Below are positions 1 through 64,000 of a stretch of 64,000 nucleotides of DNA, in pieces (position 1 is the first letter of the stretch; each line of letters starts with the position of its first letter). The DNA is taken from assembly GCA_025769875.1 (NCBI GenBank), contig JAGFNK010000199.1, positions 23,995-87,994 on the forward strand, written 5' to 3'. Under the pieces are notes generated by a model. It made no database searches. It had not been told where the DNA came from and worked only from the letters and a program-made list of their open reading frames with translations. The translations under genes were made by a program, and so were the position numbers. This DNA is from Russula earlei (lineage: Eukaryota; Basidiomycota; Agaricomycetes; Russulales; Russulaceae).

Positions 1-2528
1 ATACGATGGCGAGTCTGGAAGCGCGCCGGTACCCTCACCCCAAGGCACAGTCGAGTGCGGTCGTTGCTCAAGGCAGTGGAGGAGGTGACGCTGGTGAAAT
101 TTTGACTAGCTTGAGTGTGAGAGGTATGCCTGACGTGTGATTGAGGTGAGCTTTAATTTGTGTCCCATACTCGACTATACATGTTGTCCTCCTCGTTATG
201 TTCCCGCTCTCTACTCACTCCCCTGTTCGACTCGTACATTGACATATACGAATGTTTGCACGGACTCACTAGCTGGCCAGAGTTGAAACATACACTCCCG
301 AAACCTGAAGTGCTTGCCGGTTGGAGGTATCCAAGATCATGTAGACGTTCACTGGCAACAAAACAATTGGATGGTGTGAATATACCCGACCATACCAAGG
401 CATGCACCGACCCTCCTCGGGCTTGGGTGAGGATCCATAGGGTTTTTGCTCACTCCTGATGAGGAGGACAAACCAAATTTTGTCTTGGCTTGGTTTCTCC
501 TCCTCATGGTGGTTGGCAAGGACTCGCATTGTACCCAGTGTGATCGCCTACATCACTTTTGCCAACACAAGTGCTCCTGAGTCCCTATTCTCGTATCACT
601 CGATGCTGCCCCAGTGCACCTTCATGACCCGTGTTTCCTCTCTCTCCTTCCGTTCCCACCAATCCTTACGCCGTTCGACTCCGGCACTGAAACTCGCGCA
701 CTTGCGAGAGGAAAGATAATGTCGGAACGAATATGGATAGTATGGAGCTTCAGGCGAAGAAGTATACAATGAACATCATCGACACACTCCGTACCTTCAC
801 CTTCTTCCTCTGTTGGGATCCACTCACTGTGGTCTGGCTCTAGCCAGGTCACGTCGATTTCGCAAAAGAGGTCGAGCATGCCTCGCGCATGCTTGATCAT
901 GCAGTGTTTATTATGTGTCCAAGTGAGTTACCTATCTTTGCTTGCATGCGGTGACCAGACTGTGCCAAGCAGTACAGCAATCTCCGTCGACCGCCAAATG
1001 CGGCGGCATAACGTCGCCCGAGTTATTAACCATTAACAAGATGGATCGGTGCGTGGTTTTTCCTTCAGTCTCCGTTTTTACATGACCGCAACCGGTTTTA
1101 GACCAAGCGTGAACCATGGAGGGTTATCAACCAATTCCGTACAAAGCTTCGAATGCCGGCTGGTGCAGTTCACGTTCCAATTGGCATGGAGCATTAGCTC
1201 GAAGACGTCCTTGACCTTGTCCATGTCCAGTGGAAGGTCGTCTATAATAAGCCCATGAAGGCGTGAGCTTAGCGTCGTCTCTGTCCTTGTCCGAGTGTTC
1301 AAACGAGGTGATCACCCTACATAGTGTCGAAGTCGTCGAGTCATAAGAAATCCCGGCCTCGGTCCTCGAGTCTGCCACCCAAAAGCACCCAGAACTCATC
1401 GAGCAGCTCGCGCATGTCGATGAAGAAATCGCTGAACCTTCATTGAACGAATGCGCCGAGGTCCAACATACGACCGGCCGTGTGGATCTGGCGTGCCAAC
1501 GTCTCTTGAATTCAATCTCCCCTGTCTTCCTGAGTTCTGTGATAGAGAATATGGCAGCACAACCGCTCCTCGACCGTGTTTGGGCGTACCTTGCTAGTCC
1601 AGCGGAGCGTCAGGTTGTCGCGACTGATACGGCACACCCTGTCGGCGTGCCGCTGGTGGAGCTCGTTCCGGCTGGGGCAGCACCTGTTATTGCTCTGTGA
1701 CGCTCACATATGCGGGTGTATCAAGTTTGAAATAAGGCAAATCCATCTTTCATGTGTGCTCTTGAAAGATTCGGAGAATCAAGTCGATGCGCATGTTCTC
1801 GGAGAAAGCGATGTTGCGTGGGGTTTAAGATGTTAGCTGCCCTCTTGTGCATAACAGAATCTCTGAGACCCACGATTGTCCGACGTCTATGTTCATACCC
1901 GACCCAGTCATCATCTCTTTGGTCATCAAGCCCGCTGCTACTGAGACCTCCGATTCCTGGATTCCGAGTACACGTTTCAAGAGGTACGTTTGGCTGTAAC
2001 ATCCCTCCCTGTTATGCAAGTACGGCACGGGAGAATTACACCCTTGAGATGGAGGTTGAACAGATCAAGCGGGAAATGGCCTCGATTGTGCCATTGGCCG
2101 CCCGCAGATCGCGTTCGACGAGAGAGTGACGGAACGCACAGAGATTGTCAATGGTGTACATGGTATTCCAAACCACATGCGGGGACTCATAGCAAATTAT
2201 GTGGATGACATCTATGTGTATCATTAGGATACTAGGGTTCATTCGAGACCTAATTTCCATCCTAAACATTACCTGCTCATCGGTAATTTGAGCCTTATCC
2301 CGATCGCTAGACCAAGTATAAGCCCTGCTGGAACTCAACCCACGATGCACGTTCAAAAATACGTGCACATAGTTTACGAATGGAGCGGGTTTCCCTAGCC
2401 TTGCATTGTAGTGGTGATCCGAATGAAACACGAGGATGACTCAGTTGGTTATAAGAGATATCGAGTATGATCAACCCAGCCGGCCTTGTGAGCGAGCTGC
2501 CGCCACCACCATCCACATCGACCCCGCC
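1..2528. other. Gene-poor left edge, no supported gene
   Basis: I find no open frame with a recognisable domain or a convincing exon chain in this 2.5-kb stretch. Two fragments look more protein-like than the rest: a plus-strand frame at about 1443-1700 (an 85-residue reading with several Leu/Val runs) and one at about 1990-2127 ending in a short charged segment. They lie in different frames and I could not join them with clean splice sites. They could be remnants of a decayed gene or the edge of a gene cut by the window. Confidence 0.4.
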
Positions 2529-4011
2529 ATGAGCGCAAACTCGTCCACCGGCTCACAACCCAGTCCCGAACACTCAAAATCGGAGCGACCCCCTTCGGGC
2601 GGCCGTCTTCCATCGCTCAACCAGCTCGCAGCCCGCATCGGCGCCAACAACGCGGCCCAGGCCCACTCCTCCTCGACCCGCCCTCGCCTCGCCGCCTCCC
2701 TCCTCCGCACGGGCTCGCAGACGTCCCTCTCGACCACCACGTCGATCGCCGATTCCGTCGCGGTCAACCCGCCCGCCACGCGCTCGACCTCGCCCGCCGC
2801 CCTGTCCACCTCCCCGCCCAACTCGACCAACGGCTCGGTCAACGGCGATGCCGTCGCCGCGGCTGGGCCCGGCGACCCGCTCACGACCGAAAGGGTGGAA
2901 AAGCTCGCGCAGGAGACGACGGGCGTCGATAAGGCCGGGAAGAAGACGAAGGGGTTCAAGAACATCCCGACGCTCGACGCCATCACCGCGCGATATGCGC
3001 GCACGCGCACCCTCAGCGTCGACGGCACGGCGGTGCCGCCCGAGGCGGAGCCCATCGAGGATCCACAGACGCCTGGCGTGATGACCAAGCCTCCGGAACA
3101 CCCCCTGCAGCATTCATGGTGCGTCCTGCTCGGCTCGGGGGGCCCACGTGTGACGTTGAGTCCGACATGACGCCCCTCCCTATGCAAAGGACCATCTACC
3201 ACGACACAAAGACGAAGGCGCCGTACACGCCCAACACCGCCCCGGATGCCTCCTCGTATCCGGCGGCGGCCGACTCGGGCACCTACGAAGCCGGCCTGAC
3301 CACCGTCGGCGAGTTTGACACGGTCGAGTCCTACTGCCGGTACTTCAACTGGCTCAAGCCCCCGTCCAAGCTGGAGCGCAACTCGAATTACCACCTGTTC
3401 AAGTCGGGCATCAAGCCGATGTGGGAGGACGAGGCGAACGCGAACGGCGGCAAGTGGGTGCTCACGATGAAGAACAACCCGCAGTTGCTCGACCAGTGTT
3501 GGCAGTGGCTCACCATGGCGCTCGTCGGCGAGGAGCTCGACGAGGGCGACGAGATCTGCGGCGCGGTCGTCAGCCTGCGCTCCAAGGTCGACCGCATCCA
3601 ACTGTGGACCCGGACCAAAGACGACGTCGAGAAGGTGAACGGCATCGGGCGCAAGTTCGTCAAGCTCCTCGACGTGTCCGAAGCGGATGGTATTGGCCTA
3701 GAATTTCAGGTGAGCGCCGCATGTCGTCCGCTCGTCGCGTTTGCCGAATCGAGTTGACCGTCCGGATAAAGTACAACACGGAGGATCGCCCGCTCCCGAA
3801 CAAGTTCCTCTCGATACAGGCCGTCCCTCAGTCTTCCTTCCGGCCCTCCTTTCACAACAAGGGACCCAGTCCGATCACCGGCCCGGGCGAAGGCGAAGGC
3901 CGCTCTGGTCCAACCAACACCGGACCCGGCGGAGCATTCGCGGGCTTTGGCGGCGTGCTCGGTACCAGCGGGGGTGGCTGGCGCGCGAAGCGCACGGGCG
4001 CCGGGTCCTAG
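2529..4011 (+). CDS. eIF4E-family cap-binding protein, class II-like
   Basis: Translation initiation factor 4E family member, expected to bind the mRNA 5' cap in the cytoplasm. Three exons are inferred: 2529-3118, 3190-3709 and 3772-4011, giving 449 residues. The first intron splits the Trp of HPLQHSW and the second falls after GLEFQ; both have GT/AG ends. The ATG at 2529 sits in a good context (GCCATGAGC). An ATG at 2436 is in frame but has no such context. A long low-complexity Ser/Thr/Pro/Ala region (about residues 1-190) precedes the eIF4E fold. Visible landmarks are HPLQHSW (Trp43 of human eIF4E), a Tyr in place of Trp56, FKSGIKPMWEDEAN (Trp102-Glu103) and GGKWVL. The FHLFK..IKPMWED..N style and Tyr at position 56 resemble the 4EHP (eIF4E2) class. 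The Trp73 position is Cys (VESYCRYF), which is unusual. The C-terminus is Gly/Pro-rich. Family is confident; subclass is inference. Confidence 0.9.
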
Positions 4012-5302
4012 AGACAACTCGGGGTGCGATCTGGGCATCTACATTGTTGCGTAGGCGGGCGTTTGAAAAAGTCCCGTGTCATGGGTGAATGTGTAACTAG
4101 CTGTATCCGTTTTCTTTCGCTCCCCCCAATACCTCCTCGATGTACGCTGTGTCTCGTTGCGATAATATGCAGCCCCCGCTTCCTGCGCCTCTTTCTTTCT
4201 TTTTTTTTTTCTTTTTCTTTTTTTTCTATTTCCATCGTCACCTTGTGAGCGGGGGTGTACCACTGGTGACGGGTGCGGGTGCGGGTGCTGGCGGGTGCTG
4301 GCGACGAAGCAGGCATCATTTCAGAGAGAGTTCTCAGGGTCCGAACGTGGCCCAACGAGCATCGTCTCGTCGATATTGTCACTTCCGGTATAGCAAGTGA
4401 ACTGCTGCATGTCCCCGTCGACTTGCCAGCAGGGCCAGACCATCCAGTCAATCGTTCTTGGATGAGAAGACTCGCGGGCCATGGCCGGCCGCTTCGAGGA
4501 GCGCGCGAGAGGCCGAGCCGCTTCCCTCACGCAGCAGAGTATGGCTGGTTTTTCGACTCGGCCAGCCACCTCGCACCTTTCGCATTCGCATGCAAAGATA
4601 CACTTTTCCCGTTTATGTCGAGCGACACGGTCCACTTTTACTGTCACGCAAGCGATGTGAGGTGACGTTGCGTGTGTGTGTGTGTGTGTGTGTGTGAACC
4701 AGTGCCAAACCGAGTATGCGGATCGCATTCAACGGTAGGCGGTGCTGCAGTGCACGTTCCCTGCTGGAATGGCGTATGATGGTACGTTCGAGGGTTCAAA
4801 GCCATCGACGGCATTTCATAATCGGCGCTGTAAAGAAACCCGAAACCCACCGAGTACACATATGAGCTTAGTGGTCGTGAGGTCGCTGTGCAGCTGTGTG
4901 GTCTGCGTGGTCCGCGAGTTACTGGACGAGAAAAAAGGTCATTTCCGCGCTACCGTTCCTTCCCGCGGTACGGTAGCGAAGGACAGGGGTTCGTATATAT
5001 TTAATTGTTTCTATGTATGAAAGTATGATAATATGCGGGATGTATGCAAGGTATCTCGAGGCAAGCGTGAGTGATATATGAAATGTGTGACCTAACAATG
5101 AAAAGCGACATGAACGCCGTTATGTCGACCGGTGGAAAGTGAATGACGACTCGGACGGTGCTCCAAGTTCCGTAAACAGCATAAATACAGCGGCTGGGCT
5201 GATAAGTTAGATCGTTGTGATCGTGTGCCCACCCCGTGGTACTGAAAATATGAAAATGCGAAGGATCGATGAGGCGAAAGGACAGCTGAGCGCACTCCCC
5301 AG
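4012..5302. other. Convergent intergenic region
   Basis: This spans the 3' ends of the eIF4E-like gene (+) and the RRxS-rich gene (-). It holds a long T/C-rich tract at about 4190-4232, just downstream of the eIF4E stop, and a TG dinucleotide tract at 4671-4696. No reading frame here shows a domain or plausible splice structure. Confidence 0.5.
4671..4696. repeat. (TG)n microsatellite
   Basis: An uninterrupted run of about 13 TG dinucleotides lies between two convergent genes. Length polymorphism between strains would be expected. Confidence 0.9.
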
Positions 5303-7194
5303 TCAGGGTCGCACTGCTTGGAGGAACGGCAGCGGTGGATGGGCGGCCGCGTTGCTCATTTGGCGTGGGCGTTTGAGCGCAGAGCGCAGAGGTGCCTTGG
5401 GGATGAGACGGTGCTGCATGTCAATGCGCACGCCTTCCTCGTTCATCCAACCTTCGCCCCAGTCCGGGTAGTTGGCAAGGTCTAGGGGGTATTCCTGCCC
5501 AGGCGTCACCGGCTTATAATCTCCCTTGTTCGTCCAGAGTTGATCTCTGCGATTCAAAAATTACGATGCGTGAGCGATTTACCGTCTGAGAGAGGGGGAG
5601 GGGAAGACGTACCCGCGACGATTGTGAAACCCTTTGCGCCTCTCGTGCATGGGAATCGGAGAGGGGCAGATCAGATTCTCGTCATTGAATCGTACACGTG
5701 TAGACACGAGGGTTCCCTGGCCGCGTGATGCCGATTCCGACAGACGGCGGACGGCGATTTGGGGGGGAGGAGCCTCGATAGGGAGCGGATCAGTAGTCCT
5801 ACGCAGAGGAGCTGGAGGTTGGGGGACAATAGAGATGGAGGTACGATGAATGGATTGCGGGGGGGGCAGTACGATGGAGTCACGGCGAACTGGCTGCGAG
5901 GTGGGTTGCGTGGCGGCAGAAGCTGGATCCCAGACAACAGGTTGAACAGGTGGCTGGGGACCAAGGGAGAAGGATTCACGACGAGCCGATTGGATAGGTG
6001 GGGGGGCAGGGGGAGATGAGTCGCGGCGTGACCGTCCTGGAGTGAATTGGGGCGCAGCAGACGGTTGCCCCGAACCATTGGAGTGAGCACCTGGCGAGGT
6101 CGATAGTCCTGGAGGGAGAATCGGTCGCTGATCTCGGTCGAGGGATGAGCGTCGGGGGACCATAGAGCGTGCAGCGTAACCGGGATCTTGCATTTGCATA
6201 GGAGGGGGCTGGAGCACGAGGCTATCGCGAGGCATGGGCGTCTGGATATCCTGTAGGCGTTGCACGGGCGCTGATGGCCGCATGGGAGGAACGATGCTCG
6301 TCGACTGAGAGATCGCGGGTGCCCGCGGGGTAATGACGCTGGCCTGGGGCTGTGAGGGAACGGGGGCGGGTAGGATACGACGGTCCTCGGGTACGGTGGC
6401 TCCACGAGATGACATCATAGGGTAGTACCAATCCATGGCGGTCGTCCCAATGGCAGAGTCTTGGCCGGTATAAGGACCTTCGGTGATGGTGCTATCAGTG
6501 TCAGAGTCTGACGACACAGAGCCTGCGTTTTATATGTATGAAGATAAGGACAAAAGATAATACAACGTTGAACGACCGCACCTTCGGGCAGCGCCACACT
6601 AATAACCCCTGTGTTGTAATTTTTCTGGGCTTCAATGAGCGCTGGGAGATTGGGTGGGAGAATTCGAGAAGGCGAGCGACCGTGGGCACGCAAGTTCAGT
6701 TCATCCTGTCCTGGACCATAAATGCTCTGAAGAGTTTCCAGACTGCTTCGGGCGAGAATAGAGGCGTCATCAGGAGCAAAGAAGGAGTCGTCGTCGTCAT
6801 TGAGGTCAGATTTTGATGAGACTGAGTCTTCATACACAAACGCGTTCTTGGCACCAGATGGGTAAATACCAAACTTTCGTGAACCCTTTTTGTCGTATGC
6901 GTTGTCAATTGCCGAGCGATGAACGTAGTTTGAGGGATTGAAGTACGTCTCGATGGGAGGGGCGAGGGCTTTTGAAGTGCTTGGAACATGGGTAAGCACC
7001 CCGGCAGATTTCTGCTCCAAGAAGGCAGGAGCTGCATAGGAGGTAGGAATGTTCGTAGTGTTGTCGAAAATACGAAATGCCCTAGACTGAAGGTTCGTCA
7101 TGAACTAGGATATGAATCAGCGATATCAAGGGGGGGAGGGCAAGGGTCGGCCGACCTTAGCAGGAACACTAAGAGAGATTCTAGAGGACGCCAT
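5303..7194 (-). CDS. Hypothetical protein with clustered RRxS motifs
   Basis: I do not recognise the family. Four exons on the minus strand (7194-7156, 7104-6582, 6522-5613, 5546-5303) read through cleanly to 571 residues, with GT/AG introns of 51, 59 and 66 bp. The first exon encodes only 13 residues (MASSRISLSVPAK), so an annotation starting at 7101 would miss it. The N-terminal 190 residues contain an acidic patch (DDDDSFFAPDD). The centre is Pro/Ser/Arg-rich and predicted disordered. It carries a spaced series of basic phospho-site-like motifs (RRSS, RRDS, RRES, RRDS, RRTT, RRLS). The C-terminal 80 residues look more ordered, with a tryptophan/acidic stretch (YPDWGEGWMNEEG). There is no signal peptide or membrane segment. 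It is divergent with CFT1 over about 400 bp. The RRxS series suggests regulation by a basophilic kinase such as PKA, which is inference only. Confidence 0.8.
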
Positions 7195-7596
7195 AGTTGC
7201 GAGGAGCCACCGTTAAATGGTCGTCGTTGAGGGTTTGAGGGGGATCGGAAAGTTGACAAGGTGAAGAGGGTCTTATGGAAACCCTAGGAGAGGTCATGCA
7301 TTCGACACGAGTGCGACTATTAGGAGACAGGCATGACCGAGAAAGGAGTGCTGCATACACGCGCGAACAGCGAGGAGCGATCTCAGTGTGACATCAGGCT
7401 GGAAGCATATTAACGTGAAGGTGAACCTGATCAGGGTCAGCGTCAGGTCCCCTGCCACGTCGTACTGTCGTCGTTGAGAGAGCAAAGACGAGGCGGTCAA
7501 CCCTCTGGTGGGTTGTGGGTAGATCGAACACCGGTCATTGGTCACCCCTACCCTATCTACTACCACCTTGCTCTCTTCTCTTTTACACAACCGTCT
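7195..7596. promoter_or_regulatory. Shared divergent promoter region
   Basis: About 400 bp separate the start codons of the RRxS-rich gene (-) and CFT1 (+). Both promoters and 5' UTRs must lie here, so co-regulation is possible. I see no sharp TATA box; a pyrimidine-rich stretch (CTCTCTTCTCTTTTACAC) precedes the CFT1 ATG, as is common before fungal start codons. Confidence 0.5.
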
Positions 7597-10500
7597 ATGC
7601 TGGCCTTGCATCAGGAGATCCTTCCTCCGAGCGGTGTCGAGTTTGCCACAACTCTCAAACTTACTCCGTCAACACTCCCAGAATCTCCCACATCACCATC
7701 CTCACCCTCACAAAACCATCCTCCCAGAGGTTCACCCTACAACCTCGTCGTCGCCCGCGCCAACGTTTTACGCGTTTTCGAGATCAAGGAAGATCCCGCC
7801 CCCATATCACCTCACTTGGAAGATGAACGACAACGAAGGGCAGATGTTCGCATGGGTACAGAAGCAGTTGAAGGCGAGGTCGAGATGGACGGACAAGGCG
7901 AAGGCTTCGTCAACATGGGTTCTGTAAAGGTAATTTTGGCTTTTGGATACTCTGATGTCTTTGTTCGGCCCCTCCCAATGACATATATTTGCCCTCACTC
8001 TTGATTTTCCCATCCCGAGCAATGGGGCTGATAATCCCCTGTCCTCTCTTAGTTTACAGGTCCTCGAGGCCCGACCGAACCACCGACCATAGCTCGCTTC
8101 CATTTTGTTCGTGAATACCGTCTTCATGGCACAGTCACCGGCCTCGAGAGCATCCGCATCATGTCATCATACGAAGACCGTCTCGATCGCTTGCTTGTGT
8201 CATTCAAGGACGCAAAAGTCTGTTGACGTCGCCTTTTCATTCATGGCCAAGTCGCCTGACATCACCCAGATAGCCTTATTGGAATGGTCTGCCGCTGTAC
8301 ACGATTTGATCACCGTTTCTATCCATACGTATGAACGCGCCCCTCAGCTTGTGAGCGTCTGATAAGCACCATCTCCCGAAGTTTCACCTCATTTCCCCTC
8401 CCTAGCTCTCTCTCGACGCAGCCTTGTTCAGATCGGAACTCCGGACGGACCCCGCATCGAGATGTGCTGCGCTATCCCTTCCAAAGGATGCCCTCGCCAT
8501 CTTGCCCTTCTATCAATCGCAAGCCGATCTCGACGTCATGGAACAAGATTATAGAGCGAGGTGCGTTTGACGCATTTCCAATCTCACCGTTAAACTCACT
8601 CCGGGCAGGGATGTACCTTATTCCCCCAGTTTTGTTCTCGATCTGGCCTCCAGTGTCGATGAACACGTCAGGAATGTCATCGATTTTGTGTTCCTCCCCG
8701 GTTTCAACAACCCGACCGTCGCTGTAATGTTCCAGCCTCAACAAACGTGGACTGGGTGAGGCCCTTCTCTTCGTTGACCCCTTCGTCTTTTGTAATTCTC
8801 CAACCCTATAGTCGTTTAAAAGAGTTCAAGGATACAGTGTCGCTCTACATCTTTGCCCTCGACCTCGTTTCTCGCACATACCCAGTCATAACGAAGCTTG
8901 ACGGCCTGCCTTATGATTGCTTATCTCTTATCCCATGTCCATCAGCACTGGGCGGAGTCGTTATCCTGACGAGTAATGCTGTCATCCATGTTGATCAGGC
9001 GACGCGGCGTGTCGCCCTCCCTGTGAACGGCTGGCAGCCGCGCGTGAGCGACATGCCCACCCTTCCCACGCCTGTGGGTATGCATGATTTACATCTCGAG
9101 GGTGCACGAATGGCATTCGTCGAGGATCGAACCCTCTTTGTTGTTCTCCTAGATGGCACTATCGTTCCCTTTGAGTTCATCGTCGATGGAAAAGTGGTGT
9201 CGCGCCTTGTAATGGGCAAGGCACTGGCACAAACGACCCCTCCCACTGTGGTCCGGAAGGTACCCGGCGAGCATCTGTTCGTCGGGAGCATGGTGGGCCC
9301 ATCTGTACTTCTTCGGACAGCGAGCGTGGAGGAACCTGTCACTGATGCAGAAGACATGGCCGCTTCTGGCCCTACTGCGGTTGTTGACGCTGGGAATTCG
9401 ATGGACTTGGATGATGATGACGGTGTGACACCACGCACATTTCACCGTCGATCACTAATGAGTCCGTTTCACAGATATATATGGTACATCAAGTCCCGAC
9501 CCATTGCCCTCTACCTCGGCTGCGCCATCGGCGAAGACGCGGTCCGTGATCCATCTCTCATTGTGCGACTCGCTTCCTGCGTATGGGCCAATATCCGACC
9601 TTACGTTTGCCCTCGCGAAGAATGGGGTGAGCCCCGTGCCGAGCTATCTCTGCGCCACCTTTCTAATAAAGTGCCCCGTGTTCGCCTTGCTGCAGGACCG
9701 CTTCGTGCCGGAGCTTGTCACCGCAACAGGGTCCGGGTCACTCGGAGGTTTCACACTCTTCCAGGTTTGTTCCGGAATCCCTGTCCCTATCTTTCACTCG
9801 CAGCTCACAATGTCACATCCCATATATCCGTCGACTGGAAGCGTGACCTTCCGACCCGCACAATGCGCAAGTTGCACGCGATCGGCGGCGCACGAGGCGT
9901 GTGGTCGCTCTCCGTGCGCACGGCGGTCAAGGTCAACGGTGTACCGTACGACCGTCCCGCGAATCCATACCACGCAGAGAACGACTCCTTAATACTCGGA
10001 ACTGACGCTATCCCGTCGCCGGGCTTCTCGCGCGTGCGTGTGTCTCCTCTCTCCTTCAGCACAGCTGTATAATCTTTATGCCAATGCGGGGCAGTTTGGG
10101 ACACGTACCCCCAAGGGGGATATTACAATCACGACTCGCGTCCAGGGTGTCACGGTCGGCGCATCATCGTTCTTCCAAGGCACCGCTATTCTTCATGTGC
10201 TGTCAAATGCCATCCGTGTCCTCGAGCCAGGTGCGTTGGGCAAAGCCTCCATACCGGCCTTCATCACAAGTCCTGATATTGAGAGTGTGATAGACGGTAC
10301 GGAGCGGCAGATTATCAAAGACATGGAAGGTAACAACCAACGACCCAAGATCAAGTATTGTAGCATCTGCGATCCTTTCGTTTTCATCCTCCGCGAGGAT
10401 GATACAATCGGCTTGTTCATAGGAGAGCCCGAGCGTGGAAAAATCCGGCGGAAAGATATGTCACCTATGGGAGAGAAAGTTTGTTGCCGTCATGTACCTT

Positions 10501-13224
10501 CCTTCGTGTTCACTGAGCACCCTGCCGAAGACTTCACGCTACATTGCTGGCTCATTCTTCAATGATACCACTGGCATGTTCAAAACTCGCGCAAATGAGA
10601 ACGCAACTACATCAAATGGCGACGCGCAGCCTACTACGTCAACTCTTCAAGCTGCCATGACCGCAGGCCAAAAGACTCAGTGGCTCATGCTATGCAGACC
10701 GCAGGGGGTTGTAGAGGTCGGTAACCGGTCACGTGATACAACCTAACCCTGATCAACCGTTAACGCTCTTTAGATCTGGACCCTCCCCAAGTTGACTTTG
10801 GCATTCTCAACAACCGCGATTGCATCCCTTCAGACCGTCTTGGTTGACTCATTTGATCCGCCAGCCCTATCTCTTCCCCAAGATCCCTCTCGCAAACCGC
10901 AGGATCTCGACATCGAACAGATTCTGATCTCTCCGATAGGAGAGACAGAACCTTGGCCATACTTGCTGGCATGTCTGTGTTTGATACCAATCGGTCATCG
11001 TATTCAAGAGGTTTTAATTTCAGGTATTTCTGCGATGCGGTCAACTCGCCATTTATCAAGCCCTCCCCGCCGAGCCCAGCTCGGAGCCGATACCGCCGTC
11101 GCGGACCAACACACTCGCCGTCAAGTTTACCAAAATGCTTTCGAGCGCATTCGAGCTTCAGCATCCTGAAGAACAGGAAACTTCCGCGCTTGCCGAACAC
11201 CGGCGTATCTCGCGGCAATTAATTCCATTTACCACATCGCCAACGCCTGACAAGACACTATCCGGCGTGTTCTTGACGGGAGAGAATCCTTCCTGGATTG
11301 TGCAAACTGATAAATCGTGTGTCAAGGCCATTCCCTCAGGGCATGCTGTCGTCCACGCGTTCACTGCGACTTCCCTTTGGGGTTGGAAGGGTGACTTCCT
11401 GTTGTATTCTGATGAGGTAGGTCAGATGAGCGACTCGGCCGTCGTGTCTCATCGAGACCATTTCGTCAGGGACCGACGCTGCTTGAGTGGATGCCAGATG
11501 TCAACCTAGATATGGGTATGCCGTCGCGACATATTCGTCAGGGGCGGCCCTACACAAGTGTTGTGTTCGAACCGACTAGTGGCTTATTGGTTGCCGCTTC
11601 ACTCACACAGGCTCAATTCTCATCGTTCGACGAGGAAGGGAATGAGATGTGGGCTCCGGACGGTGATTTCTATCCTATCTTTACAGTGTTCTTGAAATAC
11701 TGAGGCAACCTTTGAGCTTCCAACGTTTCGTATCCAATAAGCGAATGCTCAGCGCTTGAGTTGTTCAGCCCTGATTTCGTTGCAATCGATGGGTATGACA
11801 TCTTGTTCTTGGCGTTATTTTCGCCATCCTGAGCCACTATCTAGATACGAGTTTGCATCGAACGAGTTTGTAAACTCTCTCGCATGCGTCTCCCTGGAAA
11901 CCTTGAGTACCGAGTCGGGACACAAAGACTTCATCGCCGTTGGTACTACAATCAATCGCGGTGAAGACTTGGCCGTCAAAGGCGCTGTACGCTTCTGTTC
12001 CTTTGAACATTCTTGCTCTTCTCACAACTGTAAACAGACGTACGTGTTCGAGATCGTTGAAGTTGTGCCCGAACCTGCGTCGGACATGAAACGCAGCTTC
12101 AAGCTCCGTTTGCGCTGCCGGGACGAAGCAAAGGGTCCAGTAACTGCCGTGTGCGGCATAGATGGATATCTTGTATCATCCATGGGCCAGAAGGTGAGCA
12201 GATGCCTCGAATCAATCGATCGCTTCCCATATCGTTGTTATAGATCTTTGTGCGTGCATTTGACCTCGATGAGCGTTTGGTTGGCGTGGCGTTCCTTGAC
12301 GTTGGCGTCTATGTAACGACGTTGCGTGCATTAAAAAATTTGTTGATTATCGGTGACGCTGTGAAGAGTGTCTGGTTCGTTGCATTCCAAGTGCGCTCCT
12401 TCCAACTTCAAGCCTCAAAGAACGTTTGCTAACTGACTTATTGTGATACAGGAAGATCCATATAAACTCGTCGTTTTGGCGAAGGACCCTCACAAGGTCT
12501 GCGTAACCGCTGCCGACTTTTTCTTCGCCGACGAGCAACTGTCCATCGTCACGTGTGACGAAGAAGGCGCTATCCGGATGTACAAGTATGATTCAGAGAG
12601 TAAGTTGCGAATATCCTCCCTCTCTACGCGCCTCCCTTACTGATATCTCTTCTCTTCAAGGTCCCGAGTCGAACAACGGACAAACGCTACTGTGCCGAAC
12701 GGAGTTCCATGGCCAGTCAGACTATCGCTCCTCAGTGACAATAGCACGCAGGATGAAAGGAGAGGACATGGTTGCGCCTCAAGCCAAGTTGATATGTGGT
12801 AGGAGGCTCAGTCACGGGTTCTTCCCTTGGACCGTACCTGACCACCCAAAGGGCACCCTGACGGCTCGCTGACCGCGCTTGTCCCTGTCGACGAAGCGAC
12901 ATTCAAGCGCCTGCATCTCCTTCAGGGTCAGCTTACACGGAACGTCCAGCATACTGCGGGACTGAACCCTCGCGCCTTACGGTATGCCTCGCTCCTTCCG
13001 CCTGCCGTATCCTTTGCTAGACTAGGCTGATCATCTCCGGCTTCCGCAGCATCGTACGCAATGACAGCGTTTCAAAGCCTCTGTCGCACGGCGTCCTCGA
13101 CGGCCGTTTACTTACGTCATTCGAGAATCTGCCCCTGACACGGCAGAGCGAGATCACCCGACAGATAGGGACGGAACGGACTACGGTGCTGCACGACTTG
13201 AATGAGCTTGGCGGGTCATGGTAG
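7597..13224 (+). CDS. CFT1: Cleavage/polyadenylation factor CFT1 (CPSF160)
   Basis: Large RNA-binding scaffold of the nuclear cleavage and polyadenylation factor, homologous to human CPSF1/CPSF160 and yeast Cft1. It works in pre-mRNA 3'-end cleavage and poly(A) addition. The ATG at 7597 opens MLALHQEILPPSGVEFA, matching the family's N-terminus. The chain ends at TAG 13222-13224 after EITRQIGTERTTVLHDL, which matches the family's C-terminus. I traced about 22 short introns, for example 7930-8052, 8218-8269, 8351-8405, 8756-8811, 9423-9474, 9627-9695, 10034-10094 and 10231-10293. Landmarks include KGDITITTR, VLEP|DGTERQIIKDMEG, LREDDTIGLFIGEPERGKIRRKDMSPMGEK and SECSALELFSPD. The protein is roughly 1,400 residues, the usual size, built from WD40-like beta-propellers. 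One junction near 10970-11030 I could not resolve with a canonical donor. Family identity is very secure; individual exon edges are less so. Confidence 0.95.
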
Positions 13225-13754
13225 CCGCAGCTCTGTTGAGTTTCTCTCACTCACCTTATACTTCATATTGTCGTACGATAGCCCACAAAATCTAAACAGT
13301 GGCCGTGATAAGACGTGGCCCCGAGTGCCTCGTGGTGATAACGCGAAGCGCTGTCCTCATCAACTCCTCCCTGTGGTACCACTGGGATTCACTCGGGTTC
13401 ACGCAATCACCTACCTGGCATTCTGGAAGGATTGGACATGTGGTGGTCATACACAACGAATGATTTTAAATGTACTAACGATTAGTGGTTAGCCTATACA
13501 TGTATACAAATGGATTAGATGAGATCGCGTACAGACAATAGCGTGAGCGCATAATAAGCTCGTCCCTGAACGCACCTGACTTGCATAACGAAGTAAATTT
13601 AGATGAAGGAACAATAGTGGCGGGAAAAATGGAAAACCAGAACTCTAGAACTCGTTTTTTGTGTTTTTGTAATCAAAAGACGATGCCGATGGATATGTGC
13701 TCCTTTTTTTTTGCTTACCGATCCTCGAAGATTTCTTCTCTCTCATGTCTCGTC
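13225..13754. other. Convergent intergenic region
   Basis: This 530-bp stretch lies between the 3' ends of CFT1 (+) and the F-box gene (-). It must hold both 3' UTRs. It is locally AT-rich around 13470-13700 and I see no gene in it. Confidence 0.5.
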
Positions 13755-15173
13755 TTACGCGAATGGGAAAGGCGCATACTGTACATGCACAGGGCGACCG
13801 GACTTCTCGCGGGCATCGACAAACTCCTGCACGGGTGCGGACTTTCGGCAGCATTCGAACTCGAGGTCGCACAGCTCCGGCAATACCTCCGTGACCAGGT
13901 GCTCGGCGATCCTTTGCAGCGCGGGCGCGACGTGCGGCCCCAGTTCCCCGGATATTCCCAGCCACTTTACGGAGGCAAACGAGCGGAAAAGCTCCACCCA
14001 CACGCTGGAGTCCATGTCGTCTTGCCAATCGAGCCGCAGGTAATCCGCGCGGATGTAGAGACGTTCCACTCCCGACAGACGGGAACATTGGCCACATATC
14101 TGGGCCATGGACGAGATCTGCCAGTCCAGCCCTCCGCACGGGATCCGCAGCGAGAGAAAATATCCGACGGGGGCCGTGGCACCCGGCTGATCGAGGGTGA
14201 CCGAGACGCCGCTTCCGAACGAGGATTCTATTTCCGCCACCTTGGCCGATCCGAGTGCATCTATACGATTGATGAATTCGGAAAGGTGTCGTATTTCGAA
14301 GATTATCTGATTGAAGAGGGTGATGTTGACGTGGCTGAGCAAAGGAGCGTGGATTCCTGCAACGAGTTTCTCGAGGTATTCGCTGGCACCCCGGAAATTA
14401 AAGCGGATGAGGGCGGGGAGGACGAGACGCCTTTGTGGTAGTATTCGTTCATGGAATTTATCATGGCGAAGAGTTGGGGAATGAAATTCGATGCAGAGCA
14501 CCCTGAGTCTGGGCAAGGCCGAGAGGCATGTGGCAATTGCATGTGGAGAAATATAGCTAGCGTCTGGTACCTCCAAAAGTCGAAGAGAAGTTAGGTCTCG
14601 TGTTGACCGAAGAAGAGTCGACAGTCCGGGAAATGAGATACCAATCAGAGACAAATCTTTTAGCCGAGGCGCATGTTCACCCAAAAACCCATTAGGAAGG
14701 CTCGGGGCCCCTTTGTCCGACCATAGCGAAAGAATTGTCAGGTCCGGAAATGATCTTTCCATCAACGTGGCCACATCCCCCAAGATCGAGCTCGTGATAG
14801 CAAGCTGAATCCCCCGTACGCGATCTGGATGCTCTAACGCAGCAACGACATTCTTCACGTCTTCGAGAGCTGGTGGCCTGAATTCTAAGGCGGCCGAGTA
14901 CTTTACGACAATAGGTAAGGGTGGCCAGCAACTCAGGGACTTCCTCACAGGACTTCCGTGTGTGCATAAAAGGCACAACTCTAGACGACGAGGTGACGCA
15001 AACACGATATGTCGCCACTTGCGGCAGACATGCACTAGCGTAGTCCATTTCCAAGTGTTGTCCGAGAGGCACTTGGAGGTGTGTCGGTAAGAATCAAATA
15101 TCTCCAAGAGGACATCATCAGGGAGGGTCGTTAGGGCTACATGCTTGTCTGATACCGGGAGCAGATGAGACAT
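13755..15173 (-). CDS. F-box/leucine-rich repeat-type protein
   Basis: A single exon of 472 residues with an ATG at 15171-15173. Residues about 14-65 form an F-box: LTTLPDDVLLEIFDSYRH, then WKWTTLVHVCRKWRHIVFASP, LELCL. This is the pattern of the large Agaricomycete F-box family. The remainder has leucine-rich repeat character, with segments such as LTILSLWSD, LKDLSLIGISF, LTSLRLLEVPD and LRVLCIEF at roughly regular spacing. F-box proteins dock substrates on Skp1-Cullin1 ubiquitin ligases; the target here cannot be inferred. No membrane segment or signal peptide is visible. This family is expanded and fast-evolving in mushroom-forming fungi, so a one-to-one orthologue is not expected. Confidence 0.88.
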   Translation of the reverse strand: MSHLLPVSDKHVALTTLPDDVLLEIFDSYRHTSKCLSDNTWKWTTLVHVCRKWRHIVFASPRRLELCLLCTHGSPVRKSLSCWPPLPIVVKYSAALEFRPPALEDVKNVVAALEHPDRVRGIQLAITSSILGDVATLMERSFPDLTILSLWSDKGAPSLPNGFLGEHAPRLKDLSLIGISFPGLSTLLRSTRDLTSLRLLEVPDASYISPHAIATCLSALPRLRVLCIEFHSPTLRHDKFHERILPQRRLVLPALIRFNFRGASEYLEKLVAGIHAPLLSHVNITLFNQIIFEIRHLSEFINRIDALGSAKVAEIESSFGSGVSVTLDQPGATAPVGYFLSLRIPCGGLDWQISSMAQICGQCSRLSGVERLYIRADYLRLDWQDDMDSSVWVELFRSFASVKWLGISGELGPHVAPALQRIAEHLVTEVLPELCDLEFECCRKSAPVQEFVDAREKSGRPVHVQYAPFPFA

Positions 15174-17420
15174 TTGAGAGGTGCAGCGTCCAAGACCAGG
15201 ACCTACTTCGAGTGCGTTGCGCTTTTACGCGCTGACGCTCAACTGATTCTCTTCGAATGGTCTGTCTCCTCATTAACATCGAGGAGTTTTCAGGTAATGA
15301 ATGGCTGGCCATATAATGCATGGTTACTAGTGAGAATTGCTCAGTAAGGGCGTTTGGGGGCATGGCTAGTTGGGCAAAGAGCGATAACATGCAGTTGAGA
15401 ATCGGAAATTGGACGAGATTGGACGAGAGGTCTAGGCAACGTGATCTGAAGACTGTGGGACCACGGACCCAAGGACGAGGCGATGATGTTGGCAAATCCA
15501 CTCCAAGGCTGCCTGCGCCAATGTTATCAAGTTCCGCCGATGATTTGGACCTCGTGGACCATACTAGATTCGGGGCCAGCGTGCCATTGGCAAAGACAAT
15601 GAATGTGCCTAAAAATAAAAATCATAACCACGATGCAAGTCCATGACAAACATGAGCATGAGGCACATCTCGCACAGCATGCGGAGTTGCCATGCTCACA
15701 CCAACGCCAGTTGATGTCACAGCCGAGCCGAAATGCGTCGTACGGGCACGTCCATTGCCGGCGTCGGCGGTCTATTGATCGGCCTAGTCCCTGACCCTTT
15801 GGCTCGAAGCTGTCGATTGGTCACTGTAAGTGCACCGTTTGGTGATCCGGTTTGTGTTTCGAACACGGTACGCACACGAGAAGCGCCTTTCGGGCCATTG
15901 GAGAATTCATAACGCACTGAGACAACAGGTCTGAGGTAGGTCACTTGGGACGCAGAAACGGTGTGGGGTCTGATGAAAGGTTGTGGTGTAGAGTGGTCAT
16001 GTCTTGAGGTTGGTTTGGACTGGCGTGAGTGTCTAGTAACCCAGCCCAAGAAACTCTCCCGTTCTTGTAGGGGTAGCAAATCGACCAGTGAATCTGACTG
16101 GGCCTATCGTAGTTCGCATCGCAGTGGCGGTAGGTTTAAGGGCTCTGTCACAAAATATCGTGAGCAATGGCTGTTGGTGTGCTGCACCCGGGCTAGATGA
16201 CAACACGTTCTTTCAGGATGACGAGTAGCAATTGGGAGGGAATGGTGGTCAGTCAAACTATCGAACCACAGTGACAACTGAGCGTCACGGTACGTCCTTA
16301 ATACGCGTCGTTTAGCCATACCCATCGACCCCAAACTTTCCGTTCTCGAATCAATGATCCTTTTACAATTACTGAATCCTGTCCATGGGGTCACCCGGCC
16401 TACGAATGGGAAAAAATAAATGCTCTCATGTTAAAAGTTTAACTCTTTAAAAGAGTCTGGACTCGAGAGTGACATTTTGATGAATAACGACTTATAGGGC
16501 ATTAATTATTATTATTATTATTATTATCATTATGCATATCCATCGTGTTTCTACCAATCCAATCAACAATAATTTCTCTCTCTTCTCTCCCAGCATCAAG
16601 AGAATGTCATCCTAAACATCCAGAAAATGAAGATGAGGGCGAGGAAATTTTCTTGACTACCTAGACTCACATAAATTGTCTTATCCGACAGATGACAACA
16701 TTCAATGTCCATGTTCAGTTCTCGTCTCGTCTCTCACCTTTATTTCCAATCGGAACAAAGTGTTTCACATCTGGCCATGACAGAAAAAAAATCGCGCGTT
16801 CTTGGTCCGACGGAACGTTCAACTGTCGATCCCAAACACGTTCCTTCAATCTGCCGAACCGCTTGAAACTCGTCGAAGCAGTCTTGAACGGTGCCTGGTC
16901 GATAGCTGCGCTCCGGGTCATCAATCTTCGTCGGAGGTTGTTGCGATGTAGGGGAGAGTTCGACCAGCCCGTCGTGCCTCGGAGAGCTAGTCACCGGTCG
17001 TTCGATCCGATGTTCGTATTCTTCTTCGATAATTTGGACATCGAAGGACACACATATGTCATTTCCCCGCACTCTGTTTTCGGCGACCAAATGGCAATGG
17101 CATTTACGAGGGCGGAAGACGCGCAAGGTTCTCTCAAACAGAGACGGCAACCTTGTTGCCCTGAGAAGCTGAGGGGGTCACCAGAATGGAAAAAGTGGTA
17201 TCAACCTTTGGCCTGCCGTTTTTAATGAGAGCGATCCTGAGGATGCAAATGACCAAACGTATGATCAACACAGGTGTGTGTGATGAGGATCGATCACATT
17301 CAACGAGGTGGCGGTGTAGAGTTCTCTAACTCCGTCAACGACTTGCACGTCATATTACTGCTGTGACTACTTTGACGAATTAGAATTACAAGACATGGTC
17401 CAATTTATTCCCCATCCCGC
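15174..17420. other. Gene-poor stretch with AT-rich core
   Basis: No gene is supported. The middle (about 16400-16700) is AT-rich and contains an ATT microsatellite. A 136-residue minus-strand frame at 16740-17150 and an overlapping plus-strand frame at 16692-17225 show no domain; one is necessarily a shadow of the other. Part of 15174-15600 should contain the promoter of the F-box gene, and part of 17226-17420 the 3' UTR of SEC31. Confidence 0.45.
16505..16532. repeat. (ATT)n microsatellite
   Basis: About eight ATT triplets in a row, followed by an imperfect ATC/ATT continuation, within an AT-rich gene-free stretch. Confidence 0.85.
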
Positions 17421-20400
17421 CTACAGACGCATAATAAGTTGTTTCACCCCAGACATCCAGAAGGTAATATCATCTCCGCTCGAGCGCGTGAGTATGTCGA
17501 CGTGGATGGCAAGCGCGAGCTCGCGATCGCGGCTTGCCATTGCTGCACTGCATTCAGCGCAATTCCCACCGCAAATCCGTAAACGCGTGACGCACCTTTT
17601 GTGAGTTCACCTAGCTGCACAACCAACGGTTCTGACAACGTCTCACAGTTCAACGCGTCAAATAGGGGGTTTATCCGGCGATCCAGGTCGTCAATTAAGC
17701 GACGCTGAGAGGTCTATAATTTTTTTCTATATCAGAAGAGATAAATCATGAATAGTTAGCGATGACACGAACGGGGGTCGTCTGTTTGATCAGATCGAGT
17801 TGTTGACTGATGACATTGTAAATAGGTCTCAGCGAGTCGGGTATGTGCGTCCGGTCACCAGGAGCTATGGACGTTCCTCAGCCACATATTATCCATAATC
17901 ACGTAAGACTTACGGTACTTAGGGGGAGGAGGTCCTTGGATAACAGTACGGGGCGGAGGCGCAGCAGGTTGACCTCCTCCTGGGGGCGGGGGAACACGGG
18001 CCGGGCCGGCAGGGGGCGGCGCGTGACCCGGATGCGGCTGTTGCTGGTGCGGTGATGCCACCCGTCCTCCGTAAGGACCTGCAACTGGAGGCGGGACCTG
18101 ACGGGCTTGTGGGGGTGGCAGCGGGACGCCCGCACCAGGGGGAGGAGTGGCATGCGAGTACGGGTTAGGCGGCGGTGGGGCGGGGAGCACGTGCCCACGC
18201 TGTGGAGGCGGAACATACTGCCCTGGAGGGGGCTGTCGAGGACGCGGCTGCTGCCCCGCAGGAGGGATTGGATTTTGTGGATGCGCTAATGGAGGGGCTG
18301 CGCCTGGACCAGCGGGTGGGTACGGTCCCGGTGCGAGGGGTAAATGCGGAGGTGGAACCGGGATGCGACCGTGCGCGGGGGCCGGAGGGGGACGCGACTG
18401 CACACTGCCAGGGCGAGGCGGCGGAGGGGTCGCGACTGGAGACTGACCGCGAGTGAAAAACGGCTGATTAGACGCGGAACCTTGAGCTGGCGCGGCATTT
18501 GGGAACGGCGACGTGATAGCCGCGGGCTTATGCACGGACCCGCTTGGTGTGCGTCGCTCGGTCACAGCTGGCGCATCGTTCCAGCCGCCATTCTCGCGAC
18601 GCTTGGGAGGCGGTGCGGTGGGCGGAGGAGTAGCCTTTGGGGCACCAAAGGGCGGGGCAGGCGGGGGCCCAATTTGACCGCCATGCTGTTGCGGCGGGGG
18701 TTGGCCGTAAGGATTTCCCGAGGGATACGCGATGGGTGCAGTTGGCTGATACGGCTGGGATGGCTGGAGGGACTGCACGGGCACGTACGGACTACCTGAA
18801 GCCGGAGATATATTGGTCGGTGCATATGAGTTATACGTCGGCGCCGGAGGAGCAGCCGCAGGTCCGGGTGCCTGCTGTTGGATAGCAGGAGCATACGGAT
18901 TCAGATTATATGAGTAGGCGGATGTAGATGTAGGAACCGCTGGTGGAACTGCAGGGGCTGTGGGAGCCGCAGCGGCGGCCACATGAACGTGAGATGATGA
19001 TGCGACTGGGGTTTCCGAGATCCCGGCGGCGATGAGAAGACGCTCCCTTCCGGCCGCCAGTTCGAATTGCGCACCCGGTGCACCTTTGTAACCCGGCGGC
19101 GTAAGCTTAAGGAACGCAACAGCGTGCTTGACGAGACCCTGAGTGGCAAGGAAGTCTGCGTACTCGAAGTAACGGTCATATAGCGCTGACAGTTTGTACG
19201 TCCTGGCAGCCGCGTCCGAGCTCACAGACTCTGCCCGGTCCAGGTCCTTGTCCACATACGATGCGGCGGCACGAAACACCGTGACCTTTTCGATGAAAGT
19301 TTGGAGGGCATGCACATGTGCGGTGTAGCGCGAAATACCCGGAACTGTCTCATCAGCCAAAAATCGTTTCTCTTCCTCGGTCAGTTCTTCGATCCAAATA
19401 TTGATTAGCCGCTCTAGGCGGCCGGCGGCGAGGTAGGCCAACGTTGCATTTTTCCTTAGTTCTGACGATTCGACAGCGTTTTCTGAGCGGGCAATGGTAC
19501 CTTCGAACTCCAATCGGGCACCGAGCTGCTCCGCGAGCCCGCTAAACTCATCCGCACGTGCGAAGGTGCACAAGACAACAAAGATCTCCTGCCAATCTTG
19601 TAAGTCCGCATTCTGCACAATGTCAGCCAGGTCATTTGTGACGACAGATTGAAAAAGCCGCAGGTATGGGAGCGCGACGGTGCGTGTTTCGAAGTAGGCT
19701 TTCTGGGTACGCGCGAGCAGCTCGGGCCCACCTTTGACTGCTAGTAGAATTGCGTCGGCGAAGCGCTCCACGGAGAGACACAGAGATACAGCGCTTTCGA
19801 AGTCACCAACAACAAGTGCTTTGGTCACTAGACGGTCTGTCTCGCTTTCATCTGCCGGGTAGATGTGGAATGTATTACTCTTGAGAGTGTCCGACGCAGC
19901 AGATGAAGGACGAGAGCCTATGGTGGCAGCAACCGATGAGTCGATACCATAGTTGGTGTGTGGGACAACTGGACCAGCTTGATTTGTGGATCGAGTGAGC
20001 CCCATAGTACTGAAGAAATCCACTGCGGCATCTAGCTGTGGTGTACCCGCCGGGCCATCATCACCGAACAGACTGGGGGCAGTAGTTGTAGACTCGGCAT
20101 CTGGGAGCGGGGTAACGATCGATGTGTCCGAGGTGGCACCTGCGCTGACCTCAGAAGGGGTCGCATCTAGTAAGTCCTCGGCACTGGCACTAGGACTTCT
20201 CTCGGGCTCTGCGAACGAGACAACGGGTCCATGCGGCTTTAGATCACCAAGATCGTCTTCGGAAGGTGATTTCACAACTGGGAGGGGAGTACTCTCCTCA
20301 GCCGCAGACCTAAGCTTCGCGATGGCCTCTGCAACACGTCCAGCAATTTCAGCTTTGGAGAAGCCAAGGAGTGTCACAAGTTCGTCCCGCGAATCTGCGT

Positions 20401-22148
20401 GGAACAAGCTCAGTAGAGCTTTCCATCCACTGACACACTCTGCTGCTGTAGCTTCAGCCTCTGCAGTGCGCTCAATGGCGACCGCTGAGAGGTCTTGAGC
20501 GTCGACCGCTTGGCGCAAGCGCTCGGCACGAGCGACGATATTGTCTTCGGTAGCTAGCCGGCGGATGTGCACAACGCCGCTCTGATGGCGACCTTCCTTG
20601 CTCCCTAAATTCGACACAGACACAAGCTGCCCGGAGTAGCCGAACGACACCGAAGCCGGGCGACATAGCCATTTCGGAGGTTGCTTCAGTGTGAACGAAG
20701 CTTGATTAGTCCGGGCAAAGCTTGGGTTGTCAAAAACGTCAGCACCATCTGGCTGAGGGGTCGCAGCGCCAAACTCATTCTGAGAAACGTCGTTTGTCGA
20801 TTGGATGGAGTGGAGACCAATAGTTCCATCAAAAAACGCGGTAGCCAGCAAGTCAGGATTGCGGGGACACCATTGCACTTGGAAAGCCCAGTTATCAGCT
20901 GAGGGGAGCTAAAATGCTTAAGATTAACAGCCGCATTACTTCAACATGATAACGTTGAGTACTTCGCCAATGATCTCGGACGTTTGTGGGTTCCAGCAAA
21001 GTGCACGATTATCTTTGCCACTTGACAGAAGAAGATCTGCATCTTGTTTACACCACGAGAGCGAAAGCACGCCTTTCTCGTGACCTGTGAGTATCTGGTA
21101 CCGTTGATAAGCTAAGGATTGATAACATAAACAGTAAAGCGCACCTTTTCTGGTGCCCTCGCGTTACGCAAATCCCAGACCATGATGATAGGGGAGGCAT
21201 CATCCTCTGAGGAAGTGACTAATCGTGTCGGCTATGTGACCATTATTATTCAGTGCAAGGGAGGTGAATCGACCCTTTACGAACGTTATCTGGGTGCCAT
21301 CCCACGTCACTCATTCCGCGACGTCCGCTGCCTGTCTGACTGCCGCCGGTACCACCGTACGCTAACGCAACGACCTCTCGCTTGCCTCGAAGGTCCCAAA
21401 CAACGGTGTACCCGGTACCGCTAGAGGTCGCTAATACATGGGGTACTTGGTTGTTCCACGCGAGGGCGCTGATTTCGTCGAGTTTTGAGCTTCGGGTGCC
21501 GGGAGAATACGGTTTACCAGGATCTTTAAGATCCCAGATGCAGACCTGAGCGAGATAAGGGTTTGGGATCAAGTTACAAGGAAGGATGTACCTCTCCGTT
21601 GATAGCTCCCGATGCAAATAAAGTAGTTTGGATGGGATTGAAATCCAACCCACGAACGGGTCCAGTGTGTGTGCCATTCTTGAGAATGAGAGCCTCGGAG
21701 GGGCTGGAGTGATAAGTCAATTTTGACGGCGTAAAGATGGGACGTTCAAAGACATACTTTACATGGGACACGATTTTCGACGGATCCCAGATACCGAGCT
21801 CTCCGTTTTCCATACCAGCAGCGATCACACCTTCAGGGCGACTGCCATCTGCTTTTCCCCAGGCAATGCGATTGAACCTATCAAGAGGAACGATCTACCT
21901 TGCAGAGGACGGAAAGAACGTTAAGCCCACCTTGAGCTATTCGAGACTGAGCCTCGCGGGCCTTTTTGACCTTGACCACCTAGGTCATACTCCTGCTTTT
22001 TGAGAAAGTCGGGAGCCCATATTTCCAGTTGAGAATCGTTGGAGAAGGACTCGTCGAGGGCACCGGCGACTGTGCCTGTTGCCAGCAAGGGGGCTGAGAG
22101 AGGAGACCACGCAAAAGTGGACGTTCGGTGGATCTCCTTGAGTTTCAT
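17421..22148 (-). CDS. SEC31: COPII outer coat subunit SEC31
   Basis: Sec31 forms, with Sec13, the outer cage of COPII vesicles leaving the endoplasmic reticulum. The minus-strand ATG at 22148 opens [16 protein letters not shown], typical of the family. Several small 5' exons (about 22148-20900) encode the N-terminal WD40 propeller, with readable pieces [28 protein letters not shown] and [19 protein letters not shown] long exon (20878 to about 17900) then carries the alpha-solenoid (ancestral coatomer element) and a very Pro/Gln-rich disordered linker, the expected Sec23/Sar1-activating region. The C-terminus is in small exons beyond the long frame: a segment reading [20 protein letters not shown] (about 17790-17850), another with [19 protein letters not shown] (about 17610-17690), and a last exon ending [12 protein letters not shown] before the stop at 17421. 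Stopping at 17855 would lose this conserved tail. Total length is about 1,300 residues, normal for Sec31. Confidence 0.94.
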
Positions 22149-22729
22149 GATAGACAGTTGATGATAGGATAGAAAGCGACTTGGCGGTGCTCCGACGTGT
22201 CACGCTCGACCCTGAGTCAGGTCACGTCATTCCTACCTTATATGGCAGGTCATTAGAGATGCGCACGTGAGTCGTGACGATCGCGTGACAAGGTCGCGTC
22301 TAAATACCCAAATTGGAACTCATCGCATACTGCTTGAGCCTCAACCTCCGTCTTCACAAGCGCTAAACTTTATCTTCTCTACGTTCCATGGCCCTCACGA
22401 TGACTTTGATATATCTCAGGAAAACGCCGAAGCCTGCTGTGATCCATCTGCCAGCTTCTTCCTCCCAAAAAGAGAAAATGAAGAGCTCGAACACAGCAAG
22501 AACGTGCTGATGCCCAGCCACACACCTATGACTTTTGCGTATCAATCCCCCCACGTTCACTTTCACACAATACGGCCAATTTTGGGTTTGGGCCTTTCTT
22601 CGAACGTCCTCGCTCTGCGTTTCTCCGTCCTCTATATCCTCCTCGTCCCTTACCCCTCACTCATTTAAAGCACGGCCAACACTATGGTGAGAATCGCCAC
22701 TCTTTCAATCGTCCCCCATCCTTCTCCAT
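22149..22729. promoter_or_regulatory. Divergent promoter region, SEC31 / UbiA gene
   Basis: About 580 bp separate the SEC31 start (-) from the prenyltransferase start (+). Pyrimidine-rich stretches (about 22590-22680) precede the plus-strand gene. An ATG at 22684 is followed at once by a GTGAGA donor-like sequence, so an alternative first exon could lie here. Confidence 0.4.
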
Positions 22730-23823
22730 ATGAACATCTGCTTCGTATCGTTTCCCGCCACCTTGACTTGCATCATGGTGGTACACTTTATTCTGCGACT
22801 TCTGTCTGCAGTGAGATATCATCTCCACACCGCCGTCTTGTTTACATGGACAGACTACAAGACAATTTTTTTCCCAATAGTAAGTGCTCTCTCTGGCCTT
22901 TTCTTACCATGCGCTCCATAGAGTGTAGACTGTCTTCGCCTGCGCGACTGCACCCGTGCGGTCATTCTCTGATCTCCTTCAATGCTCGGTTTGGGTGTGG
23001 TTCCATCAGCTCCTGTGCAACGTATCCAACCAAGCTCGAAGCTGCGAGGAAGACAAAGCCAACCATCCGTGGCGACCTCTCCCGTCTGGCAGGATCTCTG
23101 AGTCACAAGCCGTTGTCTTGCGCTGGGCTACTGTGGTCTTCTGCTTGTTCTTGTCTTCAATCTACGACCAGGATCTCGTTCTCACAACTCTGGGCCTCGT
23201 GGCCGCCACCATCACCTATGATGAACTTGGCGCCGCAAGCAACGTTGTCGGGAAAGCTCTCTGTACTGCTGTAGGATACGCGGCTTTCGAAGTTGGCGCA
23301 ACGACAATCATAGGTATGTTGCGCGAAAACGGCTTCTTTTCACTCCCCAGATGCTGACCCATGGGTAGGCATTAACCATGCGATGGACTTTGTGTCCGTT
23401 ACAGCTGTCTCCATTAGTGTGATTCTCATCTTTACTGTAATCCAAGCACAAGACTTTCCTGACGTCGAGGGAGACAAAGCAGTGGGTCGCATGACATTCC
23501 CAATCTATGCCCCCGAGCTATCTCGACTGTTGACATTCCTCGCCATTGCCGCATGGTCCGTATTCCTCAGTTGGTTTTGGGACGTCGGTCCTATCAGCAC
23601 CGGGGTCTTCATTGGCTTTGGCCTTCACGTTGGACTGCGCTACTACTGCCTGCGGACGTTGGGAGCAGACAAAACGTCGTACCTAATATTCAACGTACGT
23701 TCTCACGCTCACGTACTTGGCACACTCCGAAACGTCGTTGCTGACCTATGGGCGTCCCAGGTTTGGCTCATGACCGCCCATGTTCTCCCATTGCATGCCA
23801 GGATGTCCGTTTTAGCGCTCTGA
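22730..23823 (+). CDS. UbiA-family membrane prenyltransferase
   Basis: Integral membrane enzyme of the UbiA superfamily, which transfers a prenyl chain from a diphosphate donor onto an aromatic or other acceptor. Four exons (22730-22879, 22929-23313, 23369-23694, 23761-23823) join cleanly into 307 residues. The first Mg-diphosphate motif reads NQARSCEEDKANHPWRPLPSGRI. It is the fungal NQx(n)EED variant of NDxxD and is followed by the invariant PWRPLPSG. The second reads QDFPDVEGDKAVGR, matching DxxDxEGD. Hydrophobic helices surround both, for example VVLRWATVVFCLFLSSIY, FVSVTAVSISVILIFTVI and FLAIAAWSVFLSWFW. The start at 22730 gives a hydrophobic first helix; 22684 is an alternative. The acceptor is unknown: similar basidiomycete proteins are found outside ubiquinone synthesis and are often guessed to act in meroterpenoid pathways. 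No pathway cluster is visible beside it, so I name only the family. Confidence 0.88.
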
Positions 23824-26535
23824 TTATTTCATCCGATTGACAGCTCATTTACGCCATACTATGTATTCGACGCCCTTTCCAACACGCCAGGTGCATGACC
23901 ACTCTATATTTTTATGGAGCACAGACGCTCCTTTTTACGTCTACAGTCCGTATAATCCATAGGCATCATTACTATGAAATTTTCACTGCACTTCCTCAAC
24001 TAACTCCTGTCTTGTACTAATATGCCTCCTCGCTCCACTTGTCGTATCGGTACATGTCAACTCGTAGCAACGGATTATTTATTGCTTAGCCATGACGTGT
24101 TCCTGATGGGACGACTGCTGCTATCCTCGTGCGTCTCTGCACCGGCACCGATCCAGAGCCCAGACGGGAAAATGCCACTGGCGTTGCTACTACCGCACGC
24201 CCTTAATGAACTGGTTGCTAATTCACCTGGTGGTTGCCGCGCTCCCGAAAACGTGTACGCCTCGAGGCTGACGGGGAATCAGCGCAGTTCACTTGGCTAT
24301 GGGGCGGTCCAGACGGAACGGACGGCATGGTGTCGCGAAAAGCTATGGGACAAGCCTGGACGACACTGCCCGCAGCAGCAGCAGCGTCAGCGTCAGTTGT
24401 TGCAAAGCACCGTGATACGTGTTTGCATCGGCCGTTCCCGATGCGGCTCGTCACGTTCGTCCGTTCACAATCAAAAATCGACGTCTGTGTGGGAGGGGAA
24501 AGGGAAAGTCAAGGAGACGAACGAACGAACGCGGGTGTTGCGTGTCGATCAAGGTTTGGCTGATCTGACGGGAAGAAGGTTGATCGTTTTCGTCCACGTG
24601 GCCCGCATATCGCCGCAGTGCGGGCAAAGCAAAGGGGGTGGTGGTTGATTGATCCCCAATGGAATGGGAATCGTACAGCGTTTAGGTCGTCGGGTGCGGT
24701 GCGGTGCGGTGCGGACGTGGTCGACCCGCCTGCGAGTCTCTCTCTGATCGGGGGGCATTGAGGCGTCATCGTCGTCATCATCCCTTTTGCCTTTTTTGTG
24801 GCGCGGTGATGCCGCTCAGCCTGCTTGTCGAAAGCGAAACCCTAAAAAAGAGAGAGAGAGAGAGACCGGACGGAGAGTTCCTGCCGATACGTTCCCTCCT
24901 CGGGCTAAAGCTCCCCGCGTAAGGGCGTCACATTCGGGCGGGACGGCGGCTCATAATGTGAACGTTTGATGGCCCCCGTTCAGGTCGAGATATCGACGTT
25001 TGAACTTTGCGATAGAAGCGGGCCTCCGAGAGGTCCCAGCCCTCGCTCGGCCTGTGTGAGCTCGGCGCGATGGATGGATATGAACGTCCGCCGATGGACC
25101 CTGCACGTCAAAAAAGCTCCACAAGCCGGCCAGACGCACGCCCTCACCCCTTCCTCTTCACACGGGAACCGAATGGAAGCGTCGAGGATCTGATGCCGGT
25201 GTGGGGAACGAAGAAAGGAAAAAAAAAAAAAAAAAAAAAAGGAAATTTGTGGACCCACGCCGATCACACACGCAAGAAAAACGGCAACGCATGCCAAAAA
25301 TTTCAAGACGGCAAGAAGAAAAAAAAAAAGGATCTCGCGAGGCTTCCGGGCTTTTGACGGTTGGCTCGGGCCCGGGACATTGGTCGGCGGTGCCGAGCGT
25401 CGTGTGGTTGCCTGGAGCTGAGAGAGAGAAAACAATAGAGCCAACCCCACCACACGTACTTGTATAGTTTTGTCGGTCGGTCGGAGCCAAAAAAAAAAAA
25501 AAAAAAAAAAAAAAGCACCAAGGAGAGGCAGCAGCGGCTGGGGGACACGAGTCCGGCGGTCAAGGTGACCGAAGAGGGATCCTTCTCGCCGCGCGGAAAG
25601 CGGCAACTCCGCACCCCCGGGGACGTGATGGACCTGCTGTCGACCGAGCTGCCACTGCGGTTCGTTCCCGCTGCGGCAGTCGACTGCCGAGGGCGCCCGA
25701 AGCACTCCAGGTTGTGGGGACCAGCCAGACTCCCCCAAACGGCCCGCGAAGAAAAAACGCGTCGAGGCTGGACATCTGCGATCTCCGGAAAAGACTTTGT
25801 TTTGTGGGAGCAGAGGCACATGGAGGGGGGCACGGGTGCGGGCCAAATCGACCGCCCCCGGTCAGGTCACGGAGGAGAGGTAGAGAGAGAGGGTGAGCAA
25901 ACGCCGGCCGCTGGACCTGCCTGAGGGGTTCATCGGACCGCCATCGCAAAATAGATAGTGGCGCGCTCAGGCTGGGTGGGGACCTGGTTGGTCGTGTAGT
26001 CGCAGCAGGCAGCAGCAGCCGCTAGAAACGACCCGGACCACACGACCCGCTGTTTTGAAGAAGAGGCCCACGTGGCGTTTGCCTCGTGTGCTGTCTTCTC
26101 TCTCGCCTCTCTCTCGAATCGCCATTTGGGCAAATGAAATTGCGGACGATCTGAGCAGACGGCACCTTTCTTCACAACGCACGACGGCGAGCGCAGGCCA
26201 TCACCCGAACAGAACGGCGGCGGCGTCGCCACGGTACGTGCTCTACCCACGGGGGCGCACGCGCACTCGCCCTGGGGGTCGAAGGCGTCGCAGGAAGGGC
26301 AAGGGCAATCGAGACGGCGTCGCACCCACGCACGTTCATGGCCCGCGCGGAGAGCACGAAAACGCATCGCTTCGCCTTCGGTCGATTGAAATGAATGAAA
26401 AGAGAGAGGTTCGCGCACAAATACAGTAAAACCCCGCACGGCTCACACAAAGAAAGCGGCGGACCGCGAGTCGGGGACGCGCCACCTCGCCTACCCACCC
26501 ACCGGACCCGTGACCACGCGCCCGACCACTTCACT
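23824..26535. other. 2.7-kb gene-free stretch with A tracts
   Basis: No supported gene. The stretch contains a GA repeat at about 24850-24873 and pure A tracts at about 25218-25241, 25318-25329 and 25490-25514. The longest minus-strand frame (24980-25846) reads through these tracts as poly-Phe and has no domain. The composition fits a long regulatory or 5' UTR region, or remnants of retroposed poly-A sequences. I cannot decide between them. Confidence 0.45.
25490..25514. repeat. Poly-A homopolymer
   Basis: About 25 consecutive A residues; two further A tracts lie within 300 bp upstream. They could be relics of retroposition or simple slippage products. Confidence 0.85.
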
Positions 26536-27827
26536 TCACTTCCTCTCGCGAATATTCAACTTCCGCCGCTTCTCCGTCTCCGTCTCTTCCGTCTCCGCCG
26601 CCGCGCGGCGCAGCGCCTCGCCCTCGCGGCGCCACTGCGCCCTCTCGTACGCGTCCCACTCCTCGCGCGCGTCGACCCACCGCTCCTGCACGTCCCGCAC
26701 GTCGCTGCGCACGCCGACGCGCGGGCCCATCGCGCTCGACATGAGCGCGTACGCGTTGGGCTGCGCCGAGCCCGCCGCGGACGGGTCGTGAATGGCCGCG
26801 CCGTCGGGCGCCCGCGTCTCCCCGGCCTTGGGCACGAAGACGTAGCCGGTCGCGCGGTCGATGGCGCGCGTGAGGTTCAGCATCGATTGCTTGTCCTGCG
26901 GGGTTTTTATTTATTTTTATTTATTTTGGCGTGCTTTTGGCGTCAGCGCGAACGTGCGACGGGCACGCTTCCCCCATTCTTTCGTGCGCACGCACCTCGA
27001 CGGCGAGCGTCTCGAAGCCCACCAGACCAAAGTCCTCTATCAGCTCGCAGATGGCCATGTTCAGCGCGCTGTAGCGCGGCGAGGCGGACGATAGCGCGTT
27101 CTCGAGATAAGAGAGGTCCTGCACGTCGGTGTAAAAGTCTAGATTAAAGTCTGAAATCGAGAGGGGTCCCGTTGGTTGGCCGGCCGGTCTGCGAAGACGA
27201 GGGGGGGGGGGGGGATTTACCGAGATCTCCGTACTGCGAGAGAAGGTCGATTTTGGACAAGACGTTGACGTGCGGCAGTTCGAGGTGCAACATGGCTCTG
27301 AGCGATAAGAGCAAGAGGGAGACGTACTTGGCCGCGTCGGTGACATAATGCGAGTCACAGAGGTGCACGGCAGCCAGCTAGGGTCGAAGAGATGATGAGC
27401 GCACAACGAAACGAGAGGTGGAACGAACACGCACCCGAAAGCCACATTTCCCCAGCCTTTCGATTATCCTCTTCAGGCTGCCGTGATTGGTGCTGAGCTC
27501 GACCTGACCTGGGAGATCGAAGAGGACGTAAGCGTGCTTGCCGAGCTCGTTGAGGCGGTCTTCGAGCCAGTCATAGTTGGCCTCGAGATACTCCATGCAG
27601 TACAACATTCCACCATTTGGGCCCAAACTGTGCTCTGCCATGACGTCGTGGAGGGTGATGAGGGAAGCGATGTCGATGGCGCAGGGATAGGGGATGTTGT
27701 CGTTTGCCGGGTCGAGATTGACGACGGAGATGGGACGGTCAATGGCGGTGAACAGTTGATGCTTTCCGTAGCAGTACGTCGACTTTCCACTCCCAGGCGA
27801 ACCGACGACGATCTCGCCGAACGGCAT
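26536..27827 (-). CDS. GPN2: GPN-loop GTPase 2
   Basis: Cytoplasmic GTPase of the GPN family, which assists assembly and nuclear import of RNA polymerase II (and III). The ATG at 27825-27827 opens [17 protein letters not shown], placing the P-loop at residues 9-17; a longer frame upstream has no ATG. The diagnostic Gly-Pro-Asn insertion is present as SLGPNGG, the G3 motif as DLPGQVE, and the base-recognition motif as [12 protein letters not shown]. Four exons are inferred, with introns near 27378-27436, 27151-27220 and 26890-26996. The second intron contains a 14-nt C run on the coding strand (G run at 27201-27214). The C-terminal exon ends in a charged coiled-coil-like tail ([15 protein letters not shown]). 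The gene lies 57 bp downstream of the Arb1-like gene on the same strand, a very tight gap for separate transcripts. Confidence 0.93.
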
Positions 27828-27884
27828 GAGGATGGGTGTCAACGAGAAAGGAAGGTGACCTTCCTAGTTTGGATGATGTCTTTA

Positions 27885-29904
27885 TTACATGTCCGTGTAG
27901 AAGCTCGGCAGTTGGTGCACCAGCTGTTCCATGTACCAATATTTCCTCGACCACTCCTTCTTCCCCCGGCTCGACCCCTCCGACTCTCGTGCTATCTCCA
28001 CCCATGTCGCACCGATCCCCATCCCCGCCATCAAACTCTCCGTCACGCTCCTCTCCACCAGCACACTGATCTCGTCCTTCCACGGTCGATGCGCCCCTTT
28101 CACCGCCTTCACCTCCTTCTCATCCTCGTCTTCTTCCATCACAACCGCGCCCCGATTCGTAGTCGGCATGCTCGGTGGCAGCACGTCCGATCCACCCTTG
28201 TACACGCCCTTGTCCAGACGCTCCCACGGCGCGAGCACCAGACGCGCGAACCGGCACGCGAGGTCCTCCTCCACGGCCTCCGCGGCAGGCGCGTTGTGCG
28301 CGAGCTGCCGGGGAGCGCGGGGGGGCTCGATGCGCACGATGCGCCGCGTCGATTGTTCGACGACGCCCGTCGTGTGCGTCAACGGAAGTGCCGAGGGACC
28401 GAGGAGCGGCAGGAGCGTGCGGGGCTCGATATTCCACGTCGCTTGAATGTCGACGAGAGACGCGTCCCAGATCGGCGGGGCCAGCCTGTGCACGGGCTCT
28501 CCTTCTCCTTCGACGGAGGCCATGTCGTCGTCGGCCCAGGAATGCGCGTTCGCACCCCATCCTTCCATAAGGTCGTCCTCCCCCGCAGCAGTGCCCCATT
28601 CGCCGCCGGCAAACGCGGACCTCGACTCGGCCGCGGTCATCACCGAGTCTACGTCTACACCCGCGCTTGGCTGTTCTTGCCTCTGTGGCTCGGCATCTTC
28701 TGATTCGGCCATTCTTTGTCGTTTCGTCCCGGGTTCGTCTCCCCTATCCAGTGACGGAACCTCAGGATGGACCCACATGGCTTGCATCGAGCCCCACAGA
28801 TCCTTGCAGCCATCGCTAAAGGCGTCTGGAAGCACACGGCCCATCTTCCAGGAATTCGGGAGCTCAACGCGCGCAAGCTCGACGATCTCGAGCGCACGTC
28901 TGATGGGGCGCTCGTACTCGGGCTCAGGGAAAACGCGACTGCGGATGAGGTAGCGAAAGAAGAAGGATACCAGGATCGGCGTGGCAATGCAACGTGGCTC
29001 CGACCTGAATTGGAGCGGTAAGTGCACCGCCGCGATCACAAGCAGGGGCTGAATGCATTACCAGACGAGACCTCGTTCGCGAAAATGCGACGAGAAGAAG
29101 ATTTTCATGCTCAGTTCCGGGTCGCGCAGGAAATTTTCCATGCGACTGTCCTCGTCTTTGCCACTAGTCACTGCGCCGTCCAGGTCGTCCATTTCCGAAT
29201 CGGTATCATCCGATTCAACGTCAGCATCCAGGATCGCATTCTTGGCTGGGGCAGGAGTTTGCTGTAGCACGCCGATGTATATACGGAACTGATAAACAAA
29301 GGGTTAGGGCGGCCTGCGATCCACCGAGTGGGGCCATGGCGCACAATATCCCACACGTGTTGTACGCCTGGCGTGGTCGCCGGCCAAGTACGACCATTCT
29401 TGAAGTCGATGCTGGCCTGATAGAGGCGATCTGCGGGTGTCATGTTCCTATCCCGCCGCCCATCGTTCAGACCACGGAATGCAAGACGCGGATGATGACG
29501 AGCGGCACTGACGGATCGTAGGCATTCCTCCTGATGTCCTCCAGCTCTTCCCAGACCTCCCACCACGTCTTGGGCTTCTCCGGCGCGACCTGCACCTGCT
29601 GCGCGCCGCCGGCCTTTTTCTTCTTCCGCTTCTTCTTTTCCAGGCCGTCCGAGGCGTGCTTCGCGCGCAGGACGACGGTCGGTATGCCCATACCGTCGCG
29701 CTCGACTTGCTCCCCCGCCCGCGTGCGCTGATCGCCCCCCTCGTCGTCGTCGTCGTCGTCGTCGATCGGGACCAGGATGCCCGAGGGCCGGAACGAAGCG
29801 AAGGGAATGATGTTGACGCCGTCGGGCACCGGCGGAAAGGGCGGGAATCGCAGCTTCGTCGCCGACTCGAGGGTCAATCCCGCGCCCGGATCGGTGGTGG
29901 ACAT
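27885..29904 (-). CDS. Arb1-like Argonaute siRNA chaperone subunit
   Basis: Probable member of the fungal Arb1 family. In Schizosaccharomyces pombe Arb1 is part of the Argonaute siRNA chaperone complex needed for RNAi-directed heterochromatin. The ATG at 29902-29904 is chosen because it gives the longest conserved-looking N-terminus. Exons are about 29904-29517, a middle exon ending near 29345, 29292-29056 and 29018-27885. An acidic run (IDDDDDDDE) and a Lys/Arg cluster (KKKRKKKK, a likely nuclear signal) lie near residues 50-115. The core reads ENFLRDPELSMKIFFSSHFR, then RGLVW, a leucine/Arg-rich helix (FFFRYLIRSR) and VELARVELP...LPDAFSDGCKDLWGS. That pattern is what I know of the Arb1 family. 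The middle has a disordered acidic segment. Exon 1/2 edges are not settled. Family identity is from memory of the motif pattern, so moderately sure. Confidence 0.68.
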
Positions 29905-30790
29905 TTCGTTGCGTGGGTGCGTGGGTGTGGACGGAGTGGTGTGGGAGTGGTGTGGGAGTGGGGAAGAGAGGAAGGGGGGGAAGGGTGGGGGCATGTGAGG
30001 TCGACGCTCGAGTTCTAAGAAGAAGAGAGGAGAACGGCCGGGGCTGCGCACCGCAGCGCGTGATTCACGGTTCGCCTTCCCCCCCACCCCGTCGACGATT
30101 AATTCTTCTTCCTTCGATCAATCGGTGTGGCAGGCCATGTGTCCGTCTCGAACTCGCGGGGGATTCGAAGGACCACCTGTTTTTATTTTTATAAACCGAG
30201 CGTGGACGCGGGTAGGTCGGGGGTCGGGGGTGTTCGAAAGCGGGGGTCACCCACGCCACCACCGAATTGATACGCCATCGACAAGGTTTGCCCGTTTGGT
30301 TTTTTTGTTACTCTCATCATCGTCAAGGATCGTCAGGCTTCAGATTTTGGGGGACCCCGCGCGAAAATGGTTTCATTGGTATTGACTCGTGCCTGGGAAC
30401 CAAGGACTTGGCGTGTTTGCGTATTAGAGTGCCCGCTTGCGGCGCAGTCCCCATCGAACACGGAGTTTCCCAATGCGCAGGAGCTGCGTTGCACGACTGA
30501 CCTGGGAAAAGCTTTGATGGAGGCGGCCTGCCGTTTGCCGGCAGGCGTAACAATGTGAGTTGGAAGACCAGTACATACAGTATCTATCTCCTCTCACGCC
30601 TATCGCGTCTCAAGTCACCCCCCTCCGTTGGGTTGTGCCTTGAACGCGGAACATGTCGCCGGCATCGCACAAGCAATTGCTTTCAGGTGACAGCTGAGGC
30701 CGTTGAGGGGCGGCCGCCGTGCGTTATCGCCTGTCCTCTCCTCTTCTTTTAATTTAGATAACGGCACGTGGATGACAACATTGCTTGCTC
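29905..30790. other. Upstream region of Arb1-like gene
   Basis: Non-coding as far as I can tell. The first part (29905-30110) should contain the 5' UTR and promoter of the minus-strand gene; it is GT-rich near 29910-30000. The remainder, up to the start of the tandem array, holds no recognisable feature. Confidence 0.45.
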
Positions 30791-31056
30791 ATGCCCCGTC
30801 GGATTATCATCCCTCGAAAGTCGGTCTTTTTTCACACGCACTCGTGCGGGCTCGGCGACCGTGATGGGCACATTGTTCTCTCTTTCGACATGCGGATGAC
30901 GAAGATGGCGCGTCGTGAGAGAGAGAGAGGAGCTGATCTGTCGGCGTACCTACGGTCTAACCAGAATTAAAACGGTACGGACGTATTCCGATCTGTCGTG
31001 GAAGGGCGCTTTCATCTATCCCAATCCAGGCCTGCGCGCTTACGCGTAATGCGTCG

Positions 31057-31065
31057 TTTATAAGA
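31057..31065 (+). promoter_or_regulatory. TATA box of peptide gene A
   Basis: TTTATAAGA lies about 76 bp upstream of the ATG at 31133, and CCAATCCAGG lies 36 bp further upstream. The same TATA sequence is present before copy C (41457-41465). In copy B it is interrupted after TTTAT by a deletion of roughly 20 bp. Confidence 0.6.
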
Positions 31066-31132
31066 GACCCAGGAGACGAATATCCACCCAAAGCTATAGC
31101 ACGCTTCAGGTCGCATCCATCTCCCTTCAAAC

Positions 31133-31319
31133 ATGCGTCTCTTCCTTACTCCACTCTCTGTACTTTTGCTCGCTGTCCTTGTTCTTGCCCACCCTGTAAG
31201 GATCTCTCATCTCAGCTTACTTTAAGATCTGCCCACTCACTCCCTCGTAGACGGTAGAACCCGAAGTCAAACGGGGCACTAAGTATATCGGGAACAAAGA
31301 TTACAAACGGGACCATTGA
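31133..31319 (+). CDS. Small secreted peptide, copy A (43 aa)
   Basis: Two exons, 31133-31195 and 31251-31319, flank a 55-bp intron with GTAAGG donor and GTAG acceptor. Exon 1 encodes a textbook signal peptide (MRLFLTPLSVLLLAVLVLA, then HP). Exon 2 encodes the whole mature part, about 22 residues: TVEPEV, KR, GTKYIGNKDY, KR, DH. The two Lys-Arg pairs are classical Kex2-type processing sites, so a ten-residue GTKYIGNKDY product (after basic-residue trimming) is a reasonable prediction. There is no cysteine and no C-terminal CaaX box, so it is not a lipidated basidiomycete mating pheromone. It was called from three tandem copies that preserve frame, splice sites and stop. I do not recognise the family. 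Secretion through ER and Golgi is inferred; function is unknown. Confidence 0.65.
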
Positions 31320-32385
31320 GTCGCGTTCCAATCCATGCGGGTTGTTGAAGGTGTGCACACAGACTTGGCAACCAGCACAATCGGGCTGAGTGAGGGAACC
31401 ATCAGGTCGTGAGCGTTGCTGTCGGTCTGTTCACGGTGAAAGAGGATCACGTTTCGTACACTTCTCGAGGGTGAGGTGTATATCATGTCCAATTGGCACT
31501 CGGATTTTGTTTTTTCGCTCGGATTCATCGCTGTGGAAAATTATTATGTCGATATTGGGGTTTTGGGTGATTCGTGATGTGATGGTGTGTGCCATAGTAG
31601 TGCAGTGGGCAAGGTTTTTGGTGGCGGAGGCTTTCTGACACTTCTGACTCAAAATCAAACGTGGCGTATCAAGATAAACGGACAGTCTTTCTGATCTCGA
31701 TACTATTGCAAAGTCCAATCTCTTGACGTGCCCCACATGACGTCTGGGGGTGTGATCCATCCGTAGCTTTTTTACAAATGACTTTGACAGGATCAGGACG
31801 AGTCTCTGTAGTGGGGCCGCAAGGTGAGTGGAGATATATACTTAAGATGCGTAACTTCTAACCGCTTCAGGCCAGTGTATATCATCCCGGTGTATGTTCA
31901 CCCACCATCCCCTTTCTGATGGAGAACGGCGACCACGGCAGCAACGATGAGAAGGTCCTTGCAGGTGCGGTAGGCATGGGCATTCCCGCAACGTTCCAGG
32001 GTTCCCTGCGTGGAAACGGCAGCTCGACAAGCTCGATGAAAGGTCCTCTCAATGAGCATGCGCCACCGGATTATCATCTCTTGGAAATCGGTTTGTTCAC
32101 ACGCACTCGCGCGGGCTTGGCGACCGTCATGGGCACTTTGTTCTCTGTTTCGACATGTGGGCGACGGAGATGGCGCGTCGTGAGTCTCACGAGGAGCTGA
32201 TTTGTTGGCGTACGTGCGGTCTAACCAGAAATAAAACGGAAAAAGGTAAGGACATATTCCGATTTGTCGTGGTGGCAGGGGCGCTCTCATCTATCCCAAT
32301 CCAGGCCTGCGCGCTTACGCGTATTGCGTCGTTTATCCACCTAAATCTATAGCACGCTTCAGGTCGCATCCATTTCGTTTCAAAC

Positions 32386-32574
32386 ATGCGTCTCTTCCTT
32401 ACTCCCCTCTCTGTACTTTTGCTCGCTGTCCTTGTTGTTGCCGACCCTGTAAGGATCTCTCATCTATGCTTACTTTACAGTAAGATCTGCCCACTCACTC
32501 CCTCGTAGACGGTAGAACCCGAAGTTAAACCGGGCACCGAGTATATTCATAACCATTATTGGAAGCGGGACTAG
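32386..32574 (+). CDS. Small secreted peptide, copy B (42 aa)
   Basis: Same architecture as copy A: exon 1 at 32386-32448 (signal peptide MRLFLTPLSVLLLAVLVVA, then DP), a 59-bp intron and exon 2 at 32509-32574. The mature region reads TVEPEV, KP, GTEYIHNHYW, KR, D. The first Lys-Arg of copies A and C is Lys-Pro here, so the first cleavage should be lost. The C-terminal His is also lost, because TAG comes directly after the Asp. The upstream TATA motif has been removed by a short deletion. The copy may be silent or may make a longer, altered peptide. The frame is nevertheless intact. Confidence 0.58.
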
Positions 32575-32980
32575 TATTGAGTCGTATTCCAATCCATTCG
32601 GGTTATCGAAGGCGCGCACACAGACTTGGCAGCTAGCACGCGATCGAGCTGAGTGAGGGAGCCATCAGGTCGTGAGCGTTGCTGTCGGTCTGTTTGCGGT
32701 GAAAGAGAATCACGTTTCGCACTCGGTTTTTGTTTTTCGCTCGGGTTCATCGCTGTGGAAAATTATCATGGGGTTTTGGGTGATTCGTGATGGTGTGTGC
32801 CATTGCGGTGGGCAAGGTTTCCGGTGGCGGTGGCTTTCTGACACTTCTGACTCAAAATCGAACGTGGCGTATCAAAGGACAACAAGATAAAAACGGACAG
32901 TCTTTCTGATCTCGATACTATTGCAAAGTCCAATCTCTGACGTGCCCCAAATGACGTCTGGGGGTGTGATATATCCATAG

Positions 32981-34040
32981 TCTGTTTTAGTGCTGTTCCG
33001 GCCCGGCTCGGCCTGAAAGCCCCGGCTTTGGCCTAGGCTCGAGGCGGCGCCGGCTTTCTCAAATCCAGGCCGAGCCAAAGCCGTCAAACCCGGCTTGGCT
33101 CGGCTTAGGCCGCGGCTTTTCAATGTAATATGAATGAATTGTTTCCGTACAGGTCGCCAATGGACGCTACGACGCTACTGTAGCGCGCCTGTTCGGGGCA
33201 CACGGACAGGGAGGAACCGAGAGCAAGCGGGGATCGTGCCCCGGATCCGACGCTTGATGATGTCCTAGAGGCGCGGGTAAAGGAGTGCGCGAGTGCGCGT
33301 GTGTTCTTGTAGGAGAAGGGAATGATCTTGAGGCGGTCGAGGTTCCCTCTGGCACACGAGAGAGTCAGAAGGGACATCAAAGCTGCTATTCGAGACTGTA
33401 GCCACCAGCCTTGAATACTGTAGCACAAGTTAGGAGAACCGAGCAATCAAAGGGCGCAGAGGGACATGGAACGCGAGACGAAACGAGACAGGAGCAAGTG
33501 AGGATGACGTCGCGACAGACCGCGAACTAGAACCGATGTGTAAGACAATCTACACTGATCGGAACGAGGCAAGCTCTCCGATTTCTCTTACAGGCAAGTG
33601 TAAGCGAAATCGGAGAGCAAGTAAACGAAGGGGGGTGGGAATTCATAGCAGTACAGTATATCAGCCAAGAGCGTACCAAAAACCGATTCCTCCGACTCCG
33701 AGTCCGCGAGCGCGGGGCGGCGCGACGATGACGACCGGGCGAGGCGCTGCGGGTAGCGAACCCTCGCGTAGAGCGGTGATGACGACGCGAGTGCGTCGCG
33801 TCCGTGCGTGGACGTGTGGCCGGCGCGAGGACGATGCTTGAGGGACGAGGGGGCTGGAGCCGAGGCGAGTGACGTCGACGGCGATCGACTTGAGCCGTTG
33901 TCGCCGTCTGCTGACATGGGAGTGGGCAACGCGAAGGATGACGTCGTGAGTGTGAACGCGAGAAGGCGGGAGAGGGATGAAGGACGATGGAGAGAGGGAC
34001 GACGCGTGGCGCGCAAGGGGGCGTCATGTGAGACTCCTTT
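32981..34040. mobile_element. 1.06-kb insertion in unit B with hAT-like end
   Basis: In units A and C a CCATCCGTAG/CCATAGG-type segment runs directly into TTTTTACAAATGAC. In unit B about 1,060 bp lie between these points. The insert opens with TTTTAGTGCTGTTCC, followed by 120 bp of repeated CGGCTCGG / CCGAGCC motifs in both orientations (33000-33122). Such GC-rich subterminal arrays after TAGTGCTGTTC-type ends are familiar from fungal hAT transposons. No matching far end and no transposase are present, so it is at most a truncated or composite element. It also contains a 20-bp inverted repeat at 33573-33618. A 166-residue Arg/Ser-rich minus-strand frame (33527-34027) has no recognisable domain. 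Confidence 0.5.
33573..33618. repeat. Near-perfect 20-bp inverted repeat (hairpin)
   Basis: The left arm at 33573-33592 and the right arm at 33599-33618 pair over 20 bp with one mismatch and a 6-nt loop (GGCAAG). It lies inside the insertion in unit B. It could be a cruciform, a transposon terminal structure, or the stem of a small RNA precursor; nothing in the sequence decides between these. Confidence 0.8.
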
Positions 34041-34435
34041 TACATATGACTTTGACAGGATCAGGACGAGTCTCTGTAGTGGGGCGGCAAGGTGAGTGGA
34101 GATATAGTAACTTCTAACCGCTTCAGGCCAGTGTATATCATCCCGGTGTATGTTCACCCACCATCCCCATTCTGATGGAGAACGGCGACCACGGCAGCAA
34201 CGATGAGAAGGTCCTTGCAGGTGCGGTAGGCATGGGCATTCCCGCAACGTTCCAGGGTTCCCTGCGTGGAAACGGTGGCTCGACAAGCTCAACGAAAGGT
34301 CCTATGAATGAGCATGCGCCGTCGGATTATCATCTCTCGAAAATCGGTTTGTTCACACGCACTCGTGCGGGCTTGGCGACCGTCATGGGCACATTGTTCT
34401 CTGTTTCGACGTGTGAATGACGAAGATGGCGCGTC

Positions 34436-34448
34436 TCTCAGAGGAGCT
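34436..34448. repeat. LINE target-site duplication, left copy
   Basis: TCTCAGAGGAGCT, a 13-bp match to 41314-41326 at the other end of the LINE. Uninterrupted unit A continues from this point into the same sequence found after the right copy (GATCTGTCGGCG). Confidence 0.9.
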
Positions 34449-34632
34449 TTTTTTTTTTTTTTTTTGAATCCGCATTTGTATACCGCAGCGCGTATGACGT
34501 GATACAGAGGCGGTCACGGGCTATGTAGCGACGTATTGTGATTAGGTGATGTGGGTTATATGTAGTCCGCTAGGGCGGTATGGCAGCGTTAGGGTGTAGT
34601 GTGTGGTGGTCGTAGATGGTGGTCATGGGACG

Positions 34633-37600
34633 TTATGCATCCTCCCTCTCCCTTGCTCCTCCTGGGTCCCAAAGTTCTCTTGGTCTGAGGCACGCTTTAG
34701 TTTCTTTGAAGAAGCGTAGCGTGCTCTGCGTCCGCTCGGGGTGGTTGAACAGCTGAGTGATGTTCCGTGGGCGGCCTCTTGTAGACAGATGTCTTCGGCG
34801 CGCGTCGTCGTAGATTGGGCAGCGCAGGAGCACGTGCTCGACTGTCTGGGGGGTTTCGCCGCATTGGCAGGCGATTTGTGTGGGGGTGTGCCTTGGGTGG
34901 AAGCGTTGTGTGTACTCCCCGGTGAAGGCGTGTCCTGTGATGAAGCGGTAAAGAGTGGAGGTGATTAGTCTGGGGAACTTAGCTTGTTGTTCTGTTCCGT
35001 GGTTTTGTGGGTTGGCGTTTCGCCTTCCTGTGTTTGTTTTTTCCCGCTTCTTTTGTGCGATGGCGGTGGGATGTGGTTTTCCATCCGGCGGTCTGGTGAG
35101 GGCTGTGCGGTAGGCGAGGGAGGTGCGTGGTGCTTTCGTGCCACGCCTTCTCCCATTCCGCTACTGCCTCCTTTTCGTGTTTCTTCCTTTGTTCACATAG
35201 TGACATGGGGTCTGTGTTTCTTCCGGCAGGTGCAGTGCGTGCGGTGTGGGCGGCTAGGCGTTTGGCCGTTCAGGTACTCTGTTGGTGCTATATCTTTGGG
35301 AAGCCAGAGCAGTTTTATGTTCGTTTGAGGGTGTGTTGCTAAGATCTCACCTAGTTGTGTCAGATGGCGTAGGGCTGTTTCCTGTTCGTTGTGTGGTTTG
35401 GGGTTGATGGTTTGTTTGGTGGCGGCGTGCGTTGGTAGGCATATGTGCACCACCGTGTGTGTTGGCGTCGTTCGCGAGTCAAGGTAGTCCGAAAGGACTT
35501 CTAGTCCGGTTGTGAGGGAGCGCGTGAGTGTGTTCTCATCTGTTACTGTTGTTCCGAGGGCTCGTTCTTTGTGTCCCCATACTTTCCCATCTTTGTATAG
35601 TACCGATGCTATTGCGCCGATTTGATTGTCGTCCATACGGTCCTTGTTAGTTTTGACTCCGTTGCAGTAAATGTTGATGGCTGATCCGGCGCGGCAGAGT
35701 ACTGTTATCGTTGCTTTTTGTTTGGTTTGGTTTTGGCGCGTTTCTGCGTAGTTAGGTCCACCTGTTTCTATTGTGATGCGTCCGTTCCAGTCTGGCACGC
35801 CTGTTGGGAGATTCGGGAAAGCCTCTATGCAGGGGGCTGTTCGCTGGTGTACGGCTTGCTAGCAATCTTAGGGTGGTTTTCGCTCGTTGGCTGTTTGATG
35901 AGGGGAAGGTGTCAGTGTTGTCTGGTTGACGGTACCAGGCTCCCCCTAGTCTTCGTCGTAATTGGCTGTCGATCGTTGTACGGTGAAGCCTCAACGCTGC
36001 GTTGTTGGAGAGTTTGTTCAGCCGTATTTTCATCGGGAAGATGGTTAGTAGCTGATGTAGGGGTTCTCTTGGGGTTGTGCGGAAGGCTCCAGCTATGATC
36101 CTTACCGCTTCATTTTGTACTACTTGTAGTTTCCTTACCAATGTAACTTGTTTGCCTGTGTACCAAAGCTGGTGTCCGTACGTTAGCGTGGGGAGGCAGA
36201 TGGCAATGTATATGCGCCGCCACTTCGCTTGTTCCAGCCCCCTGACGGAGTTGCCTAGTAGCTGTAGGGCTTTGAGCGAGGCCCTCGCTCTGTTACACAT
36301 GTAGTCAACATGTTGCGTCCATGTGAGGCGCGTGTTAAAGAAGAAGCCGAGGTACCTAATCGTGTTGGCTGCCGTGACTCTGTAGTAAGTGTTATGAGAA
36401 GGGATTGGGAGATGGACATAGCTGGGTGGTTCTGTTTTCTCTCCTCGCTTTCGGAAGAACAGAACTTCCTGTTTTTTCCGGTTCTACATTTAGCCCTGCT
36501 TTGTTTAACCAGTTGGTGCAGTCTGTGTATCGTGTGCGGAGTGTTTCCTCAATTGATGTCCAGTCTGGTCCGCACGCGAAGATGGCACCATCGTCTATGT
36601 ACATGGCTAATGTCGCTTGGTTCCAGTTCTTAGCTTTGTGTAGCATGGGTGAGGTGTATAGGATAGATAGGACCGGGGAGGTGGGCGATCCTTGGGGGGT
36701 ACCCGCTACCAGGTCGAAGGGGTCCGAGGCATGTCCATTGAACTTTAGACGTACCTTCCTGTTAGCTAGGAATGAACGGCACCACCTAACCATTTCCAGG
36801 CGCAAAACCCAGGTTCTCGACCACCTGCGTTAGACGTGCGTGATTGATATTGTCGAAGAAACCCTGTATGTCAAAGAGCAGTACGCCACATCTGAGGCCT
36901 GCTTGGTGTGCTGCTTGGATATCGTGCAGTAGAGCGAGGCCCGCGTCAGTTGTTGATGACGCGTTCCTTCCTCCATATTGGGATGTGGGGACGATCTCAT
37001 GTTTTCGCCATGTCCTGGTATATTAGTTTGGCCACAACTTTTTCCAGAAGCTTACCAAGGCATTCCAGTAGTGCTATCGGGCGGTAATTTTTTGCTAGTG
37101 TGTAGTCAGCTCTGTGTGGTTTGGGTATGACGCACACTAGGGCTTCTTTCCATACGTTCGGGTGATGGCCTGTCTTGAGACAGTTTTCGATGAGCCAAAG
37201 GAGTCTTGTTGGGTTTGCTTCCCATGCCCATTTGATTAGCGTCCAGGAGTGGCCTGAGGGCCCCGGGGCTGACCTCCCAGATACTTTCTTTAGTAGGTCA
37301 CTTACTAGGTCTTTTTGTATTTGGGGTAGTGGTCGTTGTTGGAGTGGCTCTGGGTCATCTGGGAAGTGCGTGCTCACTTCTTGTCGGTCGCGGGTGAAGA
37401 AACGCTGTGAAAAAGTGTTAGCCATTTCATTGTGAGAGTTCGTGATACCTTCGGTTCCCTGTAGTGGGGGAATCTTTGTTGTTTTGCGTCCGTGTCTCCA
37501 AGTGGCGAACTTCCCAGAGTTGGGCTCTGTCGATATAGTCATCGGCCCAGTGTCGCTTTGCTGCTCGGATTGTGGTCTTCAGTCGTTTTTGGGCTCTCCG

Positions 37601-38658
37601 TCGCTCATCACTGTTGGGTGCTTCTTTGAGTGAGAGGATTGCCCTCTTGCACTCCGCATTCCACCATGGTGCAGTGTGTCGGTGATGTTGGCGTCTCTGT
37701 TTTAGCGTCTCTACATTTGTGAGTTGAATGTCAGTCATGTAGCGGGCTACCTCGTCGTCTAGTTTTTCGGTGGATGTGATTGTGGGTGGGCACCATCTTT
37801 TACCTATTCCCTTGAAGCTTTTGATCCAGGCGTCTTTCTGTTCTGGGTCAACTAGGAAACCTAGGTCTGGGTTGTCTGTTCCAGAGTCAGTGTTGTGCGT
37901 AAGTGGGTTACCTGTGATGCGGAGCATGGCGTGGTCTGAGCCTAGAGAGCCAGGCCAGTCTATGGCGAGGTTTGTGAAAGTGGCCGACCTCACCGCCGCC
38001 ATGTTGAGCCATGCCAGGTCTATTGTGGAGTCTCTCTCATGGGCTGCTCCTTTGTGCGTAATGTCTCCGGGGGTGTTGGCTAGGATGAGAAGGTTTGTCG
38101 CCGTCCAGTCTTCTATACGGTTGGCCCATGGAGATTTGGGGATTCCTTGTGGGGACCAGGTTGGTGAGTGGGTGTTGAAGTCGCCTATTACTGAGTGTCG
38201 GGAATGTTGGGGTCGATGTCTATGTTTAGGAGAGCTGCGAGGGCTGAAGCGTCCTTAACGTCATGGTAGAAGTTGATCACTTGCCATGTTTCGTTGTCTA
38301 GTAGTATGTCCAGCACTTGGATGCAGGGGTGTTTGCAGACGTCTTGTCTTGTTGTGCCTGTGAAAGGTGGTGCTTTCCGGTTGTTTGAGTTGTGTTTCCG
38401 CGCGTAGGACATTACCTTTGGTACTTGACCATTTACGAAGCCTGGGTAGAGGAGCTCCCATGCTGGGGAGGCTGCTCCACCTAGAATGTCTGTGCCGTTT
38501 CGGGCATCGTCCTTGCGTGCCGTCCCTATTTTGTTGTACCAGGGTTCCTGTACAAGTAGTAGATCTGTTTCTGTGGCGCTATTTAGTAAGGCATGGGTCA
38601 TGGCGTTGCGCCTATGCATATTAACCGATGCTATGCTTAGAATAGGGTGTTCCGTCAT
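34633..38658 (-). pseudogene. LINE ORF2: endonuclease-RT-RNase H, frameshifted
   Basis: Reads in order: endonuclease (ILSIASVNMHRRNAMTHALL, LLVQEPWYNK, then GDFNTHSP), reverse transcriptase (YRPIALLECLGKLLEKVVAK, FDIQGFFDNI, GTPQGSPTSPVLS, MYIDDG), RNase H-like region and a C-terminal zinc-finger-like part with CPIYDDARRRHL. The frame changes near 38195, 37515, 37005, 36806, 36300-36390 and 35790, so no full product can be made from this copy as written. Its ATG overlaps the stop of ORF1 in a TAATG arrangement at 38656-38660. Either the copy is dead, or single-base errors in homopolymers are hiding a longer frame. Confidence 0.88.
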
Positions 38659-41312
38659 TACAGAGGGTTGGTTGTGGCAGCGCTTCCTTGTGGGCGCGAG
38701 TGTGGTTGTTCGGTGGCACGCACCTCTGCGTGCTTTGGCTGCAGTGTGGGTCCGTTCCCGGGTGGGCTGAAGGAGATTGTCTTCTTTTTGGGTGTGGTTT
38801 GAGGTGATTCCGCTCCGCCTGGGGTGGCAGGGCGCGGGTGTGCATGGGTGCTTTGGTTTGGATTGTGGTCGAAGGGGTCGTCACCTACCTTGTCTAGGTC
38901 CATGTACATGTCGTCTTCGTTGTCGCGGTCGGTTAGGTTCTCTGTCCATTTGCGGTGTGCTTCGTCCTCTGGTTCGGGTTCAGTTTCCCTGCCTTTACCT
39001 TTGTCTTTTGAGCGGACTGCTCTGCGTGGGGCCCTCGTTCTGTAATTGTCTCTGGCGGGGCACTTGGCGTCTCTGCAATTATGTCCGGTTAGTTGGCAGT
39101 TAAGGCATTTGAAGTGCGAGCAATCGCAGAGTCCTGCCGTGTTGTGTTTTCCGGCACATCGTTGGTCGTGCTCCTCTGATTTGTGGGATCCGCTGCAGAT
39201 GTAGCATCTTACCGAGTCTTTCCCAAGCAGGCACGCTTTCGATTTTTTCGTGTGTCCTAGGGCGTGGCATCTCGAGCATTGAACTAAAGCGGGCTTGTCA
39301 ATCCACTTCACAATTTGGACTTCCTTACCAAATAAGGCAGTGTGCCTCTTGGCTAGCGCGTTGGTAACCATTCCGTTTGGGTCTGAGATGGCAAAGGTGA
39401 TGGTCGAATATGTGCTGTTGATCCTCTCAATGGGTTTTAGCCATCTCGGGGTCATAGAGAAGTGAGCATTTCTGAGGCCTGGTAGCGTTCTTACCTCTGT
39501 GAGGAGGTCTGCCAGTCCAAAGATGATGTCATCATTGTCCTTGACCGGGACTCCATGCGCGAGTAGGCGTGTCCATCCCAGTGATGGGCACAGCTGTCCT
39601 ACTCCTTGGAAGGGTTTGAGTAGGAGGTGTTCGTATGATAGGATGTGTTTGAAGGGAATGTTACCTTGGAAGGAGTAGACGAAATTACCTCTGCTGCGCG
39701 GGTGTACACTCCATCTGCCTGCTTTGAGAGGGATTGGGTTGGCTACCGCCTTGCTCATGCTGAGGCGTACTTCCCTCACAATGGCGTCTGCAGCTCGGGT
39801 GCAGCTGTCTGGTTCCGTTAGTGTGTTTTTGAGCTCACCTGATCTCAGTACTGTTACTTCCGTGATGGCATTCGGAGTGGTTGTTCTTGGTTTGGATCCA
39901 GTGGGCTGCATTGGGTTGTTGGCCGCGGCTGCTGCTATGGTGGCGTAGGTTGCTGGGGTGATGGTGGTCATCGTTAGTGCGGGCGTGGGTGTTCCCTTAG
40001 TTGTGTTTTGGTCTTTCCGGTTTCTCCTTTTGCTGGATACTGAAGTGAATGTGTCTTCCGGCTTCTCCGCGGTGTTGGGGGCAGCGGGAGGGCATACTTG
40101 TGTGGTGTTGGTCAAAAGGGGTGGGGGTGGAGGTGGTACCTTGGGCCTTGGGTTCCCGTCAGCGCGTTTTGTGGTCTGCGACTCACCTGGTATTGCGTTT
40201 GGCGGCGGTGGCATGGAACGTTTCTCCATGGCTTCTAAGCGTGCTACGAAGGGGGCCATCGCCGTTATAACTGCTTGAGTGATAGCAGCAGTGTCCGTGC
40301 GTGTGGTTTTCTGTGGTTCTGTTAGCAGTCTAGGGGGGGACTTACTTTTGGGGTTGGGTGTGGGGGAGGGGTCCGCCTGCCTGCTGGGTGGGTGCGGGGT
40401 GTGGGGCGGGCGTAATTGCTTCCGTCCTCTCGGTGTGTGGGAGTTGGGGGTTGTGACGCTCGTTCCACTGGGCGCTGCTGTACGTGGTGTATTGGTTGCG
40501 GCTAGCTGCGGGGCTGACCCAGAGATGGTCCTTTTGTTTCCGGCTTTGGGTGTCGTCTGTATGTGGTCAGTGCTTTCTGGCGCGGAGAGAGTTAGACCTA
40601 GCTCTTCGGCAGTGTTCAGGAGGAGGGATATGTTCCTGGTTCGTGCAGCTGTGGTGATTTCCGCCTCCTGTGCTGCTGCTCTTTGCTCAATTTGTTTCTC
40701 CTTCCATACTCGCCAGGTCTCTTCGATCTCGGTTGATGCTTTTTTGGCGACTTTTCTCCGGTAGTCTTCCAGAGTGCTGGAGAGCTCACCTTGGTAGTCT
40801 AGGAGATTTCTGGCGAGATGGGCAGCCAAAAGGTTAGCTGTGTCAGTCAATCTATGAAAGAGGGTAGGGAGGGCGGGTGCTGCTGGGGCTGGGTCTGCGG
40901 CTCCTGCGACGACATCTGAGATCTCAGTTTCATCAAGGTCGTCGATTGCCTGGAGGAACCCGTGTCCAATGGCATTCACCAAGTGGCAGCTGAGTTGGGC
41001 CCAATCTGAGGCGTCTAGCGACCCTGGGGTTTTTTGGGGAAGAAAGCCCTTTTGAATGGCATGGAGTACCATGGTGGCGTTGGATTGTAGGGAGGAGGAG
41101 GAGGGGGAGGGGTCTCCTTCAGCCTGTGGTTGTCCCGTGAAGGTCCCGCTGCTGTCGGCTGTGGCCTCCTGCAGGGGGTCCGGGTTTTTTTGTGTCTCCT
41201 TGCTTGGTAGACGAGTCATCCCTGGGTCGGGGGGCTCCTCTGGGCGAGGTTGGGGGGGGTTGTGATTAGGGTTAGGGTTGGGGGTTGGTGGTGGTAGCGG
41301 ACCTAGATCCAT
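38658..41312 (-). CDS. LINE ORF1: Gag-like nucleic-acid-binding protein
   Basis: An uninterrupted 884-residue frame with ATG at 41310-41312. The N-terminal half is Pro/Thr-rich with a coiled-coil-like segment (YRRKVAKKASTEIEETWRVW). A middle domain resembles the RNA-recognition-like part of LINE ORF1 proteins (SFQGNIPFKHILSYEHLLLK, then WLKPIERINSTYSTITFAIS). The C-terminal region has three Cys/His knuckles: CSRCHALGHTKKSKAC, CYICSGSHKSEEHDQRC and CLNCQLTGHNCRDAKC. It probably binds element RNA. That ORF1 is intact while ORF2 is broken is notable. It lies directly against the 5' junction, so its native start may be further upstream in complete copies. Confidence 0.85.
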   Translation of the reverse strand: MDLGPLPPPTPNPNPNHNPPQPRPEEPPDPGMTRLPSKETQKNPDPLQEATADSSGTFTGQPQAEGDPSPSSSSLQSNATMVLHAIQKGFLPQKTPGSLDASDWAQLSCHLVNAIGHGFLQAIDDLDETEISDVVAGAADPAPAAPALPTLFHRLTDTANLLAAHLARNLLDYQGELSSTLEDYRRKVAKKASTEIEETWRVWKEKQIEQRAAAQEAEITTAARTRNISLLLNTAEELGLTLSAPESTDHIQTTPKAGNKRTISGSAPQLAATNTPRTAAPSGTSVTTPNSHTPRGRKQLRPPHTPHPPSRQADPSPTPNPKSKSPPRLLTEPQKTTRTDTAAITQAVITAMAPFVARLEAMEKRSMPPPPNAIPGESQTTKRADGNPRPKVPPPPPPLLTNTTQVCPPAAPNTAEKPEDTFTSVSSKRRNRKDQNTTKGTPTPALTMTTITPATYATIAAAAANNPMQPTGSKPRTTTPNAITEVTVLRSGELKNTLTEPDSCTRAADAIVREVRLSMSKAVANPIPLKAGRWSVHPRSRGNFVYSFQGNIPFKHILSYEHLLLKPFQGVGQLCPSLGWTRLLAHGVPVKDNDDIIFGLADLLTEVRTLPGLRNAHFSMTPRWLKPIERINSTYSTITFAISDPNGMVTNALAKRHTALFGKEVQIVKWIDKPALVQCSRCHALGHTKKSKACLLGKDSVRCYICSGSHKSEEHDQRCAGKHNTAGLCDCSHFKCLNCQLTGHNCRDAKCPARDNYRTRAPRRAVRSKDKGKGRETEPEPEDEAHRKWTENLTDRDNEDDMYMDLDKVGDDPFDHNPNQSTHAHPRPATPGGAESPQTTPKKKTISFSPPGNGPTLQPKHAEVRATEQPHSRPQGSAATTNPL

Positions 41313-41313
41313 G

Positions 41314-41326
41314 TCTCAGAGGAGCT
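41314..41326. repeat. LINE target-site duplication, right copy
   Basis: TCTCAGAGGAGCT, identical to 34436-34448. The sequence after it resumes the upstream region of peptide gene C. Confidence 0.9.
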
Positions 41327-41548
41327 GATCTGTCGGCGCACCGACGGTCTAACCAGAAATAAAACAAAAAAAGGTACGGACATATTCCGATTTGTCGTGG
41401 CAGGGCGCTTTCATCTAGCCCAATCCAGGCCCGCGCGCTTACGCGTATTTGCGTCGTTTATAAGAAAGAGAACCAGGAGAAAATCGAGCAGGAATACCCA
41501 CCCAAAAATCTATAGCACCCTTCAGGTCGCATCCATCTCCCTTCAAAC

Positions 41549-41735
41549 ATGCGTCTCTTCCTCATCCCCCTCTCTGTGCTTTTGCTCGCTGTCCTTGTGG
41601 TTGCCGACCCTGTAAGGATCTCTCATCTATGCTTACTTTCAGATTTGCCCACTCACTCCCTCGTAGACAGCAGAACCCGAAGAAAAACGGCACACCAAGT
41701 GGATCAAAAATAAAGATTACAAACGGGACCATTGA
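41549..41735 (+). CDS. Small secreted peptide, copy C (43 aa)
   Basis: Exons 41549-41611 and 41667-41735 with a 55-bp intron. The signal peptide is MRLFLIPLSVLLLAVLVVA, then DP. The mature part reads TAEPEE, KR, HTKWIKNKDY, KR, DH, so both Lys-Arg pairs and the DH tail of copy A are kept while the segment between them differs. The TATA motif TTTATAAGA (41457-41465) is intact about 90 bp upstream. The LINE lies 220 bp upstream of the start codon, so the proximal promoter survived the insertion but more distal elements have been moved 6.9 kb away. Confidence 0.65.
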
Positions 41736-42438
41736 GTCGCATTCCAATCCATTCGGGTTATTGAAGGTATGCACACAGACTTAGCAACCAGTACAATGGA
41801 GCTGAGTGAGGGAGCCATCAGGTCGTGAGCGTTGCTGTCGGTCTGTTTACGGTGAAAGAGAATCACGTTTCGCACTCGAATTTTGTTTTTCGCTCGGGTT
41901 GATCGCTGTGGTAAATCATCATGTCAATATTGGGGTTTTCAGTGATTCGTGTTAGTGTGTGCCAAGTAGTGCAGTGGGCAAGGTTTTCGGTGGCCTCCTG
42001 ACACTTCCAACTCAAAATCGAACATGACGTATCAAAGGACAACAAGATAAACGGACCGTCTTTCTGATCTCGATACTATTGCAAAGACCATCTCTTGACG
42101 TGCCCCACGTGACGTTTGGGGGTGTGATCCATCCATAGGCTTTTTACAAATGACTTTGACAGGATTAGGACGGGTCTCTGCAGTGAGGCCGTAAGGTGAG
42201 TGGAGATATACAATATGCGTAACCTCTAACCGCTTCAGGCCACTGTTTATCATCGCAAGATCTCCCGGAGTGTGTTCACCCACCATTCCCTTTCTGATGG
42301 AGAGCGGCGAACACGGCAGCAACGATGAGAAGGTCCTTGCAGGTGTGGTAGGCATGGGCATTCCCGCAACGTTCCAGGGTTCTCTGCGTGGAAGCGGCAG
42401 CTCGTCAAGCTCAATGAAAGGTTCTATCAGCGAGCATG

Positions 42439-45373
42439 TCGCCATTCTCGCCAAAGATTGAGCAGGATTCATCCCATAATTTGATGGGGGGCGTTGGGCG
42501 TCCGCGAAACGGCGGCCATTTCCCAGCCCGTTGCACTTCATTTAAGCTCGACGCGTTTTGTCAATCCCTGGGAGCACCGTGAGTACATTGACGACCCAAT
42601 AGGAACGTGAACGTCATCGGGAAGGACAGGCCGCTCTCGATTTGTGTTATCCCAAAGCCCTGCTTTGACCCATTTACGCATTTATTGCATGGGGAGCCGG
42701 TCTTCCCTGGGAACTCCACGTTGGCTCGTTGGGTCTGCCGTACCTATTTGGATTTTGTGTCAAGTCATGACTGTCAAGGGTGCGAAAAAAGTGTCGTCCT
42801 TGTTTCGGAAAAACTATGAGTAAGATTTTTTTTTTAAAAAAGTGAGTCGCATGTGGGAAGAAAAGCGGGCACCCGATCCCTAAGCATACACACATTCGAC
42901 AGATAGAGGCCGCATTAAGATACCCCTGTAGCCATCACAGAATTCACAAGGAAATTTTTGGGAGTTTCGCAGCCGGGTCGTCCATTAAAGGATGGTGATC
43001 GCGGCCAGATTCATCCGAGATAACGGTTGCCTGAACCTTACCTTCGACAGGCGCCTGTAAAAGAATTCTCGAGGCACGCAGATCACGCACATCTGATTTA
43101 GCGGAGCAAGTGTCAAGAAAACGTCGCAGCGGTGACTCCGCAATAGGGTGATGTGAACTGGGTGAAAAGTGGGGTCGAAGGTCGTCGAGCCACGCATCAT
43201 TCCGTGTGCGAGCAAGATGCATGAACGGTGCTTTGGACCCGGGTGACCTCCCTTCAAAGCAGGCACGAGGGGTTTGACGTACAAACCGGGGACACGTCAG
43301 GAACGAATGGAAAAACGAAGATGGCCGACCCTCCCCTTTCCCCCGGGCCGGAAAATGCCGAGACGGGTTCCAAATGCCAATGTGACTCGGGTGTTGGGGA
43401 TACCCACACCTCCGTGAAATTACATGCTTCGAGCATGAACTCTTAGAGAGGATGCACTGACAGTCACAGGGCTCCACTGGGTCATGGATCGCCTCAACCA
43501 TCCCCAAGAAGGATATAGGCTCTGTACAACATCAGCCGCTCCGAGTCTCTGCCCCACTGTCTCGAGGGCGCTGTCTTCCCCTTCCCTCGACTCTCTCCTA
43601 CATTTCGAATACATGACTGCGCAGGGACTGACCCGTACCACGGAGCGGAAAATAGCACTCTATCAGGGAACCCTCCGCTGATACTGACGGGGCGACTCTG
43701 TCCCTCCATGGCCACGTGTACTCTCCTCCCTTTGTGCGGAGGGCACGGGTCCGCTACTATTCCTAACGAATACTGCTTCTGATCTGGCGAAGTTTGCTCT
43801 TGAGCAAGCAGGTGCGTCTCGTAGCAACGAAAGGCGAGGCCGATACCTCCGACTGGCTTGTCGTTCAAGTACGTCAGTATGCGGAATGCGGGGTGGAGGC
43901 ATGGATGGGGAAAAGCCCGGCAAGCCAAATCTTTCGCGTTCCCATCGACCAAACGTATGCCACATCCCACCGACATATGGCGGGCCCAAGGTCACCCCTA
44001 ACTCCCCCCCCCCATGATCAGAGATCTCTTGGGCTTCTTGAGGGCCTGCATCTCGAGGTTTGGTCGAACCTGTGTCACCCATACCTGCGCAGGCCAGTCG
44101 TCCATCGCCGTCATCCCAGACCCATTTCGTCCCGACTTGTTTTGCACCCCCACGTTGCACCCCCGAACGTGGGGGTCCGCTTCAGGGAGCACGGAGCGAG
44201 GAACATGCCGGCGCAAGGTCATCCTGAGAGAGACCTGCGGCTTAACACAGCGTCCGCTCCCAGGTGCAAGCAGTAACACCGTTTCGGGCTGACGTCAAAT
44301 CCGTGCCGCGTGCCGTGATACGTCGTGAAAAACTCGGAGAGGCGCGCAATGCATGCATACGGTTGAATTTTCGACAGACGAACTTGCGCGCGGGCTGGAG
44401 TTCACTCACGGGGACTTCACCTCTGTTACAGGCCGGCCACATGCAGTGAGGTGCGCATTTCTTTGAAGGAGACTGCCTCTCCCTGCCTGCCCTTGGGGGA
44501 TGAACCTGACAAGACTGTCAAACCGACTCGGGAGAAAGACTTGGCCTGTAGAATTCTTCCTGAAAAGGGTCAAGCCATCATTCCCGTGCTTGCCAACGGA
44601 AGAAAAAAAAAAATTTGCTGCAATTGCCGACGCGTCAGTCACTGCCGGTCTTCCCAATCGGCCAGACGCCTTGTCTTGTTTGTCTGCGTGACCTAGACCA
44701 CTCAAGGATTGCGCAGGGAGCCACGACCCGGCTTTCCGATCCTTCTCCACTTTGGGATATTCCGGCTTCAGGGCATTCGGGTCAGAAGAAGCAGCTTTGA
44801 ATTGAGGGGTGAGTACACTAACGTGATAGATACAAGATAGCCGAACTGGAGCCGAGCACGAGCACGGCACCAGGCTTGCAGTACCTGGCACGTGATTATA
44901 CGTCACGGGAACGTGAGAACGCGAGAGCAAGCGTTGACTGACTCTGCGCGAAGGGAAGCGAAGCGAGTACGGCGGCTTAGCAGCGGCTCAGAGGCGCAGA
45001 CCGGTTTGCTTGTGAACGTAGAGAACGATGAGCGAGTTCCAGAGAGTTTGCTGATTCGCTCCCATATGTACAGTCGCTACCGCCCAAATATATCGCTGCG
45101 AGCTTATGATGAGTCATGTCATGGGTACGCCCATAGACGGTCGTCTTGGTCTCTAAACACATACCGCCATGGGCCATGTCAGAGCCATGTCAGAGCCACG
45201 GCGCTAGTCCGGATACCAAGAGTCCCGACCCGGAGATAGTCTACGTGTTTCGAAACAAAACACTTCCGACGAGCCGTAAGTCGACGGCTTCGGTCTATTC
45301 CTCCCTGCGACGCCACCCACGGGACCCTACGAATTAATCGAGAACCCTCCTGAGTAAAGCCGCCTCCCCTCCG

Positions 45374-45415
<42 letters not shown>

Positions 45416-45453
45416 ACCACAACCTTCTCTCAAAGGTCACGACGGAGGTGAGG
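42439..45453. other. 3-kb region without supported gene
   Basis: Between the end of the peptide array and the membrane-protein gene I see no domain-bearing frame. The longest are 187 residues (minus, 42944-43507) and 165 residues (minus, 43663-44160); both lack recognisable features and overlap plus-strand frames of similar length. Short runs of T, A and C occur (42826-42841, 44602-44613, 44006-44015). The right end holds the 42-nt C run. Decayed repeats are the likeliest content. Confidence 0.4.
45374..45415 (+). repeat. 42-nt poly-C homopolymer
   Basis: 42 consecutive C residues, ending 38 bp before the ATG of the membrane-protein gene, so probably in its 5' UTR or core promoter. The complementary G run could form G-quadruplexes and the C run an i-motif. 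Exact length is uncertain with any sequencing method. Confidence 0.9.
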
Positions 45454-46799
45454 ATGAGGAGATCCCACTGGGCAGTCGCAGCCTTTGTCCCCGTTTTCGC
45501 TCGGCCTGCACTCGCCCAAGTCTCGTATCCGAATTGCAGCGCGGCGTCATTGGAATGGGTGAGCGGGAGAATCCCATTTTCACCCTTTCGGTTCCTCGTT
45601 CCTGATCGATATCCTGTCCAAGTCGTACAACAGCCTGGGTCAAAACCCTTGCTACGTCGCCGCGTACTTGGAATCCTCGTGCAATGGGGGCCGTAAGTCA
45701 TCCTTTGCTTTGAAGTCGCTAGATTTGTAATCGGTACCTTGCTCAAGAGTTTCAAATCCCCCCGTTGACGCCTGGTGTTCTCTATGGTGGCCCTTTCGCC
45801 GGAGGCAGCACTTTGTGTCAATGCAACACTGTCGTATACTCGCTTGTCAGCGCCTGCGGTGCATGTCAGGGAGGCTCCTGGGTACAGTACGCGGTCTACT
45901 CGATTCACGAACAACCCATGCCGATGACGTTCTGCAAGGTGGTCTCAGTGGTCTTTCAATTGTTCTTCCGTATCCGAAGACGGCACGTTAGTGCACTCCC
46001 GCTTTCGATGCCGATCCCACCCACCAGACACATTGGTTACAGATATCCGACGGCACTTCCTCGGCTGACACGGGTGCCTCGCTGGGCTTATCTTTCTGTG
46101 GTGGTGTGTTTTCGCTTTTCGGTGTCTCTTTGTTATCTGGGCGCTGAGTCTCGAAATGGCGCAGAAAGCTAATACTTGGAATATCACCCTGGCGCAAATC
46201 GCTGGTGGTGAGTCGGTCACATGACATTAATTAACTGAACTGAAACTCCCATCTCCCATCCTTCGCTTTTCTCTCTTCACACGTAGATTCTCCCGAAGGC
46301 ACACCAACCACCGTCGCGACCGTCCAAGCGTCGTCAACAGCCTCGGCAGTTTCCCAGAACCCCACCTCAAATTCGCATGCGGGACGAATCGCCGGCGGAG
46401 TAGTCGGCGGAGTCGTAGCCGCCGCACTTCTAATCGGCCTCATCTTCTGGTACATCCGGCGGCGGCGGCGGCGAGCGGAGCCTCTGCCGTCTCCATTCGT
46501 AGGCAACGCGGCACACGTGGCGGAGGCGTTTGGTCAACCGGGCCATGGTGTCTCCACGCCGATTGGCAAGTACTATGTGCGTGCCGTATCTTGCTGCGCC
46601 CTCGGTTTTATCTCGGCGGTTCGATGTTAAATACCTTGTGACGCGTCAGGATCCATCCGACCCAAGCACATTCCCGACCCCGTTCGCGTCGGTGTCGATG
46701 ACCGCGATCCAAACCACGGAGGATAGCTTAAAGAGCCACAGCCCCGAGTCGACGAGTACGAAGAATAGGACGCAGTACCAAGGCCTGCCGATCGTTTGA
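45454..46799 (+). CDS. Single-pass membrane protein with Cys-rich ectodomain
   Basis: Several exons: 45454-45558, 45623-45692, 45748 to about 45885, one or two small exons to about 46120, one ending near 46208, 46287 to about 46574 and a last exon to TGA 46797-46799. Order of parts: signal peptide (AVAAFVPVFARPALAQ), a Cys-rich ectodomain (YPNCSAASLEW, YNSLGQNPCYVAAYLESSCN, STLCQCNTVVYSLVSACGAC), an NxT-containing segment (ANTWNITLAQIAG), a Ser/Thr-rich stalk, a transmembrane helix (GVVGGVVAAALLIGLIFWYI) with the stop-transfer cluster RRRRRR, and a cytoplasmic tail rich in Ser/Thr/Pro. This layout matches an uncharacterised family common in Agaricomycetes. Function is unknown; surface sensing or wall anchoring is guesswork. 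The exons around 45885-46150 are the least certain. Confidence 0.75.
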
Positions 46800-47244
46800 T
46801 CCGATGACGGGCTTGGGGACATGGTGGCGTTCCTCTGAAAGGACCTGCCCCGTGATGGCAAAGGGATGGACTGCTGTAGTAAAAATGGTGATTCTCGTGG
46901 TTGGGGTAGGTATTGTTGGGTTGTATTATTACGTTTCGAGCTTGTAGAGAAAGATGGGCTCGATGAATGTAGTGATGATCGGTCTGTCTCGAGTAGCGGT
47001 GACTGTACCACAGGCATACGGTTTACGCACGGCGATAGGTCGGTAAGAAATGGAGAACTTCTGCCGCGGCTGCATGTGTTTCTGTGACAACGGGGACGTC
47101 CAACGTAGCGTTTGGATCGCCATGATGATTCAAGGGGTGCTCATAACCGAGGAACGCGTGTAATTTTTTGTTGCTTCAGCCGGGTGATAACAACGGGCAG
47201 ACAGTTCTATCAAAGATGACCGAAGACATCAGTAAAGATGGATT

Positions 47245-47790
47245 TTAGTTTCCATCGGTTTCTCACCTCAGGAAACCAAAAAAAACCAGCGGAAACCAGG
47301 AAACCAGGATACTGGGAAACCCATGTCTGGTTTCCCAGAAACAACCTGAGAGTATCTTTCATGGAAACCTAAGAAACTAACAGAAACCTGTCGAAAGTAT
47401 GGAAAGTGGTAGAACTATAGTATGGTAGGAAAAAAATCACTGAAAATGGTCAGAAATAGGGTATATGTCGTTTCTACTTGTAATTGGAAGTTGATTCGAG
47501 CTGGTACAGATCTAAGCCTTGAGGGGACTCTCAGGTATATACAGATCAGCATGGAATGCAGATATCATCAAGGCATCAGCACGATGAAAGGATTCATCAT
47601 CACCATTGTTGTCTGCACATTCCAGTGCAAGGTGCCAGTGTCGCTCACTCAAACGGTCGATGTGACCATAGAAAACTTGAATTGTTTTCCAGTGTGCTTC
47701 ATGATGTCTACCAGGTTTCCCAGTTTCTGGGTTTTTGGTTTCCGGAAACTGGGAAACCAGCAGAAACCAACAAAAACCCGGGAATTTTTT
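47245..47790. repeat. Degenerate GGAAACC / GGTTTCC repeat pair
   Basis: Two clusters, about 47245-47400 and 47700-47790, are built from GGAAACC and its complement GGTTTCC. The second contains a perfect 14-bp inverted repeat, GGTTTCCCAGTTTC (47714-47727) against GAAACTGGGAAACC (47745-47758). The two clusters flank about 300 bp of ordinary sequence, so this might be a miniature element with complex subterminal repeats. No clear termini or target duplication were found. Confidence 0.55.
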
Positions 47791-47866
47791 TTGTGGTTTG
47801 CTGATGGACTGTATGCCATCCGACAGAAAAAGCGCTGAATGGGATGTAAGATTCAGGGACCTCGGG

Positions 47867-47886
47867 ATATATATATATATATATAT
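47867..47886. repeat. (AT)n microsatellite
   Basis: About ten AT dinucleotides in an uninterrupted run. Confidence 0.85.
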
Positions 47887-47954
47887 TGTTTGTGTGGTGA
47901 ACGAGTGAGCATGCAGCATCCAGATGTGCGTGTATGTAGGTGTGTGGGAATGCT

Positions 47955-48130
47955 AGATAAGATAAGTAATAAGTTCTCCTTATTTGCCACTTATTTGATT
48001 ACTTATTGGTTTACTTATTTTGCAATAAGTACAACAAGAAGGAGAGCAATAAGTGATGGAAATAAGGATAATGAACTTCATTGACCATTATTCTTATTTG
48101 CTCACTTATTGGCTCACTTTGTGCCCTCCT
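47955..48130. repeat. TTATTT / AATAAG-rich self-complementary tract
   Basis: The motif CTTATT(T/G) and its complement AATAAG recur at least ten times in 175 bp, first mainly in one orientation (ACTTATTTGATTACTTATTGG), then in the other, then back. The tract can fold on itself in several registers, suggesting a MITE-like or rearranged repeat. Confidence 0.55.
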
Positions 48131-48674
48131 TAATGGCCCCTTATTTTGAAATTCAAACTCTGGTTGAATCTTGCCAAAGAAGCACATGCACCCCCATGTG
48201 TCCTCCTTCCTTTTGTCTTGCACTCTCCTCTCAATGCTGCATTCCCCACCCTATGCCCTGGAACAGTAACAACAGCTTGATTCGATTGCCTTCAATGTCA
48301 CTCACCTCACTGCCCAACTAGGGTGAAGCATGGGTGCAGGTCAAGCTGCATTATATAGCTGACAGGTTTGACAGGGATGGGTATGGTTGCCAAAATGCCA
48401 TACCTGTGCAGGTGCATTTTTTTTTGTTTCATTCATGTGTGCTCTCTCATCCTCTCCCCTCCCCTTCCCACTAAATGGTCTCCTGTTGACCTTCAACTTG
48501 AAGCTGCTTCCCCACTCCCTTCTCCTGTGTCACTGCAGTGGTGACCATGACCATGCCTCAGACATGGCCATAGTGACCTCACGATGGCCACAAATCATGA
48601 GCATGGCCCATGGCCACTGTGACAATCTGGCTGCCATGATGGCAATGTGTCCATGACCCTGATGACAGCACCTC

Positions 48675-48679
48675 TACCC
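48675..48679. repeat. Copia target-site duplication, left
   Basis: TACCC, directly before the TG of the left LTR; repeated at 53533-53537 directly after the CA of the right LTR. Confidence 0.85.
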
Positions 48680-48956
48680 TGATGTAAATGTATGTTTTCA
48701 TTATATGTTTCACACGCTCATGTATATATTGTATCCGCGATGAATATGTACGTTCCGTTTTGTTATGATCTCATACGACGTCATACATAAAATCATAAAA
48801 AACTACTTATAGTATATACTTCCATGTACGATTACCAAGCCCATAGCGTACTTGTGATTTAACTACGGCCCTCGCGTGGGCCCACACAATCGAAGTGTTT
48901 TCTACCATTCCATTCCTGTCCCTGGCCCTTTTCTCACCAAGGCCCTTTTCTCACCA
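48680..48956 (+). repeat. Copia 5' LTR (277 bp)
   Basis: Begins TGATGTAAATG and ends TCTCACCA, so it has TG...CA ends. It is nearly identical to 53239-53532. It contains two copies of a GGCCCTTTTCTCACCA motif at its end, where the 3' LTR has three. The bases after it (GGTTATGGGCCC) are the candidate primer-binding site. Confidence 0.92.
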
Positions 48957-49026
48957 GGTTATGGGCCCTGACTGTTGCCATTGACCAAACCAAAAAGACT
49001 ACATTCATTCACTTGTAACAACCACA

Positions 49027-52000
49027 ATGGACGACCTCAAAGTCCCTATTGAAAAGTTAGCCAGCGATGGCAGTAATTGGGTCACTTACCGCGACTGCAT
49101 GATGTTGACTTTCCAATCTCGAGGGCTGAGAGAACACCTTACCGAAGTCAGCGTCTCGGCTGCATACATTGCTATCGGCAACGTGGGCCACTTGACGCCA
49201 CAAGCCCGATGGGATATGGACAATGCCACAGTAAAACAATTAATAGGGGCATCAATCCCCAACAGTGTCTTCACGCAAATCAGAAACAAAATAAACGCTA
49301 AAGAAGTGTGGGACGCACTCAAAGCGTTATTTGAGACACGCACCCAAACAATAATAGTCAACCTGAAGCAGCGACTACAATCAATGCGTTGCGGAGAAGA
49401 AGACAACGTTTGGACGCACCTAGAGAAGGTGGCCGACCTCCGAGAGCAACTCGGATCTATGGGAAAAACCATACCTGATGATGAATATGCAGTGATTTTG
49501 ATGGGATCACTGCCCTCTTCTTATCGGTCTTCACGCAACGCTATCGCCACCTCTGCCTATATTGGTGGACATACAATTACTGCTGACACAATCATCAAAC
49601 TGATTACTGACGAGTTTGATCAACGTACCCTAGACGCCAATTCCAAGGCCCAAGAAGAGGCCTTTACTGCCAATGCCCAAAAGAAAAAGGGGAAGAAACG
49701 CGATATCGAGTGTTTCAATTGCCATAAAAAAGGGCATATGAAGTCCGATTGTTGGGCAAAAGGAGGCGGTAAGGAGGGGCAAGGACCGAGACAGCATGCA
49801 GGGAAGGACGGTGGGCGGAAGAAATCTGACGCCGGGCCAAACAACACTGCCGTTTCAGCTGAGCCAGTGGAGACCGAAGCGTGGGCTGCTATAGAACTGG
49901 CAGACGAAACTGATATTGCAGAAGTGGTCCCCAGAGCCAAACTGAACGGCCAGACAACCGAGCTCTATGACTCAGGAGCTACGCGCCATATGTCACCTTT
50001 TCGAGACAAATTTATCACTTACCAGAAAATCGCCCCTCATCCTATTATCGCTGCTGATAAGCGAACCTTCTACGCCATTGGCAAAGGAGATCTTCAGATC
50101 GATGTCCTGAACGGCACAAAGTCGACAAAAGTGCTATTGCGCGATACTCTTCACGTGCCAGATATTGGAGTGACAGTTGTATCCATCAGTCAAATTTTGA
50201 AAGCTGGCTACTCAGTCAAATTTTCGGGCAACTTCTGCGATATCAAACGAGGGAGCGACGGGTATATTGTGGGGAAGATACCATCAGGAGTGAATGGCCT
50301 ATTCAAAGTCGAACACAGTATGGCTGCGACCACATCGGAAATTTCCGAAAACCTTCTCACGCTCCACAGGAGACTTGGTCACATCTCCCCGACTACCATC
50401 CGCACCCTCATTCACGCCAATGCTATTACGGGCGTTCACTTGGTGGATGACCCAACTATTCCATTTATTTGCGACTCTTGTGAGCATGCAAAATCCACGC
50501 GCAAGGTTATCCACAAGAAGCGGCAAGCGCCTCTGGCCCAGGCATTTGGAGATGAGGTGCATACAGACCTATGGGGAGCTTCACCTGTCCAGAGCCTTGG
50601 TGGCCGAAAATATTATGTGACCTTCACTGATGACCATACTCGGTGGACTAACATAGAAGCCCTACGTACCAAAAGCGCAACATTCGAGGCATACAAGGCG
50701 TTTGCAGCATGGGCGCAAACGCAACGAGGCGTTTGTATCAAACGCCTTAGATCTGACCGTGGCGGTGAGTTCCTCAGTAATGAATTCACTGACTTCTTGA
50801 GAAACCAAGGTACTGAGCGACGCCTCACAACCGCTGACACGCCCCAACACAATGGCGTAGCGGAGTCGCTCAACCGCCGCCTAGTCAAACGCGTACGCGC
50901 CATGCTGCACCAAGCCCAGTTGCCCAAGAATATGTGGGGCAAAGCTATCAGACATGCTGTTTGGCTGAAGAATTCGCACGTCCACACGCGCCATTGGCAA
51001 CGTAACCCCATATGAGAGGCTATACAATGAGAAACCTAACTTGAAAGACGTTCCAGAGTGGGGACAAATTATTTGGGTTCACCTCAAGAAACAACCCAAA
51101 TTGGATGCACTGCGCTATACAAGCGCGATGGGTTGGTTACGATACCGACAGTACCCACGCCCATCGCATATATTGGCCAACACAAAAAAAGATCTCCGTC
51201 GAGCGCGACGTGAGATTCCCCACAATTGAAGTGGGGCCTACCATTCCAATACTCACTACTCCATTACGCACATCGCACGTCATAAAGGCATCACCTAGGC
51301 CACACTCACCGACATTTACAGCACCATCATCCCCTCTCCCCATTTCACCGACGTCAACTCCGTTACCACCATCACCTCTTACACCGGTCACGTTAGCACC
51401 TCAAACTGACGATGAAGAAGAAGAAGTCAAACAGGAACTTGTGCCTGTGCGCACTCCTGTAACCACGCCGGTACCGAAAAAGAGAGCACAGAAACTTACA
51501 CAATTCATACAACCGACGCGTCGATCCGAACGCGTGCCAAAACCATCATATATTATGCGGCAAATAGCTGCAGGAGAGGGTACAGCAGAGGGCACTAATA
51601 CCGATTATGCCCATTACCTTGTTGCCACAGAGTTTACTGACACAAATTCAATTCCACCGATCGAGATCAACAGCGATCCGAAGTCATATGCGGAAGCGCG
51701 ATCCCGCTCCGATTGGCCTCAATGGAAAGAGGCAATGGATCGGGAGCTGTCGACTCTCGAGGCGGCCGGCACCTGGGAAGTTGTACCACGCCCACGCGAC
51801 AAAAATATTATCAGTTCAAAGTGGGTTTATCGCATTAAAAGAAAGGCAGACGGAACTGTACTCAAATACAAAGCATGGCTCGTTGCCCGCGGCTTCACGC
51901 AAATATACGGGGTGGACTATTTTATCACCTTTTCTCTGGTTGCTAAATTAACAAGCTTTTGCATCATATTGGCGATCGCCGCGCGGCTCGACTGGGATAT

Positions 52001-53246
52001 CGAAAGTTTCAATTTCAACAGAGCCTACCTAAATGGAGAACTGGATGCTAATGAAGAAATCTACATGCAATCTCCCCCGGGTTATGATGACAATTCAAAC
52101 ACCGTGAAGCAATTAAAAAAATCTCTTTACGGCTTAAAACAAGCCGGGCGTAAATGGTATGATACGCTCACGCGCGCCCTCGTTAACATCGGCTTCAGTA
52201 TCACCGAAGCCGATTCAGGAGTCTTTATAGCGCGTGTAGGAGAACACACACTCATCCTTGCAGTCCACGTTGACGACTGCATTCTAACGGGCAGTTCACA
52301 AACACTGATTAGGCAGTACAAAGAGAAGATCAATTCCTGTTACACGCTGATGGATCTAGGGCCAGTCCATTGGCTACTGGGCATCAAAGTTACTCGCGAT
52401 CGTGCAGCGCGAACTATATCTCTTTCCCAATCATTATACATCGACACCATCTTGGCGCGATTCGCATTCACCAATGCAAAGCCATATGGTACTCCTATGG
52501 TCCCCGGTGCAATATATTCGAAGACGGACGCACCTTCATCACCAGACAAGATCGCCCACATGCAGAAAACACCTTATCGCAAAGCCATAGGAAGCCTAAT
52601 GTATCTTGCCGTTGCGACATGCCCGGACATAGCTTTCGCTGTTTCATCACTTTCCCAATTTCTCGACAATCCGGGTATAACACACTGGGAAGCAGTATAG
52701 TGGATTTTCCGCTATCTTATCGACACTAAACAAATGAAATTAACCTATGGCAATGAAAGACATGATCTCATCGGATATACGGACGCCGACGGTGCCTCCC
52801 AAGAACATCGACACGCTATCTCCGGATACGCGTTCCTTATTGATGGAGGTACAATATCTTGGGCTTCGAAGAAACAGGAACTTGTAACACTCTCCACGGC
52901 TGAAGCAGAATATGTAGCAGCTACGCACGCAGCAAAAGAAGCCATTTGGCTTCGCAAACTTATCAACAAACTATTCCCCTCCCTATCCAGCTCTATCATT
53001 TTATATTGCGACAACCAACCTGCTTTGAAACTCGCTGAAGACGATAACTATCGCGCATGCACAAAACATATCAATTTGCGATATCATTTTATTCATCAAG
53101 TCGTAGCTGCCAAAACCGTGGACTTGAAGTACTGCCCAACGGAGGACATGCCCGCAGACATCTTAACAAAAGCTTTACCTAAATGGAAGGTAAAGATCCA
53201 CACCCAAACTCTTGGTCTGTATCGCGCGTGCGGGGGTGTGATGTAA
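49027..53246 (+). pseudogene. Copia Gag-Pol polyprotein, interrupted
   Basis: Segment 1 (49027-51015, 662 residues) encodes a UBN2-type Gag, the zinc knuckle CFNCHKKGHMKSDC, the protease site LYDSGATRHMSP and the integrase (zinc-binding HRRLGHIS...CDSCEHAKST, core with TDLWG, DDHTRW and DRGGEF). The frame is lost near 50985 and again near 51105. Segment 2 (51105-52700) carries the reverse transcriptase (WKEAMDRELSTLEAAGTWEV, LYGLKQAGRKWYD, HVDDCILTG). An in-frame TAG follows at 52698-52700, where the family normally has a Lys codon. Segment 3 (to 53246) carries RNase H (YTDADGASQ, STAEAEYVA, LYCDNQPALKLA, KHINLRYHFI). As written the copy cannot make an intact polyprotein. Confidence 0.92.
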
Positions 53247-53532
53247 ATGTATGTTTTCGTTATATGTTTCATGCGCTCACGTATATATTGTATCCGCGAT
53301 GAATATGTACGTTCCGTTTTGTTATGATCTCATACGACGTCATACATAAAATCATAAAAAACTACTTATAGTATATACTTCCGTGTATGATTACCAAGCC
53401 CGTAGCGTACTTGTGATTTAACTACGGCCCTCGCGTGGGCCCACACAATCGAAGCGTTTTCTACCATTCCATTCCCGTCCCTGGCCCTTTTCTCACCAAG
53501 GCCCTTTTCTCACCAAGGCCCTTTTCTCACCA
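53239..53532 (+). repeat. Copia 3' LTR (294 bp)
   Basis: Matches the 5' LTR apart from scattered substitutions and one additional 17-bp AGGCCCTTTTCTCACCA unit at its end. It ends in CA, followed by the TACCC duplication. Confidence 0.92.
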
Positions 53533-53537
53533 TACCC
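53533..53537. repeat. Copia target-site duplication, right
   Basis: TACCC, matching 48675-48679. Joining the flanks gives a continuous pre-insertion sequence (CACCTCTACCC then TGGCAAAAC). Confidence 0.85.
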
Positions 53538-54620
53538 TGGCAAAACTTTCTCTTGCTCTCCCACCCTCCCACATTCCTTTGCACCACAATGCCTTCTCCT
53601 TTGCAAGCTCCTCCAGCATGTGTGGTGACTCCAGGCAAAGACCACAAGAACAACATGCAATGGCCATGAAAAATCTGTGCAACCACAAACTTGGTGTGCA
53701 CTTTGTTTTGTTTTTCTTTTCTTGTTCTCTCTACTCACTTTTTCTAACTTTTCCTCACAGTAATATCACAGCTAGGACCACAAAGCCACTGTGAAATTGA
53801 AGGCTTGCTTGTACTCACTTGTGATTGAGTTGTTGCCCACACCCACCACCAGTGAATGTCATGAACCATTTCCCAGAGAGGGCCCTTGAAGGACCCTTCC
53901 TTATTAGAGGAAACCCAGCCTCTATGATGCCACCCTGTTCATATGACCAAAAGGGGTGAGTAGAGGTGTCCACAATATCATGCATGCATTGTTGTGCAAT
54001 TGATTCTAGGCACAATTGACATACAGCAAGCCCTACTTAGTGGCAACCCTTCTAGCAATAAAAGACAGTATTAAAGGCTCCCTAAAAGACCCTTTAGGAT
54101 GACCTCAAGTGCCTTACATTAGACACTAATGAAGATACTATAGGCCCTAGAATGTGTTATTAGACTAACTCTAATAATCTTAGAATGAACTAGAAAGCAA
54201 TACTAAGGACCTTAATATGGATATTAGGGATGACTCTAAGGACCCTAATAGAACTATATAAGGGGCCTTATATGCAACACTATTCCACAGACAATTACCC
54301 CAAGTCCCCAAATGACTGGCCCTAAACTAACTAACAGTAAATGAATCAGATGCTTTGCACATGCACTAGGCAGTGAACATGTGGACACTAGAGGCTCTTA
54401 CTCATCATTATGAGCCTCCTCATTCAGCAGCTTACTGAGCATGACTGAGCATGCTCACTAAGCAGGTTCCGACTTCTTACTCATCCGTCATTGTGCTTGA
54501 TAACAAGGTTACAACTTGTTCTCTATTTAGTAATCCCCTTGTAGTATATAAGTGCTCAATAAAGTAGTTGACAGTCTTCAGACTGTCCATTTGATTTGTG
54601 GCACTGCATTACCAAGGGTA
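53538..54620. other. Repeat-derived stretch with a plus-strand LTR fragment
   Basis: No gene. The segment 54030-54300 is rich in CTAA, CCCTAA and TTAGG-like words. The last 180 bp (about 54440-54620) look like an LTR piece on the plus strand: AGTATATAAGTGCTCAATAA followed by GACAGTC and CAGACTGTCCATTTG. A matching TATA-plus-CAGACTGTCCATTTG arrangement is found, on the other strand, inside the Gypsy LTRs. It is therefore probably a fragment of a related LTR in inverted orientation, cut at the junction with the next LTR. Confidence 0.5.
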
Positions 54621-55366
54621 TGTCAAGACATGTACTGCTGATCACTAAGGACTCAGGAGCAGGTGGGCAAGGGTTGGAACAGACGGTACGCAGCATAAAT
54701 GGCGTTGAACAGGAGGACAAGCCAAACGACTAGAAGATACCAGATGGGGACTGGTACGTGTTGCGGGAGGCAGAGGCAAAGAGTAGAGGCCAGTGCAGTG
54801 AGGGGCTTTAAACAAGGTGGTCGTTGAAGAGTACCTCAAGGACAAGGGAGGACTTTAGACTGAGCGGTCGCAGGGGAGTACCCAGGAAGATGAGAGTATC
54901 ACAAATGGACAGTCTGACGACTGCCATGCTTCATTGGGGCTTATATACAGTGTACAGGGTCAATTACAAAGAACTGGGACTATTCTAGACTCTTTGGTAC
55001 CATCCAATAGGACTACAGAGGCATAAACTTGCTTGTGTCAAGTTTCAGGCTTACTGAGTGCATTACTGATCATTGTGGAGCGATGACATCATTATGATGT
55101 CACTGTGGAGCACTTAGTGAGCCTATGAGGTCACTGTGGAGTCGCTCAGTCAGCCATGATGTCATTGGAGCCTTGATGACATCAGATGATTTATGCAACA
55201 GTTTCTAAGAGTTTGTGCCACTGTTTCGGGTCCTTGGTGGCTGGGTGGCCATGTGGCTGCCACGCGATGATCACCCGATTAGGAAACGGGTGCCTGGTCA
55301 TGTTATAGTGCCTTTGCAATAGCGATATCTTGTACCGCAGGAGGGATAGCCCAGAAAATGGAAGGG
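54621..55366 (-). repeat. Extra Gypsy LTR, truncated (746 bp)
   Basis: Opens TGTCAAGACATGTACTGCTG like the two Gypsy LTRs at 55367 and 62758 and follows them to GAAAATGGAAGGG, where it stops and the next LTR begins at once with TGTCAAGACA. It lacks about the last 85 bp (the LTR's 5' end on the minus strand). It also shows more substitutions than the other two, so it is older. It could be a solo LTR hit by a later insertion. Confidence 0.8.
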
Positions 55367-56194
55367 TGTCAAGACACGTACTGCTGATCACTAAGGACTC
55401 AGGAGCAGGTGGGCAAGGGTCGGAACAGATGGTACGCGGCGAAGGCGGCGTTGAACAGGAGGACGAGCCAAACGACGAGGAGGTACCAGATAGGGACTGG
55501 TAGGTGTTGCAAGAGACAAAGGCGAAGGCTAGAGGCCAGTGTAGCGAGGGACTTTAAACAAGGCGGTCGTTGAAGAGTACCTTGAAGACGAGAGTGGACT
55601 TTAAACTGAGCAGTCGCAGGGGAGTACCCAGGAGGATGAGAGTATCACAAATGGACAGTCTGATGACTGCCATGCTTCATTGGGGCTTATATACAGTGTA
55701 CAGGGTCGATTACAAAGCACTGGGACTATTCTAGACTCTTTGGTACCATCCAATAGGACTACAGAGGCATAAACTTGCTTATGCCAAGTTTCAGGCTTAC
55801 TGAGCGCATTACTGATCATTGTGGAGCGATGACATCATTATGATGTCACTGTGGGGCGCTTAGTGAGCCTATGAGGTCACTGTGGAGTCGCTCAGTCAGC
55901 CATGATGTCATTGGAGCCTTGATGACGTCAGATGATTTATGCAACAGTTTCTAAGAGTTTGTGCCGCTGTTTAGGGTCCATGGTGGCTGGGTGGCCATGT
56001 GGCTGCCACGCGATGATTACCCGATTAGGAAACCGGTGCCTGGTCGTGTTAGGGTGCTTTTGCAATAGCAATATCTTGTACCACAGGAGGGATAGCCCAG
56101 AAAATGGAAGGGAGTCGGCGATGCAAAGTGAGAGAGGCCTTTCTTGAGTAAAATAGGACAATCCTTGGCCAGGACTTGGCCTTGGTTCATAACA
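55367..56194 (-). repeat. Gypsy 3' LTR (828 bp)
   Basis: Runs from TGTCAAGACA to TTCATAACA on the plus strand, so on the element strand it starts TGTTATGAA and ends TGTCTTGACA (TG...CA). It includes a promoter-like CACTGTATATAAG on the element strand. The element-strand purine tract AAAGAGGGGATGAA lies directly inside it (56195-56212) and identifies it as the 3' LTR. Confidence 0.85.
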
Positions 56195-56441
56195 TTCATC
56201 CCCTCTTTATAGACTTGTTGCTCCTGCAACAGTAGGAATTTGTTTCTTTGGAAGGTGGAGTAGTTTGCATATGAAGAGTCGAAGTCTGTTGGTTCGTGAG
56301 GAGTTCTCCCTTGTCCTATGGATTGCTTTGGGGATAGCCGTGGTCGGTTGAGTGCATGTGATCGCAGGAGTTCTCTGAAAAGTTTGTTGGTAACAAGGAT
56401 AAAGGTAATCATCGACAGAGGTCATGACGAGAGTTGTTGGT

Positions 56442-59400
56442 TTAGGGGTTACTCCTGGTGGGAATTGTCTTAAGCGCCTTCGGATATTTCCGATGGAAGT
56501 CTTTAACAAGTAACTGCGCTTTTGATAGGTTAGATGCTGGTTCCCAAGTATTTTCTGCGACCGTATACCCTTTCCATTTAACTAGGTATTGGATTCCTTT
56601 GCGGTTTGGGGAGAGCCGAGAGTTTAGGATCTGCTCTACTTCATATTGTTCTTCACCTTCGACTAATATTGGTGGCGGGTTTGAAAAGTTAGGACCATGG
56701 GCAATGGTTTCTTTGTAAGGTTTAATCAGGGAGTGGTGAAAAACTGGGTGTATCTTCCAAGACCTTGGTAGTTCGAGGCGAACGTTTACTGGATAGGCAG
56801 TGGTGACTTTGAATGGCCCATAGCGTCGAGGGGCTAGTTTTGCTTTTGGGTGAGTCGTTCGTAGATTCGTGGCTTCCAGCCATACTTGATCCCCTTCTTT
56901 AAAACGAAATGTGGAGGTTTGAGGTCCTGATTGCTTCATGATTTCTGTTGCTCGGTTCAGGGAGGCAGCTACTTCTTCTCTGAGTTGGTTTAGTCTTGAT
57001 AGTCTTTCTTGGATTGAAGGGAACTTTGATGTAAAGGCAAGGGGCGGAGCAAATGTTGGGTTAAAGCCATACCAGACTTCAAATGGGGGTTTGTTCGTAG
57101 CACTGTGTTGTCTGGCATTATGTGCGAATTCCATAAAGGGAATTAGTTCTGCCCAATTGTCTGCTTGATGGTTGCAAAATATTCGTAGGTATTGTTCTAG
57201 TTCTTGGTTAACTCGTTCTGTTTCTCCATCTGTCTGTGGATGATATGCTGTACTTAGTGATACTTTGACATTTAACTTTTTCCATAGTTCTTGAGTGACT
57301 TTTGCTGCGAATTGAGGGCCTCTGTCCGATATTATTTGTGTTGGGAGTCCTATTCTTCTCCAGACATTGTTCATGATTAGTGTTGCTGTTTCGTCTGCTG
57401 TGATTGTCTTGTGGCAAGGGGTAATGATTATCGCTTTACTGAATCGATCTACCACGACTAGGAGGCTGTCGAAGCCTTGTGAAATCGGTAGGTCCGTGAT
57501 AAAGTCCATAGTAATGCTTTTCCATACTTCTCCAGCTGGTGTAATCGGTACAAGGGGTGTTTCTGTCTTTGGACGGTTCTTTGTACTTTGGCAAATTGCG
57601 CAACCTGTCTACATAACTTTTGACATAAGTTAGCATTCCTGGCCACCAATAGTTTCGGCTGATCAGTTCATAAGTTTTCCATTGGCCAGGATGCCCAGTG
57701 GCAAGGGAGTCGTGGTGTAGTTTTAGAATTTTCTTTCTTAGGGTGTCGTTGTTTGGGATGTAGACTTTTCCTTTGAATAGTATTAGTCCATCTTCAAGGT
57801 TCCAGTCCTGTAAGCCTTTGGATAGTCGCCTTGGTCCATTCTTTATAATGATTGCTAATGCGTTAGATACTTCTGGGTCATAGTCTTTGCTAGATCGTAG
57901 TTGTTGTCGAAGTTCCTGGTCGCCGATTGGTTCTGTAGCAGAGGTGCGTGTTGCTCTAATTTTAAAAAATTTGTCATCTAGGAGCACCTTTCCATCATTT
58001 TCATTTTGTATCCCCTCTTTAAAGTCTGGCCGCCTGGACAGACCGTCTGCTTTGTTCATAGTTCCTGGGTGGTGGGTGATGGTGAAGTCGAAATTGCTGA
58101 GGAGGAGTGCCCATCGGGCTTGTCGTCTCGTGAGTTTCTGTTTTGTCATGAAGTATGTCAAGTTATTGTGGTCTGTCCATAGATCAATGGGGTGTGTAGC
58201 GCCTTCAAGGTAGTGTCGGAAGTGCCAGAGGGACAAGACGATAGCAAGGAGTTCTTTATCATAGATCATGTAATTTCGTTGTGCGGGGTCCAAGGATTTC
58301 GAGAAATAGGCTACTGGGTGATATCTGTTAAATTCATCGGGTTGTTCCAAGATTGCACCGATCGCAAAGTCACTTGCATCGCAGATGAGTCGAAAGGGTT
58401 TCGTGTGGTTAGGTAACATGAGGATTGGGGCCGTTGTGAATGCTTGGATTAGCTTTCTGAAATGCTTGTTCTTCATCGTCTTCCCACTTGAAGGGGTTTT
58501 CTTTCTTTGTTAAGTTAAACAAGGGCCGTGCTATTCGAGAGTATTGGTGGATAAATCGTCGATAGAAGTTGCAGAATCCTAGAAATGCTTGTACTTCCGT
58601 AACATTGGTCGGAGTAGGCCACTTTGTAATGCCTATTAACTTGTCTTGGTCCATGGATATTCGTCCTTGGGAGATATTGATGCCTAGGTAACTAATAGAG
58701 GTTTGTCGGAAAGCACATTTCTCTGGTTTCAAGTATAAGTCGTGGTCTTGGAGTGTTTTTAGGACCTTATGTGTCCAGTCGTCTAGTTCGTTCAAGGTTT
58801 GCGCCATGATTAGTATATCATCTAGATAAACAACCACTCGTTCAGTGGCAATGTATTTTGCTAGGATGGTGTTCATAAAGCGTTGGAAAGTGGCTGGGGC
58901 GTTGCAGAGACCAAATGTCATTATCAATGGTTCGAAGAGTCCTAATGGTGTCTTGAATGCTGCGAGGTGTTCATCGCCCTCTCTGAGGCGAATATTGTTG
59001 TATCCCCATCGTACGTCAAACTTGGTAAAGTATTGGGCTCCTTGGAGTTTGTCAATTAATTCAGGAATCAAGGGTAGTGGATACGCGTCTTTGACAGTTG
59101 CTGTATTCAGGGCTCTGTAGTCTTGCACTGGTCGTAGATTTCCTCCTTTCTTTTCTACAAAGAAGAATGGGCTGGCAATAGCTGCTTTTGATGGTCGGAT
59201 TGTGCCTCTCTTCAAATGTTCATCTAAGTATTCTTTTAGGGCTTGTAGTTCCTTGGGAGTAAGTCGATAAATGCCAGAATCACGTCGGGCGATCCCTGGT
59301 TTTAGATTGATTGCATGGTCCCATGGTTGGTGAGCAGGAAGGCGTTGAGAAGCTTGTTCATCGAAAACCTTTCGCCATTTCAAGAATTGGGCGGGGATAA

Positions 59401-60221
59401 GTTCGTCTAATGTCTTAGGGGGTGTTTCCGCACTTGGCTAACTTGGTAGCTGTGGTTGATTTGGCTCTTATGTTGATTGTTATTGGGCTAAACGCATCGT
59501 GGATTTGTTCGTCAACACATGGGTTCAATGGTCCTTCAGTATCTGGGAAGATTAGTGCAGCAATGTCCGTAAACTCGGGTTCTTCTTCTTCAGGGAAAGT
59601 AAGTGCTTGTATTTGGTAATTCCGCGTTCCAGATGCAGATGCAATGGTTATGCTTGGGTGTGTGGTAAGGCAAGTTCGGGGGCAGTTCCTCAGTGTGATT
59701 GTATCATTTGCCCAATCAATATCTGGGTTGTGGTGTCGTAGCCAATCGGTTCCTAAGATAATGTCGTGATCTCCAATGTTAGTGACAAGGAATTCTGCTT
59801 GTTCATCATGAGTGGCGCCTGTGTGCGCTTGAATGCGAAGTCTTTGGATGGTGCTAAAGCGTATTAGTCCATTGGCATTTTGTGTTCCGTCTACATTTTG
59901 TGCTGGCAAGGGTTTGATCATAGTTCGAAGGTGCAGGTGGTGTCTTTGTGCAAATCGTTCATGGATTATCATTCCTTCTGCTCCACTGTCGAGCAGGGCT
60001 CTTGCACCGATTTCTTTGCCGCTTGTCTTCCCTACTAAGGTAACTTTCAAGGCAATGGAAGGGGAGCGAATATTCTTGGTAAAAACTTTGGGGTAATTGA
60101 TTTCTCTTTGTATCGTACTGATTTGGACCGCATCCCTCCTCGGTGCAGAAGGGGGTCCAATTAAAAATCCATAGGAGCAGATCTTGGGCGGAGGATCGAG
60201 TCTGCAAGTGTCTCTCTCCAA
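56442..60221 (-). pseudogene. Gypsy Pol polyprotein with chromodomain, frameshifted
   Basis: Segments in reading order. 60221-59415: aspartic protease (ARALLDSGAEGMIIHE). 59383-58409: reverse transcriptase (FFVEKKGGNLRPVQDYRALN, FDVRWGYNNIR, TFGLCNAPATFQRFMN, VVYLDDILIM). 58476-57436: end of RT plus RNase H (LICDASDFAIGAILEQ, DKELLAIVLSLWHFRHYLEG, LWTDHNNL) and the integrase zinc-binding domain (LKLHHDSLATGHPGQWKTYE). 57509-56442: integrase core (MDFITDLPISQGFDSLLVVV, SDRGPQFAA, STAYHPQTDGETER) followed by a chromodomain (YEVEQILNSR, YLVKWKGY, NTWEP). Frame breaks fall near 59410, 58465 and 57600. The protease frame overlaps the Gag frame by about 60 bp in a different phase, which could be a programmed shift. 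The chromodomain of such elements recognises methylated histone H3 and directs integration. Confidence 0.9.
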
Positions 60222-61150
60222 GTCGTTAGTGAAGCAACAGGAACGGGTTCTTCTTGCGCAGGTTCGATGTTTTCATCTTGGATGGTTGTAGCTCTGACTG
60301 TTTGGGGGCGAGAACCTTGTCGTTGGCGTCCTTGAGCTGCTTTCTTTGCTCTGCATTGATTTGCCATATGATTCTTCTTTCCACAATAATAACAGAGATT
60401 GTTCTTGCGTCGAAATTCTTTCTCTGCATCTGTGAGGGGTTTCCTTTCACTTCTGGATTCCCAGGGTCGTTCATTGGGCTCTCCTTGGTACAAGTTAATT
60501 TCCAATGGATTATCTGATCCTTGAGTGTTCAATCCTCGGGCACGCACAGAGCGTCCTCCTCGAAAAGCAGTGGAGTTGTATAGGTGGAAAAGGTTGTCGA
60601 ATTCTCTTGCTGCTTTGACAAGGGCTGCAAGCGTAGTTGGTGTTGGTGTGATTCCCAGTATTTTCTGATGTAAGGCCGGGTTGATGTTCTTCCTAAATGC
60701 GTACATCTTTGTTCTTTCATCGGTGGTAGCTCGTGATGCGTGGTGCGACCATTTCTGGTACCATTCATTAAATGGTAGTTTCCCTTGATAATAGGTGTGC
60801 ATGGTATTAGCGGAGGCCAACTCTGCTTCTGCAGGGATAAAATGATCGGCAAAGGCTTTCTTGAAGTCGTCCCATGACCCATAGTCTGCTACGGTACGAG
60901 CCATAGCCTTGGTGGTTTGTTCTCTAGCCCACGCTCCGGCGGGTGTTCCTACTTTAAAGTGGGTCAGTGCAGCGGCAACTTTCTTGCTTTCATCTGTAAA
61001 GGAGTCGCCATTGATGTAGTAATAATTGGCCAAAGCTGCCCAAAAGGCTTCTGCGTTATCAGCCTTTCCGTCAAAGGGTTCTGGTGCTGTTCCAGACAAG
61101 GCGCGGATTGCTTGACATGGTGGGATTCTGAGTTGTTGTAGCTGTAACAA
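60161..61150 (-). CDS. Gypsy Gag with CCHC zinc knuckle
   Basis: A 329-residue frame. The core resembles retrotransposon Gag domains (AFWAALANYYYINGDSF, AAALTHFKVGTPAGAWARE, DDFKKAFADHF) and is followed by a CCHC knuckle, CYYCGKKNHMANQC. It assembles element particles around RNA. The frame has no ATG at its left limit as written; Gag may extend further upstream through one more frameshift near 61140, where a Thr/Pro-rich reading continues in another phase. Confidence 0.8.
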   Translation of the reverse strand: MLQLQQLRIPPCQAIRALSGTAPEPFDGKADNAEAFWAALANYYYINGDSFTDESKKVAAALTHFKVGTPAGAWAREQTTKAMARTVADYGSWDDFKKAFADHFIPAEAELASANTMHTYYQGKLPFNEWYQKWSHHASRATTDERTKMYAFRKNINPALHQKILGITPTPTTLAALVKAAREFDNLFHLYNSTAFRGGRSVRARGLNTQGSDNPLEINLYQGEPNERPWESRSERKPLTDAEKEFRRKNNLCYYCGKKNHMANQCRAKKAAQGRQRQGSRPQTVRATTIQDENIEPAQEEPVPVASLTTWRETLADSILRPRSAPMDF

Positions 61151-61408
61151 TAGGTGGGGCTGAACCTTGTAGTTGGATTCTAGTTGGAGTGAGCGTTCGA
61201 GGGACTGCTTGTGGTACGTTGCTAGTTGTATGAGGAGTAGGTTGTTGGGTATTACGCCGAGTAGAAGGTCCTGGAGTGGTGCTTCGAGTGCTCTGAGCAG
61301 TTCCTAGGATAGCGGTAACTTCTTGAGGTGTTCTGGCTGAGAAATCGACTTCTCGATTGTTATAGTAAACCCAATGTCTTCTAGAACGGCTCCACTTGAC
61401 TGGTCTGT

Positions 61409-62586
61409 CTAGGAAGAGGCCTGTATAGTTATAGGGGTTGAAGTCTTGAACGTTTTCTGCTCCTGGGGCTGCCGCTTTAAGTTGTTCGGTGGTAACTTCG
61501 TCGTTATCGTCTTCGTATAACCAAGTGTCAGAAAGATTTCCGTGGTTGATAATAGGTGTGCCTGCAAATTTCCTCGGTAACAGTGATCTTGGGTGTCGTA
61601 ACTGAGGTTTTCAAATAGGAGTGGGATTAGATTTTCTTCTTCGTCAGTGATGTCTCTCCTAGTGCTCATAGATCTAGACGACTGTTATAGTCCAATGGCC
61701 GTTGTTCCAAGGATATGCAATGGTGTAGGCTGGCTTTAGTCGAATGGTATCAGGTCTTCCTTGATGTTTTCTTAATTGGATTCGGGAGTATTCTTCAGTA
61801 ATGCTGCTTTGTGTTAGAACTACTCGGGTTTTCCACAGATATCCTTCAAATTCTGCTGGAGAGATGGCAAAGTCACTTATTTCCTTGGTGGGGTGCTTGT
61901 AAACTATAAAGTGTGTCAGTCGTTGATGCCAAGCTTGGGTACAATAATTCTTGAATTCAATTAACTCTCTCCTTGAACGCGTAGGTAGGTTTAATGCTAA
62001 GAAGGATTGTTCTGGTAGATAACAGTGTAAATCAGTATTCCTAAGATCGGCACTATCAGGGGATTCAACAAGGGGTGATGCAAAGGGTTGGATAGGTATA
62101 CAGGGGTAGGAATACGATTGGTAAACAAGGGTACGTAGGCGTCAGGAGGGGTAGGAGGTAATGGTCTTTCAACAAGAAATCCTCTTGCGTTGGGAACTGT
62201 TTCTCTCTCAGGGGGGTCGTTGGGATGACTGCGCGTCTCCTGTGTCGAGGAGCCAGATTTATCGAATGGGGAGGTGGTAATCGCCTGGCGTCCACAAGGT
62301 AATTCCGTCAGGAGTAGGAGGTGTGTCTGGTCGAAAGTTGCACGTGCAATACTCTGTTTTGCAGTTACACCTTGCTGTCCACGGATTTGACTCAGTATTC
62401 TTCTGTGCTGGCAGACCAACGTTCTTGGCTAGTTGGGACAGTGGTCTGAATCGGTGTGAGGGGTCGAGGGGCGAGACTTGAGGCTTCTAGGATTGCTGGG
62501 ACAGAATAGTACGCAGGGGGACCAGTATATGAGGCGGTCCTGGGCTGGTTAATTGCCCAAGGTTTGATTGTAGTCTTCTGCGTCAT
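61409..62586 (-). other. Gypsy 5' internal region with short frames
   Basis: Between the 5' LTR and Gag the element carries several disconnected minus-strand frames: 62586-62392 (64 residues), 62419-61997 (140 residues, ending in a hydrophobic PLLNPLIVPILGILIYTVIY helix) and 61669-61409 (86 residues). They may be pieces of one leader protein with a membrane segment split by frameshifts. I recognise no domain. Confidence 0.45.
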
Positions 62587-62757
62587 ATAGCCAAGAGATT
62601 AGTTTTCCCAGTCAAAGGTGTGGTGTATTCCTGGTAAGTACAAAAACAGCAAGTTGGACGTAAGATTGATTTTCCCTTGTATTCTGTTTGAGGCGTAGGT
62701 GGTAGAACTGGACAGTGAGACGGTGTCCAAGACATATAATAGTTGTTGTCGTGCTGG

Positions 62758-63573
62758 TGTCAAGACACTACTGCTGATCACTAAGGACTCAGGAGCAGGT
62801 GGGCAAGGGTCGGAACAGATGGTATGCGCGAAGGCGGCGTTGAACAGGAGGACGAGCCAAACGACGAGGAGGTACCAGATAGGGACTGGTAGGTGTTGCA
62901 AGAGACAAAGGCGAAGGCTAGAGGCCAGTGAGCGAGGGGCTTTAAACAAGGCGGTCGTTGAAGGAGTACCTTGAGACGAGAGTGGACTTTAAACTGAGCA
63001 GTCGCAGGGAGTACCCAGGAGGATGAAGTATCACAAATGGACAGTCTGACGACTGCCATGCTTCATTGGGGCTTATATACAGTGTACAGGGTCGATTACA
63101 AAGCACTGGGACTATTCTAGACTCTTTGGTACCATCCAATAGGACTACAGAGGCATAAACTTGCTTATGCCAAGTTCAGGCTTACTGAGCGCATTACTGA
63201 TCATTGTGGAGCGATGACATCATTATGATGTCACGGTGGGGCGCTTAGTGAGCCTATGAGGTCACTGTGGAGTCGCTCAGTCAGCCATGATGTCATTGGA
63301 GCCTTGATGACTCAGATGTTTATGCAACAGTTTCTAAGAGTTTGTGCCGCTGTTTCGGGTCCATGGTGGCTGGGTGGCCATGTGGCTGCCACGCGATGAT
63401 TACCCGATTAGGAAACCGGTGCCTGGTCGTGTTAGAGGCTTTTGCAATAGCAATATCTTGTACCCAGGAGGGATAGCCCAGAAAATGGAAGGGAGGCGGC
63501 AATGCAAAGTGAGGGAGGTCTTTCTTGAGTAAATAGGACAATCCTTGGTCAGGACTTGGCCTGGTTCGTAACA
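62758..63573 (-). repeat. Gypsy 5' LTR (816 bp)
   Basis: Matches 55367-56194 over its length with small deletions, many of them single bases. On the element strand it begins TGTTACGAACCAGG and ends TGTCTTGACA, followed by CCAGCACGACAAC, the likely primer-binding region. A 116-residue minus-strand frame with a signal-like hydrophobic segment (62599-62949) crosses the LTR/internal boundary. Confidence 0.85.
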
Positions 63574-64000
63574 GCTGGTGGTAGAAGTCGACTAAGGGTT
63601 TCAAGGTATAGTGCGTGTTCGTCGTGGCTCAAGAGCTGTCCAAAGGCAGACTCAAGGACTCTTTAACGATAAGGTGGGGGAAGTCCTCGTGAGTGGTTCA
63701 ACTTCTGGTACGTCGTGTAAGTTAGTTGAAGTGGTGACAGGGAATGCGACAGAGGTCCAAGTTCGATATGATTTATGTTTAAGACGTGTCTGGTGATAGC
63801 GTCTTCTTCTCTTCTTCGTCTTCTTCTAAGGCGTATTCTCGAGGCACTTTTTAGTTAAAGCAAAGAAAAAATGTTTATTCGATCTTTATTGAAGCGTTAC
63901 AAGGGTGGTTCTTACTTTTTAAGAACCGTGCGCAAGATCTATAGTTTCGAGCTGGTACCTCTCAATTATCTCGAGAGGGTTAAGGGGAATACGAGGCGTA
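63574..64000. other. Right edge, unassigned
   Basis: Beyond the Gypsy LTR I recognise nothing with confidence. A TTCTTCTTCT-like stretch lies near 63800-63830. A short inverted repeat (GGTTCTTACTTTTTAAGAACC) at about 63906-63926 suggests another repeat element or a terminator-like hairpin. Confidence 0.35.

Follow-up and report, generated by a model that had tools for sequence, protein, structure and literature searches.

A tandem array in Russula earlei encodes a candidate orphan family of secreted, single-core Kex2-type peptide precursors

KEX2-processed repeat proteins (KEPs) of Agaricomycetes combine a signal peptide with short cores flanked by Lys-Arg sites, and their function is described as largely unknown (PMC9769878, PMC6339444, PMC7329392). 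Repetition is built into their definition, as one survey counted precursors with at least four fragments (PMC6339444) and several cores per precursor were also required in another (PMC7329392). In Coprinopsis cinerea, KEP-type peptides are really released, one of them from a single-core precursor, and six kep knockouts had no apparent phenotype, the authors suggesting dealings with the biotic environment (PMC9769878). In the same fungus, the peptides were still present in all kex knockout strains examined, so that no single kexin was shown to be required (PMC9769878). The single-core protein, apparently 365456, was kept outside the KEPs by its authors for want of repeats (PMC9769878).

We analyzed a 64-kb stretch of R. 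earlei DNA (the window), which lies inside an 88-kb contig (C199) of a 66.6-Mb genome. Positions 30791–42438 comprise three tandem units on the plus strand, each with one small peptide gene: unit 1 with gene A (30791–32053), unit 2 with gene B (32054–34313) and unit 3 with gene C (34314–42438), all ends being approximate. The tandem amplification proposed in the initial annotation holds as three units in a row, but the array is broken by a retroelement of ~6.9 kb in unit 3 and a repeat element of ~1.05 kb in unit 2. DNA and protein searches of the fungus's own genome returned the same three loci and no further copy among the best candidates scored.

Each gene was read as an ATG-led, 63-nt exon 1 that is signal-peptide-like by hydropathy, one intron with GTAAGG at its 5′ end and TAG at its 3′ end, and an exon 2 of 69 (A), 66 (B) or 69 nt (C). 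In gene A, exon 1 (31133–31195; residues 1–21), a 55-nt intron (31196–31250) and exon 2 (31251–31319; TVEPEVKR-GTKYIGNKDY-KRDH and stop) give the product MRLFLTPLSVLLLAVLVLAHP-TVEPEVKRGTKYIGNKDYKRDH. Gene B consists of exon 1 (32386–32448), a 60-nt intron (32449–32508) and exon 2 (32509–32574; TVEPEVKP-GTEYIHNHYW-KRD and stop), giving MRLFLTPLSVLLLAVLVVADP-TVEPEVKPGTEYIHNHYWKRD, and gene C of exon 1 (41549–41611), a 55-nt intron (41612–41666) and exon 2 (41667–41735; TAEPEEKR-HTKWIKNKDY-KRDH and stop), giving MRLFLIPLSVLLLAVLVVADP-TAEPEEKRHTKWIKNKDYKRDH. The precursors are thus 43, 42 and 43 residues long, each with one core. A and C carry the ten-residue core between two Lys-Arg pairs and B has the second pair only; by alignment, the core codons lie at 31275–31304 in A (GTKYIGNKDY) and 41691–41720 in C (HTKWIKNKDY), with the equivalent codons of B at 32533–32562 (GTEYIHNHYW). 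Thr31, Ile34, Asn36 and Lys40-Arg41-Asp42 are identical in all three copies, Lys28-Arg29 is common to A and C, and residues 33 and 39 are Tyr or Trp throughout. Cysteine is absent, and the C-termini, KRDH or KRD, contain no CaaX box. The initial annotation had described three one-intron precursors of 42–43 residues, with a signal-peptide-like exon 1, a short exon 2 with Lys-Arg sites, two such sites around GTKYIGNKDY in A and HTKWIKNKDY in C, and neither cysteines nor CaaX; our hydropathy analysis and reading of the frames and translations agreed on every point, and its splice coordinates (31195/31251, 32448/32509 and 41611/41667) were exact. A Pfam search with A, B and C assigned no family.

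Compared with KEPs, the array precursors have Kex2-type sites, read from the sequence, that bound the core twice in A and C and once in B, and the hydropathy and lack of charge of exon 1 fit an N-terminal signal peptide. KEPs carry several cores per precursor, whereas here each gene has one core and whole genes are repeated. Because the KEP surveys require several cores, the array genes are not KEPs. The nearest published architecture found is the C. cinerea single-core protein, in which a signal sequence is likewise combined with a single short Kex2-flanked peptide (PMC9769878); it ends in a glycoside hydrolase, whereas beyond the second Lys-Arg the array precursors continue for only one or two residues. 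The secretory route and Kex2-type sites are common to the array, ascomycete alpha-pheromone precursors and alpha-like basidiomycete KEPs (PMC9769878, PMC6339444). A further likeness to alpha-type precursors is the presence of X-Pro dipeptides (HP or DP, EP) in the segment ahead of the core, but the X-Pro/X-Ala motif of those precursors follows a Kex2 site, and the array precursors, with their one core, do not place theirs so.

The coding status of such short frames was assessed from composition and from divergence between copies. Residues 3–19 of gene A have a mean Kyte-Doolittle hydropathy of 2.72 and no charged residue, and 0.4% of first-order Markov resamples of the bases of this exon were equally hydrophobic and uncharged. 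The window contains 1093 open frames of 21 codons that start with ATG; three of them reach the hydropathy of A while uncharged at 3–19, and these are the three copies, with A passing by construction because the threshold is its own value. When both strands of the window were scanned for one-intron frames of 30–60 residues with two dibasic sites 6–16 residues apart (permitting nine 5′ splice hexamers, acceptors CAG or TAG, and Lys-Arg or Lys-Lys as dibasic sites), A and C alone were returned. As duplicates amount to one event, divergence between the copies is the better test. Across 42 codons, 33 substitutions relative to the majority consensus produced 15 amino-acid changes, compared with a mean of 21.8 in a neutral simulation (P 0.005) run with a majority ancestor (ties given to A), a transition share of 0.62 and a fixed start codon, the last codon and stop being excluded. 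Fewer amino-acid changes combined with no stop in any copy had a joint P of 0.003; the lack of stops taken alone was unremarkable, occurring in 0.44 of simulations. Substitutions were in excess at third positions (P 0.016), and the 132 exon columns contain a single gap event, of 3 nt, versus 20 such events in noncoding sequence (614 ungapped columns).

The neutral simulation, gap counts and window scans thus bear out the proposal that these are small coding genes, in the sense of a frame under constraint. They are likely real small genes, and their products are likely secreted. A chance frame within a duplicated noncoding segment is improbable in our judgment. It would account for the failure to find a homologue, for three copies that represent one event and for the presence in the units of further open frames of similar length, including one shared by all three, but it fits poorly with the joint P value, the single 3-nt exonic gap, the rarity of so hydrophobic and uncharged an exon 1 among resamples, the prominence of the frames in the window scans and a pattern of change bounded by the Lys-Arg pairs.

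That pattern was examined by region of the three-copy alignment. Variable columns numbered 22 of 176 in the 5′ flank, 8 of 63 in exon 1, 4 of 55 in the intron, 23 of 69 in exon 2 and 54 of 383 in the 3′ flank. The core codons (31275–31304 in A) varied in 16 of 30 columns versus 80 of 614 noncoding columns (Fisher 5e-7), a comparison of small counts from ten residues in three copies of one family, and the rest of exon 2 (6 of 33 tested columns) was not faster than noncoding sequence (P 0.27). Without regard to the peptide, a scan of the entire alignment placed its densest 30-column window of change at 31275–31304 (scan P 1e-4), precisely the stretch of ten codons that the two Lys-Arg pairs enclose. 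Pairwise differences in the core were 11/30 (A–B), 9/30 (A–C) and 14/30 (B–C), and those in noncoding sequence were 50/614, 53/614 and 57/614, respectively.

For exon 2, NG86 dN was 0.22 (A–B), 0.19 (A–C) and 0.39 (B–C), dS was 0.45, 0.47 and 0.51, and dN/dS was 0.49, 0.41 and 0.77, so that dN/dS gave no sign of positive selection in this exon in any pair. Since all ratios are below 1 and synonymous change is raised as well, our claim is limited to a raised overall rate in the core and does not extend to positive selection. Gene conversion of the surroundings would produce the same pattern; either the core escapes homogenizing conversion, or its changes are under selection that so few sites cannot reveal. 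Conotoxin-style gene families have a conserved signal exon, a divergent mature part and gene duplication. The array offers a resemblance only, as it has no cysteine frame and its dN/dS is below 1. A second hot spot, at 30915–30953, was taken as an artefact because it sits at the unit-3 join, and a join-free realignment mostly omits that stretch.

We favor the reading that the array is an orphan Russulaceae family of secreted single-core Kex2-type peptide precursors in which A and C work and B is decaying, and we give this reading as a whole a probability of about 45% on the sequence evidence. The 42–43-residue precursor would enter the ER by way of the exon-1 signal peptide, which is probably cut after Ala19, the position we presume from the small-residue rule to be the signal peptidase site. 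Cleavage by a kexin-type protease after each Lys-Arg pair, with carboxypeptidase trimming of the basic ends, would leave linear ten-residue products, GTKYIGNKDY from A and HTKWIKNKDY from C. Amplification of whole genes, instead of core repeats within one precursor, would supply several core versions, and the peptides would have an extracellular role, directed at other organisms (root, competitor or bacterium) more probably than at mating. We infer expression, secretion, cleavage, the linear product and its outward target from the architecture of the genes. A Kex2-released ten-residue product is plausible, and the case for it is strengthened because the fast stretch coincides with the Lys-Arg bounds. 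The same genome holds a kexin-type gene (S8 plus P domain) on contig C27 and a DPPIV-type peptidase on contig C40.

The peptide may instead be used whole, with signal peptidase removing residues ~1–19 and the remaining 23–24 residues, without any Kex2 step, forming the product. Under this reading, the basic pairs would belong to a cationic peptide, for example of the antimicrobial or mycorrhiza-induced small secreted protein kind. Named members of the latter group are larger than the array precursors. We hold this alternative to be unlikely but worth serious weight. In its favor, the frame of copy B is open despite its missing first Lys-Arg, and mycorrhiza-induced small secreted proteins are mostly species-specific (PMC8417538). 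The array precursors resemble those proteins in being small, secreted-looking and without relatives found, and in coming from Russulaceae, a family that includes ectomycorrhizal fungi (PMC8417538). A product used whole does not, however, explain why Lys40-Arg41 is the same in every copy, as Lys28-Arg29 is between A and C, or why fast change begins and stops exactly between the pairs, and no more than a few proteins of the mycorrhiza-induced kind were reported from Lactarius (PMC8417538).

The three copies differ in their state. Gene A has a TATA-like box, TTTATAAG, at 31057–31064 and gene C has the same box at 41457–41464, both on the plus strand, whereas an alignment gap occupies that spot upstream of gene B, so the TATA-containing promoters of the initial annotation apply to A and C and not to B. 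Copy B also has Lys-Pro in place of the first Lys-Arg and a stop one codon early. A family of three working genes, as had been suggested, is therefore too strong a claim: A and C are intact, and B is without the TATA box and the first Lys-Arg. B could be decaying, as the favored reading has it, or could be the source of a longer, N-terminally extended peptide.

Two mobile or repeated elements lie within the array. A degenerate non-LTR retroelement (34449–41313, minus strand; ~6.9 kb) contains a CCHC zinc-knuckle frame, an Exo_endo_phos_2 endonuclease and a weak reverse-transcriptase match; a poly-T end is present, the 13-nt target-site duplication, TCTCAGAGGAGCT, occurs at 34436 and 41314, and the element lies ~220 bp upstream of gene C. 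The unclassified repeat element in unit 2 (~1.05 kb; 32990–34045, strand unassigned, ends approximate) has relatives on contigs C976 and C342. Its terminal 56 bp, which precede a possible 5′ splice site, recur in unit 1 (95% match) and, as a 62-bp match, in unit 3 (84%).

Decay could extend to the whole array, which would then be the relic of a formerly working peptide family whose raised core change reflects relaxed constraint. The loss from B of its TATA box, first Lys-Arg and last residue, the retroelement and repeat inside the array, and the joint rise of synonymous and non-synonymous change in exon 2 would all suit a relic. Relaxed constraint alone, however, should not push the rate above that of noncoding surroundings, the frame overall is still constrained, and A and C each still have an unbroken frame, a TATA box and the two Lys-Arg pairs. 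We rate a relic as distinctly unlikely.

A precursor of the dikaritin type, in which UstYa-type oxidases would cross-link the core Tyr into a cyclized peptide, is very improbable. The signal-like leader and the short Tyr-containing core flanked by Lys-Arg recall that type, but the array precursors have a single core and no repeats, and no UstYa (DUF3328) match was found genome-wide at E up to 10, a search in which the control genomes gave no match either. DUF3328 genes, moreover, stand beside only 103 of 1680 basidiomycete KEPs (PMC7329392). The identified neighbors of the array, which also speak against the dikaritin type, look like housekeeping genes. They are of CPSF type, UbiA (under its cut-off), ATP_bind_1 and Arb1, together with a protein that we take to be Sec31-like from reading its translation. 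The window also encodes an F-box-like protein (13758–15224) with 69% identity over 97% of its length to a Russula dissimulans protein (Russulaceae, Agaricomycetes); among the best 120 of its 881 matches (7999 candidates scored), the organism names are Russula, Lactifluus, Lactarius and Multifurca. Five neighboring frames searched against NCBIfam gave no match.

The genome was also searched for pheromone receptors. STE3 gave 38 matches among those listed, on contigs C727, C53, C163 and C25 and none on the array contig. Several of the matches on C53 and C727 had equal or near-equal scores, and this similarity may represent two haplotypes or an assembly duplicate of the receptor locus. Basidiomycete mating pheromones have a CaaX C-terminus, whereas the array precursors end in KRDH or KRD. 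A mating role for the array peptides is unlikely because the mating pheromones of basidiomycetes are described as prenylated a-type (PMC9769878) and the STE3 matches lie on other contigs. An alpha-pheromone system was set aside, the STE2 family giving one sub-threshold match (contig C9, L024:1372–2043; 17.8–18.3 bits against a cut-off of 27.2) and the controls also being without a match. The frame at L024:1372–2043 is hydrophobic and membrane-protein-like, and had no Pfam match besides the sub-threshold STE2.

Relatives were sought more widely. When precursor A and the three-copy alignment were compared with ~5.8 billion proteins, Russulaceae included, no candidate shared three words; relatives this short may be unpredicted in such a collection, or too diverged for word sharing. 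Pattern searches yielded 31 stretches in viral contigs and 167 in bacterial and archaeal contigs, all poor places for fungal genes, and none was confirmed. Across the own genome, the protein collection and the viral, bacterial and archaeal contigs, no relative was found beyond the three array loci. Literature searches likewise brought up nothing on this family.

If expressed and cleaved, the precursors would constitute a secreted peptide family overlooked by repeat-based surveys, which miss such genes by design because they demand several cores per precursor. Frames of 43 codons are also often skipped by gene callers. The array would equally offer a small set of candidate peptides in Russulaceae, a family in which the Lactarius study found only a few small secreted proteins of the mycorrhiza-induced kind (PMC8417538). 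More speculatively, the tandem genes might keep the secretion and processing frame and swap only the ten-residue message, forming a lineage-specific extracellular peptide code, outside lipidated pheromones, in what is probably an ectomycorrhizal fungus, with each copy addressed to a different receptor on roots, competitors or the fungus itself; we would give this idea long odds.

Other features of the units and their surroundings were recorded. The window was scanned for RNA families and tRNAs, and none was found. Of the 12 longest open frames per unit, some exceed the peptide gene in length and several vary in extent between copies, as judged by eye. One plus-strand frame, 31862–32074, lies in a block conserved in every unit and is open in all three, with a possible intron before it. 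Pfam gave no match for this frame, nor for a frame on the minus strand of unit 3 overlapping the conserved block. The block and its copies might belong to a second gene or have a regulatory role. To the right of the array, a Copia-type element occupies 48985–52700 (plus strand) and a chromodomain LTR element 56442–61303 (minus strand).
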